NCBI GenBank assembly: GCA_024663395.1
Contig: JANFAH010000002.1
Location: forward strand, 1,178,001 to 1,242,000
Reading direction: 5' to 3'
Source: Pisolithus tinctorius
Taxonomy: Eukaryota > Basidiomycota > Agaricomycetes > Boletales > Pisolithaceae
Length of the DNA stretch: 64,000 bases
Of the stretch, positions 1 through 64,000 are shown piece by piece. The notes beneath the pieces were generated by a model, which searched no databases, was not told where the DNA came from, and was given only the letters and a program-made list of their open reading frames with translations. Every line of letters starts with the position of its first letter. Positions within the stretch are counted from its first letter, which is position 1. The translations under genes and the position numbers were made by a program.

Positions 1-179
1 ATGGAGACCAGGACAGATGGACTGGGGACAAGACCAGGCAGAGCTTAACCAAAATGACAGACACTGCAAAGCAGTGCCTACCATGCTAGACCAACTGGAG
101 ATATGGGATTGGCGAGGCTGAGGCCAGACTGAGCAAGCACAAGGCTGAGTCCAGCCAGGGTCGAGGCACAACTATGACA
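1..179 (-). repeat. Chromovirus LTR fragment (5' end of LTR, minus strand)
   Basis: On the minus strand this reads like the start of the LTRs at 38968 and 45993. It shares the TGTCATAGT terminus, the CTCCAGTTGGTCTAGC block and the CACTGCTTTGCAGTGTCTG block. It runs off the left edge, so the rest of the LTR or element is unseen. Its terminus at 175-179 abuts the next repeat. Confidence 0.8.
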
Positions 180-1227
180 GACAGATGGATGGTGTTTCCA
201 GATAGGGAACTATTAATTCCAGAATTGAAGGGCATGAGTCAAGCATCAAAGGGGGCTAAGGCATTGGGGGTCTGTGGGGCAATGGGAGCATAAGCAATCG
301 CATCTCACACCCTTTCATCCTCTCAGCAAAGTTAACACAAGCTTCATGGATGGGGCTCTGATGGAGGAGGAGGAGAAGGGGGGATGTCTTCTGCTGGATC
401 TTGCAGTAAGAAGGCAAGACACACATCATACTCATCATGGATGTGATCAGGGAGGCTGGAGAACAGTAGACTATGCTGCAGCTGTCGCAATGCAGGAAGG
501 ATGATGGACAAGATTGGAATAAAAATGGTGCAGGGACCAGGGAGGAATGATCCATATGCTTCATCAACTGGGGAGACCAAAATGACCACACAAGACCTTT
601 CTAACCAAGTGACAGACCTGAGGCAACCAAAGACCATCCTTCTGGAAGTCATGCTGACAAGGAGAACATGCTGACCAAGCTGCATGGGATGGGATGGGGC
701 TGACAATGATGGGATGAACCAGGGGGCTTCAGGACAGAAGCTGGTGGGAATGCCTGGCAGATATACATAGCCACTGTCTCTGGCAAATGAGACAAGTGAG
801 ATGATCAATGAAGAGGTGGCCATGATTGATGGACTTAGCAAAATGAGTGTCTGATGGATGGAGTGCTGTAGAAATGCATAGGGTGTGAGGATCCTCTCCA
901 AATCTGGAAGGCAGAATCGCATGGCTGAGCACTTTAAGTGAGTGTGAGAACAGAGTCAATATCTTTGGAAATGGTGGAGATACAATGAAAACTGGAATGC
1001 CATGCATGGGTGCTAAAAACCTTTAATGTGTGCTTAACTTGCTTCCTCTTTTCTCTTTAGCACTGACAACTTGTTCTTGTGCAAAGGATGACTGTTAATG
1101 TCCAGCAGTCTTTCTACACATGAGGCCTTTAGTCTTCATCTGCATGGCATGGGCATTGCATGCAACTTGTCAACAAGTTAGGCAGAGTCAGCTGTAACCA
1201 TGTCCACAACACCTTTGGTGTGTGACA
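180..1227 (-). repeat. Dispersed LTR-like repeat R1, copy A (partial)
   Basis: One of four copies of a repeat that reads TGTCACACACC at one end. Others are at 16054-17912, 26299-29057 and 48639-49562. The terminus lies at 1223-1227. Long reading frames here are shared by all copies but look like no known protein, and the copies differ mainly by CG/TG/CA changes. The strand is that of the TATATAA promoter-like box seen in full copies. This copy begins at the junction with the chromovirus LTR. Confidence 0.75.
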
Positions 1228-2055
1228 CTGGTTCCCAGCCCAACAACATTCGCATTGCCTGGTGGCAATTTCCCTGGTCCTCATCAACCTATGGACCTTT
1301 CAGATGCTCCTGCATCATTCAGCTCCACATCAATACTGCTGGCTAGATCCCCATCACTGGTTCCAATCCTGTTGTTGCATTCAGAGCTTTTTGCAGTCTC
1401 CCAGCAGTTCACTGTACAGCCAGGAGTTGATACTCCACACACCAAGCATAAGTCCAGAAGTTCCTACACAACCATAGCTAAACATGTCTACCAGTTCAAA
1501 TGTCAAGGTGGATCTCCAGTATCATGGCTAGGAGTGGGGTGCATCAGCCAGACATCAATGCTGCACACAATGCCAATCTGATCACTGCATATAGGTATTA
1601 TGTGCATACCCTGGTGGATGCAACCAGGGTATGGTGATCACATGTTGAGTGGCATGCCATGCTTACCAGATTCTGGCAACAGTTAGCAGATCTTTGGGAG
1701 GAAGAGCTGGCAGTTGTAGGCTACTGTCTTAAACCAGACCAGCTTTAATTTGTATATTTAACTCATTTCAATGAACTTTATGTTGAATGGAATTGGAGAA
1801 GTGCACAAATTGGCCAGATTGGTTTGTGACAGTGGGTTACGGTACATGGTAGCTATGGGGGCTGGTAATTCACCAGCGATTCTTGCACTGTGCACTATAT
1901 ATGTTTGTTGCAAGTCTATGGGAAACCATTAGGTACCAGCCTCAATTCTACCTTTGCCTCCTCATGGTTGGAGTAGGATAATTATCATCTGGCCGCTGTG
2001 GGGGCCTATGATTCTGCTCTGGGTGACGAGCCACACCATCCTCTTCTGCTTGATC
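1228..2055. other. Unassigned interval, no supportable gene
   Basis: About 830 bases between repeat R1 copy A and a solo LTR. The plus strand has several stop-interrupted frames with a coding look, for example around 1560-1740, but no recognisable motif. It may be the remains of a degraded element. I see no RNA gene or terminal repeat. Confidence 0.4.
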
Positions 2056-2932
2056 TGTCATATCCATGACTCTCGGACTTGGTCCCAGTCCAGTCTGAAC
2101 CCCTAGCCCCTATCTCCGGTCAAGTCTGGTCCTAGTCTGGCCTAGAAAACCCAACTCCAGCCTAAATAACTTGAGTCCAGTGCTTTACCCCTATCTCCGG
2201 TCCATTTCGGCCTCCCAGCCTTGTGCTGCTCCACCCCGGTCCTCCTAGGTCTATGTCTGGGTCACCCAGACATAACTCCGGTCTGTTTCCCTTTGTTTAT
2301 ACTATATTTAGTCTAGCCCATTCATCTGACTTTGCTTACTGTACAAACCTGTGTCTGACCCCAGTTATGCCAGTCACCTGGACTTTAGCTATTAGCCTTG
2401 GCACAGCCACTATGGCTGTCCTCCTCTTGCTAATCATCTTTCTAATAGCTTATCAACAAGTCTGGCTTCATGTTTACTCTGGACTGGCCTCATGTATTTA
2501 ACCCCTGTACATACTTTGTAGCACCCTCAGTCAGATTATCAACTTAGTATTACCCTCAACTCTGTATTACCCCTTGATCTACTCTATAGCTAAGGCTGAG
2601 CCTTAAGCTATCCCCAGCCCCTGTCCTGGACCTCTCCCTGGCTTGCATAAGGGTACAGCACATAAGCTGAGACCAAGGGAGGTAGATCCAACCCCAGACC
2701 AGCTTCCCCCTGTGTGTGCTCCAACACTGGTCGGTTTCCCATGCTACCGGTCTTGTTCCCATGCTCCTGGCCTTAAGTCCGGTCCTCCAGACTTAGCCCC
2801 TAACCTCTGGCCTCAACTCCAGTCCAACCGGACTTGGCCCCTGTCTCCCAGCCTTGACTTTGGTTGGTCAGACTTAGCCCCTGTCACCTGGTCTTGAAGC
2901 CTGGTCACCCGAGGGTAAACCCATACTTGACA
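2056..2932 (-). mobile_element. Solo LTR, family L2, with 5-bp target duplication
   Basis: 877 bp bounded by TGTCA and TGACA and flanked on both sides by TGATC (2051-2055 and 2933-2937). The same LTR occurs in inverse orientation at 28121-29022, also with its own 5-bp duplication. No internal coding region is attached, so this is a solo LTR left by LTR-LTR recombination. The minus strand assignment is relative to the 28121 copy; the true sense strand is unknown. Confidence 0.92.
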
Positions 2933-3149
2933 TGATCCAACAATCTATCTTCCCTGTCCATCACATGGCCTCTCCAAGGTCATGTTAGGGTTACCAGTAA
3001 AAAATCTGACCAGCTCTGACATACCATCTATCCATTGCCATTTGGTGGAAGGTTTTGTGGGAGGAGCTGGTTCCTCCTCCAAGTGATGTCTGTAGTTGGA
3101 GCCATCAATGGAATTTACTTAATGTGTGATCAGTTATGTATATCCAAAT

Positions 3150-4641
3150 TGATCATGACCTCACCTTCCATCCAGGGTCTGTTCCCTTTGGCTTTGTCTG
3201 ACCAGCATTGGTGTTTGGAGACTGGCTCCTCCAGAGAACCATCCTGAGATCTCCACCTTCAGAACTGGAAGACATCTTCTGGGTGCTCCTGCTGTCACTC
3301 CTTCCAGAACTCCAAGGTTTCGATTAGTTCATGATGTGTCAGCCTGGTGGGCTCTTTGAATGGGATGTTGGGAGGAAGATACTTGGAAGACACGTAGGAT
3401 GCCTGGTTGTCAGCTATTGCAGCCCCAAGTACACTGGCATTTGTCTTCCCACAAGCCAAGCCTGTGTTTAGATGTTAGTAACTCATTGACCATGGAAATT
3501 GGCACATACAATAATGGCCAGTTACAAACACCCTCATGATGTCCTTTAATTCCAGTGTCTGTAAGTCCAAGAGATTTGGAAGAACAGGTGTGCCATTGTC
3601 ATTGGTGCACAGGGAGAATTGAGACCACTTTTTTTCCTTTCTGTGCTTTTACTGTGGTTTGACTGGCCTCATCCTCTCCACTGCCATCCTCCATACCATT
3701 GGCCCTAAAGGCCTTCTTTGCATAGGCTGACCACTTTCCATGAAGGTCTTCCCAATCTGAATAGAGCTCTCCATTGCCCAGCTTGTCATTGAAGTCATTC
3801 CTACACCAGTCAGATATGGTGAAGCCTGTCAGGAAAGCACTCACACTCCAACCATCACTTTGCCATCATTATCCATCCACGCCAACAAGATCACCACTCT
3901 CATCCCACACTGCTTCCACATGTCATATGCAAGCTGTTTTGCATACTTTCAGCCCTTACTTGTTGCAGCCCTGCATTTAAGTTAGTATTGCCCATGGGAG
4001 AACTTGGATGCTTACTCTGCCTGGGCTTTGGGTGGCAGCTTTCTCTCATTCCACTTTTTTGCTAAATGGGCTGCCTGGTCCAATTCAGCCTTGGTCAACA
4101 ACTGGACTACCTTCTGAATGGCTGGCTGATGGTGTTTGATCATAGCCAACATCCTGGGCTGTATTCCAGCCTTCACAAGTACTTGCTGGATATCCTTCTT
4201 ATGCTGCAGCTTGATCACCATTAGGGCTGTCCATTTGGAGCCATACTTGACCAAGGCCTTCTGTGCCTGGGACCAACTGTTGTTATACATCCAGTTCTTG
4301 ATGGCCTGTAAAATATACTTAACATGACTGCAAGCACATCAATACTGTCAAGCTTACTGTCCATTTTCTATTCCATTGATTTTGTTTGAGGCTCTTGTTG
4401 GCATCCAGCTGCTTGATTTTGTTCTGCATGCCCTCCACCAGTGAGGCCCTTTTGTTTTGTCAGCTTCCTTCCAATTCTTTAGACCATCTTGGAGGATTTG
4501 AAGTTCATCCAGTCTCAGCTTTCCAGGTGCAGATTTTGCTGTCTCTGTGCTATCCAAGCTAGATTCCTCATCAGAGGAAAAGCCCTCCTCATCTGAGGTA
4601 TTAACACAATCACAATTAGTACTGTGATCACTGCTGGCCAT
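3150..4641 (-). pseudogene. Decayed multi-exon gene of an uncharacterised expanded agaricomycete family
   Basis: The minus strand starts at 4641 with an acidic Ser/Asp/Glu-rich N-terminus. A Lys/Trp-rich helical segment follows (about 4012-4290), then a block reading MWKQCGMRV (about 3880-3920). After a GTGAGT donor come FNDKLGNGELYSDWEDL (about 3760-3810) and SKYLPPNIPFKEPTR (about 3340-3400). From memory this order resembles an uncharacterised protein family abundant next to transposons in mushroom genomes; I know no function. A one-base frame change near 4450-4460 breaks the reading frame, so I call it a pseudogene. Intron limits are only partly visible. The giant inverted-repeat element inserted 97 bp upstream of the start. 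Confidence 0.6.
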
Positions 4642-5334
4642 TCTGAATGTTGGAGAAGGTGCTGGGGTTGGTTAGTTGCAGGTAATGTTACCCTCTGTTG
4701 AAAGAAAATTTGGAGTCCATTCCTCATAGTTACCATCCACTTCAGGTAACCCATTTTCATAAGCATTTAGGCTGAAGTTTTTCTCCAAATCATCCAAGCT
4801 AAAAGCCACTCAGACCAGGTCATCCCAGGGACATCTGGCCATGTCCCAGGGCTATTTACAGTTTGCAGGACCTGGGATGTCCCATAATCCCAGCCCTTTG
4901 GTAATATATTTTGGGCTGTCCCATGACTGCCTTAGGTGTCAGGGGTCCTCAGCTCAAAAAGGTGCAGTTCATATTCACATTGAAATGCCACTTCTGATCA
5001 GAAAAACATACATAGCTGTCATGATCATCCAGGATGATGAGCACACCTGTCAAAGTGGGGGGATATGTGAGAGTCACTGCCATTCCAAAACCATGTAATA
5101 CAAATTATGTATTATGCACAGATTTGAAGAATACTGGGCAATCAGTGTGTTTGTGTGTGGTGTCATTTCCAGCCTCATACAATGCCTATGGCAGTGAGAA
5201 TTGAATTATTGTAATGAATGTTAATGGATTCAGACCTCTCCCATGAGTGCCTATGTATGTAAGTCCCCTGTTTTACTGCAACAGTGCTCCTTACTAAGAT
5301 CATACATACTAGATGCATCTCAGCCCCCCTCTCT

Positions 5335-5990
5335 GAAGGCCAGTGGAATGTCCCATGATAGCTTTGGAGGCCACTGTGGGATGTCCCACTCCCCTCTCTG
5401 GAGGCCAGTGGGATGTCCCATGATAGCTTCAGAAACTACTGTGGGACATCCCATCCCCCTCTCTGGAGGCCATTTGGATGTCCCATGATAGCTTCAGTGG
5501 CTACCATGGGACACCCCACCTCCCTCCCTCAAGGCTGATGGGATGTCCCATGATAGCTTTAGAGGCTACTGTGGGACATCCCACCCCCCTCCCTGGAGAC
5601 CAATGGGATGTCCCATGATAGCTTCAGAGGCTACTGTGGGACATCCCACCCCCCTCCCTGGAGACCAATGGGATGTCCCATGATAGCTTTAGAGGCTACT
5701 GTGGGACATCCCACTCCCCTCCCTGGAGATCAATGGGATGTCCCATGATAGCTTCAGAGGCTACTGTGGGACATCCCACTCCCCTCTCTGGAGGCCAGTG
5801 GGATGTCCCATGGTAGCTTCAGAGGCTACCATGGGACATCCCATCCCCCTCTCTGGAGCCCAGTGGGATGTCCCATGATAGCTTCAGAGGCTACCATGGG
5901 ACATCCCACTCCCCTCTCTGGAGACCAATGGGATGTCCCATGATAGCTTTGAAGGCTGCAGGCATGTCAGTCAATCCCCTTTGGAGACCC
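5335..5990 (+). repeat. ~60-bp minisatellite with GGGATGTCCC palindromes (left arm)
   Basis: About ten units, each carrying TGGGATGTCCCA, then GATAGCTTCAGAGGCTAC, then the complementary TGGGACATCCCA and a CCCCTCTCTGGAG spacer. Each unit can therefore fold back on itself. The inverse array is at about 8380-8745 in the other arm. Confidence 0.9.
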
Positions 5991-6394
5991 ATTAAGTCTG
6001 TTTATTTCTACAGGTTTACAGTATATACCTATGAGATCTCAATGGGTTGGGTATACCCAGCTGCTGCCATGGAAAGTGTTTTCTCCAGTACTATGCCTAG
6101 GGACTCTGGGGCAGCCATTAATTTCTCCTGGCATGGTGCTGATCATAAGTGTTTTGTGTTTTCCTCATGCAATTTTCCACTTGCTGATAAGATAAGCATA
6201 CCATCATGATTGCACAATCAGGAGCTATAACTTTGATTATGATGACATCACTCCATTATCACTTGCTGGGGTGTTAACACCTACTAGTGCTAGTTGTAGT
6301 AGTTGGTAGTGCGGAATAGTGTAGGCTATGCTACACTTTGGTAGTGTGCATTTTTGGCTACTGTCAACTACGAAAAGTGTAGGGTCGAGCCAGA

Positions 6395-6720
6395 GTGCGA
6401 AGGTCACATGACATGACAGATCACGTGATTCACTCACATGATAGATGATGTAATTGTCACGTGATCCAAGGTATTGCCAATCCCCCTCCAATGAAGTCAC
6501 ATGACTGGTGGTCACCTGAGACATCACTGTCCCAGTCCTGTGATCTGTGGTCATGTGACAATTTGTCATGAAGTTGCATAGTGGCACCACATGACTTGGT
6601 GCCTCAGGTCATGGCAGTGGTCTGTCATGTGCATATCTAGGTCACGTGACCTCACATGATTGCATCCACACCTGTGGTCATGTGGTCATGCGAACCCTGA
6701 GTCACATGACTGCACCTACC
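6395..6720 (+). promoter_or_regulatory. Cluster of TCACGTGA-like palindromes (left arm)
   Basis: More than ten 6-8 bp sites of the form CACGTG, CACATG or CATGTG, often extended to TCACGTGA or TCACATGA, in about 320 bp. CACGTG is the E-box bound by bHLH proteins. Here the array could equally serve transposase binding; no binding evidence is available. Confidence 0.6.
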
Positions 6721-7348
6721 TTGCAACTGGCACTATGTACCTAGCACATGACTAACTTGCCCCTAATGCTAAGTGTGGCTGTGCTTCAACATGAATCATG
6801 TCACCACTCATTCAATTCTTGACATATGCATCTGTTGCAGGTGGGATGGTCTAGGGGGTATTCACAACATGTTGAAGTATTATCCAATCAAAGTCACTGG
6901 TTAATGAGATATAAGGGGAATGGAAAAAGCGAAAGAACATCACAGCATGCATCTCACACATAGTTTATGCAATGCTTAATACCTGGGCACCTCTAATCAA
7001 TCAGTCCATTAGAGATTTATAGCTTTGAGATGGCCAATAAGCCATTGACCATTGTGTGCATTTCGCATTTTTGACACTTTTAGTTGCAGAAATCACTAGG
7101 CACCTGCTGCTATTATGGCAGGGCATGCCATCCCATGTGCCAGGTGAATTGGTGTAAGTGTGGCAGCACTGTGGAGGCTGCAATGCAATGTTTTAGATAT
7201 GTTTTGTAAATCTCCACTATTTTATTTGCGCTTTTTGGAGTTTTCCCACACATCTGGGAAGTGTAATTTGTGTGCTGTTCATTCAATTCCTGATGGATTG
7301 ACTTGATACTTTCTACATAGGTAGCTAGGGACATGGGGCATGCATCCA

Positions 7349-9327
7349 AGGTATTAAGCATTGCATAAACTATGTGTGAGATGCATGCTGTGATGTTCTT
7401 TCGCTTTTTCCATTCCCCTTATATCTCATTAACCAGTGACTTTGATTGGATAATACTTCAACATGTTGTGAATACCCCCTAGACCATCCCACCTGCAAAA
7501 TCACAGATGCATATGTCAAGAATTGAATGAGTGGTGACATGATTCATGTTGAAGCACAGCCACACTTAGCATTAGGGGCAAGTTAGTCATGTGCTTGGTA
7601 CATAGTGCCAGTTGCAAGGTAGGTGCAGTCACGTGGTGTCACGTGACTGCTGGGACCACGTGATCGGCCCCTCCCATGACCTAAGGCATCGTATCATGTG
7701 ATCACCAATTGATCTCAGGATGTGACTATTAGGTGCACGTGACTGAGCAATGTCGTGACCTGGGGCACCAAGTCACGTGACTCACAGTCACATGATTCAA
7801 CCTCACGTGAACTACTGTCACATGACCTGGGTCATGGGTGCCGGAAAGGAGCATGTCACATGACTTCACCAGTGCTGCATTGGGAACACTTCAGGTCATG
7901 TGACTGTTACAGCATCGACCATGTGACTGTATCACGTGAGCGGTCTCGTCACGTGATTCAGCATCATGTGACTTCTGCCCTCTGACTTGTACTACACTTT
8001 TTGTAGTCAGCAACAGTCAAAAATGCAAACTACCAAAGTGTAGCATAGCCTATACTAGCAGTACTACCAACTACTACAACTAGCACTAGTAGGTGTTAAT
8101 ACCCCAGCAAGTGATAATGCAGCAATGTCATCATAATGAAAGTTGTAGCTCCTAATTTTGACATCATGATGGTATGCTTATCTTATCAGCAAGTGGAAAA
8201 TTGCATGAGGAAAACACAAAACACTTATGATCAGCACCATGCCAGGAGAAATCAATGTCTGCCCTGGAGTCCCAGCTGGGTATACCCAACCTGTTTAGAC
8301 CTCATAAGTATATAAACCTATGGAAATATATAGACTTAATGGGTCTCCAAAGGGGATTGACTGAAGTGCCTGCAGACTCTCAAAGCTATCATGGGACATC
8401 CAATTGGTATCCAGAGAGGGGAGTGGGATGTCCCATGGTAGCCTCTGAAGCTATCATGGGACATCCCAATGGCCTCCAGAGAGGGGGATGGGATGTCCCA
8501 CAGTAGCCTCTGAAGCTGTCATGGGACATCCCATTGGTCTCCAGGGAGGGGGGTGGGATGTCCCACAGTAGCCTCTAAAGCTATCATGGGACATCCCTAT
8601 GGCCTCCAGAGAGGGGGATGGTATGTCCCACAGTAGCCTCTGAAGCTATCATGGGACATCCCATCAGCCTCCAGGGAGGGGGGTGGGATATCCCATCATA
8701 GCCTCTGAAGCTATCATGGGACATCCCACTGGCCTTCAGGGAGGAGGGCTGAGATGCATGTAGTATGATCTTATCAAGGAGCACTCTTGCAGTCAACAAG
8801 GGAACTTACATACATAGGCACTCATAGGAGAGGTCTGAATCCATTAAAATTCATTACAATAATGCAATGCTCACTGCCATAGGCATTGTATGAGTTCTGG
8901 AAATGACACCACACACAAACATACTGATTGCCCAGTATTCTTCAAATCTGTGCATAACAAGTTGTATTACATGGTTTTGGAATGGCAGTGACTCTCACAT
9001 ATCCCCCCACTTTGACAGGTGTGCTCATCATCCTGGATGATCATGACAGCTATGTATGTTTTTCTGATCAGAAGTGGCATTTCAATGTGAATATGAACTG
9101 CACCTTTTTGAGCTGAGGACCCCTGACACCTAAGGCAGTCATGGGACAGCCCAAAATATATTACCAAAGGGCTGGGATTATGGGACATCCCAGGTCCTGC
9201 AAACTGTAAATAGCCCTGGGACATGGCCAGATGTCCCTGGGATGACCTGGTCTGAGTGGCTTTTAGCTTGGATGATTTGGAGAAAAACTTCAGCCTAAAT
9301 GCTTATGAAAATGGGTTACCTGAAGTG
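7349..9327 (-). repeat. Right inverted arm of the giant-TIR element
   Basis: 1979 bp, inverse of the left arm. Long stretches are identical, including an 85-codon frame at 8967-9224 that matches 4841-5098 exactly. It holds fewer minisatellite units (about 8380-8745), and its CACGTG-like cluster (7628-7985) keeps more intact CG dinucleotides than the left arm. Confidence 0.9.
7628..7985 (-). promoter_or_regulatory. Cluster of TCACGTGA-like palindromes (right arm)
   Basis: Counterpart of the 6395-6720 cluster. Many sites still read CACGTG rather than CACATG, which supports the idea that the variants in the left arm arose by CG to CA/TG change from an original TCACGTGA repeat. Confidence 0.6.
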
Positions 9328-9607
9328 TTACCATCACCCATTCTTGAATAAAGTTCCAGGGGCTGAGTAATGTTCTGGTCATGATACATACCCATTGTTA
9401 GTATGGTCTTGTTCCAGTCAATCAGTACCATGGCCACACATGGTAAGCCAATTCATCTATCATCCAGTCTGCTACTATATATAGATAAAGTATAGTTTGA
9501 CTGACATTGATTCCAAGATCCAACTCAAATCATAGTTGTGCCAGGCATCACAATGAGGCATGTATGGCTGAGGCCTGCAGACATCCTGCAAGGACTTGAT
9601 ACTAGAC

Positions 9608-12050
9608 ATGGGCAAGTCACAAATCACCCAAGCTGCAGCAGCCACCCCAGTAACCCATGTCACTTGGAAAAAGGTGAAAACAACCAGGGGATCCAAAGAA
9701 AAGATGGTCAAGTTTACTCCAAGAAAGAAGGCAAGATATGCAACCAGCCAAAGCAATGAATCACCTACTAGGGCAGGATCTTCAAGCATCCAGGAACCCA
9801 ATTTAGTCCAGGGTAATGATGCTGACCTATATTGCTACATGGATGATGCATCACCACCAAGGACATCAAAAATTCCAAAAAGCCAGGTGTGCATTATCAA
9901 ACATCCCAGTGCTGGCAATGTGTGCCTTATGGTATTACAGAACAGTTATCTGGAAGAGTGGCTGCCCTATAGGAGTAGATACTTGTCTGTGCTCCTGGAC
10001 ATGGAGGCCCCACCCAATGTCATGGCTTGTTTTGTGTGTAAAGCAGAAGGGGCACCATATAGATGCATGGACTGTGTGCATCACCCATTGTCTTGTAAAA
10101 CATGTTGCATTGAGCAACACAAGCTCAGACCATTCCATTGGGTACAAAAATGGAATGGAAGATTCTTTGAAGACTTCACTCTATGGCTGATGAGTTCTGG
10201 TTTCAACCCATCATCTGTGATGACTGATATTGTAGGTTGGTTTGGTGCTACACTTGGGCTGTGCCAGAGCACCATGCCCAGCAGGAGAAGGTTCTTGGGA
10301 GGATGCTGCCAGCCATGTAGATGATGAGTGGGAGGACATTGAGGAGAGTCAACAAGCAGCACATCTCAACCCACCAGATGATAGAAACTATCTGACAGTT
10401 GTGGACACTGGCAGCATGCACTTTTGCAATGTGCAGTATTGCAACTGCCCAGGTCTGAGGATTCACATCTTCAGCTTACCATGGCCAGCCTATTCCCAGC
10501 TACAACTAAGGCACCAAGGACAGCTTTCACTTTCCAGGTGCTGGATGACTTCATCAGGGAAAATGTTGAATGTGGAACCTCCACCATGAACTATTATAGC
10601 AAACTTCAGAGAGTCACCTCAAGCACATTTCCTCACCTAGTGCTGGTGAGTGTGATCACCCCTGGCCTACCATATGCCACATCACTCATGCTGGTCAAAG
10701 AATAGGTATAGGGAATTGCTCAGGGTGTTGAGAATGTAGAGGCTCCTAAAGCTGTTGAAATGGCAGGGATTCCATCAACAGTCACCTGATCCCTGGGCTG
10801 GTGAACTTGTCCTCTTCTGCCCTGCCTGTCCCCAGCCAGGGATCAATGTACCAGATCAGGATATCGATCTCTCTGAGTCCATATTCTATTCATTATTGCA
10901 AAGGCATTGTTAGCCTGACTTGTGTAGCTGGCAGTTTGCTAGGAACTTTGTGATGGATGGCAACTTCAAGGCTGAGCATATGCTGCCCAAGAATGCTGCC
11001 AAAGAGGTCTGGCTCATGGATGGAAATGGCTTCATGGTCACATCGGCTCCATACAAGGAATATTTGACTGGGACCATAAATCAAATAGAAGTTGGTGTGC
11101 CATGATCTCTCCAAAGGCACTGGACTGATTGCATCATGCAGAAATCTGACTGCAATAACCACTGGGCTGTTAATCAAGCAAATGTACAAAGGAATAAGTT
11201 GGAATCAACCAGGATTGGTGGATGTGCCTGTGTGAGGCATGGCTGTTTTGTACCTCATGCAATGGTCAACTTTCAGAAGGGAGAGCAGTATGCACCAATT
11301 CATAGTCCCTGGTCATGACTAACAATATAGCAGGCAGGTCAATATGGATTATGCTCTGGTCCATGCCATGCACCATGGATTGGACCCCCAGCAACTGGTC
11401 ATAACCTTTTATGACATCAATTGTCTGTATAGCAAGAACTTGGCCTGCTGGCTTGAGGAAAATAGATATCTCTCTCTGCCTTCTGGATTACAGATTCAGC
11501 CCAGCATTGGACTATGGCATGTCCATGGCCATCAGACAGAGTGCTTTGCCAGATATGCTCCAAACTTTATTCTGGGTGCTGGCCAGGTGGATGGTGAAAT
11601 CATGGAGACCCTCTGGTCTTCTCTCAACATAATCTCACCATCAGCCTGGGGAATGGTGACAGCACATCGTCAGGAGTTGATGGACTTCCAAATGAATGAT
11701 AGTAACTTCCTCAAAATGATATGCATGCATATGTCATCACAGTACCTGGTTGACCACCACTTGATTACTTGCACATAGCATTGGTATTGAAATGGAAGTT
11801 CAAGGTTGCCAAGCAGTCATTAGCAACAATCCAAGATAAATTCAACAAGTTGGATAGCAAGGTACCAGATGGCTTGCATCAGTTATGGGTGGAACAAGAA
11901 CTTGTGGTGCAGTCATGCCAGCGGAATACTCTGCAGGCCATGGACATATATGAAGTCCAGCTGGAGAAGGGTAAGGGGGCCAACTGTATCATCTGTCCCA
12001 TAACTTACATACATCATGGTAGCACCCACCATGAAAGCCATTGAGATTGA
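9608..12050 (+). pseudogene. KDZ-type transposase (CxC cysteine-cluster), decayed
   Basis: Plus-strand pieces in family order. A basic N-terminus starts at the ATG at 9608. The cysteine cluster comes next (CFVCKAEGAPYRCMDC, about 10030-10080), then CKTCCIEQHKLRPFHW, then HFCNVQYCNCPG (about 10420-10450). TAFTFQVLDDFIRENVEC follows (about 10530-10580), then CPACP (about 10820), then VMDGNFKAEHM (about 10950-10985). Later pieces are SAPYKEYL, NNHWAVNQANVQ, FYDINCLYSKNLACWL (11408-11455) and GQVDGEIMETLW (11582-11620). These match the Kyakuja-Dileera-Zisupton transposases of mushrooms, which are nuclear DNA-cutting enzymes. Frames change several times and stops occur (for example 10322-10324 and 11776-11778). 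Some breaks may be introns, but overall it looks inactive. No terminal repeats of its own were found. Confidence 0.85.
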
Positions 12051-12279
12051 CCTAATCCATAACAACCATTCATTCAGCAGCTCACATGGTTCAGCTACTT
12101 GGATTGCATGGGCATTAAAGGTTGAGCAGGCTCAAGTAGTGCTTGCTATGGATACATGACAGATGGATGCCAGGGCAACAGAGGCAGACCAGTTGTTGAT
12201 TTCATGCTGGCAAGACCAGTTGCAATCACAGATTGATGCACTAGTACATGGAGCAGCCCAGTTCATTGGAAATGACTGG

Positions 12280-12492
12280 TGTCAAAGTTGGACAACACCC
12301 CTGGCTCCTTCTTAGGGCGGAGTTGGAGCGGGTTGGGCTGTGGAGTACAGCGGTCAAAGTCCGAAGCGAATCCGACCACTGGGTGGTGAGATATTTGATG
12401 AACAGTGAGTGGAGGGGTATGAAGGGAAGTTTCGGAGGCTGAGGTTGGAGTCAGAGCCAGAGATCAGAGGTCAGAGGTCAGATGAGAGGGTG
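12280..12492 (-). repeat. LTR fragment, family L3 (3' part)
   Basis: Inverse of about 21120-21331 in the solo LTR at 20483-21331, including the terminus TGTCAAAGT, the GGCGGAGTTGGAGCGGGTT region and the TCAGAGGTCAGAGGTCAGA repeat. It is cut at about 12492, where chromovirus pol sequence begins, so the junction is a recombination or insertion scar. Confidence 0.8.
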
Positions 12493-15319
12493 TAAGGAAC
12501 AACCCCACCTCTTGACACCGTCCACTCGCTGTCCCCGGTTGAGCTCCAAGCTCTCTGGACTTTCATCGATGAGAACCTCACCACTGGCTTCATTTGGCCT
12601 ATGTCCTCCCCTTATGCTGCACCAGTCCTCTTTGTCAAAAAGAAGGATGGCTCCCTCCAGCTCTGTGTAGACTTCTGCAGCCTCAACAAAATCACTAAGA
12701 AGGACTGCTACCCACTCCTGCTCATCTCTGACCTCTTAGATTCACCAAGCCAAGCCAAGATCTATACTAAGATTGATCTTCAGCATGCTTACCATCTTGT
12801 CTGGATTGCCCTGGGCAATGAATGGAAGACTGCCTTTTGGACTCAGTATGGATCCTATGAGTGGTTGGTAATGCCCTTCAGCCTCACCAATGCCCTGGCT
12901 GCTTTCCAGTGCTTCATCAATACTATCTTCATGGATATGTTAGACATCTGTGTGGCATCTACCTAGATGACATTTTAATCTACTCCAGAGATAAGGAGTC
13001 CCATAAGCAGCATGTCCAAGAGGTGCTCCACTGGCTTCAGCTTCACAGCCTTTATGTGAAGCCAGAGAAATGTGAGTTTCACTTGGACTCAGTTGAATAC
13101 CTCAGATTCCACCTTTCCCCTGCCAGCCTCACAATGTCAAAGGAAAAGGTCCAGACCATCTGCAATTGGCCTGAGCCTTGCGAGGTCAAGGACATTCAGT
13201 CTTTCCTTGGCTTTGCAAACTTCTATTGCCAGTTTATCTTTAACTATTTGTACATCATTGTACCGTTGACTCAGCTGACCCACAAGGGGGCTCCTTGGAA
13301 CTTCTCTGAGGAATGCTGCCAGTCATTCAACAACCTCAAGGCTGCCTTCACCACTGTGCCAGTCCTAACTCATTTCATCCCCAGGGTTCCTATCACCGTT
13401 GAGACCAATGCTTTGGACTATGCCATTGCCAGCATTCTGTCTATTACTTGTGGTGATGGCCAGATTCATCCGGTCACTTTCTACTCCTGAACCCTAACCA
13501 CCCCAGAGTTGAATTATGATACTCATGACAAGGAATTGCTTGCTATTTTCGAAGCATTCCGGACCTGGTGCCACTACCTTGAGGGCTCAGCCTCACCAGT
13601 CAATGTTGTTACTGATCACAAAAATCTTGAGTACTTGTCTACCTAAGTACTCACCTGCCACCAAGCTCGCTGGTCAGAATTCCTGTCTCAATTCAATATG
13701 ATCATCAGATTCAGACCCGGTAAGCTCAGGGCTAAGCCTGATGCCCTAACTAGACAATGGGACATCTACCCCAAAGAGGGGGATAGCAGCTATGCCTGAG
13801 TGAACCTGCAGAACCTGAGACTGGTCTTCACCCAAGAGCAACTAGTGGTCTCCCTTCATGCAACCTACCTCAAGTACCTGGTCTTATGAGCAGTTGCACT
13901 GATGGATATAGAGAAACTTCATAATGATATCCTGACTGCACTGCTGGATGACCCAGTCTCACAAATCTGCCTGTCTGACATGTCTGATCCCCAGTGGTCA
14001 GTGGATGACACTGGTCTCCTTTGGCTTGATGGAAGGATCTACATGCTGGATTCAAACAACCTTCACCTTAGGGTCTTGCACCTCAAGCATGACCACCCTC
14101 TGTCTGGCCACTTCAGCCAAACTGCACACTAGAACTCATACAGCAGGAGTATACCTGGCCTGGCCTCAGGACATTTGTCAAAGACTATGTCCAGTCTTGC
14201 ACAGCCTGCACTCAGGCTAAGGTTCCCTGCCATCAGCATTACTGCCTCCTTAAACAACTCCTGGTGCCAGAGAAGCCATGGAACTCCATCTCTATGGATT
14301 TCATCGAGCAGCTTCTGGCCTCATCTGGCTTCACAGCCATCCTTGTAGTAGTTGACTGGCTTTCCAAGCAGGCCATATTCATCCCCACCCATGACACCAT
14401 AACAGCCCCAGAACTTGCCAAACTCTTCTTACTCCATGTCTTTTCAAAGCACAGAGTACTGGCCCATGTAACCTCAGACCAAGGCTCGGAGTTCATCTCC
14501 CACTTCTTCTGGTCACTTGGTAAGGCCCTAGACATGTGCTTACACTTCACCTTGGGCTACCACCCTGAAGGTGATGGTCAGACCAAAAGGACCAACCAAA
14601 CTCTTGAGCAATATCTCCAAGTGTACTGCAACTACCAGCAGGACAACTGGGCCAACTTACTACCCCTGGCCGAGTTCACTTATAACAATGCCCCTAGTGC
14701 TACTACCAGTGTTTCCCCTTTCTTCACTAATAAGGGCTACCATCCCAGTATCCCAGTATACCCTGAGCACGACCTTACCTCTGCTCAGGCTTGCAATTAT
14801 GCAGTCAACCTGGATTCACTGCACCAATACCTATGTGAGGAAATGACCCTTGCACAACAGTGCTACCAAGGACTGGCTGATGCCAAACACATGCTGGCCC
14901 TGGACTTCAAGGTTGGTGACCAGGTGTATGTCAAAGCTAAATACTTCTGGTCAACCCAGCCTTCCAAGAAACTCTCAGAAAAGAACCTTGGACTGTATCT
15001 GGTCATAGCTCAGGCAGGTACCCATTCATTCACACTGCACCTGCCAGACTCAATGCACACAGTCCACCCAGTCTTCCATGTCTCCCAACTTGAGCCAGCC
15101 ATCCCTAACACCATCCTGAACCAGACTCAACCACCACCCCCACCAGTTGAAGTCGATGGAGAACTAGAGTTCGAGGTAGCCAAAATCCTTGACTCCAAGG
15201 TTGATGAAGGGACAGATGAAGAAACCACTTGGGTACTTGCTACTGAACTTGACAATGCCTCTGAACTTGTGCAAGAGTTCCACTCCCACTACCCCAGTAA
15301 ACCCAGCCCATTCCAATGA
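12493..15319 (+). pseudogene. pol: Chromovirus pol remnant (RT, RNase H, integrase)
   Basis: Reverse transcriptase runs from 12493 and keeps YLDD, but a one-base loss near 12949 shifts the frame. RNase H follows at about 13390-13750. Stops occur at 13486 (TGA), about 13645 (TAA) and 13796 (TGA). Integrase spans 13900-15319, with the zinc-binding region broken near 14130. The catalytic core keeps MDFIE and TSDQGSEF, but the third acidic residue is Lys (GQTKRTNQT, about 14576). The GPY/F-like region remains. The C-terminal chromodomain has lost 16 residues at about 15203 relative to the young copy, including its aromatic core. It cannot make a working enzyme set. Confidence 0.93.
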
Positions 15320-15504
15320 GGACCAGCTTCAACTGGCCTCAACTCTCTTTTCTGTTCTCTATTGATATATAGTTCCTTTGATCTCTTACTTACCTTGTTT
15401 TCTTTTCTTCTTGTCTCTCTTACTTACTATACAAGATTGAGACTGGACTCCTGGTGTTGGCAGAAGAAACAAGACCGCTATGCTATGATTCTACTCGACC
15501 ATAT

Positions 15505-16053
15505 CCTCATCTTCCCCTTCAGCCTCCTCCTCATCTTTGCTGTGGTTCTTCAACCAGTTGGCTTCCTTGCACAACTCATCAGAGTCGAGCTCAGATGAGC
15601 CCAAGTCTGAGGGGGACACCACCACCCCAAAGCCATATGATTCATCGAGTAGCAACTCAAGGGCATCAGTGATTCAGCCTGAGTTCTCAACGGCAGTCTC
15701 ATGAAGTTTGAAAAGGCTGGCCAGATTGTTGGCAATCAGCCCCATGGCCTCGATCAGCTGCTCGAGCTTGTTCTCCAAGCCCAAGCATCTGGCTGTGCTG
15801 GCCTCTTTCATCCTGCTCCTGCTGGCCTCAGGCTTGTTGAGGTCCAAGACCTTGGTCAGCCTCACACTTGTCCTTGCCTGCTTCTGTGTACTGGGCCTGG
15901 CCTTGGTGTTCTCCTCATCAGCTTTCCACTTCTTCCCCTTGTCAGCCCTCCTGGCCTTAGGGCTGGCCTCAGCATCCTTTCCATCTCTGAGCCACCAGCA
16001 CTTACCCTTTGAAAGGTTGCAGTGCACACAGGCAATGCTCTTCTTGTTGCTGT
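15505..16053 (-). pseudogene. Antisense accessory gene, exon 2 remnant (old chromovirus copy)
   Basis: The minus strand encodes ACVHCNLSKGKC followed by a Lys/Arg-rich linker and the helical segment LIANNLASLFKLHETAVENSG. This matches exon 2 of the antisense gene in the young copy (44808-45417). A TGA at about 15675 stands where the young copy has Arg. The acidic C-terminal tail continues to about 15505. The upstream part is separated by the nested repeat. Confidence 0.8.
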
Positions 16054-17912
16054 TGTCACACACCAAAGGTGTTGTGGACATGGTTACAGCTGACTCTGCC
16101 TAACTCATTGACGAGTTGTGCACAATGCCCAGGCATGCAGATGAAGACTAAAGGCCTCATGCGTAGAAAGACTGTCAGACATTAACAGTCATCCTTCGCA
16201 CAAGAACGAGTCATCAGTGCTAAAGAGACAAGAGGAAGCAAGTTAAGTGCACGTTAAAGGTTTTTAGCACCCATGTACAGCATTCCAGTTTTCATCGTAT
16301 CTCCACCATTGCCAAAGATATCAACTCTGTTCCCACACTTGCTTAAAGTGCTCAGCCCCATGATTCTTCCTTCCAAATTTGGAGAGGATCCTCACACCCT
16401 GCATGTTTCTACAGCACTCCATCCATCAGATGCTCATTTTGCTAAGTCTATCCATCATGGCCACCTCTTCGTCAATCATCTCACTTGTCTCATTTGCCAG
16501 AGATGGTGGCTACGTATATCTGCCAGGTGTTCCCACCAGCTTCCATCCTGAAGCCCCCTGGTTCATCCCATCATTGTCAGCCCCATCTCATCCCATGCAG
16601 CTTGGTCAGCATGTTCTCCTTGTCAGTATGACTTCCAGAAGGACATTCTTTGGTTGCCTCAGGTCTGTCACTCAACTGGAAAGGTCTTATGTGGTCGTTT
16701 CAGTCTCCCCGGTTGATGAAGCATATGGATCATTCCTCCCTGCTCCCTGCGCCATCTTTATTCCAGTCTTGTCCATCATTCTTCCTGCATTGTGACAGCT
16801 GCAGCATAGTCTACTGTTCTCCAGCCTCCCTGATCACATTCATGATGAGTATGACATGCATCTTGCCTTCTTACTGCAAGATCCAGCAGAAGACATCCCC
16901 CCTTCTCCTCCTCCTCCATCAGAACCCCATCCATGAAGTTTTTGTTAACTTCACTGAGAGGATGGAAGGGTGGGAGATGCAATCATGTATGCTCTCATTT
17001 CCCCACAGACCCCCAATGCCCTAGCCCCCTTTGACACCTGACTCATGCCCTTCAATTCTGGAATTAATACTTCCCTGTCAGGAAACACCATCCATCTGTC
17101 ATGCTGTCTTTGGATCTAGAGATGTCTCCACCAAGATCTAACTTGCATCACCACCCCCTAATGTGATATCAGTGCACTTACTCAGTTTCTGATCCTATTT
17201 CACTCATTTTGTGATGTTTTGACTATCCTTGACTCATTCATTGCCAATACTTACCAATCTTCTTTGCTTGCTTACTTTTCATTTCTTGCTTACTCATCAT
17301 GATTACTCAGTCCTTACTCATTACTTACCAAGTGTTTGTGCCTTGTTTGTCACAAGCTGTGCCCCCCCCCACAGTATATAAACCCCCATGTACTTAGCTA
17401 CCAGGAAGCAATCAGAAGCCATTCACTCAGCAGTCAGTCAGTTCTTCAGTGCATAACTCGTTGTTGACAGTTGAGGCTCATTCAGAAGAGTCTATCTGTC
17501 TCCATTCATATCATTGGTAGTTGAGGCTCCACAAAGGGGTCTATCTGCCTCCATCCATCATTTGCAGTCTTATCCACACTTAGTCAGCACTCTTGCTTAG
17601 TCATCCATCCAACTCCTGCATAACTTGTCATTGACTTGTGCCAGGAGCACATCTTATCAAAGTCCATCATCCCAAGTCCTTTCGGCTGAACACCTTCACT
17701 CTGTTCAGCATCCCCCATCCAATCATCACTTGCTTGTCTTCTCCTGCATAACTCATCGTTGACTTGCACTAGAAGCACCTGCCATTGAAATTTCCCCCTC
17801 TTAGATTTTTCTGCAGTCCAGGTTCTGTGGAGGCACACCACCACTCACACATCATTTGTCTTTTGTGTTGGTTTTGGTTGGTTTTCACCACCTTTCCACA
17901 CTTTGACTCACA
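16054..17912 (+). mobile_element. Repeat R1, copy B (full length, LTR-like), nested in the old chromovirus
   Basis: 1859 bp from TGTCACACACC to GACTCACA. Comparison with the young chromovirus shows the unoccupied site as CCGT. Here it is CTGT on the left (16050-16053) and CCAT on the right (17913-17916), which are a 4-bp duplication altered by opposite-strand CpG mutations. A TATATAA box at about 17376 and TG...CA ends suggest a long LTR. No convincing protein is encoded. Confidence 0.8.
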
Positions 17913-18489
17913 CCATCTACAAGGAACTTGCAGACGACCTGCACCTGACTACAATGGGTACAGCTAGAGGATGTTAGATGAAAAGAGCGCAGGTGGTAAG
18001 AAAACTACTCACCTGGGGTCCATTACCATCCTTTTCACCTCACCCCCAGCCTCACTACTGGCACCACCAGTGCTGGCCTCATCACCCTTGCCAGCCTTGG
18101 CCTTGCACTTATGCTTGGCCTCCCATCTCTCCTCCCCTTTGCATGCCTTGTTCTCCTCAGCCTCCCTCTCTGCTCTCTCGGCCTCAGCCCTCTCCTGCAC
18201 TGCCCTCTTTGGCTTTGGCCTGCTCCCTTGCCACCCTCTTGGCCTCAAGCTGCACCTGCTCTTCACACTGGGCTTGTTCAGCCACCTTTCATCTCTTTCT
18301 TTCCTTCATCTTGGCCCTCATTGTCTCTTCTTCATCATCAGTATTGTACTTGATGGTGTCTTCTGACACCTGGGTCCAGTCAATCATGACCCAGGCTTCA
18401 CTGTTGTCATCAGTCATGGTGATCAGTCTTGAGGCAGACATGATGGTTAAGATACAAAGGAAAGATGCAAAGGGCTTAGTGGGCCACAA
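17913..18489 (-). pseudogene. Antisense accessory gene, exon 1 remnant (old chromovirus copy)
   Basis: The minus strand carries the acidic start (DWTQVSEDTIKYNTDDEEE, about 18335-18395) and the charged coiled-coil of the young copy's exon 1 (45467-45855). The exon-end GT donor is still visible near 18012. A frame change near 18280-18290 separates start and coiled coil. Confidence 0.75.
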
Positions 18490-18578
18490 GTATCAGTTTT
18501 TCAAACTCAGCTGATTTTCGGACTCAGCCTACCACTCTTGCAGGGGTCTCATGGGTTTGACCCCTAAGAGGGGGATAC

Positions 18579-19089
18579 TGTCATAGTCATGCCTTGACCC
18601 TGGCTGGACTTGGCCTCACACTCATTCAGTCCAGCCCTGGCCTTGCCTGTCCCATATCTCCAGTTGGTCTAGCACAGTGAACACTGCTTTGCAGTGTCTG
18701 TCACTTTGGTTGAATCCTGCCCAGTCCTGTCCCCAGTCTCCATCATCTTTGTCATACCTTACTAATACCTGTCTTACCAATCTTCTTAGCAATCTTTGCA
18801 AGACCAGCATTACCGGTCTCTGTACTATATTGTCTCTAGTATATAAAGTCTTAGATACTCAGCCTGTACTTCCTCAGTCTGAAATCAACTAAGTTTATCC
18901 TGTTAACCCTGCCTCAGCCTCAGACTCAGACTGAGACCCATGCAAGAGAATAGTGCTGTAGCCTCAGTTGCTAAGTCCAAACAGTCCAACCATCTGTATC
19001 CTTGACTCCCCTCCTGATCCTGACCCCTTGGCCTCATGCCTGCTTCAGTCTCTGGTCTGGCCTCAACCCAGACAACCCCAAACTTGACA
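18579..19089 (+). repeat. 3' LTR of the old chromovirus copy
   Basis: 511 bp, TGTCA to TGACA, preceded by the polypurine tract AAGAGGGGGATA (18566-18577). Aligned with the young LTRs it differs mostly by CG to TG/CA. A GTATATAAAG-like box lies near 18840. Confidence 0.92.
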
Positions 19090-19560
19090 CCATGCAGTCA
19101 TTGGACACATGGTCAAGTCAGCATAACCAAGATATGCAGGATGCCTTGCAGCACTGGCTGTCAGTTTTTACTAATGTCTCTGTAATCTCTAACCAGACCA
19201 CACCCTTTCACTGGGACCCACACTCACAATCCAATTGGTATGACATGCTGGTCATGGTTGGCAATTATGAAGATTGTGTATTGGATATCCCCATGCTTGG
19301 CCTTCAGTTCCTTTACAACCCTGGCACTGTAGTTGCATTTTCCAGCCAGCTTCTTAGTTCTGTGGGTGGGAACCAATGTTACTTTGCCTACTACATGAGG
19401 GATAACATACACAATTGGATAGGGATACCCTGTGGGGATTGGATGAGAGTTCAGAATGTCTGGACTTGGTTGATGCCTGCAGGTCTGGTGGGACCTTCCA
19501 TATAACCTACACTTATCCAATAGGGGGTCCATGTAAAGGTAGTTCTATAGATATTATATG
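19090..19560 (+). pseudogene. TET/JBP-like 2OG-Fe(II) dioxygenase fragment
   Basis: Directly abutting the 3' LTR is a frame with the C-terminal half of a fungal TET/JBP protein: NQTTPFHWD (HxD iron ligands, about 19192-19218), NWYDMLVMVGNYEDCVL, YNPGTVVAFSS and FAYYMRDNIH (about 19380-19410). These enzymes oxidise 5-methylcytosine or thymine. The distal iron-binding His expected after the GTVV segment is not found (LLSSVGG), and the N-terminal half is absent. It is therefore a dead fragment. Confidence 0.75.
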
Positions 19561-20130
19561 CCATCCCAAGCCAAGTTATTTTCCATATACCTCTCCCAAA
19601 TTTTGACTATGGCTGGCCTGTAATTGGTGGAACACTTCAACTCAAGCTGAATCCAGTCAGACAGCACACTGGGAGATTGGCTTGCTTGTTGTGCACAAGA
19701 CTGTGGCATATGTGCCAGACCACATGGATTGGTGATCATAATACACAGGCTGACTCAAGACAGACAGGACACTGTATCATGGGCCTCCCATACACCATGA
19801 AACACTGGAGTATTCATCCAGCCTGTCCTATGGGATCACAATATTTGGGCCCACCCCAAGGTCACAGTACAATGGACTATAAGCCCTCCATAGTACATGG
19901 GCACTCCTATTTGGGCTGAGGCTGATGCACATGGCTATGCTCCCACCATTCCAAATGGAACACTGCAGGTCCAGCCAAGCCTTATTACATGGGCCACTGA
20001 TATATCAGCCCCATAGACAATAGCTTCCCAGCCCAGCCAATATATATGGGACACTATTTGTATGGCTCATGCATTCACCAGGGGATGCCAAAAGACTAGC
20101 CCATCATCTAAACTGGTAACATTAAGTGGC
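19561..20130. other. Gene-poor interval with TGGGC-rich degenerate sequence
   Basis: No protein motif, terminal repeat or RNA gene recognised. The sequence is CpG-poor, contains many TGGGC/GGGCC words, and leads into the ~222-bp tandem repeat. Confidence 0.4.
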
Positions 20131-20218
20131 CTTAACTGGGCATCCATGCCAATCAACCACCATAGGCTGGGCATCTGTCCCAGTCCCCTAGCATAAGGCC
20201 AGTATGTGTCTCAGGTTA

Positions 20219-21690
20219 TGGTCACCAACTGGGAATTTGGCCTGGCTGACTGGACTTTGCTGGAACATATACCAGCCCAATAGAATCCCACTGGAGTGCC
20301 TTCTGAACCACTGTAAATAGCCTGGAGGGTGTCATCCATCCTGGCCAACTGGAGTTGGTTCAGAACTGATGCCAAACAACTGCCACCAGCCCTGGACCTG
20401 TGCTGGCCCACTACATTGTGGCCAGTAGGTATCTCACATCATGGTCAACAGCTGGGAATTTGATCCAGCTGACTGGATTTGGTGTCATGACCATGACACC
20501 AACATAAGCCCCTGACACCTACTCTGCCCTCCTCCAACATGTTCCTGTGCTTCTCTGCCCTCTTCTGACACACTCCTGCACTTCTCTGCCCCCCTCCAAC
20601 ATGTTCCCATGCTCCTCCAACCCTCCCAACACATCTCCATGCCTCTCCAAGGTCCCCTGTTCATGTTCTGACCAACTCTGCTCTACTCTGCCCTAAGGTT
20701 GGTCATGTGGGCTGTCAGACTTGCAGCCCTGCATTCTAGATAGGGTTCCACCCTTGTGTCAGTTTTTTCTCCATTCTTCCACTCCTTTGGTATTTACCCT
20801 CTCTTCCTCGTTGTAGTAGTTTCCTTGTCTCAGTTAAGGTCCCCATTGTCCCTACCCTCTATCCCTTGTGTCAGAGGGACTGCTAACCCATTATACACTT
20901 ATTGGTTTACATTCTACACTGCACTGCCCTTGACCTACATCATATATAAGGCCATGTAGTACTCCAATGTAATCAGTACAAATATCAAATAAAGTCCCCA
21001 CCTTTGACTCCCTCTCAGTTCCCTCCAGAGTTTCATCTCCACTTCCTCTGAGTCTGCTCCACCTCTGAAATATGAGGGCTGAGCTTGTGCAAGGGGGCAG
21101 CACACTAGCTGAACCCAATGCCCTCTCATCTGACCTCTGACCTCTGACCTCCAACTCCAACCCCAACCTCAGCCTCCGAAAGTTTCCTCCATACCCCTCT
21201 GCTCACTGTTCATTGAATATCTCACCACCCAGTGGTCAGATTCACTTCAGACTTTAACTGCTGTACTCCGCAGCCAAACCCGCTCCTATTCCACCCTAAG
21301 AGGAAGTCAGGGGTGTTGTCTGACTTTGACATTTGGCCAGAACATATACTGGCCCAATAGCATCCCACTGGAATGCCTTCTGAACCACTGTAAATAGCCT
21401 GGAGGTTGTGATCCATTCTGGCCAACTGGAGTTAGTTAGGAATTGATGCCAACCAACTGTCACTGGCCTTGGCCCCCTGCCAGTCCCCTAGATTCAGCCA
21501 GGTAGATATCCCAGCTCACTGGCAATAACATGGGATCTGGCCCAGCTAACTGGAAATGTCAGGAAGTCATACTGGCCCAATAGAATCCCACTAGTGTGCT
21601 TTCCAAACCACTGGAAATATCCTGGAGGCTGTGATCCATCTGGCCCACCTGGAATTGGATGAGCATCCATGCCCACACACCACCACCAGC
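20219..21690. repeat. Three ~222-bp tandem units split by a solo LTR
   Basis: Units start near 20219 (GGTCACCAACTGGGAATTTG), 20441 (GGTCAACAGCTGGGAATTTG) and 21519. Subtracting the solo LTR and its duplication (854 bp) gives a regular period of 222-224 bp. Each holds AACATATAC(T/C)GGCCCAATAG and CCACTGTAAATAGCCTGGAGG. A partial unit may precede 20219. Confidence 0.8.
20483..21331 (+). mobile_element. Solo LTR, family L3, with 5-bp target duplication
   Basis: 849 bp from TGTCATGACC to CTTTGACA, flanked by TTTGG at 20478-20482 and 21332-21336. A TATATAA at about 20943 is followed by AATAAA at about 20988, which sets the sense strand as plus. A fragment of the same LTR lies at 12280-12492. Confidence 0.93.
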
Positions 21691-21884
21691 TTATCCTCTA
21701 TTCTGGCATATTTGCACTACACCCAGACCCTTCAGTCATGTGTAGTCCTGAAAGTGGGACTAACTGATGTCGGCTGCTGGGCCCTGAGGGTGGGTAGGCC
21801 AACATGTGAAAGAAGGTTCAGCCAAGGTCACCCCCACCCCATGAAAGTGGCATTGGCTGACATCACTAGTGAATGGTACCATCC

Positions 21885-22560
21885 CCTGAGAATGTCATTG
21901 GCTGACCTCACTCTTGGAGGGCCCTACCCCCTGAAAGTGGGATTGGCTGATGCACCACTGGAGTGTGTTACCCCCTGAAAGTGGGATCAGTGGATGCACA
22001 ACTGTAGGGTGTTACCCCCTGAAAGTGGGATTGGCCAATGCACCACTGTAGGGTGCTACACCCTGAAAGTGGGACCAGCTGATGCACCACTGTAGGGTGT
22101 GACCCCCTGAAAGTGGGATCAGCCAATGCACCACTGTAGGGTGTGACCCCCTGAAAGTGGGATTGGCCAATGCACCACTGTAGGGTGTGACCCCCCTGAA
22201 AGTGGTATTTGCTGATGCACCACTGGATGGTCATACACCCTGAAAGTGGGATCAGCTGATGCACAACTGTAGGGTGTTACCCCCTGAAAGTGGGATCAGT
22301 GGATGCACCACTGTAGGGTGCTACCCCCTGAGAGTGGGACCAGCCAATGCACCACTGGATGGTCATACCCCCTGAAAGTGGGATAGGCCAATGCACCACT
22401 GTAGGGTGTGGCCCCTGAAAGTGGGATCAGCCAATGCACCACTGGATGGTCATACCCCCTGAAAGTGGGATTGGCCCATAGCATTGGTGGGTGATCTCAC
22501 CCCTGAGGGTGGAGTTGGCTGACCAAACTAGGGGGTAGTCCTACCCCCTGAAAGGATCAG
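21885..22560 (+). repeat. 44-bp minisatellite
   Basis: About 14 units of the form ACCCCCTGAAAGTGGGAT plus a variable ATGCACCACTGTAGGGTG part. Unit starts at about 21968 and 22012 give the 44-bp period. More diverged units extend on both sides (about 21770-22700). Confidence 0.9.
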
Positions 22561-22931
22561 TGGATGTCACCATGGGATGTAACCACCCCCTGGAAGTGGG
22601 ATTCAGCTGACCTCACTGGTGGAACCACCCATTGAAAGTTAGGTCGGCTGGCCACACTGCCCTGTGGATTCACCCCTTTGGAGGTGTCATAGATGGACAT
22701 GGCTGGGTGATGGGCATACTGGTCTTGAAACTGAACCTCCATTATGCTCACCATGGCATGACATCCATCTCAGGTGGTGCTAGCTAGTAGTTATATTTTA
22801 GAAATGTTATTGGCAAGATTGTTTCATAACCTGTAATACATATCTTTCCAAACTGTTTAAATAGTCCTGATGTTATGGGTATGACTAGAGTCACCAAGAT
22901 TGCATAGGTATTTACAAGGATTTTTAAGTAT

Positions 22932-24464
22932 TTACATCTTCACTTGTAGCCACGAAGATGTTCCTCTTTTTCCCTGTGTAAGGTGAATGGAATTTTCAGG
23001 GATGGAGAACATGAATGTCTTTGCTGGGAGGGAAGAGCCATCAGGCCCTTTTCCCTTTCCACATTCAGCATAGCAACACCCATAAGAAATAAATTCCCCT
23101 GCTGACCCCCAATGCCACTTCTGCATGGTTGCACATTGAGGACATGCAACTGGCAAGTGATGACCCCAGGGTCTGAGATGCTTGTCAGTCCAGATATACT
23201 TTTCTACCTCCAGTTTTTCTTCCTGCCAAACAATCAAAATGATGTTTGAGTGCCTCCCAAGTTTGGCACAGTCCCACAAAGCATCCTTCACTGCATTTCT
23301 GAAATGAAAACCTTCAATCATAGTTTTGTGCAGGAGACTCTGGAGGTAGGGTGCTGTTGTAGGGATTTGGAGCCTTGGAGCATCAAAGAGGAGGATGGTC
23401 CTTGGCTTGAAACTAGCAAGTGTCAGGGATGAGTCAGCATCAAAGGAGGAAACTTACAGTTTGGCAGCCTGTTTTACTCCATTGAAGCTCTGTGCCTCTG
23501 TAACCACAGAACCACAGACATAGAACACCATGTCAGCTCCCTCTATAACCTCAGCAAGGGGGGTAAGAAGGAGTTGGAGAACCTGGACAAGGTTAGCTGG
23601 GGGAGCCAAAGGGAGGGGATGGCACTCACCTGAAAGACTTGAGATGCATGGGGGTTGCTATCCTCATCATAACCAGCAAAGAGATCACCCCTGTCTTCAT
23701 CACTGTGAGTGGTGAGGAAAATGACCACACTTGGATAAGAGGAGAGGGAGGTGGCCGGGCTTGTTGCTGCCTTTTGGTATGTAGCCTGGGTATCTTGGGT
23801 GGCCAGGTTAAAAGGTAACTTGGAGAAGGAGTAGGCTTTGTTAGGAAAATAGGCCTGGAGAAAGTCATTAACCATGTTGACCTGGGCCTGGCCAACCTGT
23901 AAAGTCTCCAGGTGAAGATGCACCAGTGCTGTTGGGAGGGAAGCCACCTGGGATGCAGTGGCATGCTCAAAGACACCTTTGAGGTGAGGGGGATTGGGAA
24001 GGACAGGTTCCCCTTTGGAGTAGAAAGCCTTGACATGTTTCAGTTTAAGTATGAAGAGGGCTGGGGAGTTTGGACTTACAAGGTAGGGCTTTGCTTCACC
24101 TCTGGTTTGCTTCCAGTGACAACAGACACACTTGAACTTGACATGGTCTTGTTGCACCTTCTGCAAATCCTCTACAGGGACAACTAAACACAGATCACAA
24201 ACCACTCTGTAACATCCTCTCTCCTGACAAGTCCACATCTTTCCACCATCCCTACACATAACACAGTGCTGGGGTAGATGTAAGATGGTGTACAGCAGAT
24301 AGGAAAGCACTCACAGAATTTGTACCAGGCTGCAACTTGATCTTTTTGACAGGCCTCTTGGAAGCCACCTTTGCCTGTGCCTTTTTCTTCTGGAGGGTGA
24401 AAAGGTTGAGCCTTGGGGCAAGGCCCCCAGTTACCTTCTTGGCAGTCTGTTTAGTTCTGGCCAT
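22932..24464 (-). CDS. Histone H3-tail mimic / PHD-ADD-like / possible caspase-like protein (5 exons)
   Basis: Exons on the minus strand: 24464-24315, 24268-24080, 24028-23630, 23582-23458 and 23412-22932. All junctions are GT-AG with phases that agree, giving 447 aa with no internal stop. The 24029-24079 intron is a multiple of three and could be retained. Residues 2-18 copy the H3 tail (ARTKQTA at 2-8, then K, T-G-G, A-P-R). A basic stretch runs to residue 50. Cys 52, 55, 64, 69, 74, 77, 97 and 100 form a PHD/ADD-like zinc domain. VVIFLTTHSDED (His221) and VFYVCGSVV (Cys269) are 48 residues apart, as in caspase-type dyads. A CPQC...CC...C zinc-ribbon-like segment lies near the C-terminus. 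It may bind or compete for H3-tail readers; that function is inferred. The intact frame suggests recent or current constraint. Confidence 0.8.
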
Positions 24465-24699
24465 CAAGGACACCTATGGACTGGAGATGTAAGGTGATTA
24501 TTGATGTTGACAAGGATGGCACAGCAGCAAGGACATAGGTAATTTAAGAATACAGAGGGTAAAACACAGGTAATATCTGTATATAAATAAATGGCAGGGA
24601 TGGGGGAGCTTACCAATCCTGATGTTGCCAACACAGTGGGACTGTGAGCTGTTGATGACACAGGTAATGTAAGTACATAAATAAATGACAGTGAAGGGG

Positions 24700-25830
24700 G
24701 GGACTTACTAGGCAAGTGGTCTTTCTGTCATCAAAAATGCATTGGATGGAATGCATGTGGTGAGCTGTTGACAAGTGCAGACACTTCTGTTACACTGAGT
24801 GCAGAGATGGAGGGCAGTGAGTCTGAAAGAAATGAACATGGGGGTGGGGGGGACTTACTGGGTTTGCTATGGTTGTGTTGTGGGGACACAGCAATGTGCA
24901 GGGGCTGGCTGCAGCAACGGAGGGCAGTTATTCTGAAAGAAATGAACATGGGGGTGGGGGGGACTTACTGGGTGTGCTATGGTTGTGTCGTGGGGACACA
25001 GTGACATGCAGGGGCTGCAGCAATGGAGGGCAGTTATTCTGAAAGAAACAAACATGGGGGTGGGGGGGACTTACCAGATGTGCTATGGTTGTGTCATGGG
25101 GACACAGTGATGCATGGGGACTGGCTGTGGCAACAGAGGGCAGTTATTTTGAAAGAAATGAAGATGGGGGTGGGGGTGGGGGGGACTTACCAGGTGTGTT
25201 ATAGTTGTGTCATCAAGGACACAATGATGTGCAGGTGCTGGCCATGGAAATGGAGGGCAGTTAGTCTGAAAGAAATGCACATGGGGGTTGAGGGGGACTT
25301 ACCAGGTGTGCTGTAGTTGTGTCATCAAGGACACAGCGACATGGGGGGCTGGCTGTGGAAATGGACAAACATTAGTGTAAAAGAAGAAAAGTGGGGTAGG
25401 GAAGGACTTACCTGGCAGACTGCAGTCATGTCATCAAGGATGCAGGACATACAGGGTGATTTTAGGGGACTTACCAGGTGTGCTGTGGTTGTGTCATTGA
25501 GGACACAGCGATGCAGGGGGACTGGCTGTGGAAATGGACAAACATTAGTGTAAGAGAAGAAAAGTGGGGTAGGGACAGACTTACCTGGCAGACTGCAGTC
25601 ATGTCGTTGAGGATGCAGGATGCATGGGGTGATTTTAGGGGACTTACTGGGCGTGCTGTGGTTGTGTCATCGAGGACACAGCGATGCAGGGGGACTGGCT
25701 GTGGAAATGGACAAACATTAGTGTAAAAGAAGAAAAGTGGGGTAGGGATGGACTTACCTGGCAGACTGTGGTCACATTGTCGAGGATGCAGGACATGTGG
25801 GGTGATTTTATGGATGTGGGTGTAGAGGTG
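24700..25830 (-). repeat. Array of repeated mini-exon/intron cassettes
   Basis: The minus strand repeats a unit of about 109-116 bp: an acceptor (CATTTCTTTCAG or CCATTTCCACAG), a 50-75 nt exon encoding variants of PxHHCVxxDTTxxxxP, then the donor GTAAGTCC. Donors recur near 24854, 24963, 25072, 25188, 25302, 25407, 25472, 25587, 25647 and 25752. The 51-nt exon near 25490 keeps frame. It could be the body of a fast-evolving gene starting near 26020 or a decayed duplicate array. The H3-mimic gene starts 240 bp downstream on the same strand. Confidence 0.7.
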
Positions 25831-26059
25831 GGGGAAGGCTGAGAGTGGGGGGGATGTATTACTGCATTGTGTGAGTGCATGAGCTTCAGCCAATGGTGGG
25901 AAAATGACAGGCACTGACAGCATGAGAAGCACGTGATCCTTGTGCACATGCTTGGGCCTAGGCACTTTGAAAATTTTACTACACATGCAGTGAGCAAAAC
26001 ATGCCCAAACAGAGGGATTCATATACTGGAACTGGTTGTAATTTCTTTTCCCTTATTCT

Positions 26060-26298
26060 TTGTTGGCCCTTCATCCCATCCCCATCATCAACACTCCCTC
26101 CATCGCACCCTCATCATCAACACCACCTCCCTTTGTTGCACCTTCATCATTGATGCATATGCCCTCTGTTGGGCCCTCATTGTCGACATGTATGCCCTCC
26201 ATCAGGCCCTTGTCATTGACACATACACCTTCTGTCAGGCCCTTGTCATCAACACATATGCCCTCCATGCTGCCCTTGTTGGCACCCAATCACTGTGC
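26060..26298 (+). repeat. 33-bp coding-like tandem repeat
   Basis: About seven 33-bp units of the form GCCCTTGTCATTGACACATA read in one plus frame as 11-residue repeats (ALVIDTYALxQ type). It is interrupted at 26298 by repeat R1 copy C. The mini-exon array at 29058 may be its continuation. Confidence 0.6.
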
Positions 26299-29057
26299 TG
26301 TGAGTCAAAGTGTGGACTGCTGGTATAAACCAAACAAATCCAACACCAAAGACAAATAAAGTGTGAGTGGTGGTTTGCCTCTGCAGAACCTGGAATGCAG
26401 AGAAACCTAAATGTGTGGGGGGGACTTCAAGTAGAGGGCTCCTGGCACAAGTCGTCAACGAGTTATGCAGGAGAGGATGAATGAATGCTGATTGAGAAGG
26501 GGATGCTGAACAGAGCAGGGGTGTTCAGCTGAAAGGACTTGGGAGTAATGGATTTCAATAGAATATGCTCCTGGCACAAGTCGATGACAAGTTATGCAGG
26601 AGTGGAAGAATGACTAAACAAGAGGTTGCTGACTAAGCACTGATGATACTACTGATGATGAATGAAGGTAGATAGACCCTTGATGGAGCCTCAACTACCA
26701 AGGATGATGGATGGTGACAGATAGACTCTTCCGAATGAGCCTCAACTGTTGATGACAAGATATGCACTGAAGTGGCTGCTGAGTGACTTCTGATTGCTTT
26801 TTGGTAGCTAAGTACATGGGGGTTTATATACTGTGGGGGGAGCACAGCTTGTGACAAACAAGGCACAAACACTTGGTAAGTAATGAGTAAGGACTGAGTA
26901 ATCATGATGAGTAAGCAAGAAATGAAAAGTAAGCAAGCAAAGAAGATTGGTAAGTATTGGCAATGAATGAGTCAAGGACAGTCAAAACATCACAAAATGA
27001 GTGAAATAGGATCAGAAACTGAGTAAGTGCATTGATATCACATTAGGGGGTGGTGATGCAAGTTAGATCTTGGTGGAGACATCTCTAGATCCAAAGACAG
27101 CATGACAGATGGATGGTGTTTCCTGACAGGGAAGTATTAATTCCAGAATTGAAGGGCATGAGTCAGGTGTCAAAGGGGGCTAGGGCATTGGGGGTCTGTG
27201 GGGCAATGAGAGCACATGTGATCGTGTCTCCCACCCTTCCATCCTCTCAGTGAAGTTAACAAAAACTTCATGAACAGGGCTCTGATGGAGGAGGAGGAGA
27301 AGGGGGGATGTCTTCTGCTGGATCTTGCAGTAAGAAGGCAAGATGCATGTCATACTCATCATGAATGTGATCAGGGAGGCTGGAGAACAGTAGACTATGC
27401 TGCAGCTGTCACAATGCAGGAAGAATGATGGACAAGACTGGAATAAAGATGGTGCAGGGAGCAGGGAGGAATGATCCATATGCTTCATCAACTGGGGAGA
27501 CTGAAACAACCACATAAGACCTTTCTAGTTGAGTGACAGACCTGAGGCAACCAAAGAACGTCCTTCTGGAAGTCATACTGACAAGGAGAACACGCTGACC
27601 AAGCTGCATGGGATGAGATGGGGCTGACAATGATGGGATGAACCAGGGGGCTTCAGGATGGAAGCTGGTGGGAACACCTGGCAGATATATGTAGCCACTG
27701 TCTCTGGCAAATGAGACAAGCGAGATGATCAACAAAGAGGTGGCCATGATTGATGGACTTAGTGAAATGAGCATCTGATGGATGGAGTGCTGTAGAAACA
27801 TGCAGGGTGTGAGGATCCTCTCCAAATTTGGAAGGAAGAATCGTGGGGCTGAGCACTTTAAGCGAGTGTGGGAACAGAGTCGATATCTTTGGAAATGGTG
27901 GAGATATGATGAAAACCAGAATGCTGTACATGGGCACTAAAAACCTTTAATGTGTGCTTAACTTGCTTCCTCTTTTCTCTTTAGCACTGATGACTCGTTC
28001 TTGTGTGAAGGATGACTGTTAACATCTGACAGTCTTTCTATGCATGAGGCCTTTAGTCTTCATCTGCATGCTTGGGCATTGTGCACAACTCGTCGACAAG
28101 TTAGGCAGAGTCAGCTGTAATGTCAAGTATGGGTTTACCCTCGGGTGACCAGGCTTCAAGACCAGGTGACAGGGGTTAAGTCCAAGTGGCCAAAGTCAAG
28201 GGCGAGAGACAGGGGCCAAGTCCAGTTAGACCAGAGTTGAGGCCAGAGGTTAGGGGCTAAGTCCGGAGGACCGGACTTAAGGCCGGGAGCGCAGGAACAA
28301 GACCAGTAGCATGGGAATCCAACCGGTGTTGGAGTGCACACAAGGGGAAGCTGGTCCAGGGTTGGATCTACCTCCCTTGGTCTCAGCTTATGTGCTGTAC
28401 CCTTATGCAAGCTGGGGAGAGGTCCAGGACAGGGGCCAGGAATAGCTTAAGGCTTGGCCTTAGCTATAGAGTAGTCTCAAGGGGTAACACAGAGTTGAGG
28501 GTAATACTAAGTTGATATTCTGACTGGGGTGCTACGAAGTATGTACAGGGGTTAAATACAGGAGGCCAGTCTGGGATAATGAACATAGAGCCGGACTTGT
28601 GAATAAGCTATTAGTGAGATGATTAGCAAGACAAGGATAGCCACAGTGGCTATGCAGAGGCTAATAGCCAAAGTCCAGGTGACCAGCATAACCGGGGTCG
28701 GACACAGGATATGTACAGTAAGCAGAGTTAGACAAAAGGACGAGACTAAATATAGCACAAACAAATGAAAACAGACCGGAGTTATGTCTGGGTGACCCGG
28801 ACATAGACCTGGGAGGACTGGGGTGGAGCAGCGCAAGGCTGGGAGGCCGAAATGGACCGGAGATAGGGGTAAAACACCGGACTTGAGTTACACAGGCCAG
28901 AGTTGAGTTATCTAGGGCCAGGATTGGGTTTTCCAGGCTGGACCAGGACCAGACTTGACCGGAGATAGGGGCTAGGGGTCCGGACTGGACTGAGTCCGAG
29001 TCCGAGAGTCATGGATATGACATGTAACCATGTCCACAACACCTTTGGTGTGTGACA
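26299..29057 (-). mobile_element. Repeat R1, copy C, carrying a nested solo LTR
   Basis: Inverse of copy B. It runs TGTGAGTCAAAG to TGTGTGACA, and its length without the nested insertion is about 1852 bp. Possible 4-bp duplication GTGC (26295-26298) and GCGC (29058-29061), differing by a CpG transition. TATATAA lies on the minus strand at about 26826-26832. The copy splits the surrounding repetitive gene-like region. Confidence 0.85.
28121..29022 (+). mobile_element. Solo LTR, family L2, nested in repeat R1 copy C
   Basis: 902 bp from TGTCAAGTAT to ATATGACA, flanked by TGTAA at 28116-28120 and 29023-29027. Inverse homologue of 2056-2932. Removing it restores the R1 terminus seen in copies A, B and D, which fixes the order of insertion. 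Confidence 0.95.
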
Positions 29058-29700
29058 GCGCACCATCATCCAGGTAAGTCATTCAGCATGATTGTGTTTC
29101 AGATGTTACAGTCAATAAATAATGTTTTTGCAGTCCTTGTCCACCATGAGACATCCCCAAGTGCATCTTCCATGACAGCAATCACACAGATCAGGTAAGA
29201 CCCCCCCTCATTGTGTCTTCATTTCAAATAAATTAAGTCTCATGTCTAGCATGCCTTTTGCATCTATTGATGATAATGTCAATGCTACTTGCCTGGTAAG
29301 TCCATGCCCCCCTTCACCATCCATTGTTAATATACATTAATGATTATTGTTTAGTCTGCTTCATCTTGGATGTTACTTTCTGCATGTGTTGTTGACGCTG
29401 ACAAAGCTATGTACATATCAGGTAAGCCACCTCTGTCACTGTCCATTGTTAATATACACTAATAATTATTGTTTAGTCTGCTTTGTCTTGGATGTTACTT
29501 CCTGCATGTGTCATTGATGCTGACAAAGCTACATCTCAGGTAAGCCACCTCCATCACTGTCCATTGTTAACATACATTAATAATTATTGTTCAGTCCCCT
29601 GCATCATCAATATGATGCCCTTTTTTAGTGTCCACAATGCAGTGTCTGCTTGTTCACATGAGGTAAGTTGTCACTGACCTTCCATTGCAGACTGCCATCC
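29058..29700 (+). repeat. Second mini-exon/intron cassette array
   Basis: The plus strand shows six donors (GTAAGT or GTAAGC/GTAAGA at about 29074, 29198, 29297, 29423, 29540 and 29661). Acceptors TTGCAG, TCTAG, TTTAG, TTTAG and TTCAG separate exons of about 46-67 nt. Two introns share TTAATATACA(T/C)TAATAATTATTGTT with a branch-point-like CTAATAA. Two exons repeat TGTCTTGGATGTTACTT...GATGCTGACAAAGCTA. Exon lengths are not all multiples of three, so a continuous protein is not assured. Confidence 0.65.
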
Positions 29701-30472
29701 TGTGCATATGCAGACTGCAGCTGCTTCCATGCTAGGGTGGGGGCCCCCCCATTCTTAGTGCACCTGGCCAGTGAGCTATTGTAATGGGGGGTTAAATTTT
29801 GTCTTTGAGTCTGTGCCTGCTTTGCAGGCCAGCAATTTGGGACTGGGGGCTTCATCCATACCAGCTTTGCTGGTTGGTGCTTTTTTAAAGCCTGCCCTCT
29901 TGCCAGGGCAGGTTAAGGGTACTGGGGGATGGCTTCTGCCATGTATTGTCTGTTGAAAGTGGTTGTCTTCATTGCTAAACTTTGGTAAGCATAGGCATTG
30001 ATTTTTGTTCTGTTGTGCTGACACTTGGTACTCTAGCCTTCAAGTATTTGTTGTAAGTTTTCAACATTTTTACTATTTAGCTACTGATATGCCCTTCAGC
30101 AGTGTAGTAGTTTGATATGGGGTACTGTTTGAATGTTGAGTTTTTTTTTCTCATGAGAACTTGCTGTCATTCTGGGGGAGGGCCCCCTCTGGAGTGGTAG
30201 TGGAGTCTTGGTTCCTTTGGGAACTTTTTGTTGTAATTCTTAGTAGTACTTGTTATATGGGTGTAATGTGTGTAATTTTTACTTGAAAATGCAACAATTG
30301 TTGTAGGAATTACCCTTGTTTTTTCGAGTGTTTAAGGTCCTAACCCTAACCCTAAGCACAACACTTGGTTCAGCAATGAGTCCCTCCCCAGGCACAAGGC
30401 ACATTGCCTTATACAGTCTAATTCTAGGCTTAAAATTTTACTCTCCCCCTGCTTTCCCTGCTGTCACTCCAT
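29701..30472. other. Unassigned T-rich interval
   Basis: No supportable gene. It contains scattered T-rich runs and CCTAACCCTAACCCTAA at 30339-30355, three copies of a telomere-type hexamer, too few to call a telomeric tract. Confidence 0.4.
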
Positions 30473-31849
30473 TTGACATCATCCCCCCTCATGGCTGCTT
30501 TGCCCCTTACTGATCCTGCCCTGTCTGCCCTTCTTGACCAGATTTTGACATCTGCTCTGGGGGGATCCAAACTCTCATCCAGCCAGGTGTTAGAGAGAGA
30601 TGACCTCAGGAAGCCAAGGCAAGGTTTTTCTGACTCCACATCCCCTGGGGGAAGGACTGATGGAGTCTCATAGACTTAGAGTACTGTCAAAATTGAACCA
30701 TCTGGTAAAATCTATGTCAGGGGAAGATCTTCCCAAGACATCCATTTCTGACTTGGAACTCCAACTTTCTGCCCTTGTGATTGCCCATGCAATCCTTAAC
30801 CCTTGTGAGCCCTTTCTCCCATGCCCTACACCCCATTTCTCAAGTCTGGCAACAGATGTCACCCAGTGGGATGGTGATCAGTTTGCTGACTCCATGAGAG
30901 GGGTCAAGGCCAAATATTACAAACCTCCACAATGGGGGCATATCTGGGACCCTGCCATGGTCCTCACTCACCATGGCAGGGTATTGGTGTGGTATCTCCC
31001 TGGCATCATGCCTTCCCAAAGGGTGGTGAGTCCATTTTTCTCTTAGTCCTTCCTGCACTTATCCCACCTAGGAGTGTTTGAATCAAATTCATCTTCCCCT
31101 GAAAGATGTGCTGGTTGAGGAGGCCCAAAACAAGAATCCTTCCAACAAAAGGTTTGGCCACAGACATGTGCCCCAAACAGATCCAAATGATGGTGCCCTT
31201 GATGTCCCGCCAGTCTTGGAAGGAGTGTTTGGTCATGGCAGGCTTATGAATTCCCCTGCCACTTTCCAGCAGGCTCACAAGGTCTCCTGTTTGTCCATCT
31301 GGTCCAGATCCTCAGGCTGATGCCTCTTGCAGAGATTGGAGGACCCCCTCTACCAAAGTCCTAGTCTGGGGAGTGGTCCCATGAAGCAATGGCTCAGAGA
31401 CATTGCCTATGCAGAGGACTTCTGGAACTCCATTTGCAAGGTGGTACTGCCAGATCTGGCCCAAGTTGGCAAGGATGCCATGCAAGCCAAAGAAGACTTT
31501 GGTTGTGACCAAAAATCCTTCCCAAACCTCTTGGCCTTCCATCTATGTTGGCATAGATGTCATAGTCAACCAAACAACTCCTCTACACACTGACTGAATC
31601 TCTGCACCCTCTCTTTTGGATTTGGTGGTCAGCCTGGGAACCCACAATGCTAAATTCCATGTTCCAGATCTGGGCACCATTTTTAATTATCCCCCAGGCA
31701 CCATGATTTACCTTGCAGGCAAAATCCTCCTACACTCAGTACCAAGCACATTTCATTGCTCACTCCCCACTGGGGCTATGACCACCAGAATTGAGGTGTG
31801 GCATGCTGGAGCATGCCCCATGAAACTGGCACCATGTGCCTTCCAATAG
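30473..31849 (+). pseudogene. TET/JBP-like 2OG-Fe(II) dioxygenase, decayed
   Basis: The N-terminal family block WDPAMVLTHHGRVLVWYLPG is at about 30945-31005, with a GTGAGT donor soon after. WNSICKVVLPDLAQVGKDAM is at about 31408-31470. SIYVGIDVIVNQTTPLHTD, with the HxD iron ligands, ends at 31594, followed by a TGA at 31595-31597 where the frame otherwise continues. GTMIYLAGKILLHSV supplies the distal His (about 31700-31740). A frame change near 31520 and the TGA make it a pseudogene. Family members oxidise methylated bases in DNA; in mushrooms they are expanded with KDZ transposons. Confidence 0.78.
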
Positions 31850-32084
31850 CATCCACTCAAAGCATCAGAAATGCACATGGGCACATCTGATCACCAAGTC
31901 TAGTAGTGATTTATACCTGGGTGATGAGTATTACAAAGTCTACCATTGGACCATTTTTGCATTTCTGTCACTTTGAGGGGATGCTATTGGAAGGCACATG
32001 GTGCCAGTTTCATGGGGCATGCTCCAGCATGCCACACCTCAATTCTGGTGGTCATAGCCCCAGTGGGGAGTGAGCAATGAAATG
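31749..32084. repeat. Inverted duplication of the TET/JBP 3' end
   Basis: Arms 31749-31874 and 31960-32084 are near-perfect inverse copies around an 85-bp spacer. The left arm contains the last ~100 bp of the TET/JBP coding sequence. Confidence 0.88.
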
Positions 32085-32159
32085 TTTTTGATATGTTTTG
32101 GCAATCTCCACTATTTTATTCCATACCTGTTTGGAGAATCACCCAACCCATTTGGTAAA

Positions 32160-32620
32160 AGCCTCATTTGGGTCCTTTTTGGTATGGGGAAAGTCCCATG
32201 GAGACCCTATTTCAGCTGGAGAAAGCACCATTTGGTGTGGAGAAAGTCCCATGGAGGCCCTATTTCAGCTGGAGAAAGCACCATCTAGGTCCTTTTTGGT
32301 GTGGGGAAAGTCCCATGGAGGCCCTATTTAAGCTGGAGAAAGCACCATTTGGGTCTTTTTTTTGCATGGAGTAAAGGCCCATTAAGGCCCTATTTCAGCT
32401 GGAGAAACTCTCATTCTGGTCTATTTTTACATGGAGAAAGTCCCATGGAGGTCCTATTTCAGCTGGAGAAACCCCCATTTGGGTCCTTTTTGGCATGGAG
32501 AATGTCCAATGGAGGTCCTATTTCAGCTGGGAAAACCCTCATTTGGGTCCTTATTGGCATGGAGAAAGTCCAATGGAGACCCTATTTCAGCTGGAGAAAG
32601 GCCCATATGGACCCCAGTCA
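32160..32620 (+). repeat. 63-bp minisatellite
   Basis: About seven units containing GGAAAGTCCCATGGAGGCCC, TATTTCAGCTGGAGAAA and a CATTTGGGTCCTTTTT part. The 63-bp period keeps one frame open for about 160 codons (21-residue repeats), which is expected from the period and is not evidence of a protein. Confidence 0.88.
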
Positions 32621-32689
32621 CTCTGACATATTTGGGGAAACATATATTAATTGTGGAGAAATCCATTTCTCCAGCACTATCCCAGGAGA

Positions 32690-32850
32690 AATCCAAAGGG
32701 GGCCTGGAGAATCCCCAGGCATGGTGCTGGAGAAAAAACTTTCCCCACCAGTGGTTGGGGATACCCAACCTGTCAAGACCTCATAGGTATATACATCTGT
32801 AGAAATATGTAGACCTAATAGGTCTCCAAAGGTGGTTGACTGAAGTGAAA
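32690..32850 (+). repeat. Fragment related to the arm and terminus of the giant-TIR element
   Basis: Shares GATACCCAACCTGT, AGACCTCATA(A/G)GTATATA and GGTCTCCAAAGG with 8277-8356 and ends GACTGAAGTG, close to the element terminus CCTGAAGTG. It could be the right end of a smaller relative whose left end I could not place. Confidence 0.5.
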
Positions 32851-33071
32851 GGATAGTGCTTGCTCACCACATGAAGGATGCTGTCCATAACAGATAGGGA
32901 GTAGCCAGGCCTGCTTTCACACAACAGAAGGACCTTCTAGGGAAGTTTTTGCAGGGATAGCTCCAGCTTGTATGTACTGGAATGCATTTCAATGTTATGC
33001 CTATGTCTTTCCTAGGCAGCTTTGACTCCAAAGATATCTTTGTCATTCCTAGCCAAAATCATTCCTAGCTG

Positions 33072-33441
33072 ATGTCATTACTAGCTGATGTCATGCCTAG
33101 CCAGTGTCCATCAGAGTTTCCTTGGGGGATGGCTGACAGTTTGAAAAAAAAACTCTGCTACCTCAGCATGCAAAGACAACGGTACAGAGTACTGGGCAAG
33201 AGCTCTGGTGGCCTGTATACCTTTCAGCCCATCAAGACCAGAAGAGGAAAGCTTGCCTACAAGGAGGTGGATGCCAGCCCCTTGTACCTCCCATCTCAGA
33301 GTGGACCTTCCACTCCAAGGACCCCCAGGGCTATGGCCTCACAGCATGTAGACTCCTCTGACTTCCCAGTCCCCCTTGACATCCCTGCCTCCCACTGGAA
33401 TGAGGGAGATGATGCCCTGAAGCCCAAGAGGGTCACCAAGG
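33072..33441 (+). pseudogene. KDZ transposase 5' exon fragment
   Basis: The plus frame has a variable N-terminus followed by SSDFPVPLDIPASHWNEGDD and LKPKRVTK (about 33355-33440), then the donor GTAAGT at 33441. This is the usual first-exon layout of KDZ transposases in mushrooms, judged from memory of the family. The rest of the gene is missing; retrotransposon sequence starts about 120 bp on. Confidence 0.6.
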
Positions 33442-33562
33442 TAAGTAGTTTGACTTCCATGCTGTATGATGGATGGGCTAAAACCTCACACAGAGTCAGA
33501 ATGAAGGACGAGGGTTTTTAGACTTCATCCAGGACTTGAATAGCCAGCAATGAGATGGTTCA

Positions 33563-36500
33563 ATGGGATCGGCCACCCCTGTAAGGCTGGGATATCTTGC
33601 TCAGCCTATAGTGGTATATAAGAAAGAAGCAAGTACATACATCTCGGACTTCGACTCACCATTTCAAGATATAACTGAAAACAGAAAACAAGAATCGACA
33701 TTAGACATAGAGGCGACCAGCCATAGAGTTTCTTTTAGATCGAGCATGAATAACACACTGACTTTTCCTGCAGGTATAGAAATAGAATCACAAGATGTTT
33801 ATCGCAAGGATGCAGGACAGTATCGAAGAGACGAACCCTTTCATAAGGGACACAAAGAAGGAAGAATGGATAGGAGCATCGAGGGAGAAAGTCGAAGTGA
33901 AGAAACAGAGATTGAATGCCCAGGGACAGGACCAAAAGGTTACAAGATGATGTTTGCGGTGACAGAGGAGGACTTCAAGTCCTTGGGTTTACATTTTGAA
34001 TCTTATTTGGTGGAGAGTCTGACCACCAAGCTACAGGACGAGGAGGAAAGGATAAAGCAAGTGATGAAGTACAAACCCGTGGCAAAGAAGGTTCAGCTGG
34101 TGGCAACAGAGACACCGGCAGAGTTTAGAGTCAAGAGGAGGGAAGTGGGGGACCCATTGGCTAGCCTCCCCCAGAGTTCACACCTGGGGAATGACTTACA
34201 CAGGAGCAAGCAGACAAGTTCAAATGGGACCCAGGCGGATTTTTGTGGCCCAAAGAATTCAAACTAGTCAAGTGGCTAGTATGAATCCACAAGAAGGCTT
34301 TCGCTTGGGACACGAGCGAAAGAGGGACATTCAGAGAAGATATGTTCCTGCCTCTCAAGATTCCAACGGTCCTGCACAAGCCATGGGTGTATCGGAATAT
34401 ACCCATTCCACCAGCGATCTATGGGGATGTTGTGCAAATAATCAAGGAAAAGATCACGGCGGGAGTTTATGAACCGTCGACTTCGTCTTATTGATTGAGA
34501 TGGTTTTGTGTAGTGAAGAAGGATGGGAAATCACTGCGACTGGTCCACGACTTACAGCCACTCAACGCAGTCTCAATTCAGGATTCAGGAGTTCCCCCGC
34601 ACATAGACAGTATTGCTGAGGAATTCACAGGACACACGGTATATGGCATGTACGACCTTATGGTTGGTTATGACCACTGAGTGATCCACGAAGACTATCG
34701 TGACCTTACGACCTTTCAAACACCAATTGGCACATTCAGGTTGACCAAACTCCCCATGGGCTACATGAATGCAGTACAAGTGTTCCATGGGGATGTGTCA
34801 TTTACTCTCAGGGAGGAAACACTGGAAGTAACTGTGCCATTCATTGATGACATACCAGTAAAAGGACCACAAATGAGGTACATGAGAGAGGACAGAACAT
34901 ATGAAACAATTGAAGGGAATTCAGGGATCAGGAGGTTCATATGGGAGCACCTCATCAATACTAATCAGGTTCTACAGCGCCTCGAGCACATCGGAGCTAC
35001 CATCTCTGCAAAGAAATTTGCAGTGGCGGTCCTGTCTATCACTGTAGTGGGACACAAGGTTTCGTACAAAGGCCAAATACCTGACGAATCCAAGGTACAG
35101 AAGATTCGAGATTGGCCCTACTGCAAGAATGTCACAGAAGTGTGAGGCTTTTTAGGCCTCTGCAGCTACTGTCACATCTTCATCTGAGACTATGCAAAAA
35201 GAGTGAAACCATTGATCGAGTTGACCAAGAAGGGAGTAGTCTTCAGATTCGATGAAGTACACGAAGCAGCCATGGATGACTTGAAAGAAGTGCTCGCCAA
35301 CTTGCCAGCATTAAGACCGATAGATTACAAGTCAGGACGGCGAGTCATTTTAGCTGTTGACACCTCGCACATGGCAGTAGGCTACCTGCTTTTACAGGTT
35401 GGAGAAGATTCGAAGCGTTATCTGTCAAGGTTTGGATCAATTGCATTCAATGAAAGGGAAAGTCGTTATAGCCAGGCAAAGCTAGAGTTGTTCGGCCTAT
35501 TTTGTGCACTTCAGGACATATGCAACCACATATTTGGAGTTAAAGATTTAGCTGTGGAAGTCGACGCCAAGTACATCAAGGGTATGATCAATAACCCTGA
35601 CCTGCAACTGAATGCGACCATCAATCAATGGATTGCTGGTATACTCCTCTTCGAGTTCGAACTGATACATGTACCGGCGGAGAAGCATAGAGGCCTGGAC
35701 AGGTTATCAAGGAGACCTCGAGCTAATGAGGATCCGGAACCAGAAGATGATTATGAAGATTGGATCGACGAGGTAGGATCGTTTGCAGTCGAACTCCTCA
35801 ACCCTCAGTGAGGCAAACGAGAAGAAGCTTTCTTTCAAAGTCAAAAGGTAGTCGAACCGAATCTAGGATGGATCCCCTATGTTGGAAAACAGAGATCAGA
35901 GAGGTCGAGCAAAGCGACCGAGAACCAGGTGGTTTTATTGCAGGTGTCAGGGATGGATGCTACCGTTGATATAGAAATCCCCAGGACAGAAAAAGGGAAG
36001 TGGCAAGATGAATGGTTGGAGGTAGTTCGCAAATTCCTCGAAAATCAGCAGCGACATGTCAGACTTAGATCTGAACATGTTAATCAAATATGCGGCGAGA
36101 TTCTTCTTGAAGAATGGAGAACTGTGGCACCGAGAACCGAGGGGACAGCATCAAGTAGTACCTGCATATGAGAAACGCTTGGAGTTGATGAAGCAAGCGC
36201 ATGATGATTTGGGCCACAAGGGAGCATTTCCCACTAAGTCGAGATTACTGATCCGCTTTTGGTGGCCATTGCTAGTTCGAGATGTACAGTGGTTCCTCTG
36301 TACCTGCCACAAGTGTCAAATTCGATGCATGGATAAGATCCATATCCCACCTGTCATAGCCATGCCCAAACCTCTGTTTTACAAGGCATACATGGATTCA
36401 ATGGTGATGCCGAAGTCAAATGGGTTCCAGTACATAGTACAAGCTAGGTGTTCTCTGACTTCATATCCTGAGTGGCAGATGCTGCATGCAGAGACAGGAC

Positions 36501-37207
36501 AGACCTTAGGATGGTTCATATTCGAACAGATCTTGTGTAGGTGGGGTGCCATAGGGGAGATTGTCATGGACAATGGCTCTGCATTCAAACAGGCCCTTGC
36601 CTATCTCACAAAGAAGTACGATATCAGGCATATAAAGATTTCAGCATACAATTCTCAAGCCAACGGAGTTGTCAAGAGAAGACATCTGACCATTCGAGAG
36701 GCTCTCGTCAAGACTTGTGAAGGCAAAATAGGCAAATGGTCGTTGTATGCACCATTGGTGTTCTGGGCTGAAAGGGTGACAACACAAAAGTCAACAAAGC
36801 TTTCGCTGTATCAGATGGTCCATGGGATTGAGCCAAGATTGCCATTCGACTTCGCCAAAGCGACCTTTCTGACAAATTGGGACAAGGATAAGTATTTGAC
36901 CGAAGAACTGATATCGTATAGGTGCCACCAGCTCCAGCGAAGACAGGAAGACTTACAGTGGGTTCATCAACAAGTATACAAGGCATGGTGCCAGATGGCA
37001 AAGGAGTTCAAGCAGAGGGTAAAAGGGTTGATACGAAGCTACAAGTTCGAACCCAGAGCACTAGTTTTAGCTCACAATACAAGGATCGAGAAGGAACTGG
37101 ACTGCAAGATGAAGCCAAGATACTTAGGTCCCATGGTAGTCATCAGGCAAACTGAAGGGGGTTCATACCTATTAGCTGAGCTTGACAGCTTGATTTCCCA
37201 ACTTTGA
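33563..37207 (+). pseudogene. pol: Second Ty3/gypsy lineage: gag-pol remnant (5'-truncated)
   Basis: Pre-RT region at 33563-34267, including EEFRVKRR-like and DPLASLP motifs. Reverse transcriptase at about 34200-35150 has PFIDDIPVKGP as its YxDD-equivalent. RNase H follows at about 35200-35720 (LAVDTSHMAVGY, VEVDAKYIKGM). Integrase runs from 36056 to 37207, with zinc-binding region H..H..C..C and catalytic MDSMVM and VMDNGSAF. The expected Glu is Lys in ANGVVKRRH (about 36672). In-frame TGA stops at 34492, 34678, 35143 and 35186 all sit where relatives have Arg, consistent with CGA to TGA. This is a lineage distinct from the chromovirus: no chromodomain. No LTR pair was identified. Confidence 0.88.
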
Positions 37208-37653
37208 TATGCCACTTTTTGCTTACTCCCTTATTATCCTAGGAAATGAATCTCAATAGCAGTAGAAGAACTCACAAACCAAAGTGAAGAAGAGCTGCAC
37301 AGGCTCAAAGCAGAATCAATAGAGGACAAATTGATCCATGAAGCCGAAGTCATCTTATGAGAAGAGGCCATCGAAGAGAGTGAGTCAGGTGAGAGTATCT
37401 GAGACCTCCAGTTGTAGATATTAGTGTGCTGGTTCAACCGAGGCACTTCGACTATTGGTTCGAATTCAAGCATAATTCGGTGCGACTTGCACCCTGACTT
37501 GCACATTCTGATCAAAAATAACAATAATAATAATAATAAGTCATGACTTTTGAATGATTCAAAAAGCACTGATCAATTCTGTGTTGGACAGGGATATACA
37601 TGAGGTATGACAATGGGGCTGTTGAAGCCCAGAAAAGAGATAGTGCAAGATAC
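37208..37653. other. Retroelement 3' interval
   Basis: Between the second gypsy pol and the convergent minus-strand gene. It includes an acidic plus-frame tail and a short AATAAT microsatellite near 37520-37540. No gene called. Confidence 0.4.
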
Positions 37654-38962
37654 TTAATTGCATGATTTCCTCTTGCCCAACACCTTCTTGGATGCGACGT
37701 GGCCCTTCAAGGCTTGGTCTAACACCTCAGTTGTGGCACAAAGGGCTTCGTGAAGTACAACCAGCATCTTGGTGTTGGAAAGCGAAGGCAGCAAAGGAGG
37801 GGAAGTGGAAGTTGAAGGGGTTGGAGCCAAGTTAGAAGAGGAGGCACCAGAAGTTGAAGGGGGAGGAGTCAGACTGGGAGATGGAGACTTGACACGAGTG
37901 CGTTTCGAGGTGCGAGCAGGCCTTTGGGTGATCTCGACTACAGGCTTGGCAGGGTAATGAGGAGGGGTGAGAGCAGGAGGAGTAGAGCCTGTGCAAAGCG
38001 CCTGGACCCAGGCTCAGGACTGAGCCAAGTTGTTCTGGAGCGATGTCAGCAAGATGCCTTAGGACAAAAAGAGAGCAGAGAACATGCACGTATAAGGGGC
38101 AAGTATAACGAAGTTGACAACAACATGTGCATTTGAGCCCCAAGGCTCCAGAGCAGACAGCTTGAGCGACGTGACAACAGTCGCAGAGGACAGGCGGGTA
38201 GATGGGGAAACTGCCATCCTTCGAAGTATGTTCGACAAGCTCAATGTGCCAATTGGGACAGTAGACTCACCATTGGAGACCAGACTCCCCAAGATGGTCT
38301 GCGTTCTGGATCTCGAAGAGTCAGCTATGGGATGAAGAAGAATGAGAGAAGTTAAAACACACTGAAGGGCAATCAAGAGACGCATGGCCAGTCAATGGAG
38401 AGTTGGCAGGAAGATGCTCAAGGCCAGACTCAGAAATGTTGAGTGTCTGGCAGGTGGGCATGGTAGGAGCTGCAGGTGTGGCAGCATCTGGGACAGAGGC
38501 AGGATGGTCAGGCGAGACAGTAGGCATAAGAGGGGATGGAGGGTCTGAGTGACCCGGGAGCGAGGGAGAGGGTGTACAAGACAGTGTGATGGTGGACATG
38601 GAGGTGGATGTGGATGATGGGGCATCTGGAAGCATGTCGAAGGTTGGGAGATCGAGAGTAGGGCTGGTGTCCAGTTCCTGGACGATGACAGTCGCAGGCG
38701 AGGGCTCTGCAGGGGTATGGTTGACCAGGGCAGTGGTAGTTGTGGGAGCTGGTTCGTCCTGGACAATGTCAGTGGGAGGAGTGTTGACCGGTAGTGCAGG
38801 AGAGGAAGCGGCTTGAGGTTCAGGAGCTGTAGGAGCCGGCGATGGGCCCTGTAGCGATGGGGCAGTGTCAACAGAATGACTGTCAAGGAAAAGAAAAAGA
38901 ACACGCACCATCAACGACCCCAGATGTGCCAACAACATGTTTCTCAACTCTGTGTCTCCCTG
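37654..38962 (-). pseudogene. Multi-exon minus-strand gene, 3' part, split by the chromovirus
   Basis: Continues the reading frame broken at 46500 (QGDTELRNMLLAHLGSLM), then a long Pro/Ser/Thr-rich segment (about 38420-38900). Candidate introns are 38340-38376 (GTGTGT to CATAG) and one starting near 38275 (GTGAGT). A final exon at 37654-37760 reads MLVVLHEALCATTEVLDQAL and ends with a Lys-rich tail and TAA at 37654-37656. No family recognised. It lies 450 bp from the second gypsy pol in convergent orientation, so it may be that element's antisense gene or an unrelated host gene. Confidence 0.55.
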
Positions 38963-38967
38963 CGACG

Positions 38968-39495
38968 TGTCATAGTCATGCCTCGACTCCGGCCGGACTC
39001 GGCCTCGCACTCACTCAGTCCGGCCTCGGCCTCACCTGTCCCGTATCTCCAGTTGGTCTAGCGCAGTAGACACTGCTTTGCAGTGTCTGTCACTTCGGTT
39101 AAGTCCTCGCCCAGTGGTGTCCCCGGTCCACTCTGTCCCGGTCTCCGTTGTCTTTGTCACACCTTACTAATACCTGTCTTACCAATCACCTTAGCAATCC
39201 TTGTGAGACCAGCATTACCGGTCTCCGTACTATGGTTACTTCTGGTATGTAAACTCGTAAATACTCGGCCTGTACTCCTTAGTCTGAAATCAACTAAGTA
39301 CCTCCTGATAACCCCGCCTCGGCCTCGGACTCGGACTGAGATCCACGCAAGGGAATAGCGCTGTACCCTCAGTCGCTAAGTCCAAACAGTCTAACCACCT
39401 GAACCCTCGACTTCACTCCTGATCCCGACCCCTCGGCTTTGCGCCCACTTTGGTCTCCGGTCTGGACTCAACCCAGACAATCCTCGTACTTGACA
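38968..39495 (+). repeat. 5' LTR of the young chromovirus
   Basis: 528 bp, TGTCA to TGACA. It holds the CTTTGCAGTGTCTGTCACTT block and a start-like region after GGTATGTAAACTCGTAAATA near 39245. Confidence 0.96.
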
Positions 39496-39533
39496 GTATT
39501 TCAGACTCTCCACTTGTGTGGGTCTAATACATC

Positions 39534-40907
39534 ATGGCAACCAAGACTCGCTTCCAACCTCCCTGTGGCTGTTCTGCCACCAATCCCGACTCTGCTTCAG
39601 CCAGTGGGGCTCACCGTGAAACAGCTCTAGCTGCGTTGGGCACCACTAGGCGCTCCCCAGACCCCGTCAGTCCTTTCAGGGGCTTTTCAGCCCGCACATC
39701 CAATACCCCCACTCCACGTCGTCCCACTGCCCCCGTCCCTGAGGGTGACCTGGGTGATGATGGACCAGGCGACGATGATGATAATAACCCAGATAATGAT
39801 GACCCCGGCAACGGTCCCGGCGATGATGGGCCCGGTGATGATAATCCGGATGAGGATGATCTGGAGGATGAACCGGACTTCCCAGACCTGGACACCGAAC
39901 CCGCGGTCGCGGTCTTCGACAGTCTCGCGAAGGCCATCAAGCTGTTGGCTCGCAACGCCTGTACTACCCCTGAGTCCTCAAGTAGGACCAAGTTACGTGA
40001 GCCCGACACCTTTGATGGCACCGACCCCAAGAAGCTTCGCGCATTCTTCATCCAGTGCGAACTTAACTTCCAAGACCGACCCTGGGCTTTCAGGACCGAC
40101 CGTGCCAAGGTCATCTTCGCCCAGTCGTACCTCAAAGGCATGGCCTTAGAGTGGTTCGAGCCAGACTTACTCAGGCTCGACGACCCCGATGACCGGCCTC
40201 TCTGGATGGACTCCTGGAGGGAGTTCGTCTTAGAATTGTAAACCACCTTCAGACCCCATGACCCGGTTGCTGACGCCGAGAGCCAACTCGACCACTTGCA
40301 CATGAAGGAAAGTCAGCGCATTAATAAATACGTAGTCGACTTCAATTGGCTTGCCTCGCAAGTCCGAGGCTATGGTGACAGTGCACTGTGCCATCATTTC
40401 TATTCCAGCCTCCCAGACCGAATCAAGGATGAGGTCTGTCGGGTTGGCAAACCCTGGACACTTCACGAGCTCCGCCACCTCGCCCAGGAGATAGATGCGC
40501 ACTATTGGGAGCGCAAGGAAGAAGTCCAGCGGGCAAGTAAGCACCAAGGCTCGTCTAACTCCAGCAACAATAAGTCCGGAGGTTCCGGCAACAACAGTCA
40601 GGCCAAGACCGGTCAGGAGAAAGCCAAGACTGGCAACAACAATAACAACTCCGGTTCTTCCCCTAAGCCGGGTAATAACAGCAATTTGTCCAAGCCCGAG
40701 CCTAGCAAACTCAGCAAAGATGGAAAGCTCACCCCAGAGGAACGCAAGCGTTGCCTAGACGGAAACCTCTGCATGTTCTGCGGAGGGTCCAGTCATTTTG
40801 CTGACAAATGCCCCAAGAAAGCCGGAAAGGCCAAAGCTCGCACTGCAGCTACCACCGAGGCCGTACCGGCCTCGGGCTCGGGTTCTACCCCTGAGACAAA
40901 AAAATAG
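39534..40907 (+). CDS. gag: Gag polyprotein (one premature stop)
   Basis: 457 codons from the ATG at 39534, 38 bp after the 5' LTR. An Asp/Gly/Pro-rich acidic N-terminal region (about residues 70-120) is followed by a retrotransposon Gag capsid-type helical region (PDTFDGTDPKKLRAFF onward). A Gly/Asn/Ser-rich linker leads to a zinc knuckle CMFCGGSSHFADKC (CX2CX4HX4C, about 40769-40813). A TAA at 40239-40241 interrupts the capsid region in the same frame; one C to T change (CAA) would explain it. The gene ends TAG at 40905-40907 right after a run of seven A. Confidence 0.92.
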
Positions 40908-40961
40908 GTAGCAGCTCCCAGGACTCCACACAATCTGGGAGCTGCGTTGACTCTGGTTGTG
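40898..40961 (+). promoter_or_regulatory. Predicted -1 ribosomal frameshift signal between gag and pol
   Basis: Slippery heptamer A AAA AAA at 40898-40904, in the gag frame and immediately before the gag TAG. A 6-nt spacer follows, then a perfect 11-bp stem: GCAGCTCCCAG (40911-40921) with CTGGGAGCTGC (40935-40945) around a 13-nt loop. Loop CACAA (40929-40933) can pair with TTGTG (40957-40961) to form an H-type pseudoknot. Pol lies in the -1 frame, open from 40895. Confidence 0.85.
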
Positions 40962-43900
40962 CAAACTTGGAGGCTCGTCTCAACCCGTCCACTCTTTTTA
41001 GTCTGAACTCCTTGACCCCATATGTCACTATAGAAAACCCAGAAATACCTCGGCTTCGTACTTTAGTGGACTCCGGTTCCACCCATTGTTTTATAGATAA
41101 TCAGTTTGTTAATCAACACTCGTTTACCCCTTACTCGGTCTCACCAATCCGACTCTGGCTCTTCGATGGAACGTCCACCTTCACTATAACCCAAGCAGTA
41201 GATGTCAACATCCGCTTCGCGTCCGGCGATGTCACCCCGGTAACCCTGTTTCTAGCCCCGTTGGATTCTGAGTGTAAGATAGTTCTCGGACATGACTGGC
41301 TCACCCGCTACAATCCGTTGATTGATTGGGTACTGAGTAGTCTAACATTCCAGACTCCTGCACATGGAATGCCAACCCCGTCGACACCCCCTGTAAGCCC
41401 GGTCTCCACCGGCCTTCCTGACTCCGGTCCTAGTGACCAACCCGGCCTTGCGCCATCTGTACTGGTCTCCGACTCTCCGACTCGCACCCCTCTGAAGGCC
41501 CCTCTGGTTTCCCTAATCAATGCAGCCGCTTTTGTGCATGCCTGCAAACTAGAAGGGTCCGTCCAATTCCAACTTCAGCTCTGCCCCTCGGACTCAGCTC
41601 AAGCCCGATCGGCCTCGGCCTCCCCTCCTCCGGCCTTACCCAATGTACCGGAAGAGTACCACGACTTTGCTGATGTATTCAGCAAGGCCAAGGCCTCGGC
41701 ACTCCCACCACACCGGGAATATGATCTGAAGATAGAGCTCGAAGAAGGAACAACCCCGCCCCTCGGCACCATCTACTCGCTGTCCCCGGTTGAGCTCCAA
41801 GCTCTCCGGACTTTCATCGATGAAAACCTTACTACCGGATTCATTCGGCCAACCTCTTCCCCTTATGCTGCTCCGGTCCTCTTTGTCAAAAAGAAGGATG
41901 GCTCCCTCCGACTCTGTGTAGACTTCTGCGGCCTCAACAAGATCACTAAGAAAGACCAATACCCACTACCACTCATCTCCGACCTCTTGGACTCACCCAG
42001 CCGAGCAAAAATCTATACTAAGATTGATCTCCGGCATGCCTACCATCTCGTCCAGATTGCCCTGGGCGATGAATGGAAGACTGCATTCCGGACTCGGTAT
42101 GGATCTTACAAGTGGTTAGTGATGCCCTTTGGCCTCACCAATGCCCCGGCCGCCTTCCAGCGCTTCGTCAACACTATCTTCGCAGATATGTTAGATGTCT
42201 GTGTGGTCGTCTACCTAGATGACATCTTAATCTACTCCGGAGATAAGGAGTCTCACAAGCAGCATGTCCGAGAAGTCCTCTGCCAGCTTTGGCTTCACGG
42301 CCTTTATGCGAAGCCAGAGAAGTGTGAGTTCCACTCGGACTCGGTCAAATACCTCAGATTCCACCTCTCCCCTGCCGGCCTCATGATGTCCAAGGAAAAG
42401 GTCCAGACCATTTGTGATTGGCAGCCTCGCAAGGTCAAGGACATTCAGTCTTTCCTCGGATTCGCCAACTTCTACCGCCGGTTTATCTTTAACTACTCGG
42501 ACATCGTCGTACTGCTGACTCGGCTTACCCACAAGGGGGCTCCCTGGAACTTCTCCGAGGAGTGCTGCCAGTCATTCAACAACCTCAAGGCCGCCTTCAC
42601 CACTGTGCCGGTCCTAACTCATTTCATCCCCGGGGTCCCTATCACCGTCGAGACCGATGCATTGGACTATGCCATCGCTGGCATCCTTTCTATCACCTGC
42701 GGTGACGACCAGATACATCCGGTCGCATTCTACTCCCGGACTCTGACGGCCCCGGAATTGAATTATGACACCCACGACAAAGAATTGCTTGCTATTTTCG
42801 AAGCATTCCGGACCTGGCGCCATTACCTTGAGGGCTTGGCCTCACCGGTCGACGTTGTTACCGACCACAAGAACCTTGAGTACTTCTCCACCTCCAAAGT
42901 ACTCACCTGCCGCCAAGCTCACTGGTCAGAATTCCTTTTGCAGTTCAATATGATCATCAGATTCAGGCCCGGTAAGCTCGGGGCTAAGCCCGATGCCCTA
43001 ACTAGATGATGGGACGTCTACCCCAAAGAGGGGGATAGTGGCTATGCCCGAGTGAACCCGCAGAACCTGAGACCGGTTTTCACCCAGGAGCAACTAGCAG
43101 TCTCCCTTCGCGCAACCTACCTCGAATACCCGGTCTTACGAGCAGTCGCACTGATGGATGTAGAGAAACTTCATAATGACATCCTGACCGCGCTGCCGGA
43201 TGACCCAGTCTCACAAATCCGTCTGTCCGACATGTCTGATCCCCGGTGGTCAGTAGATGATACTGGCTTCCTTCGGCTTGACGGAAGGATCTACATGCCG
43301 GACTCAAACGACCTCCGCCTTAGGGTCTTGCGCCTCAAGCATGACCACCCTCTGTCCGGCCACTTCGGCCAAAACCGCACTTTAGAACTCATACGGTGTG
43401 AGTATACCTGGCCCGGCCTCAGGACCTTCGTCAAGGACTGTGTCCGGTCTTGCACGGCCTGTGCTCGGGCTAAGGTTCCCCACCATCGGCCTTACGGCCT
43501 CCTCAAGCAGCTTCCGGTGCTGGAGAAACCATGGAATTCCATCTCTATGGATTTCATCGAGCAGCTCCCAGCCTCAACCAGCTTCACGGCCATCCTCGTA
43601 GTAGTTGACCGGCTTTCCAAGCAGGCCATATTCATCCCAACCCACGACACTATCACAGCCCCAGAACTCACCAAACTATTCCTACTCCATGTCTTTTCGA
43701 AGCACGGAGTACCGGCCCATGTAACCTCAGACCGAGGCTCGGAGTTCGTCTCCCACTTCTTCCGGTCACTCGGTAAGGCCCTAGATATGTGCTTACATTT
43801 CACCTCGGGCTACCACCCTGAAGGTGATGGCCAGACCGAGCAGACTAACCAAACTCTCGAGCAATACCTCCGAGTATACTGCAACTACCAGCAGGATAAT

Positions 43901-44620
43901 TGGGCCGACCTACTACCTTTGGCCGAGTTCACTTACAACAATGCCCCTAGCGCTACTACCGGTGTTTCACCCTTCTTCGCTAACAAGGGCTACCATCCTA
44001 ATATCTCGGTGTACCCGGAGCGTGATCTTACCTCTGCCCGGGCTCGCGATTATGCAGTCGACCTAGACTCACTGCACCAGTTCCTACGTGAGGAGATGAC
44101 CCTCGCACAACAGCGCTACCAAGGACCGGCCAATGCTAAACACATGCCGGCTCCAGACTTCAAGGTCGGTGACCAGGTATATGTGAAAGCCCAATACTTC
44201 CGGTCTACTCAGCCTTCTAAGAAGCTCTCAGAGAAGAATCTTGGACCATATCCGGTCATAGCTCAGGCCGGTACCCACTCATTCACACTGCGCCTGCCAG
44301 ACTCAATGCGCGCAGTCCACCTGGTCTTCCACGTTTCCCAACTCGAGCTGGCCATCCCTAACACCATCCCGAACCGGACTCAACCACCACCCCCACCAGT
44401 CGAGGTCGACGGTGAACTGGAGTTCGAGGTGGCAGAAATCCTCGACTCTAAGGTCAACCGGCGTCGCCGGTGTTGGCTTCAGTACTTAGTCCGGTGGACT
44501 GGCTACGAGGGGACCGATGAAGAGACCACTTGGGTACTTGCTACAGAGCTCGACAATGCCTCTGAACTCGTACAAGAGTTTCACTCCAGCTACCCTGGTA
44601 AACCCGGCCCGTACCAATGA
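40904..44620 (+). CDS. pol: Pol polyprotein (PR-RT-RH-IN-chromodomain), one premature stop
   Basis: Read in the -1 frame from the gag-pol slip. The frame has no early ATG; a TTG at 40967 is not needed. Protease LVDSGSTHCFID is at about 41062. RT runs about 41640-42420 with VYLDDILIYS near 42213. RNase H follows to about 43000. A TGA at 43007-43009 sits where Arg is expected. Integrase spans 43052-44380: zinc motif H..H..C..C (about 43340-43470) and catalytic MDFIE, SDRGSEF and GQTEQTNQ with Glu intact. A GPY/F-like module (NLGPYPVIA) and a C-terminal chromodomain (YLVRWTGYEGTDEETTW, about 44480-44535) follow. The chromodomain class targets integration to modified chromatin in known chromoviruses. 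Confidence 0.93.
43026..43037 (+). promoter_or_regulatory. Possible central polypurine tract in pol
   Basis: AAGAGGGGGATA is identical to the 12-mer just before the 3' LTR (45980-45991). It lies at the RNase H-integrase junction, and the old copy keeps the same 12-mer at 13774-13785. Confidence 0.45.
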
Positions 44621-44807
44621 GGACCGGTCTCAACCAGCCTCAGTTTCTTTTCTGTTTTCTATTGGTATCTAGTTTTCTCTGAACCCTTACTTACTTTGTT
44701 TTCTTTTCTTGTTTGCTCTCACTTACTATACAAGACCGAGACCAGACGTCGGACACCGGACACATGACATTCGCAGGGAAAAGCAACAAAAACGCTACGC
44801 TACGAGT

Positions 44808-45855
44808 CTACTCGGCCTTGGCCATACTCTCATCCTCCCCCTCGGACTCCTCCTCTTCATCCTCGCCGTGGTTCTTCAACCACTCTGCTTCCTCGCGCAA
44901 CTCATCAGAGTCGAGCTCAGACGAGCCCAAGTCCGAAGGGGATACCGCCATCCCGAAGCCATAGGATTCGTCGAGTATCGACTCGAGCGCATCGGCAATG
45001 CGGCCCGAGTTCTCGACGGCGGTCTCGTGCAGCTCGAAGAGGCTGGCCAAGTTGTTGGCAATCAGCCCCACGGCCTCGATCAATCGCTCGAGCTTGTCCT
45101 CCAAGCCCGAGTACTTGTCCACGCCGGCCTCCCTCGGCCTACTCCTGCCAGCCTCAGACTCGTTGAGGTCCAAGATTTTGGTCGGCCTCGTACTCGTCTT
45201 CGCCCATTTCTGATTGCTGGGCCTGGCTTCGGCGTTCTCCTCATCGACCTTCCTCTTCTTGCCCTTGACGGCCTTGGGACCGGCCTCAGCGTCCTTTCCA
45301 TCCCCAGGCCAGCGGCACTTGCCTTTTGATAGGTTGCAGTGCACACAAGCCATGCGCTTCTTGTTGCCGTCTACGACAAATTCGCAGACGATGTTGGCCC
45401 GGGCGCAGCAGGTACAACTAAAAGCGTTGTTAGGAGGAGTACGTATAAGGTTAAAAAATCACTCACCCGGGGTCCATAACCACCTTCTTCACCTCTCCCC
45501 CGGCCTCATCACCCTTGTTGGCCTTGGCCTTATGCCTTCGTTCGGCCTCCTTTTCTTCCTCCGCCTTGCGTCTCGCCTCCTCCTCGCGAGCCCTTTGCTC
45601 CTCGGCCTCCCACGCTACCCTCTCGGCCTCGGCCTTCTCCCTAGCCACCCTCTCGGCTTCAAGCCGAGCCTGCTCCTCCTGCCGGGCTTGCTCAGCCGCC
45701 TTTCGCCTTTTCCTCTCCTTCGCCTTCACCCTCATCACCTCCTCTTCGTCATCGGTGTCGTACCTGATGTCGTCGTCAGGGACTTGGGCCCAGTTGACGA
45801 CGACTCGGCCTTCGTTGTTGTTATCGGCGGCGACGATCGGTCTCGAATCGGACAT
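44808..45855 (-). CDS. Antisense spliced gene in the chromovirus: coiled-coil, Cys-cluster acidic protein
   Basis: Exon 1 is 45855-45467, intron 45466-45418 (49 nt, GTGAGT to TTTTAG), exon 2 45417-44808. Phases agree, giving 332 aa. An acidic N-terminus (TDDEEE) precedes a long Glu/Arg/Lys coiled coil (about residues 55-115). A cysteine cluster bridges the intron: CTCC, C six residues later, then CVHC and C (NLSKGKC). A basic linker and a helical region (LERLIEAVGLIANNLASLFE) lead to a very acidic tail. The Cys pattern recalls zinc-cluster DNA-binding segments of mushroom proteins; function unknown. An upstream ATG at 45966 is possible, but 45855 starts the conserved soluble part. The old copy carries the same gene, so it belongs to the element. 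Confidence 0.8.
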
Positions 45856-45992
45856 GATGGTTAGGATGAGAAAGAGAGATGCAAAAGGCTTAGCGAGCCA
45901 CAAGTATCGGTTTTTCAAACTCAGCCAATTTTCGGACTCAGCCTGCCACTCTCGCAGGGGTCTCATGGGTTCGACCCCTAAGAGGGGGATAC

Positions 45993-46499
45993 TGTCATAG
46001 TCATGCCTCGACTCCGGCCGGACTCAGCCTCGGCCTCGCCTGTCCTGTATCTCCAGTTGGTCTAGCGCGGTAGACACTGCTTTGCAGTGTCTGTCACTTC
46101 GGTTAAGTCCTCGCCCAGTCGTGTCCCCGGTCCACTCTGTCCCGGTCTCCGTTGTCTTTGTCACACCTTACTAATACCTGTCTTACCAATCACCTTAGCA
46201 ATCCTTGTGAGACTGGCATTACCGGTCTCTGTACTATGGTTACTTCTGGTATATAAACTTGTAAATACTCGGCCTGTACTCCTTAGTCTGAAATCAACTA
46301 AGTATCTCCTGATAACCCCGCCTCGGCCTCGGACTCAGACTGAGATCCACGCAAGGGAATAGCGCTGTACCCTCAGTCGCTAAGTCCAAACAGTCCAACC
46401 ACCTGAACCCTCGACTTCACTCCTGATCCTGACCCCTCGGCTTCGCACCTGCTTCGGTCTCCGGTCCAGACTCAACCTGGACAATCCTTGTACTTGACA
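45993..46499 (+). repeat. 3' LTR of the young chromovirus
   Basis: 507 bp, TGTCA to TGACA, preceded by polypurine tract AAGAGGGGGATA. It matches the 5' LTR apart from a ~22-bp deletion near 46025 and scattered CG to TG/CA changes. On the minus strand it lies just upstream of the antisense gene and could serve as its promoter. Confidence 0.96.
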
Positions 46500-46598
46500 C
46501 GACGATCCCAGCAGGAGCTGGAGGATGGAGGCAGCATGTGCAAGGTCGTCAGCTGGGACACCAATGTTGGGAGGCGAGTTGTTAGGGTTGGGCGACAT
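46500..46598 (-). pseudogene. First exon piece of the minus-strand gene split by the chromovirus
   Basis: ATG at 46598 (MSPNPNNSPPNIGVP) through LQLLLGSS. The frame continues exactly at 38962 if the element and one CGACG copy are ignored. The insertion therefore lies inside an exon. Confidence 0.7.
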
Positions 46599-46604
46599 GG
46601 GAGT

Positions 46605-48638
46605 GAGGGTGAGGAAGAAAAGATGAGGGAGGAAAAAGTGGAAGGAACATGCGGGGTAGCTTAGATAAGAAGAAGGAGGGAAATGGTGGGAAGTCGATCG
46701 AAATGGATTGATTATCACCGGAAATCGGAATCTTCACTCGATGCAGTGACAGTCTTACAGTCTCAGTGCACTCAAAGAGCCATGGCGCTCTCGCCATATT
46801 CTAGTCTATTTTCCTTTTGTGTTACAGTGCTCACTAACGTTCTACACTAGGAAAGACAATGGCCTGAATTTGAACAAGCAAACTAACTGCGAAGGGTAAT
46901 GACAGGCTGTGAAGGAAACGCTAGACTACGCAACATTCTTGGAGCTATTCCACAGCTAGGAAGGGTCGCTACAGGAGAGGTATGCAGAGCTGGAACAAGT
47001 GAGAAGGGATGTGAACCAAGTAGAAACAACACTGAAGAGAAGCTTGGCTGGGGTAGATGCACTGACAGGTGACCCTTCCATTTCGGTTCGAATGCATTTT
47101 ACAGTGAGAAACAGGTATCTTGGCACAAGAAAAAAAAGTGAGTCAACAGAGGGCAAATGTCCAAGATCGAGCAAGGGCTCATATTCATACCCATCAAGGT
47201 CGAAGACCTATCTTTGAAGCGGGATTGAGAGGCTACAAGTTCAAGGTGAGGTATTCTATTGTAGTTCGAACGTAAACTACATCGAAGTGTTTTGTTTTCA
47301 GCATCGGAAGAGGCAGAAAGCAGGAATGGAAAGCTCTCGAAGGTACATACGAAGAGCCAGGGATATTAGAAATGCAAGTCGAAGGCCGCTGGTATCATTA
47401 TGCTCCATGAAATTCATTCCTGCATGTGAGGCGCAAGTCCAGGAGCTGAGAAAGGGGGGGGGGGGCCAGAGTACCATAGAAAGGACACAGTATAGGGTAG
47501 AAGGAGTCTCCTGAGGGCCCAAGCTTTTGTTTTTCTTGGTTTCATTTCTACTAATGTCGTCTTAAGGATGAAATGGAGTTGAGAGCGCACAATGCACTCT
47601 CATAGGATTGTGAATACATCACTGATAGGGGGTTTACAGGTATAAAATAATCTTTGAGCTGGGTCATAGGTACAGAGGGTCTCTATCCCCAGCCGCTGCA
47701 CTGTGAAAATGCTCTGTCACAGTTCTACTGCCAGCTGTGTTTCGATGAGCCGTTCCTACCTTGCACCGCACTCGATTTATCACCCACTTGTTTGTGCATT
47801 CAAAGCACTATGATCATCACCTGGGCTAAGAGGTTGGCTTCAGAGGTGTGGAAAATCGAGGGCGCAAGGTGATGGAGAAGGTACAGGAGAGTTGGCTGTG
47901 AGGGGTCTTGGGGATGTTGATGAGAGTGAGGGGGAGGTTCGAGGAGCACAGTGCAGGTTCAGGATTGAAGGGGCACATTGATGGAGGAAGGAGTTGTTGA
48001 GTGCAGGGTGGAAGGTGATGTGAAGTACAGCGAGTGAGGGGAAGGCTAGGAGAGTCAGAGGGCAAGGGTACAAAGGAGAAGCTAGTGAGGATGGGTACGA
48101 AGCCAAGGATGTCTACACAAGGAAGGGGATGACCGAGGACGGTTGGCGTCTAAACCCCCCCTCGGATGTAGGGAACATGAACCTTTTCCCTATGAGAAGT
48201 CATGCTTCAGTTGGGTTGAAGGGAAGGTTTGAGGGTGAAGGATGTAAGAGAGAGTCAAGGAGGATTCAGGCTTAGGGGTTGTGGCTGAAAAAGGACTTGG
48301 TGTCGAAACATAGAGAGCTGACTAAGCATGCAGGTGGTCATGGCATGTGCCACATCACTTAACAACTACAGTACACCAGGGAGGACTACACTACACTAGC
48401 TACCACCATTTTACTCTGTGCTCTTGCCTTTGGGAGAACACACTTAAGCTCCCCTTTCTTGCCAAGGTTCTTCTCTAGGGACAAGAAATATATTTTTCTT
48501 GGGCGAGTTCCCTCTTTGTTCATCTAAGGTACTTACCCGGCATCCAGAGCAAAGCCCCTTCAGGGTCAACCCGACTTGAGCAGAACCTACTTCTTCCGGA
48601 GTCAGAGTTCTTGGCCATCAGAAAACATGTTCTTACAG
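46605..48638. other. Unassigned interval with minor gene-like fragments
   Basis: Plus-strand fragments at about 46980-47216 (helical, ELEQVRRDVNQVETTLKR) and 47281-47513 may be retroelement gag or host remnants; neither is recognised. A 13-G run lies near 47455. No LTR pair, RNA gene or intact gene can be defended here. Confidence 0.4.
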
Positions 48639-49562
48639 CATCTCCCACCCTTTCATCCTCTCAGTGAAGTTAACAAAAACTTCATGGATGGGGTTCTGAT
48701 GGAGGAGGAGGAAAAGGGGGGACATCTTCTGCTGGATCTTGCAGTAAGAAGGCAAGATGCATGTCATACTCATCATGAATGTGATCAGGGAGGCTGGAGA
48801 ACAGTAGACTATGCTGCAGCTGTCACAATGCAGGAAGAATGATGGATGAGACTGGAATAAAGATGGCGCAGGGAGCAGGGAGGAATGATCCATATGCTTC
48901 ATCAACTGGGGAGACTGAAATGACCACATAAGACCTTTCTAGTTGAGTGACAGACCTGAGGCGACCAAAGAACATCCTTCTGGAAGTCATACTGACAAGG
49001 AGAACACACTGACCAAGCTGCATGGGATGAGACGGGGCTGACAATGATGGGATGAACCAGGGGGCTTCAGGATGGAAGCTGGTGGGAATGCCTGGCAGAT
49101 ATATGTAGCCACTGTCTCTGGCAAATGAGACAAGCGAGATGATTGATGAAGAGGTGGCCATGATTGATGGACTTAGCAAAATGAGCATCTGATGGATGGA
49201 GTGCTGTAGAAACACACAGGGTGAGGATCCTCTCCAAATTTGGAAGGAAGAATCGTGGGGCTGAGCACTTTAAGCGAGTGTGGGAACAGAGTTGATATCT
49301 TTGGAAATGGTGGAGATACAACAAAAACCGGAATGCCATTCACGGGCACTAAAAACCTTTAATGTGCGCTTAACTTGCTTCCTCTTTTCTCTTTAGCTCT
49401 GATGACTCGTTCTTGTGCGAAGGATGACTGTTAATGTCTGACAGTCTTTCTACACATGAGGCCTTTAGTCTTCATCTGCATGCCTGGGCATTGTGCGCAG
49501 CTCGTCAATGAGTTAGGCAGAGTCAGCTGTAACCATGTCCACAACACCTTTGGTGTGTGACA
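48639..49562 (-). repeat. Repeat R1, copy D (partial)
   Basis: Matches about 27230-28115 of copy C and ends with the family terminus TGTGTGACA at 49562. The other end is missing. Confidence 0.85.
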
Positions 49563-49564
49563 CT

Positions 49565-50253
49565 GCACCATATCGCTATCCCAGCTGTCCTACATTGAGG
49601 CCATTCTGATGAAATACAACCTCACCAACTGCAAACCTGCCACAATTCTGATGGACCCTGGAATAAAACTCTCTTGCAGAGAAATTCTGCAGCCAGCTGA
49701 AGAAGCTGCACACATGAAAAACATACCCTACCATGCTGCTGTAGGCTCCCTCATGCACCTTGCTGTTGGAACATGCCCAGATATTGCATTTGCTGTCTCC
49801 ACAGCTGTGCAGTTCAACAATGCACCCAACATGACTCACTGGGAAGCTTTAAAATGAATCTAAAGGTATATTGCAGGCACAAAAGTGCTCACTTTGACAT
49901 TTGGAAATACTGACCAGGGCCTCGAGGGCTATACTGATGCAGATGGAGCTTCACAGGAGCATCAATGTGCTATAAGTGGATATGCCTATCTACTGGATGG
50001 AGGAGCTATCAGTTGGGCTTCACAGAAACAAGAACTTGTAACACTCTCAACTGCTGAAGCAGAGTACATCACAGCAACTCGTGCAGCCAAGGAGGGCTTG
50101 TGGCTTCAACAACTCATTGGGGAAGTTTTCCGACCACTCAAACACCCTATCCCACTGTATTCTGACAGTCAATCTGCCATTGCACTCACCAAGGATGGCA
50201 CCTACCATGCTTGCACCAAGTACATCAATATATGATACCATTCCTATCATTTA
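49565..50253 (+). pseudogene. pol: Ty1/copia pol fragment (end of RT and RNase H)
   Basis: The plus frame has MKYNLTNCKPATILMDPG, YHAAVGSLMHLAVGTCPDI (about 49730-49790), YTDADGASQEHQCAISGY, SWASQKQELVTLSTAEAEY (about 50014-50070) and LYSDSQSAIALTKDGTYHA. These are hallmarks of copia RNase H. A TGA near 49855 and one near 50233 interrupt it. Upstream pol is lost at the junction with repeat R1. The remainder resumes at 53516 after a DNA-transposon insertion. Confidence 0.9.
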
Positions 50254-50382
50254 CAGCAGTTCCCAAGTGTAATGAGACTGTGTGAATTTTTTTGAGTCAC
50301 ATGTTGAGTCATTCCAAATTGGGAATGAGTTGTAATAAGTCATGTTGTGAACATTCCCTACACCATTGGCATCTCACCACAA

Positions 50383-51510
50383 CAATGGGAAACTGCTGTA
50401 TCAGCAAAACATCAAGGAAATTGCCCTCAAGCTTTGGGATCAAGGCTGGGAGGCAGAGGATATATGTGATACCTTAGGAATATCTCGCACAAGCCTCTAT
50501 TAATGGCAAGTGATTTTTGCAGAGCATGGCAGTGTCAACCATCCCCTGTCACCACTGAAAGGCCAAGGCCTTCATATCCTTACCCACACCCTCATTCAGG
50601 CCTGCCAGGGCCTATTCTCTCAAGAACCAGATCTATTTCTTGATGAAGTAAAGACTTGGCTAGCCCTTGAACATGACATCATCATCTCCACATCAATGCT
50701 TGCTCGCAATCTCACTGAAATTGGGCTCACTCACAAAATACTTCACAAAATAGCTGCAGAGAGGGATGAGGAATGCTGTGGAGACTTCCAGGAACAAATT
50801 ATCGCCAACTTCCAAGGGGATGGTCATGAATTCATGTTTGTGGATGAAACAAGCAAAGATGAGCATACATGGGCACGTCACTATGGTCATGCAATGTCAG
50901 GTGCTTGTGTGCCCCTCTCAGATGTCTTTGTTTGAGGTGACCAGTATTCCTTGGTTGCAGTGATGACAGTCGATGGATATATTGCTGCTGAGGTTGTGGA
51001 GGGTTCTTACAATCATGATCTATTTTGTGACTTCATCACACAGCAACTTGTAAGTCATTTTCCTGTTCCTTTGATCATCCTAGCTGATATTTCAATGTAG
51101 CTGCCTGCCATGAATCCCTTCCCTGCTGAAAGGTCTGTTATTGTCCTTGACAACTGCCACATCCATCACAATGAAGACATTGAAACCACAGTCCAGGAAG
51201 CCGGTAAGTACAATCTACACTTCATTTCATCACTCATTTATCCTCCACAGGTTGTATTCTCATGTTCTTGCCTCCATATTCCCCAGATCTCAACCTGATC
51301 AAGGAGTTGTTTGGCACCTGTGCATTGTCTTGTTTCTTTCTGTTTCTTGAACTTGCTCACAACATATCACAGTAAAGGCACATCTCTGTTGCCATGCTCA
51401 TCATCTGTGCCAGGAGGAAGATCCCATCAATATGCTCCTTGAGGCAACAAGCTACATCATTGCTGGGAAATGTCAGGAGTGGATATGCCATGCTGGTTAT
51501 ATTACAGTGT
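50383..51510 (+). pseudogene. Tc1/mariner-like DDE transposase, intron-containing, decayed
   Basis: Helix-turn-helix region IKEIALKLWDQGWEAEDI and DTLGISRTSLY (about 50415-50503). The catalytic core shows FMFVDETSKDEHTW (first Asp, about 50835-50875), VLDNCHIHHNEDIETT (second Asp, about 51140-51190) and PPYSPDLNLIKELFG (third acidic residue, after an intron). Introns 51050-51100 (GTAAGT to TGTAG) and 51204-51250 (GTAAGT to CACAG) restore the frame across motifs. Stops at about 50502 (TAA) and 50933 (TGA, where Arg is expected before GDQY) inactivate it. The start codon is unclear. Confidence 0.82.
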
Positions 51511-51693
51511 AGTCACCAGAGATTTATGGAATATTTTTGAGTCTGTTCTGTAGAAGAGTCTAGTCATCTTTTTGTTTGAGAAATGCTTGAGAAACTTGAC
51601 TTGCAATTTTTGAAGCACCAAGGAAAAAAAAAGAGCATGCATGACATTTGCACACTAGACACAATATTACACAGTGTGAACAACTGGCTACTC

Positions 51694-53381
51694 CTATTCC
51701 CAAGTGCCTGCACAGATTGCCTCACAAAACTTCCAATGCACTGCTAAAAATGAGCAGGATGTGAGAATGGAGAGTCCACTGTCCTTCCAGTCTGCCTCCA
51801 AGAGTGATTCTACAACTTTATTCCCAGGAATGTAGTCCAGTTTCTCCAACTTCTCTTGAGTATGCACTGACAGCTGATACTTTGTACAGAACTCTGAGAG
51901 CAAAACATTGTGCATCATGGTGGAACTGGGTGAAGAGAAGATGGTCATACTTTGACTGGGCAGTGGTGGGGTTGGTGCAGGCAGAGATGTCATGTTTGAC
52001 ATATAGTAGCCATATGAACCATAGGGAATTGGTGGAGGAGGAAAGTAAGAGCCAAATGGATACATGGGGTGGGGGCCAGGGGCATGCCAAGGGCCATGAG
52101 GCCCAGGCGCACTATGGTGGTCTTTGTTCCATGCACCAAGGATCAGATTTGGAATGTCTGCTGGCATTTGGCCAGCAGGAACAGCAGACACCTTTGTAAA
52201 GTGATTGGACATTGGCAGGGTATCACATGTTGCAGTTGGTGGCTATCAGGGTGTCAGCAATGTATTCAAATCAATATTCCACTTATGACATACCTTTGCA
52301 GCAATGGTGTTTGCCCAAATTTGAAGGTGAAGTGGGGTTAGCTCCCAGAAGAGTCCCCCCGATGCATATATGCGCTTGTTTGGAAAGTGGGGATGATTCC
52401 CAACAGGATATTTGTCTTGTAATTCCTTGAGCTTGTTTGCAGAGCAGTTATGAAGTGAATTGATTTGTGATTTGATAGACAAGTCAGGCAGTGGTTCGTC
52501 ATCAAGTTCTCTCACCACCCCCGAGCTCTTCCCTCTCCCTCTCTTCTTTTCCTCAATTGTTGGCTGTCATAGTTCAGCACTTGCTGCTCACAGAAGAAAT
52601 GAAGATTGCTTATGAGCTCACGCAGAATGGGCCTCAGCACATACAGAAAAATAACTCGATCCTTCTTGCATGACTTCACAGCATTGATCATCACCTGATA
52701 TCCTACCTCATTTGTGATGAGTTTGAGCTGGAGATTAGCAGGAGTTTCAAATCACCAGCACAACTGTTCAGCTGCCAGATGCCATGGCATGGTATCAGCA
52801 GTGTCAGCAACAGCATCAATGAAGGTATCAAAAGTATCCTTAACTGTGAATATAAAAGGGTTGCACTGGGTAAGTTTGACAGAGGTTGAGGATGTCAATT
52901 TGCCCTGTGTGCAGGCCAAGGCCTCGATGGACATCTCAAGATGCAGGTGTGCTGTGATAGATTGGGGTGGGGGTTTGGCAATGCTATCCTCTGAGTCACT
53001 AATATTGAATATGGCTGTCTTCGACATTGATTTCTTCGCTTTCTTCTTCTTTCTTGAGGCAGGGGACTTTGGGAAAGATGGGGAATTGGATCACTTCTGC
53101 TTGCGGCCATGCTTTGCTTTCTTTGTAGGGGTCTTAGCAGAGATTTTCTTTGGAGAGTTCTTGACAGGGCTAGCAACCAGTGTAGATGTCACTGATTCAC
53201 ATGGAGGGATATATGCATTGCCAATAAATGTGAACGTGTCTAGGGATATCAGTGCACTGCTGGGTAGAGACAGATAATAGAACTTACAAATGGTGGAGCC
53301 AGGAGAGGCTTTTTGCTCATTTGCCTGCTCCACTGATTCCACCCCACAGCCTATTGGATCAGGCTCACTGGGGGGGTCCAT
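51694..53381 (-). pseudogene. Second gene of the Tc1/mariner-like element (unknown accessory protein)
   Basis: Starts at the ATG at 53381 (MDPPSEPDPIGCG). A Lys-rich basic block (KKAKHGRKQK) joins a second basic run and MSKTAIFNISDSED across a probable intron near 53050-53090. A helical central region follows (about 52500-52900), then a Pro/Tyr-rich stretch (PPPPIPYGSYGYY, about 52010-52050). A compact C-terminal domain (LSEFCTKYQLS ... LDYIPGNKVVESLLEADW) ends at 51694. A TGA near 52750 interrupts it where Arg fits. The C-terminal part resembles small helical domains I recall from other mushroom transposon proteins; function unknown. It lies entirely inside the element and is convergent to the transposase. 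Confidence 0.65.
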
Positions 53382-53515
53382 AGCAGTGAGAATGCTGACA
53401 CAGAGGTGTAGGGAATGTTCATGACACGACTTATTATGACTTGTTCCCAATTTGGAATGACTCAATGTGCAACTCAAAAAAATTCACAGTCTCATTACAC
53501 TTGGGAACTGCTGTA

Positions 53516-53761
53516 ATTTATTGTCCTACTGATGTCATGGTTGCCAATACCCTTACCAAACCTTTACTTAGCATCAAGGCAAAACACTTCACATCTGCAC
53601 TTGGACTTCATTCTGATTGAGGGGGAGTGTTGAGAATGTGTTTTGGAATTATGGTAGCCTCTTGGAGTTTTGCCCAGAGGGCTCAGAGTTTCTCCCCAAC
53701 CCTTGGAATTAAATTCCAATGTCACTATGCTTACTAATTATGGTACTATAAATTTTCCACA
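53516..53761 (+). pseudogene. Copia pol end, polypurine tract and LTR start
   Basis: Continues the RNase H frame after the insertion (DVMVANTLTKPL) and ends TGA near 53619. The tract GAGGGGGAG and an LTR-like start TGTTGAGAATG at 53628 follow. A diverged copy of this LTR piece lies at 58785-58895. Confidence 0.75.
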
Positions 53762-54168
53762 CCATTCTTTTCCACCTCAGTGACTCCTTCATACACTGAG
53801 ATACTCATACCTTCATTATCTCCTGCCTGTTTCCACACCCAAACCTTCCCATCTGACCCAATCCTATTGATTTTGGTCTCATCTGACCAGATAACCCTTC
53901 TCCAGTCCTCCACAATCCATTCTTTGTATTTCAGACCAAAGGTCAATCACTTCTTCCTGTGAATTATAGGGAAGAAGGTTCTTGAGCACCTGGAGACTGT
54001 AGGCTGACTGATACCCAGCCTAAAGGCAATAGTGCAAGTAGAATGACCATTACAGGCCAGAGAAATGATGTTTTCATTCTGAGCAGAGGAGATGGGGTGC
54101 ATAGTATAGTTAGGAAGCATTGACAAGGTAGACAGTGGTTGAATAGCTTGGACTAAAATGGTTGCCAA
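53746..54168 (-). pseudogene. Tc1-family transposase fragment
   Basis: The minus strand has a helix-turn-helix (CTIAFRLGISQPTVSRC, about 54000-54050) and, after a gap, WRRVIWSDETKINRIGSDGK, the first-Asp region of Tc1-like DDE transposases (about 53850-53905). The rest of the catalytic domain is missing. Distinct from the element at 50254-53513. Confidence 0.8.
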
Positions 54169-54169
54169 G

Positions 54170-54764
54170 GGACAATAACCATAGCAACCATCTTTGATGA
54201 TTTTTGAAATTGTGTTATGTGATATTGGTTGGATTCTGATGGATCCAATACATAGTTACAAAATTGATTCAATGACATGGTGATTTAAATCAAGTATATT
54301 GCCATGGATACTAATTCAAATTACATAATCTGTTTTTTTGATGGATAGCCCTGTGCAAATGGTTTATGTCATCAACTTACACTCTGGTCTTATCTGCCTT
54401 TGTTCCTGATAAACTCAACAAACAACCCAAAATGTGCAAACATTGAACTTCAAAAAAATCATCAAATTAATTTTCAAGTGCAGTCTTTACATATTGTACT
54501 ACATTAAAACCTGTCCTTGACACTCCAAAGTCTGTTGTGTTATTTAGTTGTTCTGCTTTCATGATCAGTAGGAATTGAGAGGTTGTCAGACATTACTACA
54601 GATCCAGCTTTTGATCTCACACAAATCAATATCAGGACCCCAAGGTGCATAGCTATAAACATGCATGATATTCATAGAAAAGCCTTTTACATATTCACGT
54701 GTATGAAAGGTCGAGACAGCAACTAGGTACCCGTGTAAGATAAGCCGTAGGGCACACCAACACA
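54170..54764. other. AT-rich transition interval
   Basis: No gene seen. It marks the change from repeat-dense, CpG-poor sequence on the left to CpG-containing gene sequence on the right. Confidence 0.4.
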
Positions 54765-55749
54765 TTATATGTGACCCCTTCTAGCATGGACGCCCGATGG
54801 GAGTGCTGAACAGCGATGAAAATCAGTCGGAGGGTGAGCACAAAACTGAAAAGTCGTGCTTACCGACTGGTCCGACACCGTACTGATGAAGAAGAGCGGA
54901 GGCGATGATCAAAGGCCCCGCATAGCCTGACGGCTGATAAGGATTAGTGATCTTCTGGACAACTAATTGGGAAAAGGGGTCCCGAGGCTTCTTCAGTGCG
55001 ACCTCGATGAAGGGGATCGGCATGAAGCACGTCGCATGGAAATTCGACACCACCACCACTAACCGGCCATCCCCCATCGTACACTTCTTGAAGTTACCGC
55101 GATTGAAATCGGAAGGGCAGAGGTATCGACCGTAGCTAGATAGATCTATATCGTCACGAAAATCGATACGCAGGAACTTCAAGATCTAACATAGCTCTGA
55201 GTTCGCCAAAGCACCTTGAGACGTTGGGCAAACACTTACGTTGTGAATATGAGCATAGAAGTCCTGGTCGGTCCTGTAATGGGCATTGGGAAGCCACTCG
55301 GGAAAGAAGGAGTGTACAATAGATTTTGTACCGCCGCCCATGTGTCCGAGTGTCGCGGCTGCTGGTGCTTGGAGGCCGATCAACGCCTCGATAGCTTTCG
55401 CAATTAGTTCGACGTCCTCTCTCTTGCAATTTATACTCTCGATGTACTCCATGGCGATGTATCCAATTGACAACCCGCGGTAGTCTGCCGTAAACGCATG
55501 GTATACGCGAGGGACTAGTATGTCTGAGGCACCAGCAGTGCGGAGAGCCTGTGCTGCCCAATCCTGCGTGCGCGCCTCGCCGAGGGTAACGTCGGGGCCA
55601 CATCTGATCCAGGCAATGACCGACGCAGAAGAATCGAGAAGGGCGGTTCCGGAGGGGAAGCCGAGCTGTGAGCAGTGGTTCACGATTGCCTCTTCGGAGG
55701 GCAGTTGCGGGTTGTGTAGAAATCCATACGGTGAAGGATCAGACAACAT
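54765..55749 (-). CDS. Aminoglycoside-phosphotransferase/kinase-fold-like protein (host gene, 3 exons)
   Basis: Exons 55749-55240, 55185-54864 and 54805-54765 with GT-AG introns of 54 and 58 nt and matching phases, 290 aa. GYIAMEYIESINC (about residues 95-107) resembles the hinge region of kinase-like phosphotransferases. The helical segment DVELIAKAIEALIGL and the Gly-rich GHMGGGTKSIVHSFFPEWL follow. Most of the classical catalytic loop is not obvious, so activity is uncertain. Codons are CG-rich with no stops, unlike the repeats to the left. The start at 55749 is the first ATG of the open frame. Confidence 0.65.
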
Positions 55750-56149
55750 AGTAACTAGGAGGGGGCATTAACCATAAAGGAGAACTATGGGGTGAAAGAT
55801 AATGAATACGACGTACTTCGAAGGACTAGCTGGGTAAGACCTTAATTTGACGATGACGAGAGCAGAGAGATTGTGGAAAGGTGTGGGGAACAGGGTTACG
55901 TCTGGAAAGCTGACGGCTTTTTATAATCGGCTGATTGAACGCTCCCACACTTCGGGATTCAGACAATAGGGCGCAAAAGTTACATAAATGAGGTAAGAAC
56001 ACGCGAGGAAACTCACACGACGCGGTTTGCACAATCAGAGTTGGCGCCGACGCCGATTTGAAAAAGTGCCGTTGAACATTATGTAATTTGGAAGGAAGTA
56101 CCTACATACATAACTAGGATCTCTATTGTCACGAATTCGAAGACAATAC
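55750..56149. other. Intergenic, upstream of the kinase-like gene
   Basis: Likely contains the minus-strand promoter. One copy of the GTTGGCGCCGACGCC motif lies at about 56039-56055. No gene recognised. Confidence 0.4.
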
Positions 56150-56252
56150 GGTGGTTCAAAGTTAGTGCCCACGCCGGCGCCGGCGCCTACGCCTACAGCA
56201 AAGACTGCCTACAAATTAACTGTAGGCGTAGGCACTAACTTTGAGCGACCCT
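56150..56252. repeat. Small hairpin element (MITE-like), CAAAGTTAGTGCC termini
   Basis: About 103 bp. Its ends, GGTGGTTCAAAGTTAGTGCC and the inverse of GGTCGCTCAAAGTTAGTGCC, are followed inward by CCTACGCCTACA and its inverse. Related half-sites occur near 56040 and at 57044-57105. Confidence 0.7.
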
Positions 56253-57043
56253 TTTCCTGTTGGCGCAACTTGAAATATCACTTTAAATCTTCCACAACCC
56301 GCCCATTGCCAAAGGGGATCAACTTGACAGCACGGCTTCATCTTAGTTCCGCACCATGCAGCTCTCGCAAACAAACACATGTTGCTTGCAGCTCGTAAGT
56401 AAACGAGTCTTTAACATTCAGTGTACTTCCATCCACAGGTTCAATTTCAACTGCAGGCACCATAGGTAAGGCAGTGCTACTACAGAAATAGTGAGATTGC
56501 ACGGGATGTTACCGTTGGAGTTTTCATCTTCTCCGCCCTGGGTCAAGCGGACCCTTCGATGTCATCTGGGCTATGTGGCAAGTAAGTTATTATGCTCCGA
56601 CTCGGGGCTTTGCGAATCATACACATGCAGCACTCATGTTTAAATGACAGCACTGGATTTCTTCACTACCAAGTTAGTCATGCTCGCGTCTCCATCTATA
56701 CCCTGCAGCCAGTTCGTGGACGAAGTACCCCCGTGCAACAAGTTACATAACAACATGGGTGGGTGTGGTGGAGACCTGTACTTAGCTGAATGCGGTCTTG
56801 TTTGCTCATTTGTTCGTGATCAACAGGTGCTCCCTTGATCGGAGGTTTGGTCTCCGCCATGTAAAATGTACGTCCATTTCATCTCAAAACTATTTGTGAC
56901 AAAATTTATCTGCACTGCAGTTACTCGTGGTTATTGTAGTTCAATGGTAGGTGACCACCTTTTTGGATTGGTGCTCATCAACTCAATACTATGAGTTTCT
57001 TCGCACATAAAATACATTACTGTAGGTCCCTTCGCCGCTACGC
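56253..57043. other. Unassigned interval
   Basis: Contains a few intron-like GT-AG stretches and short frames on the plus strand (56644-56835) but no recognisable protein. May hold a small spliced gene that I cannot resolve. Confidence 0.35.
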
Positions 57044-57105
57044 TTACAGCCAATTCGTGGGTGGTCTTGCTGTAAGCGTAGGCGCCAACTTTGAGCCCAC
57101 CTTTT
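57044..57105. repeat. Second hairpin element related to 56150-56252
   Basis: CGCTACGCTTACAG pairs with CTGTAAGCGTAGGCG across a 26-bp loop; the right side continues CCAACTTTGAGCCCACC. Shares the word set of the 56150 element. Confidence 0.6.
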
Positions 57106-57395
57106 GAAACTGCCACATGTGTCGTCAATGGGTTGCACACCGGTTTCCGAATCGGCTGTAATTGTGTTTCTCGGCCCACCTCGTCTGGCCATAGTTGTTA
57201 TATACACCACCCAAGCAAGACCTCTTGAAGAATCAATCCTACTTGTTTCTCCACTCAAACAACGCACTTCAGAGCTTTTGATCGTTCTCGTACCAATCTC
57301 TTTTGTTTGATCGTAAGTCTTCGCCGCCTTGTACAATGTATCTTGTGCTAACTATGCCACCTTCCCTTCGCTCTCGTCGCTATTGCTGCATGCAG

Positions 57396-58585
57396 ATGAA
57401 TTTCGATGACGACTATACCCTTGAAAACGTTCCTCAGGAGATCCTCAACTTGGTCAGTCTCGACAACTCGATCAACGTCGATGTCCTCAGCATGGGCGGC
57501 CTGGCTGGGAGTGGGCTTGACGACCAAGCCGCCGAGGACCTTGGGCTTATCAAGAATCACTGGGTCTGGCGCTTGGTCGTTGAAGCGCCACACGGTGGCA
57601 ACGGACTAATCCAGTTCGGGTTCAACGTGTCGCGAACTGCGAGTGTTCCCTCCGACAAAGCTCAGTACAACGCCGACAGCGTAAGGTGGCTGGGCTCCGA
57701 CCTCAGCGGTTCCAGTCGTAATGGCAAGGATGCCTCGTCCGACGACGTTGGTAGCATCGACGGGTATTATACTGCTCAGTCCACCGAGGACGATCTCCAG
57801 CGGTCCATTCGGACCTTCGGTGGTGCCCAGGGTGACCGGTCCGACGAGTGTGCTATTCCTGCTGTTCCCTCCAACGAAGCCCAGTCCAATACCAATAGCG
57901 TAGAGTGGCTGGGCTCCGACCTCGGCGGTTCCAGTCGTGATGGCAAGGATGCCTCGTCCGACGACGTTGGTAGCATCGACGGGTATTATACTGCTCAGTC
58001 CACCACGGACGATCTCCAGCGGCCGTCCATGGGCCCCCGTGTCCTTGGATCGCTCGACATCATTGTCCGTCCTCGCGTCACTCCCTCTTGGAGGCATCGT
58101 TTCACTCGTTCTTTCCCTCTTGCACCCCATACCACTTTCGACCAACTCCTCAAATCTGTTACGTCTCGCGGCATGATGCCGTTCTACTTCCAACAGGTGG
58201 GGTTTGCAAGATTCGGTTGCCGGGATGCAATGTACGTGCTCTACTTCTTTCTACATGCCGTCTGGCTCATCGTTTGTTTTCGTTATTCCTATCCTGCAGT
58301 TCTCAATTCGCTGCCGCGTGGTCGACGGACGGGTTGTTACTAGACCTCTTATGCAGGGAGAACCCCAGGACCCATATCTACCAGCTGTTGGGCCGGCGCT
58401 ACTCCTGGCCCACCGTCACCGGTGCAGTGACTACTTCCGATGAGGAAGAGGAAGAAGAGGGGGTTGTGCGGACGACCAGAGGATTTAGCACTGCCCAAAG
58501 CTACATCCAGAGGGGCGTCTGGCCCAAGGAATATGAGCACGTCGAGCACCCCTTGCTCGAGTTCACCTCGCGCCCCGACGCCTAG
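57396..58585 (+). CDS. Hypothetical host protein with two 73-residue internal repeats
   Basis: Exons 57396-58231 and 58300-58585 (68-nt intron, GTACGT to TGCAG), 373 aa. A 5' UTR intron is likely at 57313-57395 (GTAAGT, branch CTAAC, TGCAG), placing the start ATG at 57396 directly after the acceptor. Two copies of a 73-residue unit (57644 and 57863) contain WLGSDL, GSSR, DASSDDVGSIDGYYTAQST and DDLQR. The C-terminal part has an acidic run (DEEEEEEG) and YSWPTVTGA. No family recognised. The frame is intact and CG-rich. Confidence 0.7.
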
Positions 58586-58784
58586 GTGGCCCATTACACG
58601 CTCACTTACTGTACCAACAAGTCCTTGTCGTTCCTCTTTGATTTGTTGTAGCTCGTTCCTGATCGTTGATCCATTGTATAACTCTCAAGTCCCCACTCAT
58701 GTACTTGATATGCTGATTGCCATTTCTTTCTTACATATGCAATTTGACAACATCATCACAAAAACCCTAAAATTACACATTCAG

Positions 58785-58895
58785 TGTTGAGTATGTGTTC
58801 CAGAGTTATGCTTATGGTAATGTCTTAGAGTTTTTTTCTAACCTTTGGAATTAAATTCTGATGTCACTGTGCTTACTAATTACAGTACTATAATA
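58785..58895 (+). repeat. Copia LTR fragment
   Basis: TGTTGAGTATGTGTTCC, CTTTGGAATTAAATTC, GTCACTGTGCTTACTAATTA and GTACTATAA align with 53628-53751. No coding part is attached. Confidence 0.75.
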
Positions 58896-58934
58896 TTAGC
58901 CCTCCGGGCGCCCCTGGATGCAGGCGGCCCGGAA

Positions 58935-59090
58935 TATTTATATACCGAGAAAACATGTCCCTCAGTACCGATTCTACAGAAAACATGTCTACGACTTGTC
59001 GTATCAGTCCAGATTCTACAGAAAATGTGTCTACAGAAGATTTGTTGCATTAGTCCAGATTCGACAGAAAATATGTCCCATTAGTACGGA
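58935..59090 (+). repeat. Short tandem repeat, three ~45-bp units
   Basis: Three units of CCGATTCTACAGAAAA(C/T)(A/G)TGTCT followed by a variable part and ATCAGT or ATTAGT. Confidence 0.65.
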
Positions 59091-59201
59091 GTTATACAAA
59101 TTTTTGGCGGAGATTGTCTGTGAGGAAGATTATGTTGGGTGGTAGATTTCGTAGCTGGGGGAAGGGGTGAGAGGTCGTTAGATGGATACACTGAAAACGG
59201 C

Positions 59202-60122
59202 TTACGAGTTGTCGTTGATGATGTGAAGGATAGGTGGGACGCATAATGAGATGGAGCCACAGACATGCCCGCCGAGTGTCCAGACAGCGTCTATGATACC
59301 CAAGCGGTAGAACGTGGTGACGGGCAGAGTGCTGCGATGGGGAATAGTTGCGAAGTCGATTGATAGCCAGCCATTGTCATTTAGAGATCTTACTCGACTT
59401 CTGCAAACGAAGGGTGCGTGGAGGGTTTCTTCGCAGGGAATGAAATGGAACCCGCGTGATTTGTATTTGATGAGGGCTAGCATGTGGCTGGGGGTGAAGG
59501 TGCGGCCGCGGAGGCTAGCAGTATTGATTAGTGCACGGTGATGGAGGGTGAGGCTAGGGTACGCGCAAAACAGGGAGTCGGCCGTGAAGAAATTCATGAC
59601 AGCAGTAGAGTGGAACTGAAAGATGGGAGAGAGGGCAGAAGATGTTTTCGACACTACGACGTCGATATGTCTCTGCCCGTTTCCGAAGGTGGTGACAGTG
59701 AAGATGGTGGAAGGGGAGTAGTCGTTGTGGTTGGTGCGGCCTTCGCGTACAATGTTATACTGATGTTTGCGTAGAAGGTTGTAGAGTTGTGGTTGGCTGT
59801 TATACGGGACGTATATGTCCAGGTCGGAAGATGACCAATTGCATGAGTTGGCGGGTAGTAACATCCGAAGGGCAGCGGATCCTGACACGACAGCGTCGCA
59901 TGCAGAGAGCATGTCGAAGAGTTGCGTCGGGCAAGGGAAGAATGGGCTGCAGATTACATGGAGGCGGTGGTTTAGGTAGTATCTGACACGCTTGGCATTC
60001 GTGGTGGATGTTGATGCGAGGGCCAGCAGGTCTTTTACATCACAATACTCGAGTACCAGTTGTAAGAGATCAGCGTTGCCGAAGAGAGGGAATTCAGATG
60101 TCAGTTGATGGGGGGGGGGCAT
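59202..60122 (-). CDS. F-box-like / nucleotidyltransferase-fold-like host protein
   Basis: Single open frame of 306 aa from ATG 60122. An N-terminal helical segment resembles an F-box (LVLEYCDVKDLLALASTS, about residues 23-40). A segment reading CDAVVSGSAALRMLLPA then SSSDLDIYVP (about residues 73-105) carries the G-S and D-x-D spacing typical of nucleotidyltransferase-fold proteins. Such F-box plus NTase-like proteins are common in mushroom genomes; catalytic competence is unproven. Intact and CG-rich. Confidence 0.6.
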   Translation of the reverse strand: MPPPHQLTSEFPLFGNADLLQLVLEYCDVKDLLALASTSTTNAKRVRYYLNHRLHVICSPFFPCPTQLFDMLSACDAVVSGSAALRMLLPANSCNWSSSDLDIYVPYNSQPQLYNLLRKHQYNIVREGRTNHNDYSPSTIFTVTTFGNGQRHIDVVVSKTSSALSPIFQFHSTAVMNFFTADSLFCAYPSLTLHHRALINTASLRGRTFTPSHMLALIKYKSRGFHFIPCEETLHAPFVCRSRVRSLNDNGWLSIDFATIPHRSTLPVTTFYRLGIIDAVWTLGGHVCGSISLCVPPILHIINDNS

Positions 60123-60532
60123 TGCGTGTGTTGCTGTGAGAAGGGGTGGTTGGCAAATTTATGTTGAAAATTGTGATGAGGTCATTCGTGGTATAGGGGG
60201 CGGGTGCAGGGCGCAATTTTTTAGAGTTAGTCATGGTTATTGGAAATACAACGGTTTCGGTGCAGTAGAGATTGTTCCAGGCACATTTTATTTTAGCAGT
60301 GTTTGTATGATTTCGACAAGGGAAGACGTAGAGGGGTTGGGAAGAATCCGGAAAAAATGGTCTAGTTCAGAAATTGTCAATTTTGAGAAGTGAATGCGAG
60401 TGAACAAGGACGGTCTGTTAATGACAAGAATGTCTATGTGGATAGGAAATGTAGGGAAGGGCCTTAATTGTGGTCAGGGTTCTCCTCACTTGGGGAATGG
60501 TAAGGAAACTGGTTATTTAATCTGTAGTGGGA
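60123..60532. other. Intergenic
   Basis: Between two minus-strand genes. No feature recognised beyond AT-rich runs. Confidence 0.4.
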
Positions 60533-60931
60533 TCAGACAAAGTTAACAGAGAATGGCAGGACGAGGAAATACATGAGAAGGGCCTCTAGTATGTGATGGA
60601 GGTCGTTCTCGGGCCAAATGTGAACGGGCAGGCCGTGATGGTTAATGCGGATAAAGAGATACGATGCTTGAGAGTGTAGATGTTGATGACAGTGACGGTC
60701 AAAGAGGATCTGGAAGTGGAAGTCGTTGACGTAGATGTCGGTTTCAGAGAGTGTGTAGTTGACGGGGAAAACGTCGTTTTGGACCAGCATTTCAATGTCG
60801 TCTCTGAGACGCTTAAAAGTTACGACCCATTGTCCACTGTTTTCGTTTGTGGAGTAGAGAAATGCCAGGATAGATGCCATTTTGGCAGAACGAACAGAGG
60901 GGCAGGCGGGCGGGGTGGTGGAGGACATCAC
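60533..60931 (-). CDS. Small hypothetical host protein (132 aa)
   Basis: Open frame from ATG 60931 (or ATG 60877, giving 114 aa) to TAA at 60533. Contains FKRLRDDIEMLV and TDIYVNDFHFQILFD. The second is weakly like the DxY/V segment of the neighbouring NTase-like protein, so it may be a truncated relative. No other motif. Confidence 0.45.
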   Translation of the reverse strand: MMSSTTPPACPSVRSAKMASILAFLYSTNENSGQWVVTFKRLRDDIEMLVQNDVFPVNYTLSETDIYVNDFHFQILFDRHCHQHLHSQASYLFIRINHHGLPVHIWPENDLHHILEALLMYFLVLPFSVNFV

Positions 60932-61088
60932 AGTTTTTTTCTATTTATACTCTATGATGCGTGTGGCCGACGGATGAATGATGAAGTCAGTGCGGGAGAT
61001 GATGGAGGTGCCGGTGAGCGACCCCAAAGGAAAAAACAATCGAGAGTCTGGGGGTGATTGATCAGTGCTGAGGTGAAATTAGGATACC

Positions 61089-62268
61089 CTAGATTTCTAG
61101 TCCGGTGATTTCTACACCGGTCTCGTTGGATTTTTGTGCTTCAGGCACGCAAGGCTCTTGTAGTAGATAGATCGCCTGGAGTTCGAATTGCGCCCTAGAG
61201 ATAGTCCAGCGCCCATTGTCATCCTTTTGATGGTACCGTTGTAGATGCGTTTCCACAAGGACGAGTGCCTGTTTCTCGAGGTAGGATATGTCCAACTTTT
61301 GCATGGAACTTTTGCTTCTCAGGATCACCCGCGCATCATAGATGCTGTTAAACAGTATTGGCTAAAACGGAAATTGGTTAAGCGTGCTTATTAGATGAGG
61401 GAGGACATACAGCACCACCACTTTTCGGGCTCTGCCATCGAACAGTACGGATGAGGCCGGTGTCAAACATGTTTACGGCTGAGGAAATCGTTCGGCAGGG
61501 TTAGCCCCAGCTCACAGAAGGAACAAACGTAGGACATACGTAGCGCAGGCGTGGAGAGTGCCGATATCAATTGGTTGGCGTATTGCCCAAGGTCGGAGGA
61601 TAGTGGAAGGATGGTCACGGAGCATTGGTTGTCGGGCTCACCATTTTTTATGAACCAGGTGCTGCTGATGTGTCCAAGAATCCAAATATTGATTGGCTTG
61701 TTTGTTTTGGGATTGCACAGTAGTTTGCTGTGGTCATCGAAGGCGGTCGTCGTCCCCCATGACGCGTTTGCTAACAGGTGCCCAAGCGCAAATGTGTTGG
61801 CGTCCACATTGGAATAAGTGGAAAGCGTCTGCAGGCGTCTTGCAGTGCGGAGGTGGTTAGAATCGGATTCCATGGGAAATGCATTGATGTTTACCTCATG
61901 AGTGGTTCAGGGCAATTGGACGTGCGCTCGGGATCAATAACACATGATGCTGGAGTTGGAACTACAGCGCCGACGGTGGTTGCTGCAGTTGTCGGGTTAG
62001 GATGATAACTACTAGAAGAACTTGCTTGTTGGGTGGGGGCGGTCTCGTTAATCGGCTGAACGTCTCGGGGAGGGCTTTGGAGGCCAAGCTCCGGATTGGG
62101 TGAGGAAGCCCTTGCAGTGACCGAGGAATGAGTGCTTGGGAGGGTGTCGGTCGATGGAGTGGATGAAGGGGCGAGGTCACCGTGGCAGGGTTGATGCTCG
62201 GAAACGACCTCGGGCTGATTAGTGGAGACCGACGCTGTTGCATGTTGGTTCGATGTGGCGGACCGCAT
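61089..62268 (-). CDS. Hypothetical host protein, four exons
   Basis: Exons 62268-61895, 61838-61540, 61478-61411 and 61361-61089, introns 49-61 nt with GT-AG ends and consistent phases, 337 aa. An N-terminal Ser/Thr/Pro-rich low-complexity part (about 120 residues) precedes a folded C-terminal part (NTFALGHLLANASWG, KPINIWILGHISSTWF, ISRAQFELQAIYLLQE). No family recognised. Further 5' exons may exist: a frame starting at 62465 precedes it but is not joined by a clear intron. Confidence 0.55.
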
Positions 62269-62836
62269 CCGTTTGGCAGGTGATGTGTCTTTTGTTTGAG
62301 ATGCTTCTCACTTGGGGGCCATCGGGGACGATGAGACGACGACAGCGTGGTGTGACGTTCAGTAGCAGCAGTGGGGGGGGTGGTAACAGAGATTGCCATC
62401 CTTTGGGGTAGGGGACACGATTTAGAGGAGTCGGAGGAAATGCCCCCCTTTTTTTTGGGATTCATCGTTTAGCAACAGTACATGTACGTTACAAAGTCTC
62501 ACGGCCATAAGAGGAAGTCTATGGATCTATGTAATCGCAGGTGTTTGTAGCGAAAAGGTCAGGGGAAAGGTTGGAGTCCACAGGAATTCTACAATTGGAA
62601 GACGCAGAAGAGGCATTTATTGGAGGCGAGGGCATGGAGGTGAGAGAGATGGTCCGAGATGTATTCTACTATCTCTTACTCAGCGAACGAACCTGGCACC
62701 TGTGAGGATGGAGGGGGGCCTGTTTCACATCGATCCAAACTGAATTGTGGGGTGGTGTGATGATCTTCGGTAGTAGTGTTGGCACGCATGCGCCTAATCT
62801 CGGTACGTGAAGGAGGCCAAGCCGTATTGGAGATCT
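62269..62836. other. Intergenic or unresolved 5' exons
   Basis: Contains a minus-strand frame from 62465 with Lys- and Pro-rich low complexity and A8G6/G8 homopolymers. Too ambiguous to annotate as coding. Confidence 0.35.
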
Positions 62837-63795
62837 TTAGATGAGCATGTGTGTCAGAGGTGGAAAGGCACAAACATGGGACCGAACCTGTACAGAACGT
62901 GCTGCCTGCAGGTGTAGAATCTGCTTGCAAGTCAAGAAGACTCGCAAGTGGGTTCTGGAGGCGTGTGTCCGAATGACGACAAGATCGAACTCTGCATCGA
63001 TTTCAATGAAATCTCCTCGGGACAGCAACACTTCGTGAATGGGGGATATGGTCCCGTCGCTGTTGCAATCCAGAATTTCGACAGGGCCATTCCACACCCA
63101 GGGGTAGTCTGGCAGTTTGGGGAGGTGTGTGTTTTGGGGGGTGTTGCAGACAGGTGGAGTAACATGATCGCCAGGAGGATGGAGGACCTGGTTTGATTTC
63201 CGTGTTAGGAACTGACAGAAGAAGTTGGCAGTTGCAAAACCTTTGTGAAAACTTTTCTCTGCATGTGAACGCGACCTCGGAATTGTATCGCTGGAAGCGG
63301 GATCTTTAAAATGCGGCTGGCAAATGTCGCTGCAAGATTCAGGCGCTCGAGTTGATTTCGCCAAGCAGCGGTGTTCCCGGTGCTGCCAATGGACAGGCTC
63401 TGGACAGCATATGCTGCTTTCGAGCAGTCACTGCCAAGCACGGTTCAGGTGGAGGTTAAATGTGGAACACCTGCGACTTACCCGTTCCAATTACTGAACT
63501 CGCCAACACAGAACTTGTCGAGGTAACCGTATATGCGAACAGAGACAGGGTACAAAACTCCACAAGGTTCAGGAACCAGCAATGTTTTGTAAATGATTAG
63601 GTGTGAGCGCTTCCGGTCTGCACAGGTTGGATGCTGTGCCACAGAGGCCCACTCGACTAGATGGGCAAGAGACGTGGGGAAGCATTCCCATTGTTGGAGT
63701 TCGTGAATGTTGGCACGATTGTTGATAAAAGGTTGCAAGTCTTCTGCCCATAAGTCGGCGCCAAGGGGATGATTAGACGAGGGTAAGAATGACAT
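62837..63795 (-). CDS. Hypothetical host protein, three exons
   Basis: Exons 63795-63482, 63430-63241 and 63187-62837. The first intron (51 nt) is GTAAGT to GGCAG. The second (53 nt) has a weak GTTTTG donor but a CTAAC branch point and CCAG acceptor. Phases agree, giving 284 aa. Contains SVRIYGYLDKFCVGEF, FRGRVHMQRKVF and a Trp/Asp-rich segment (PDYPWVWNGPVEILD). No family recognised. The 3' end is uncertain. Confidence 0.5.
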
Positions 63796-64000
63796 GGGGA
63801 AGGGAGAGAGTAATACAGGGAGCACACACCGACATATTCAATTTATAAATGCTGAGTTAGAAATAGGAGAAATAAGTGATGGGGGGCTGTGTGAAAGCTA
63901 CGATGAAGTAGATTCCGACGTCACTGTGGCGAGGGGATGGCGTTCGGTGTAGATCGTGGCCGTCGATGCATCAAGGCTTGTCAGCCGCTCCAGTTTGACG
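63796..64000. other. Window edge, no feature recognised
   Basis: Upstream of the last minus-strand gene; probably its promoter region. Confidence 0.3.

What the first reader, a model, noticed from the sequence alone, without database searches (positions are those of the whole stretch)
22932..24464. Gene whose protein begins with a copy of the histone H3 tail, fused to a PHD/ADD-like domain and a possible caspase-like dyad
The sequence shows a five-exon frame, 447 aa, no internal stops. After Met removal the protein would start ARTKQTA, exactly H3 residues 1-7, with 14 of the first 18 positions the same as H3 (K4, K9, T11, G12, G13 and R17 equivalents kept; R8, S10, K14 and K18 changed). A C4-C4 zinc domain of the kind that reads H3 tails follows directly. 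His221 and Cys269 sit 48 residues apart in hydrophobic-strand contexts (VVIFLTTHSDED, DMVFYVCGSVV), recalling caspase/CHAT proteases. A mobile-DNA-associated protein carrying its own H3 tail could compete with, recruit or be modified by the host silencing machinery. The tail match is observed; the function is inference.
Basis: partly seen in the sequence, partly recalled or inferred. Interest (0 to 1): 0.92.

Follow-up and report, generated by a model that had tools for sequence, protein, structure and literature searches.

The report
Transposon protein wearing a histone tail
Jumping DNA elements of the mushroom Pisolithus tinctorius carry a gene whose predicted protein starts with a near-copy of the tail of histone H3, followed by a predicted histone-reading zinc finger and a predicted caspase-like protease, and this protein likely helps the element escape silencing by the fungus.

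Summary
In detail: window 24464-22932 (-) gives 447 aa in five exons, and residues 2-18 match H3 1-17 at 14 of 17. All named relatives found are Pisolithus or Suillus. At least 9 of 17 tail matches occur in 77 of 97 Pisolithus and 36 of 79 Suillus proteins; the tail is strong in two of three deep clades, eroded in the third. The zinc domain resembles PHD fingers; His221/Cys269 are invariant where aligned and predicted models match caspase-like proteases. New: the gene lies inside a TET-bearing Kyakuja (KDZ) DNA transposon, mostly 16-17 kb, with CA..TG ends and 7-bp target duplications in 9 of 12 copies tested. Likely role: anti-silencing; the tail would lure H3 writers or readers, and the caspase-like domain would cut them. 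Anatomy is well supported; expression, tail position in the real protein and function are untested, and the deposited model of this locus omits the tail exon.

The parts
22932..24464 (-). H3-tail gene, 5 exons (24464-24315, 24268-24080, 24028-23630, 23582-23458, 23412-22932), 447 aa
   Evidence: homologues
24411..24461 (-). codons 2-18: ARTKQTAKKVTGGLAPR, 14 of 17 as in H3 1-17
24113..24265 (-). PHD-type zinc domain, residues 52-102 (C52, C55, C64, C69, C74, C77, C97/C99, C100)
   Evidence: profile A5 versus PDB; coordinates
23220..23956 (-). caspase-like (clan CD) domain, about residues 138-352 (spans introns), H221 at 23707-23705 and C269 at 23516-23514
23061..23144 (-). C-terminal cysteine cluster (C378, C381, C400, C401, C405), a possible zinc ribbon
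   Evidence: cysteine positions; pattern kept in homologues
21724..21760 (+). terminus of the window's Kyakuja element, CAGACCCTTCAGTCATGTGTAGTCC, preceded by CTACACC (21717-21723), a candidate target duplication whose second copy was not found
21925..22475 (.). subterminal minisatellite (44-bp unit) of the element
24807..25810 (.). minisatellites upstream of the gene; the deposited model P0021 starts here
30855..32942 (+). TET/JBP-like gene of the element, divergent from the H3-tail gene, interrupted at about 31748-32846 relative to the C42 copy
   Evidence: the homologous ORF in L051 hits Pfam Tet_JBP; the window ORF 30594-31046 alone does not
33153..33504 (+). start of the KDZ transposase gene, cut off at about 33504 relative to the C42 copy
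   Evidence: this part alone has no Pfam hit

Best explanation
This gene lies inside a TET-bearing Kyakuja (KDZ) DNA transposon, and its predicted protein, an H3-tail look-alike joined to a predicted PHD-type finger and a predicted caspase-like domain, likely acts as an anti-silencing factor for the element. Proposed mechanism, all of it inferred: the free N-terminus would be taken for the H3 tail by host H3 writers and readers, most likely those acting around K9 and K4; the PHD-type finger would dock the protein on H3; and the caspase-like domain would cut what the lure captures, while the neighbouring TET enzyme would oxidise 5-methylcytosine on the same element. Shown here: the gene structure in DNA, the tail and its conservation, the invariant His/Cys pair, the element ends and target duplications, and the linkage to TET and KDZ genes. 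Predicted: the folds. Untested: expression, N-terminal exposure, binding, cleavage and effect on silencing.
For: Linkage: 40 of 44 gene places of the second subfamily have the same element end within 8 kb, and 32 of them also the other end within 45 kb on the same strand; 7-bp target duplications in 9 of 12 copies examined; Tet_JBP and KDZ domains in the same element copy; the same gene order in the C42 copy of the window's own subfamily. Tail under constraint: between the two P. tinctorius subfamilies codons 2-19 differ at pS 0.84 and pN 0.18; K4 in 76 of 80 and K9 in 76 of 80 Pisolithus tails (threshold 7 of 17), 35 of 36 and 36 of 36 Suillus tails (threshold 9 of 17). A Met precedes the tail in 71 of 80 Pisolithus tails; where models run on upstream, the Met stays (47 of 54) while other upstream positions vary. 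The zinc profile's best hits are PHD fingers: CHD4 6.8e-6 (two fingers summed), PHF21A 8.6e-5, SP140 2.9e-4, AIRE 0.0013, several of which I recall as readers of H3 unmethylated at K4. Dyad: H 73 of 73 and C 75 of 75 rows with a letter, of 76 rows chosen from 176 proteins; clan CD matches. Published precedent for silencing-related cargo on Kyakuja: TET genes (PMC12730594).
Against: No expression, localisation, binding or cleavage data. The deposited models of this locus and of a sister copy (P0021, P0001) omit the tail. In the second, far more abundant subfamily the copies read give VKTKQTA rather than ARTKQTA. K14 is kept in 31 of 80, K18 in 0 of 80 and S10 in 0 of 80 Pisolithus tails, so many H3 marks cannot be copied. 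One Suillus clade has lost the ARTKQTA start. The AlphaFold model orders residues 11-26 (mean pLDDT 79 for 11-20) but not 1-10, so half of the tail may serve packing inside the protein. Of two sister copies of the window's subfamily whose 10 kb upstream I read, only C42 showed TET and KDZ genes; the C2 copy (L083) gave no match. Casein kinase II beta matched more zinc segments (16 of 19) than PHD did (13 of 19), all weakly. TM-scores to caspases stay at or below 0.45. No substrate is known and a fold does not show activity. Element context was tested in one genome only.
Confidence: 0.37

Rival explanations
1. Built-in switch: the tail is a ligand of the protein's own PHD-type finger and keeps the caspase-like domain off; real H3 tails displace it and turn the protease on at chromatin.
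Against: Residues 1-10, the part such fingers read (recalled), stay disordered in the model; A1 and R2 vary (V, K, T, P); no coordinates were at hand to see contacts.
Confidence: 0.25
2. Passive sponge: the tail only competes with H3 for writers or readers, and the caspase-like domain is an inactive scaffold.
For: Tail conservation; non-catalytic clan CD relatives exist (recalled).
Against: His and Cys are among the best kept positions of the family (H 73/73, C 75/75), which a scaffold does not need.
Confidence: 0.12
3. The H3 likeness is a relic or structural: a short H3-derived or convergent segment kept because TGGxAPRVxL packs on the protein, with no dealings with H3 machinery.
For: Ordered 11-26 segment; members of the eroded Suillus clade keep TAKKxxxGG but not ARTK; no intron shared with the host H3 gene read, and saturated synonymous sites.
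Against: Positions 3-9 (TKQTA-K), predicted disordered, are about as conserved as 11-17 in Pisolithus, and TKQT recurs in a Suillus clade.
Confidence: 0.14
4. A host gene (for instance a caspase-like cell-death or incompatibility factor) that merely hitchhikes in the transposon.
For: Clan CD fold; several species.
Against: 40 copies sit at a fixed place beside one end of a defined element, with the same gene order in a copy of a second subfamily.
Confidence: 0.08

Closest known systems
TET-bearing Kyakuja DNA transposons of Agaricomycotina (PMC12730594)
   Same: KDZ transposase, TET/JBP gene, 5'-CA..TG-3' ends, 7-bp target duplications
   Different: carries a further, divergent gene with an H3 tail; the sections and passages read mention no such gene, and a word search of its main text found neither Pisolithus nor Suillus nor caspase; the two ends here look alike as an imperfect inverted repeat, while that paper reports no TIRs
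Transposons carrying SET histone methyltransferase genes (HarbingerS and MuDR families of Phytophthora, named in a passage of PMC12730594)
   Same: mobile DNA with histone-directed cargo
   Different: those carry a writer enzyme; this carries a copy of the histone tail itself
Viral histone mimics (e.g. hepatitis delta antigen, PMC6972770; search listing and start of abstract only)
   Same: a parasite protein copies a histone feature
   Different: here the copy is at the predicted protein's very start, spans 17 residues, sits on a transposon protein and is joined to a PHD-type finger and a protease fold
PHD fingers of CHD4, PHF21A, SP140, AIRE; ADD of ATRX/DNMT3
   Same: cysteine spacing and CRDGGxLxxC-type motif
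   Different: eight-cysteine pattern rather than C4HC3; linked to a protease fold; many matches cover only the first half of the profile
Clan CD proteases: caspases, CHAT, C11
   Same: predicted fold, H then C 48 residues apart, each after a beta strand in the models
   Different: no caspase or CHAT model among the Pfam rows shown; activity unknown
A host histone H3 gene (L056)
   Same: ARTKQTARKTTGG start
   Different: no histone model among the Pfam rows; introns at other places; different codons

Membership tests
TET-bearing Kyakuja (KDZ) transposon | KDZ transposase domain | tested here: met
   L052:6047-6655 (C6 copy) PF18758 E 1.9e-28
TET-bearing Kyakuja (KDZ) transposon | TET/JBP dioxygenase gene | tested here: met
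   L051:367-921 (same C6 copy) PF12851 E 3.2e-9, 36.7 bits against a cut-off of 34.9
TET-bearing Kyakuja (KDZ) transposon | 5'-CA..TG-3' ends | tested here: met
   CAGACC...CATGTG
TET-bearing Kyakuja (KDZ) transposon | 7-bp target duplication | tested here: met
   exact in 9 of 12 copies examined, out of 32 with both ends; 3 of 12 had none
TET-bearing Kyakuja (KDZ) transposon | no terminal inverted repeats | tested here: inconclusive
   by eye the ends are similar in inverted orientation but imperfect
TET-bearing Kyakuja (KDZ) transposon | window's own copy complete | tested here: not met
   one end at 21724; second end not found; TET interrupted and KDZ cut off
Histone H3 | N-terminal tail | tested here: met
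   14 of 17; that it is N-terminal in the real protein is untested
Histone H3 | histone fold | tested here: not met
   no histone model among Pfam hits of the protein at E up to 10; none in the 25 families shown, of 42, for 76 members
PHD finger | sequence profile match | tested here: met
   profile of 19 segments to PDB: PHF21A 8.6e-5, CHD4 6.8e-6 for two fingers together; Pfam PHD in 13 of 19 segments, best 3.5e-5, while casein kinase II beta matched 16 of 19, best 1.7e-4
PHD finger | C4HC3 ligand pattern | tested here: inconclusive
   Cys in the usual His place (C74), as in ADD-type fingers (recalled); alignment A5
PHD finger | H3 binding | not testable with these tools
   needs a binding assay
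Clan CD cysteine protease | caspase-like fold | tested here: met
Clan CD cysteine protease | His/Cys dyad after beta strands | tested here: met
   H 73/73, C 75/75 of rows with a letter, 76 rows; strands end two residues before both in the two models; register against caspase catalytic residues not printed by the tools
Clan CD cysteine protease | proteolytic activity | not testable with these tools
   needs an assay

The most novel reading that the evidence does not exclude
A DNA transposon family has evolved a baited chromatin protease: a free copy of the H3 tail draws in the host's H3 writers and readers, a built-in PHD finger anchors the protein to chromatin, and a caspase-like enzyme destroys the captured silencing factors, while the neighbouring TET gene strips the DNA mark; together a two-mark counter-silencing kit.
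Probability: 0.3. Interest if true: 0.95.

Novelty: new variant of a known kind. Interest (0 to 1): 0.87.

Why it matters
Transposons are known to carry genes acting on DNA methylation (TET) and, in some lineages, histone methyltransferases (PMC12730594); a transposon carrying a copy of the H3 tail itself on a predicted reader-protease would be a new move in that contest, and a natural, evolution-tested probe of which H3 residues fungal silencing reads. It makes testable whether one element attacks histone-directed silencing alongside DNA methylation. The window protein reaches no Pfam cut-off and its relatives are named hypothetical or uncharacterized protein. No description of it appeared in the rows listed by nine searches of an open-licence library (two searches listed 15 of 28 and 15 of 752 papers); the 2014 PNAS paper on KDZ transposons and TET/JBP genes (recalled) was not held.

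Tried and rejected

The counts use 44 gene places that I copied; I left out the window-type copies (C69, two on C2, C42, C18, C1:587-591 kb) and five short fragments (C19:9426, C67, C99, C106, C122). itself scored 91 of 268 candidates, so copy numbers are lower bounds. Target duplications were looked up for 12 of the 32 copies with both ends.

Full report
WHAT WAS CLAIMED AND WHETHER IT IS THERE. The five-exon, 447-aa frame at 24464-22932 (-) is real: introns of 46, 51, 47 and 45 nt, all GT-AG, no internal stop, His221 and Cys269. Residues 2-18 agree with H3 1-17 at 14 of 17; 200,000 shuffles of residues 2-50 never exceeded 9. The protein alone finds a histone H3.2/CENP-A chimera in the PDB at 6e-4 and histone H3 at 0.0016, the family profile finds H3 at 1.1e-5.

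WHERE IT IS. The contig has 6,547,381 bases, the length listed for Pisolithus tinctorius proteins P0001 and P0021; the last 210 residues of P0021 are identical to residues 79-288 of the window protein. That deposited model starts in the minisatellite upstream (about 25796) and skips the tail exon. This is the main evidence against an N-terminal tail at this very locus; whether RNA supports that model is unknown to me.

THE FAMILY. Three searches gave 176 proteins; all that carry a species name are from Pisolithus or Suillus, two (P0003, P0007) carry none. Among 97 rows counted as Pisolithus (the two unnamed ones included) 77 have a tail with at least 9 of 17 matches; among 79 Suillus rows 36 do. 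With a threshold of 7, 80 of 97 Pisolithus rows count: K4 76, K9 76, T11 75, G12 78, A15 74 and R17 77 of 80 are kept; S10 is never Ser, K18 never Lys, K14 is Lys in 31. Two rows (P0030, P0054) match 16 of 17, differing only at S10. In Suillus (threshold 9) K4 is kept in 35 of 36, K9, G12 and G13 in 36, and S10 in 32. A tree of the protease-like part (84 rows; 139 passed the coverage filter, and Pisolithus was thinned to every fourth id number) shows three deep groups: Pisolithus (12 of 14 rows with a tail of at least 9), a Suillus group with TKQT tails (32 of 40), and a Suillus group with eroded tails such as MARTKI-STGGSAR or KNTAKKRAAGG (2 of 30, both only 9 of 17). Some rows without a tail are gene models cut short. 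A tail-bearing ancestor is the simplest reading; the tree was quick, midpoint-rooted and warned of long branches.

IS THE TAIL THE START? An in-frame stop lies four codons before the ATG in the window copy and in a copy of the second subfamily (L030). In 80 Pisolithus tails a Met precedes in 71: 30 models start there and 41 run on upstream. In 54 rows of both genera with at least six residues before the tail the Met is kept in 47, while at the five positions before it no residue occurs in more than 17. This favours the Met as start; it is not a transcript.

THE ELEMENT. A second subfamily (MVKTKQTAKKTTGG in the copies read) has at least 44 places in the genome. Copies diverge sharply after the same sequence...GAATCATGTG (55 matches, 40 of them with the gene within 8 kb), and begin with CAGACCCTTCAG (41 matches). 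Of 44 gene places 40 have that 3' end and 32 also a 5' end on the same strand within 45 kb; 22 of these 32 spans lie between 15.5 and 17.5 kb. Seven-base target duplications are exact in 2 of 2 and 7 of 10 copies. In the C6 copy there lie, on the other strand, a TET/JBP gene (3.2e-9) and a KDZ transposase gene (1.9e-28). Kojima 2025 (PMC12730594; outline and abstract, section 3.2, section 4.2 and found passages read) describes TET-bearing Kyakuja with CA..TG ends and 7-bp duplications, also in Boletales; the parts I read name no H3-tail gene. In the window's own subfamily the C42 copy has KDZ and TET genes before the H3-tail gene in the same order; a second copy on C2 (L083) showed no match to them in the 10 kb read. 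In the window the TET gene is interrupted and the KDZ gene cut off, one element end lies at 21724 and the other was not found. So the window copy is a broken element with an open H3-tail gene; several sister copies of the gene carry stops or frameshifts.

CONSTRAINT AND ORIGIN. Between the window gene and the second subfamily, codons 2-19 differ at 84% of synonymous and 18% of non-synonymous sites, which suggests that the tail is maintained by selection on the protein; the stretch is short. A host H3 gene reads ARTKQTARKTTGG, with an intron at the G13 codon by my reading; the transposon gene has no intron there and synonymous sites against it are far diverged (pS 0.85). Capture long ago or convergence cannot be told apart.

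MECHANISM. Background: transposons carry TET genes that likely counter DNA methylation (PMC12730594); that fungal transposons are also silenced by H3 methylation is recalled. Inference: the H3-tail protein is the histone-side partner of the TET gene. K4, T6, K9, T11 and G12 are kept while K14 and K18 are not, which fits readers or writers of K4 and K9 rather than acetylation readers. The lure-and-cut model uses all three parts; the cis-switch model explains tail plus finger about equally well; a structural relic cannot be excluded. I give the lure model 0.37.

VERDICT. The anatomy is well supported and unusual; function is open. A transposon-borne H3 tail on a predicted reader-protease appears undescribed within the searches named.

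Noticed in passing
window 24807-25810: Minisatellite units upstream of the gene contain GTAAGT...CAG intron-like motifs; the deposited model P0021 begins here and skips the tail exon.
   Followed up: partly
window 9572-12144 and 18975-19505: Second KDZ transposase region (PF18758 at 11323-11778) and a second Tet_JBP frame on the + strand, apparently from other Kyakuja copies.
   Followed up: no
window 12496-15319, 34681-37207, 39528-44620: Gypsy-like frames; the last stretch has open frames of 704 and 536 aa (naming by eye).
   Followed up: no
L052, reverse strand about 3100-6200: Further frames between the KDZ core and the CAGACC end of the element, partly matched in the C42 copy, not identified.
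   Followed up: no
L056 and L057 (contig C39): A host H3 gene pair with Thr at position 10 (ARTKQTARKTTGG) and an unusual AAKSAGSKKTIH stretch.
   Followed up: no
Pisolithus versus Suillus tails: S10 is lost in all 80 Pisolithus tails (threshold 7 of 17) but kept in 32 of 36 Suillus tails (threshold 9 of 17).
   Followed up: partly
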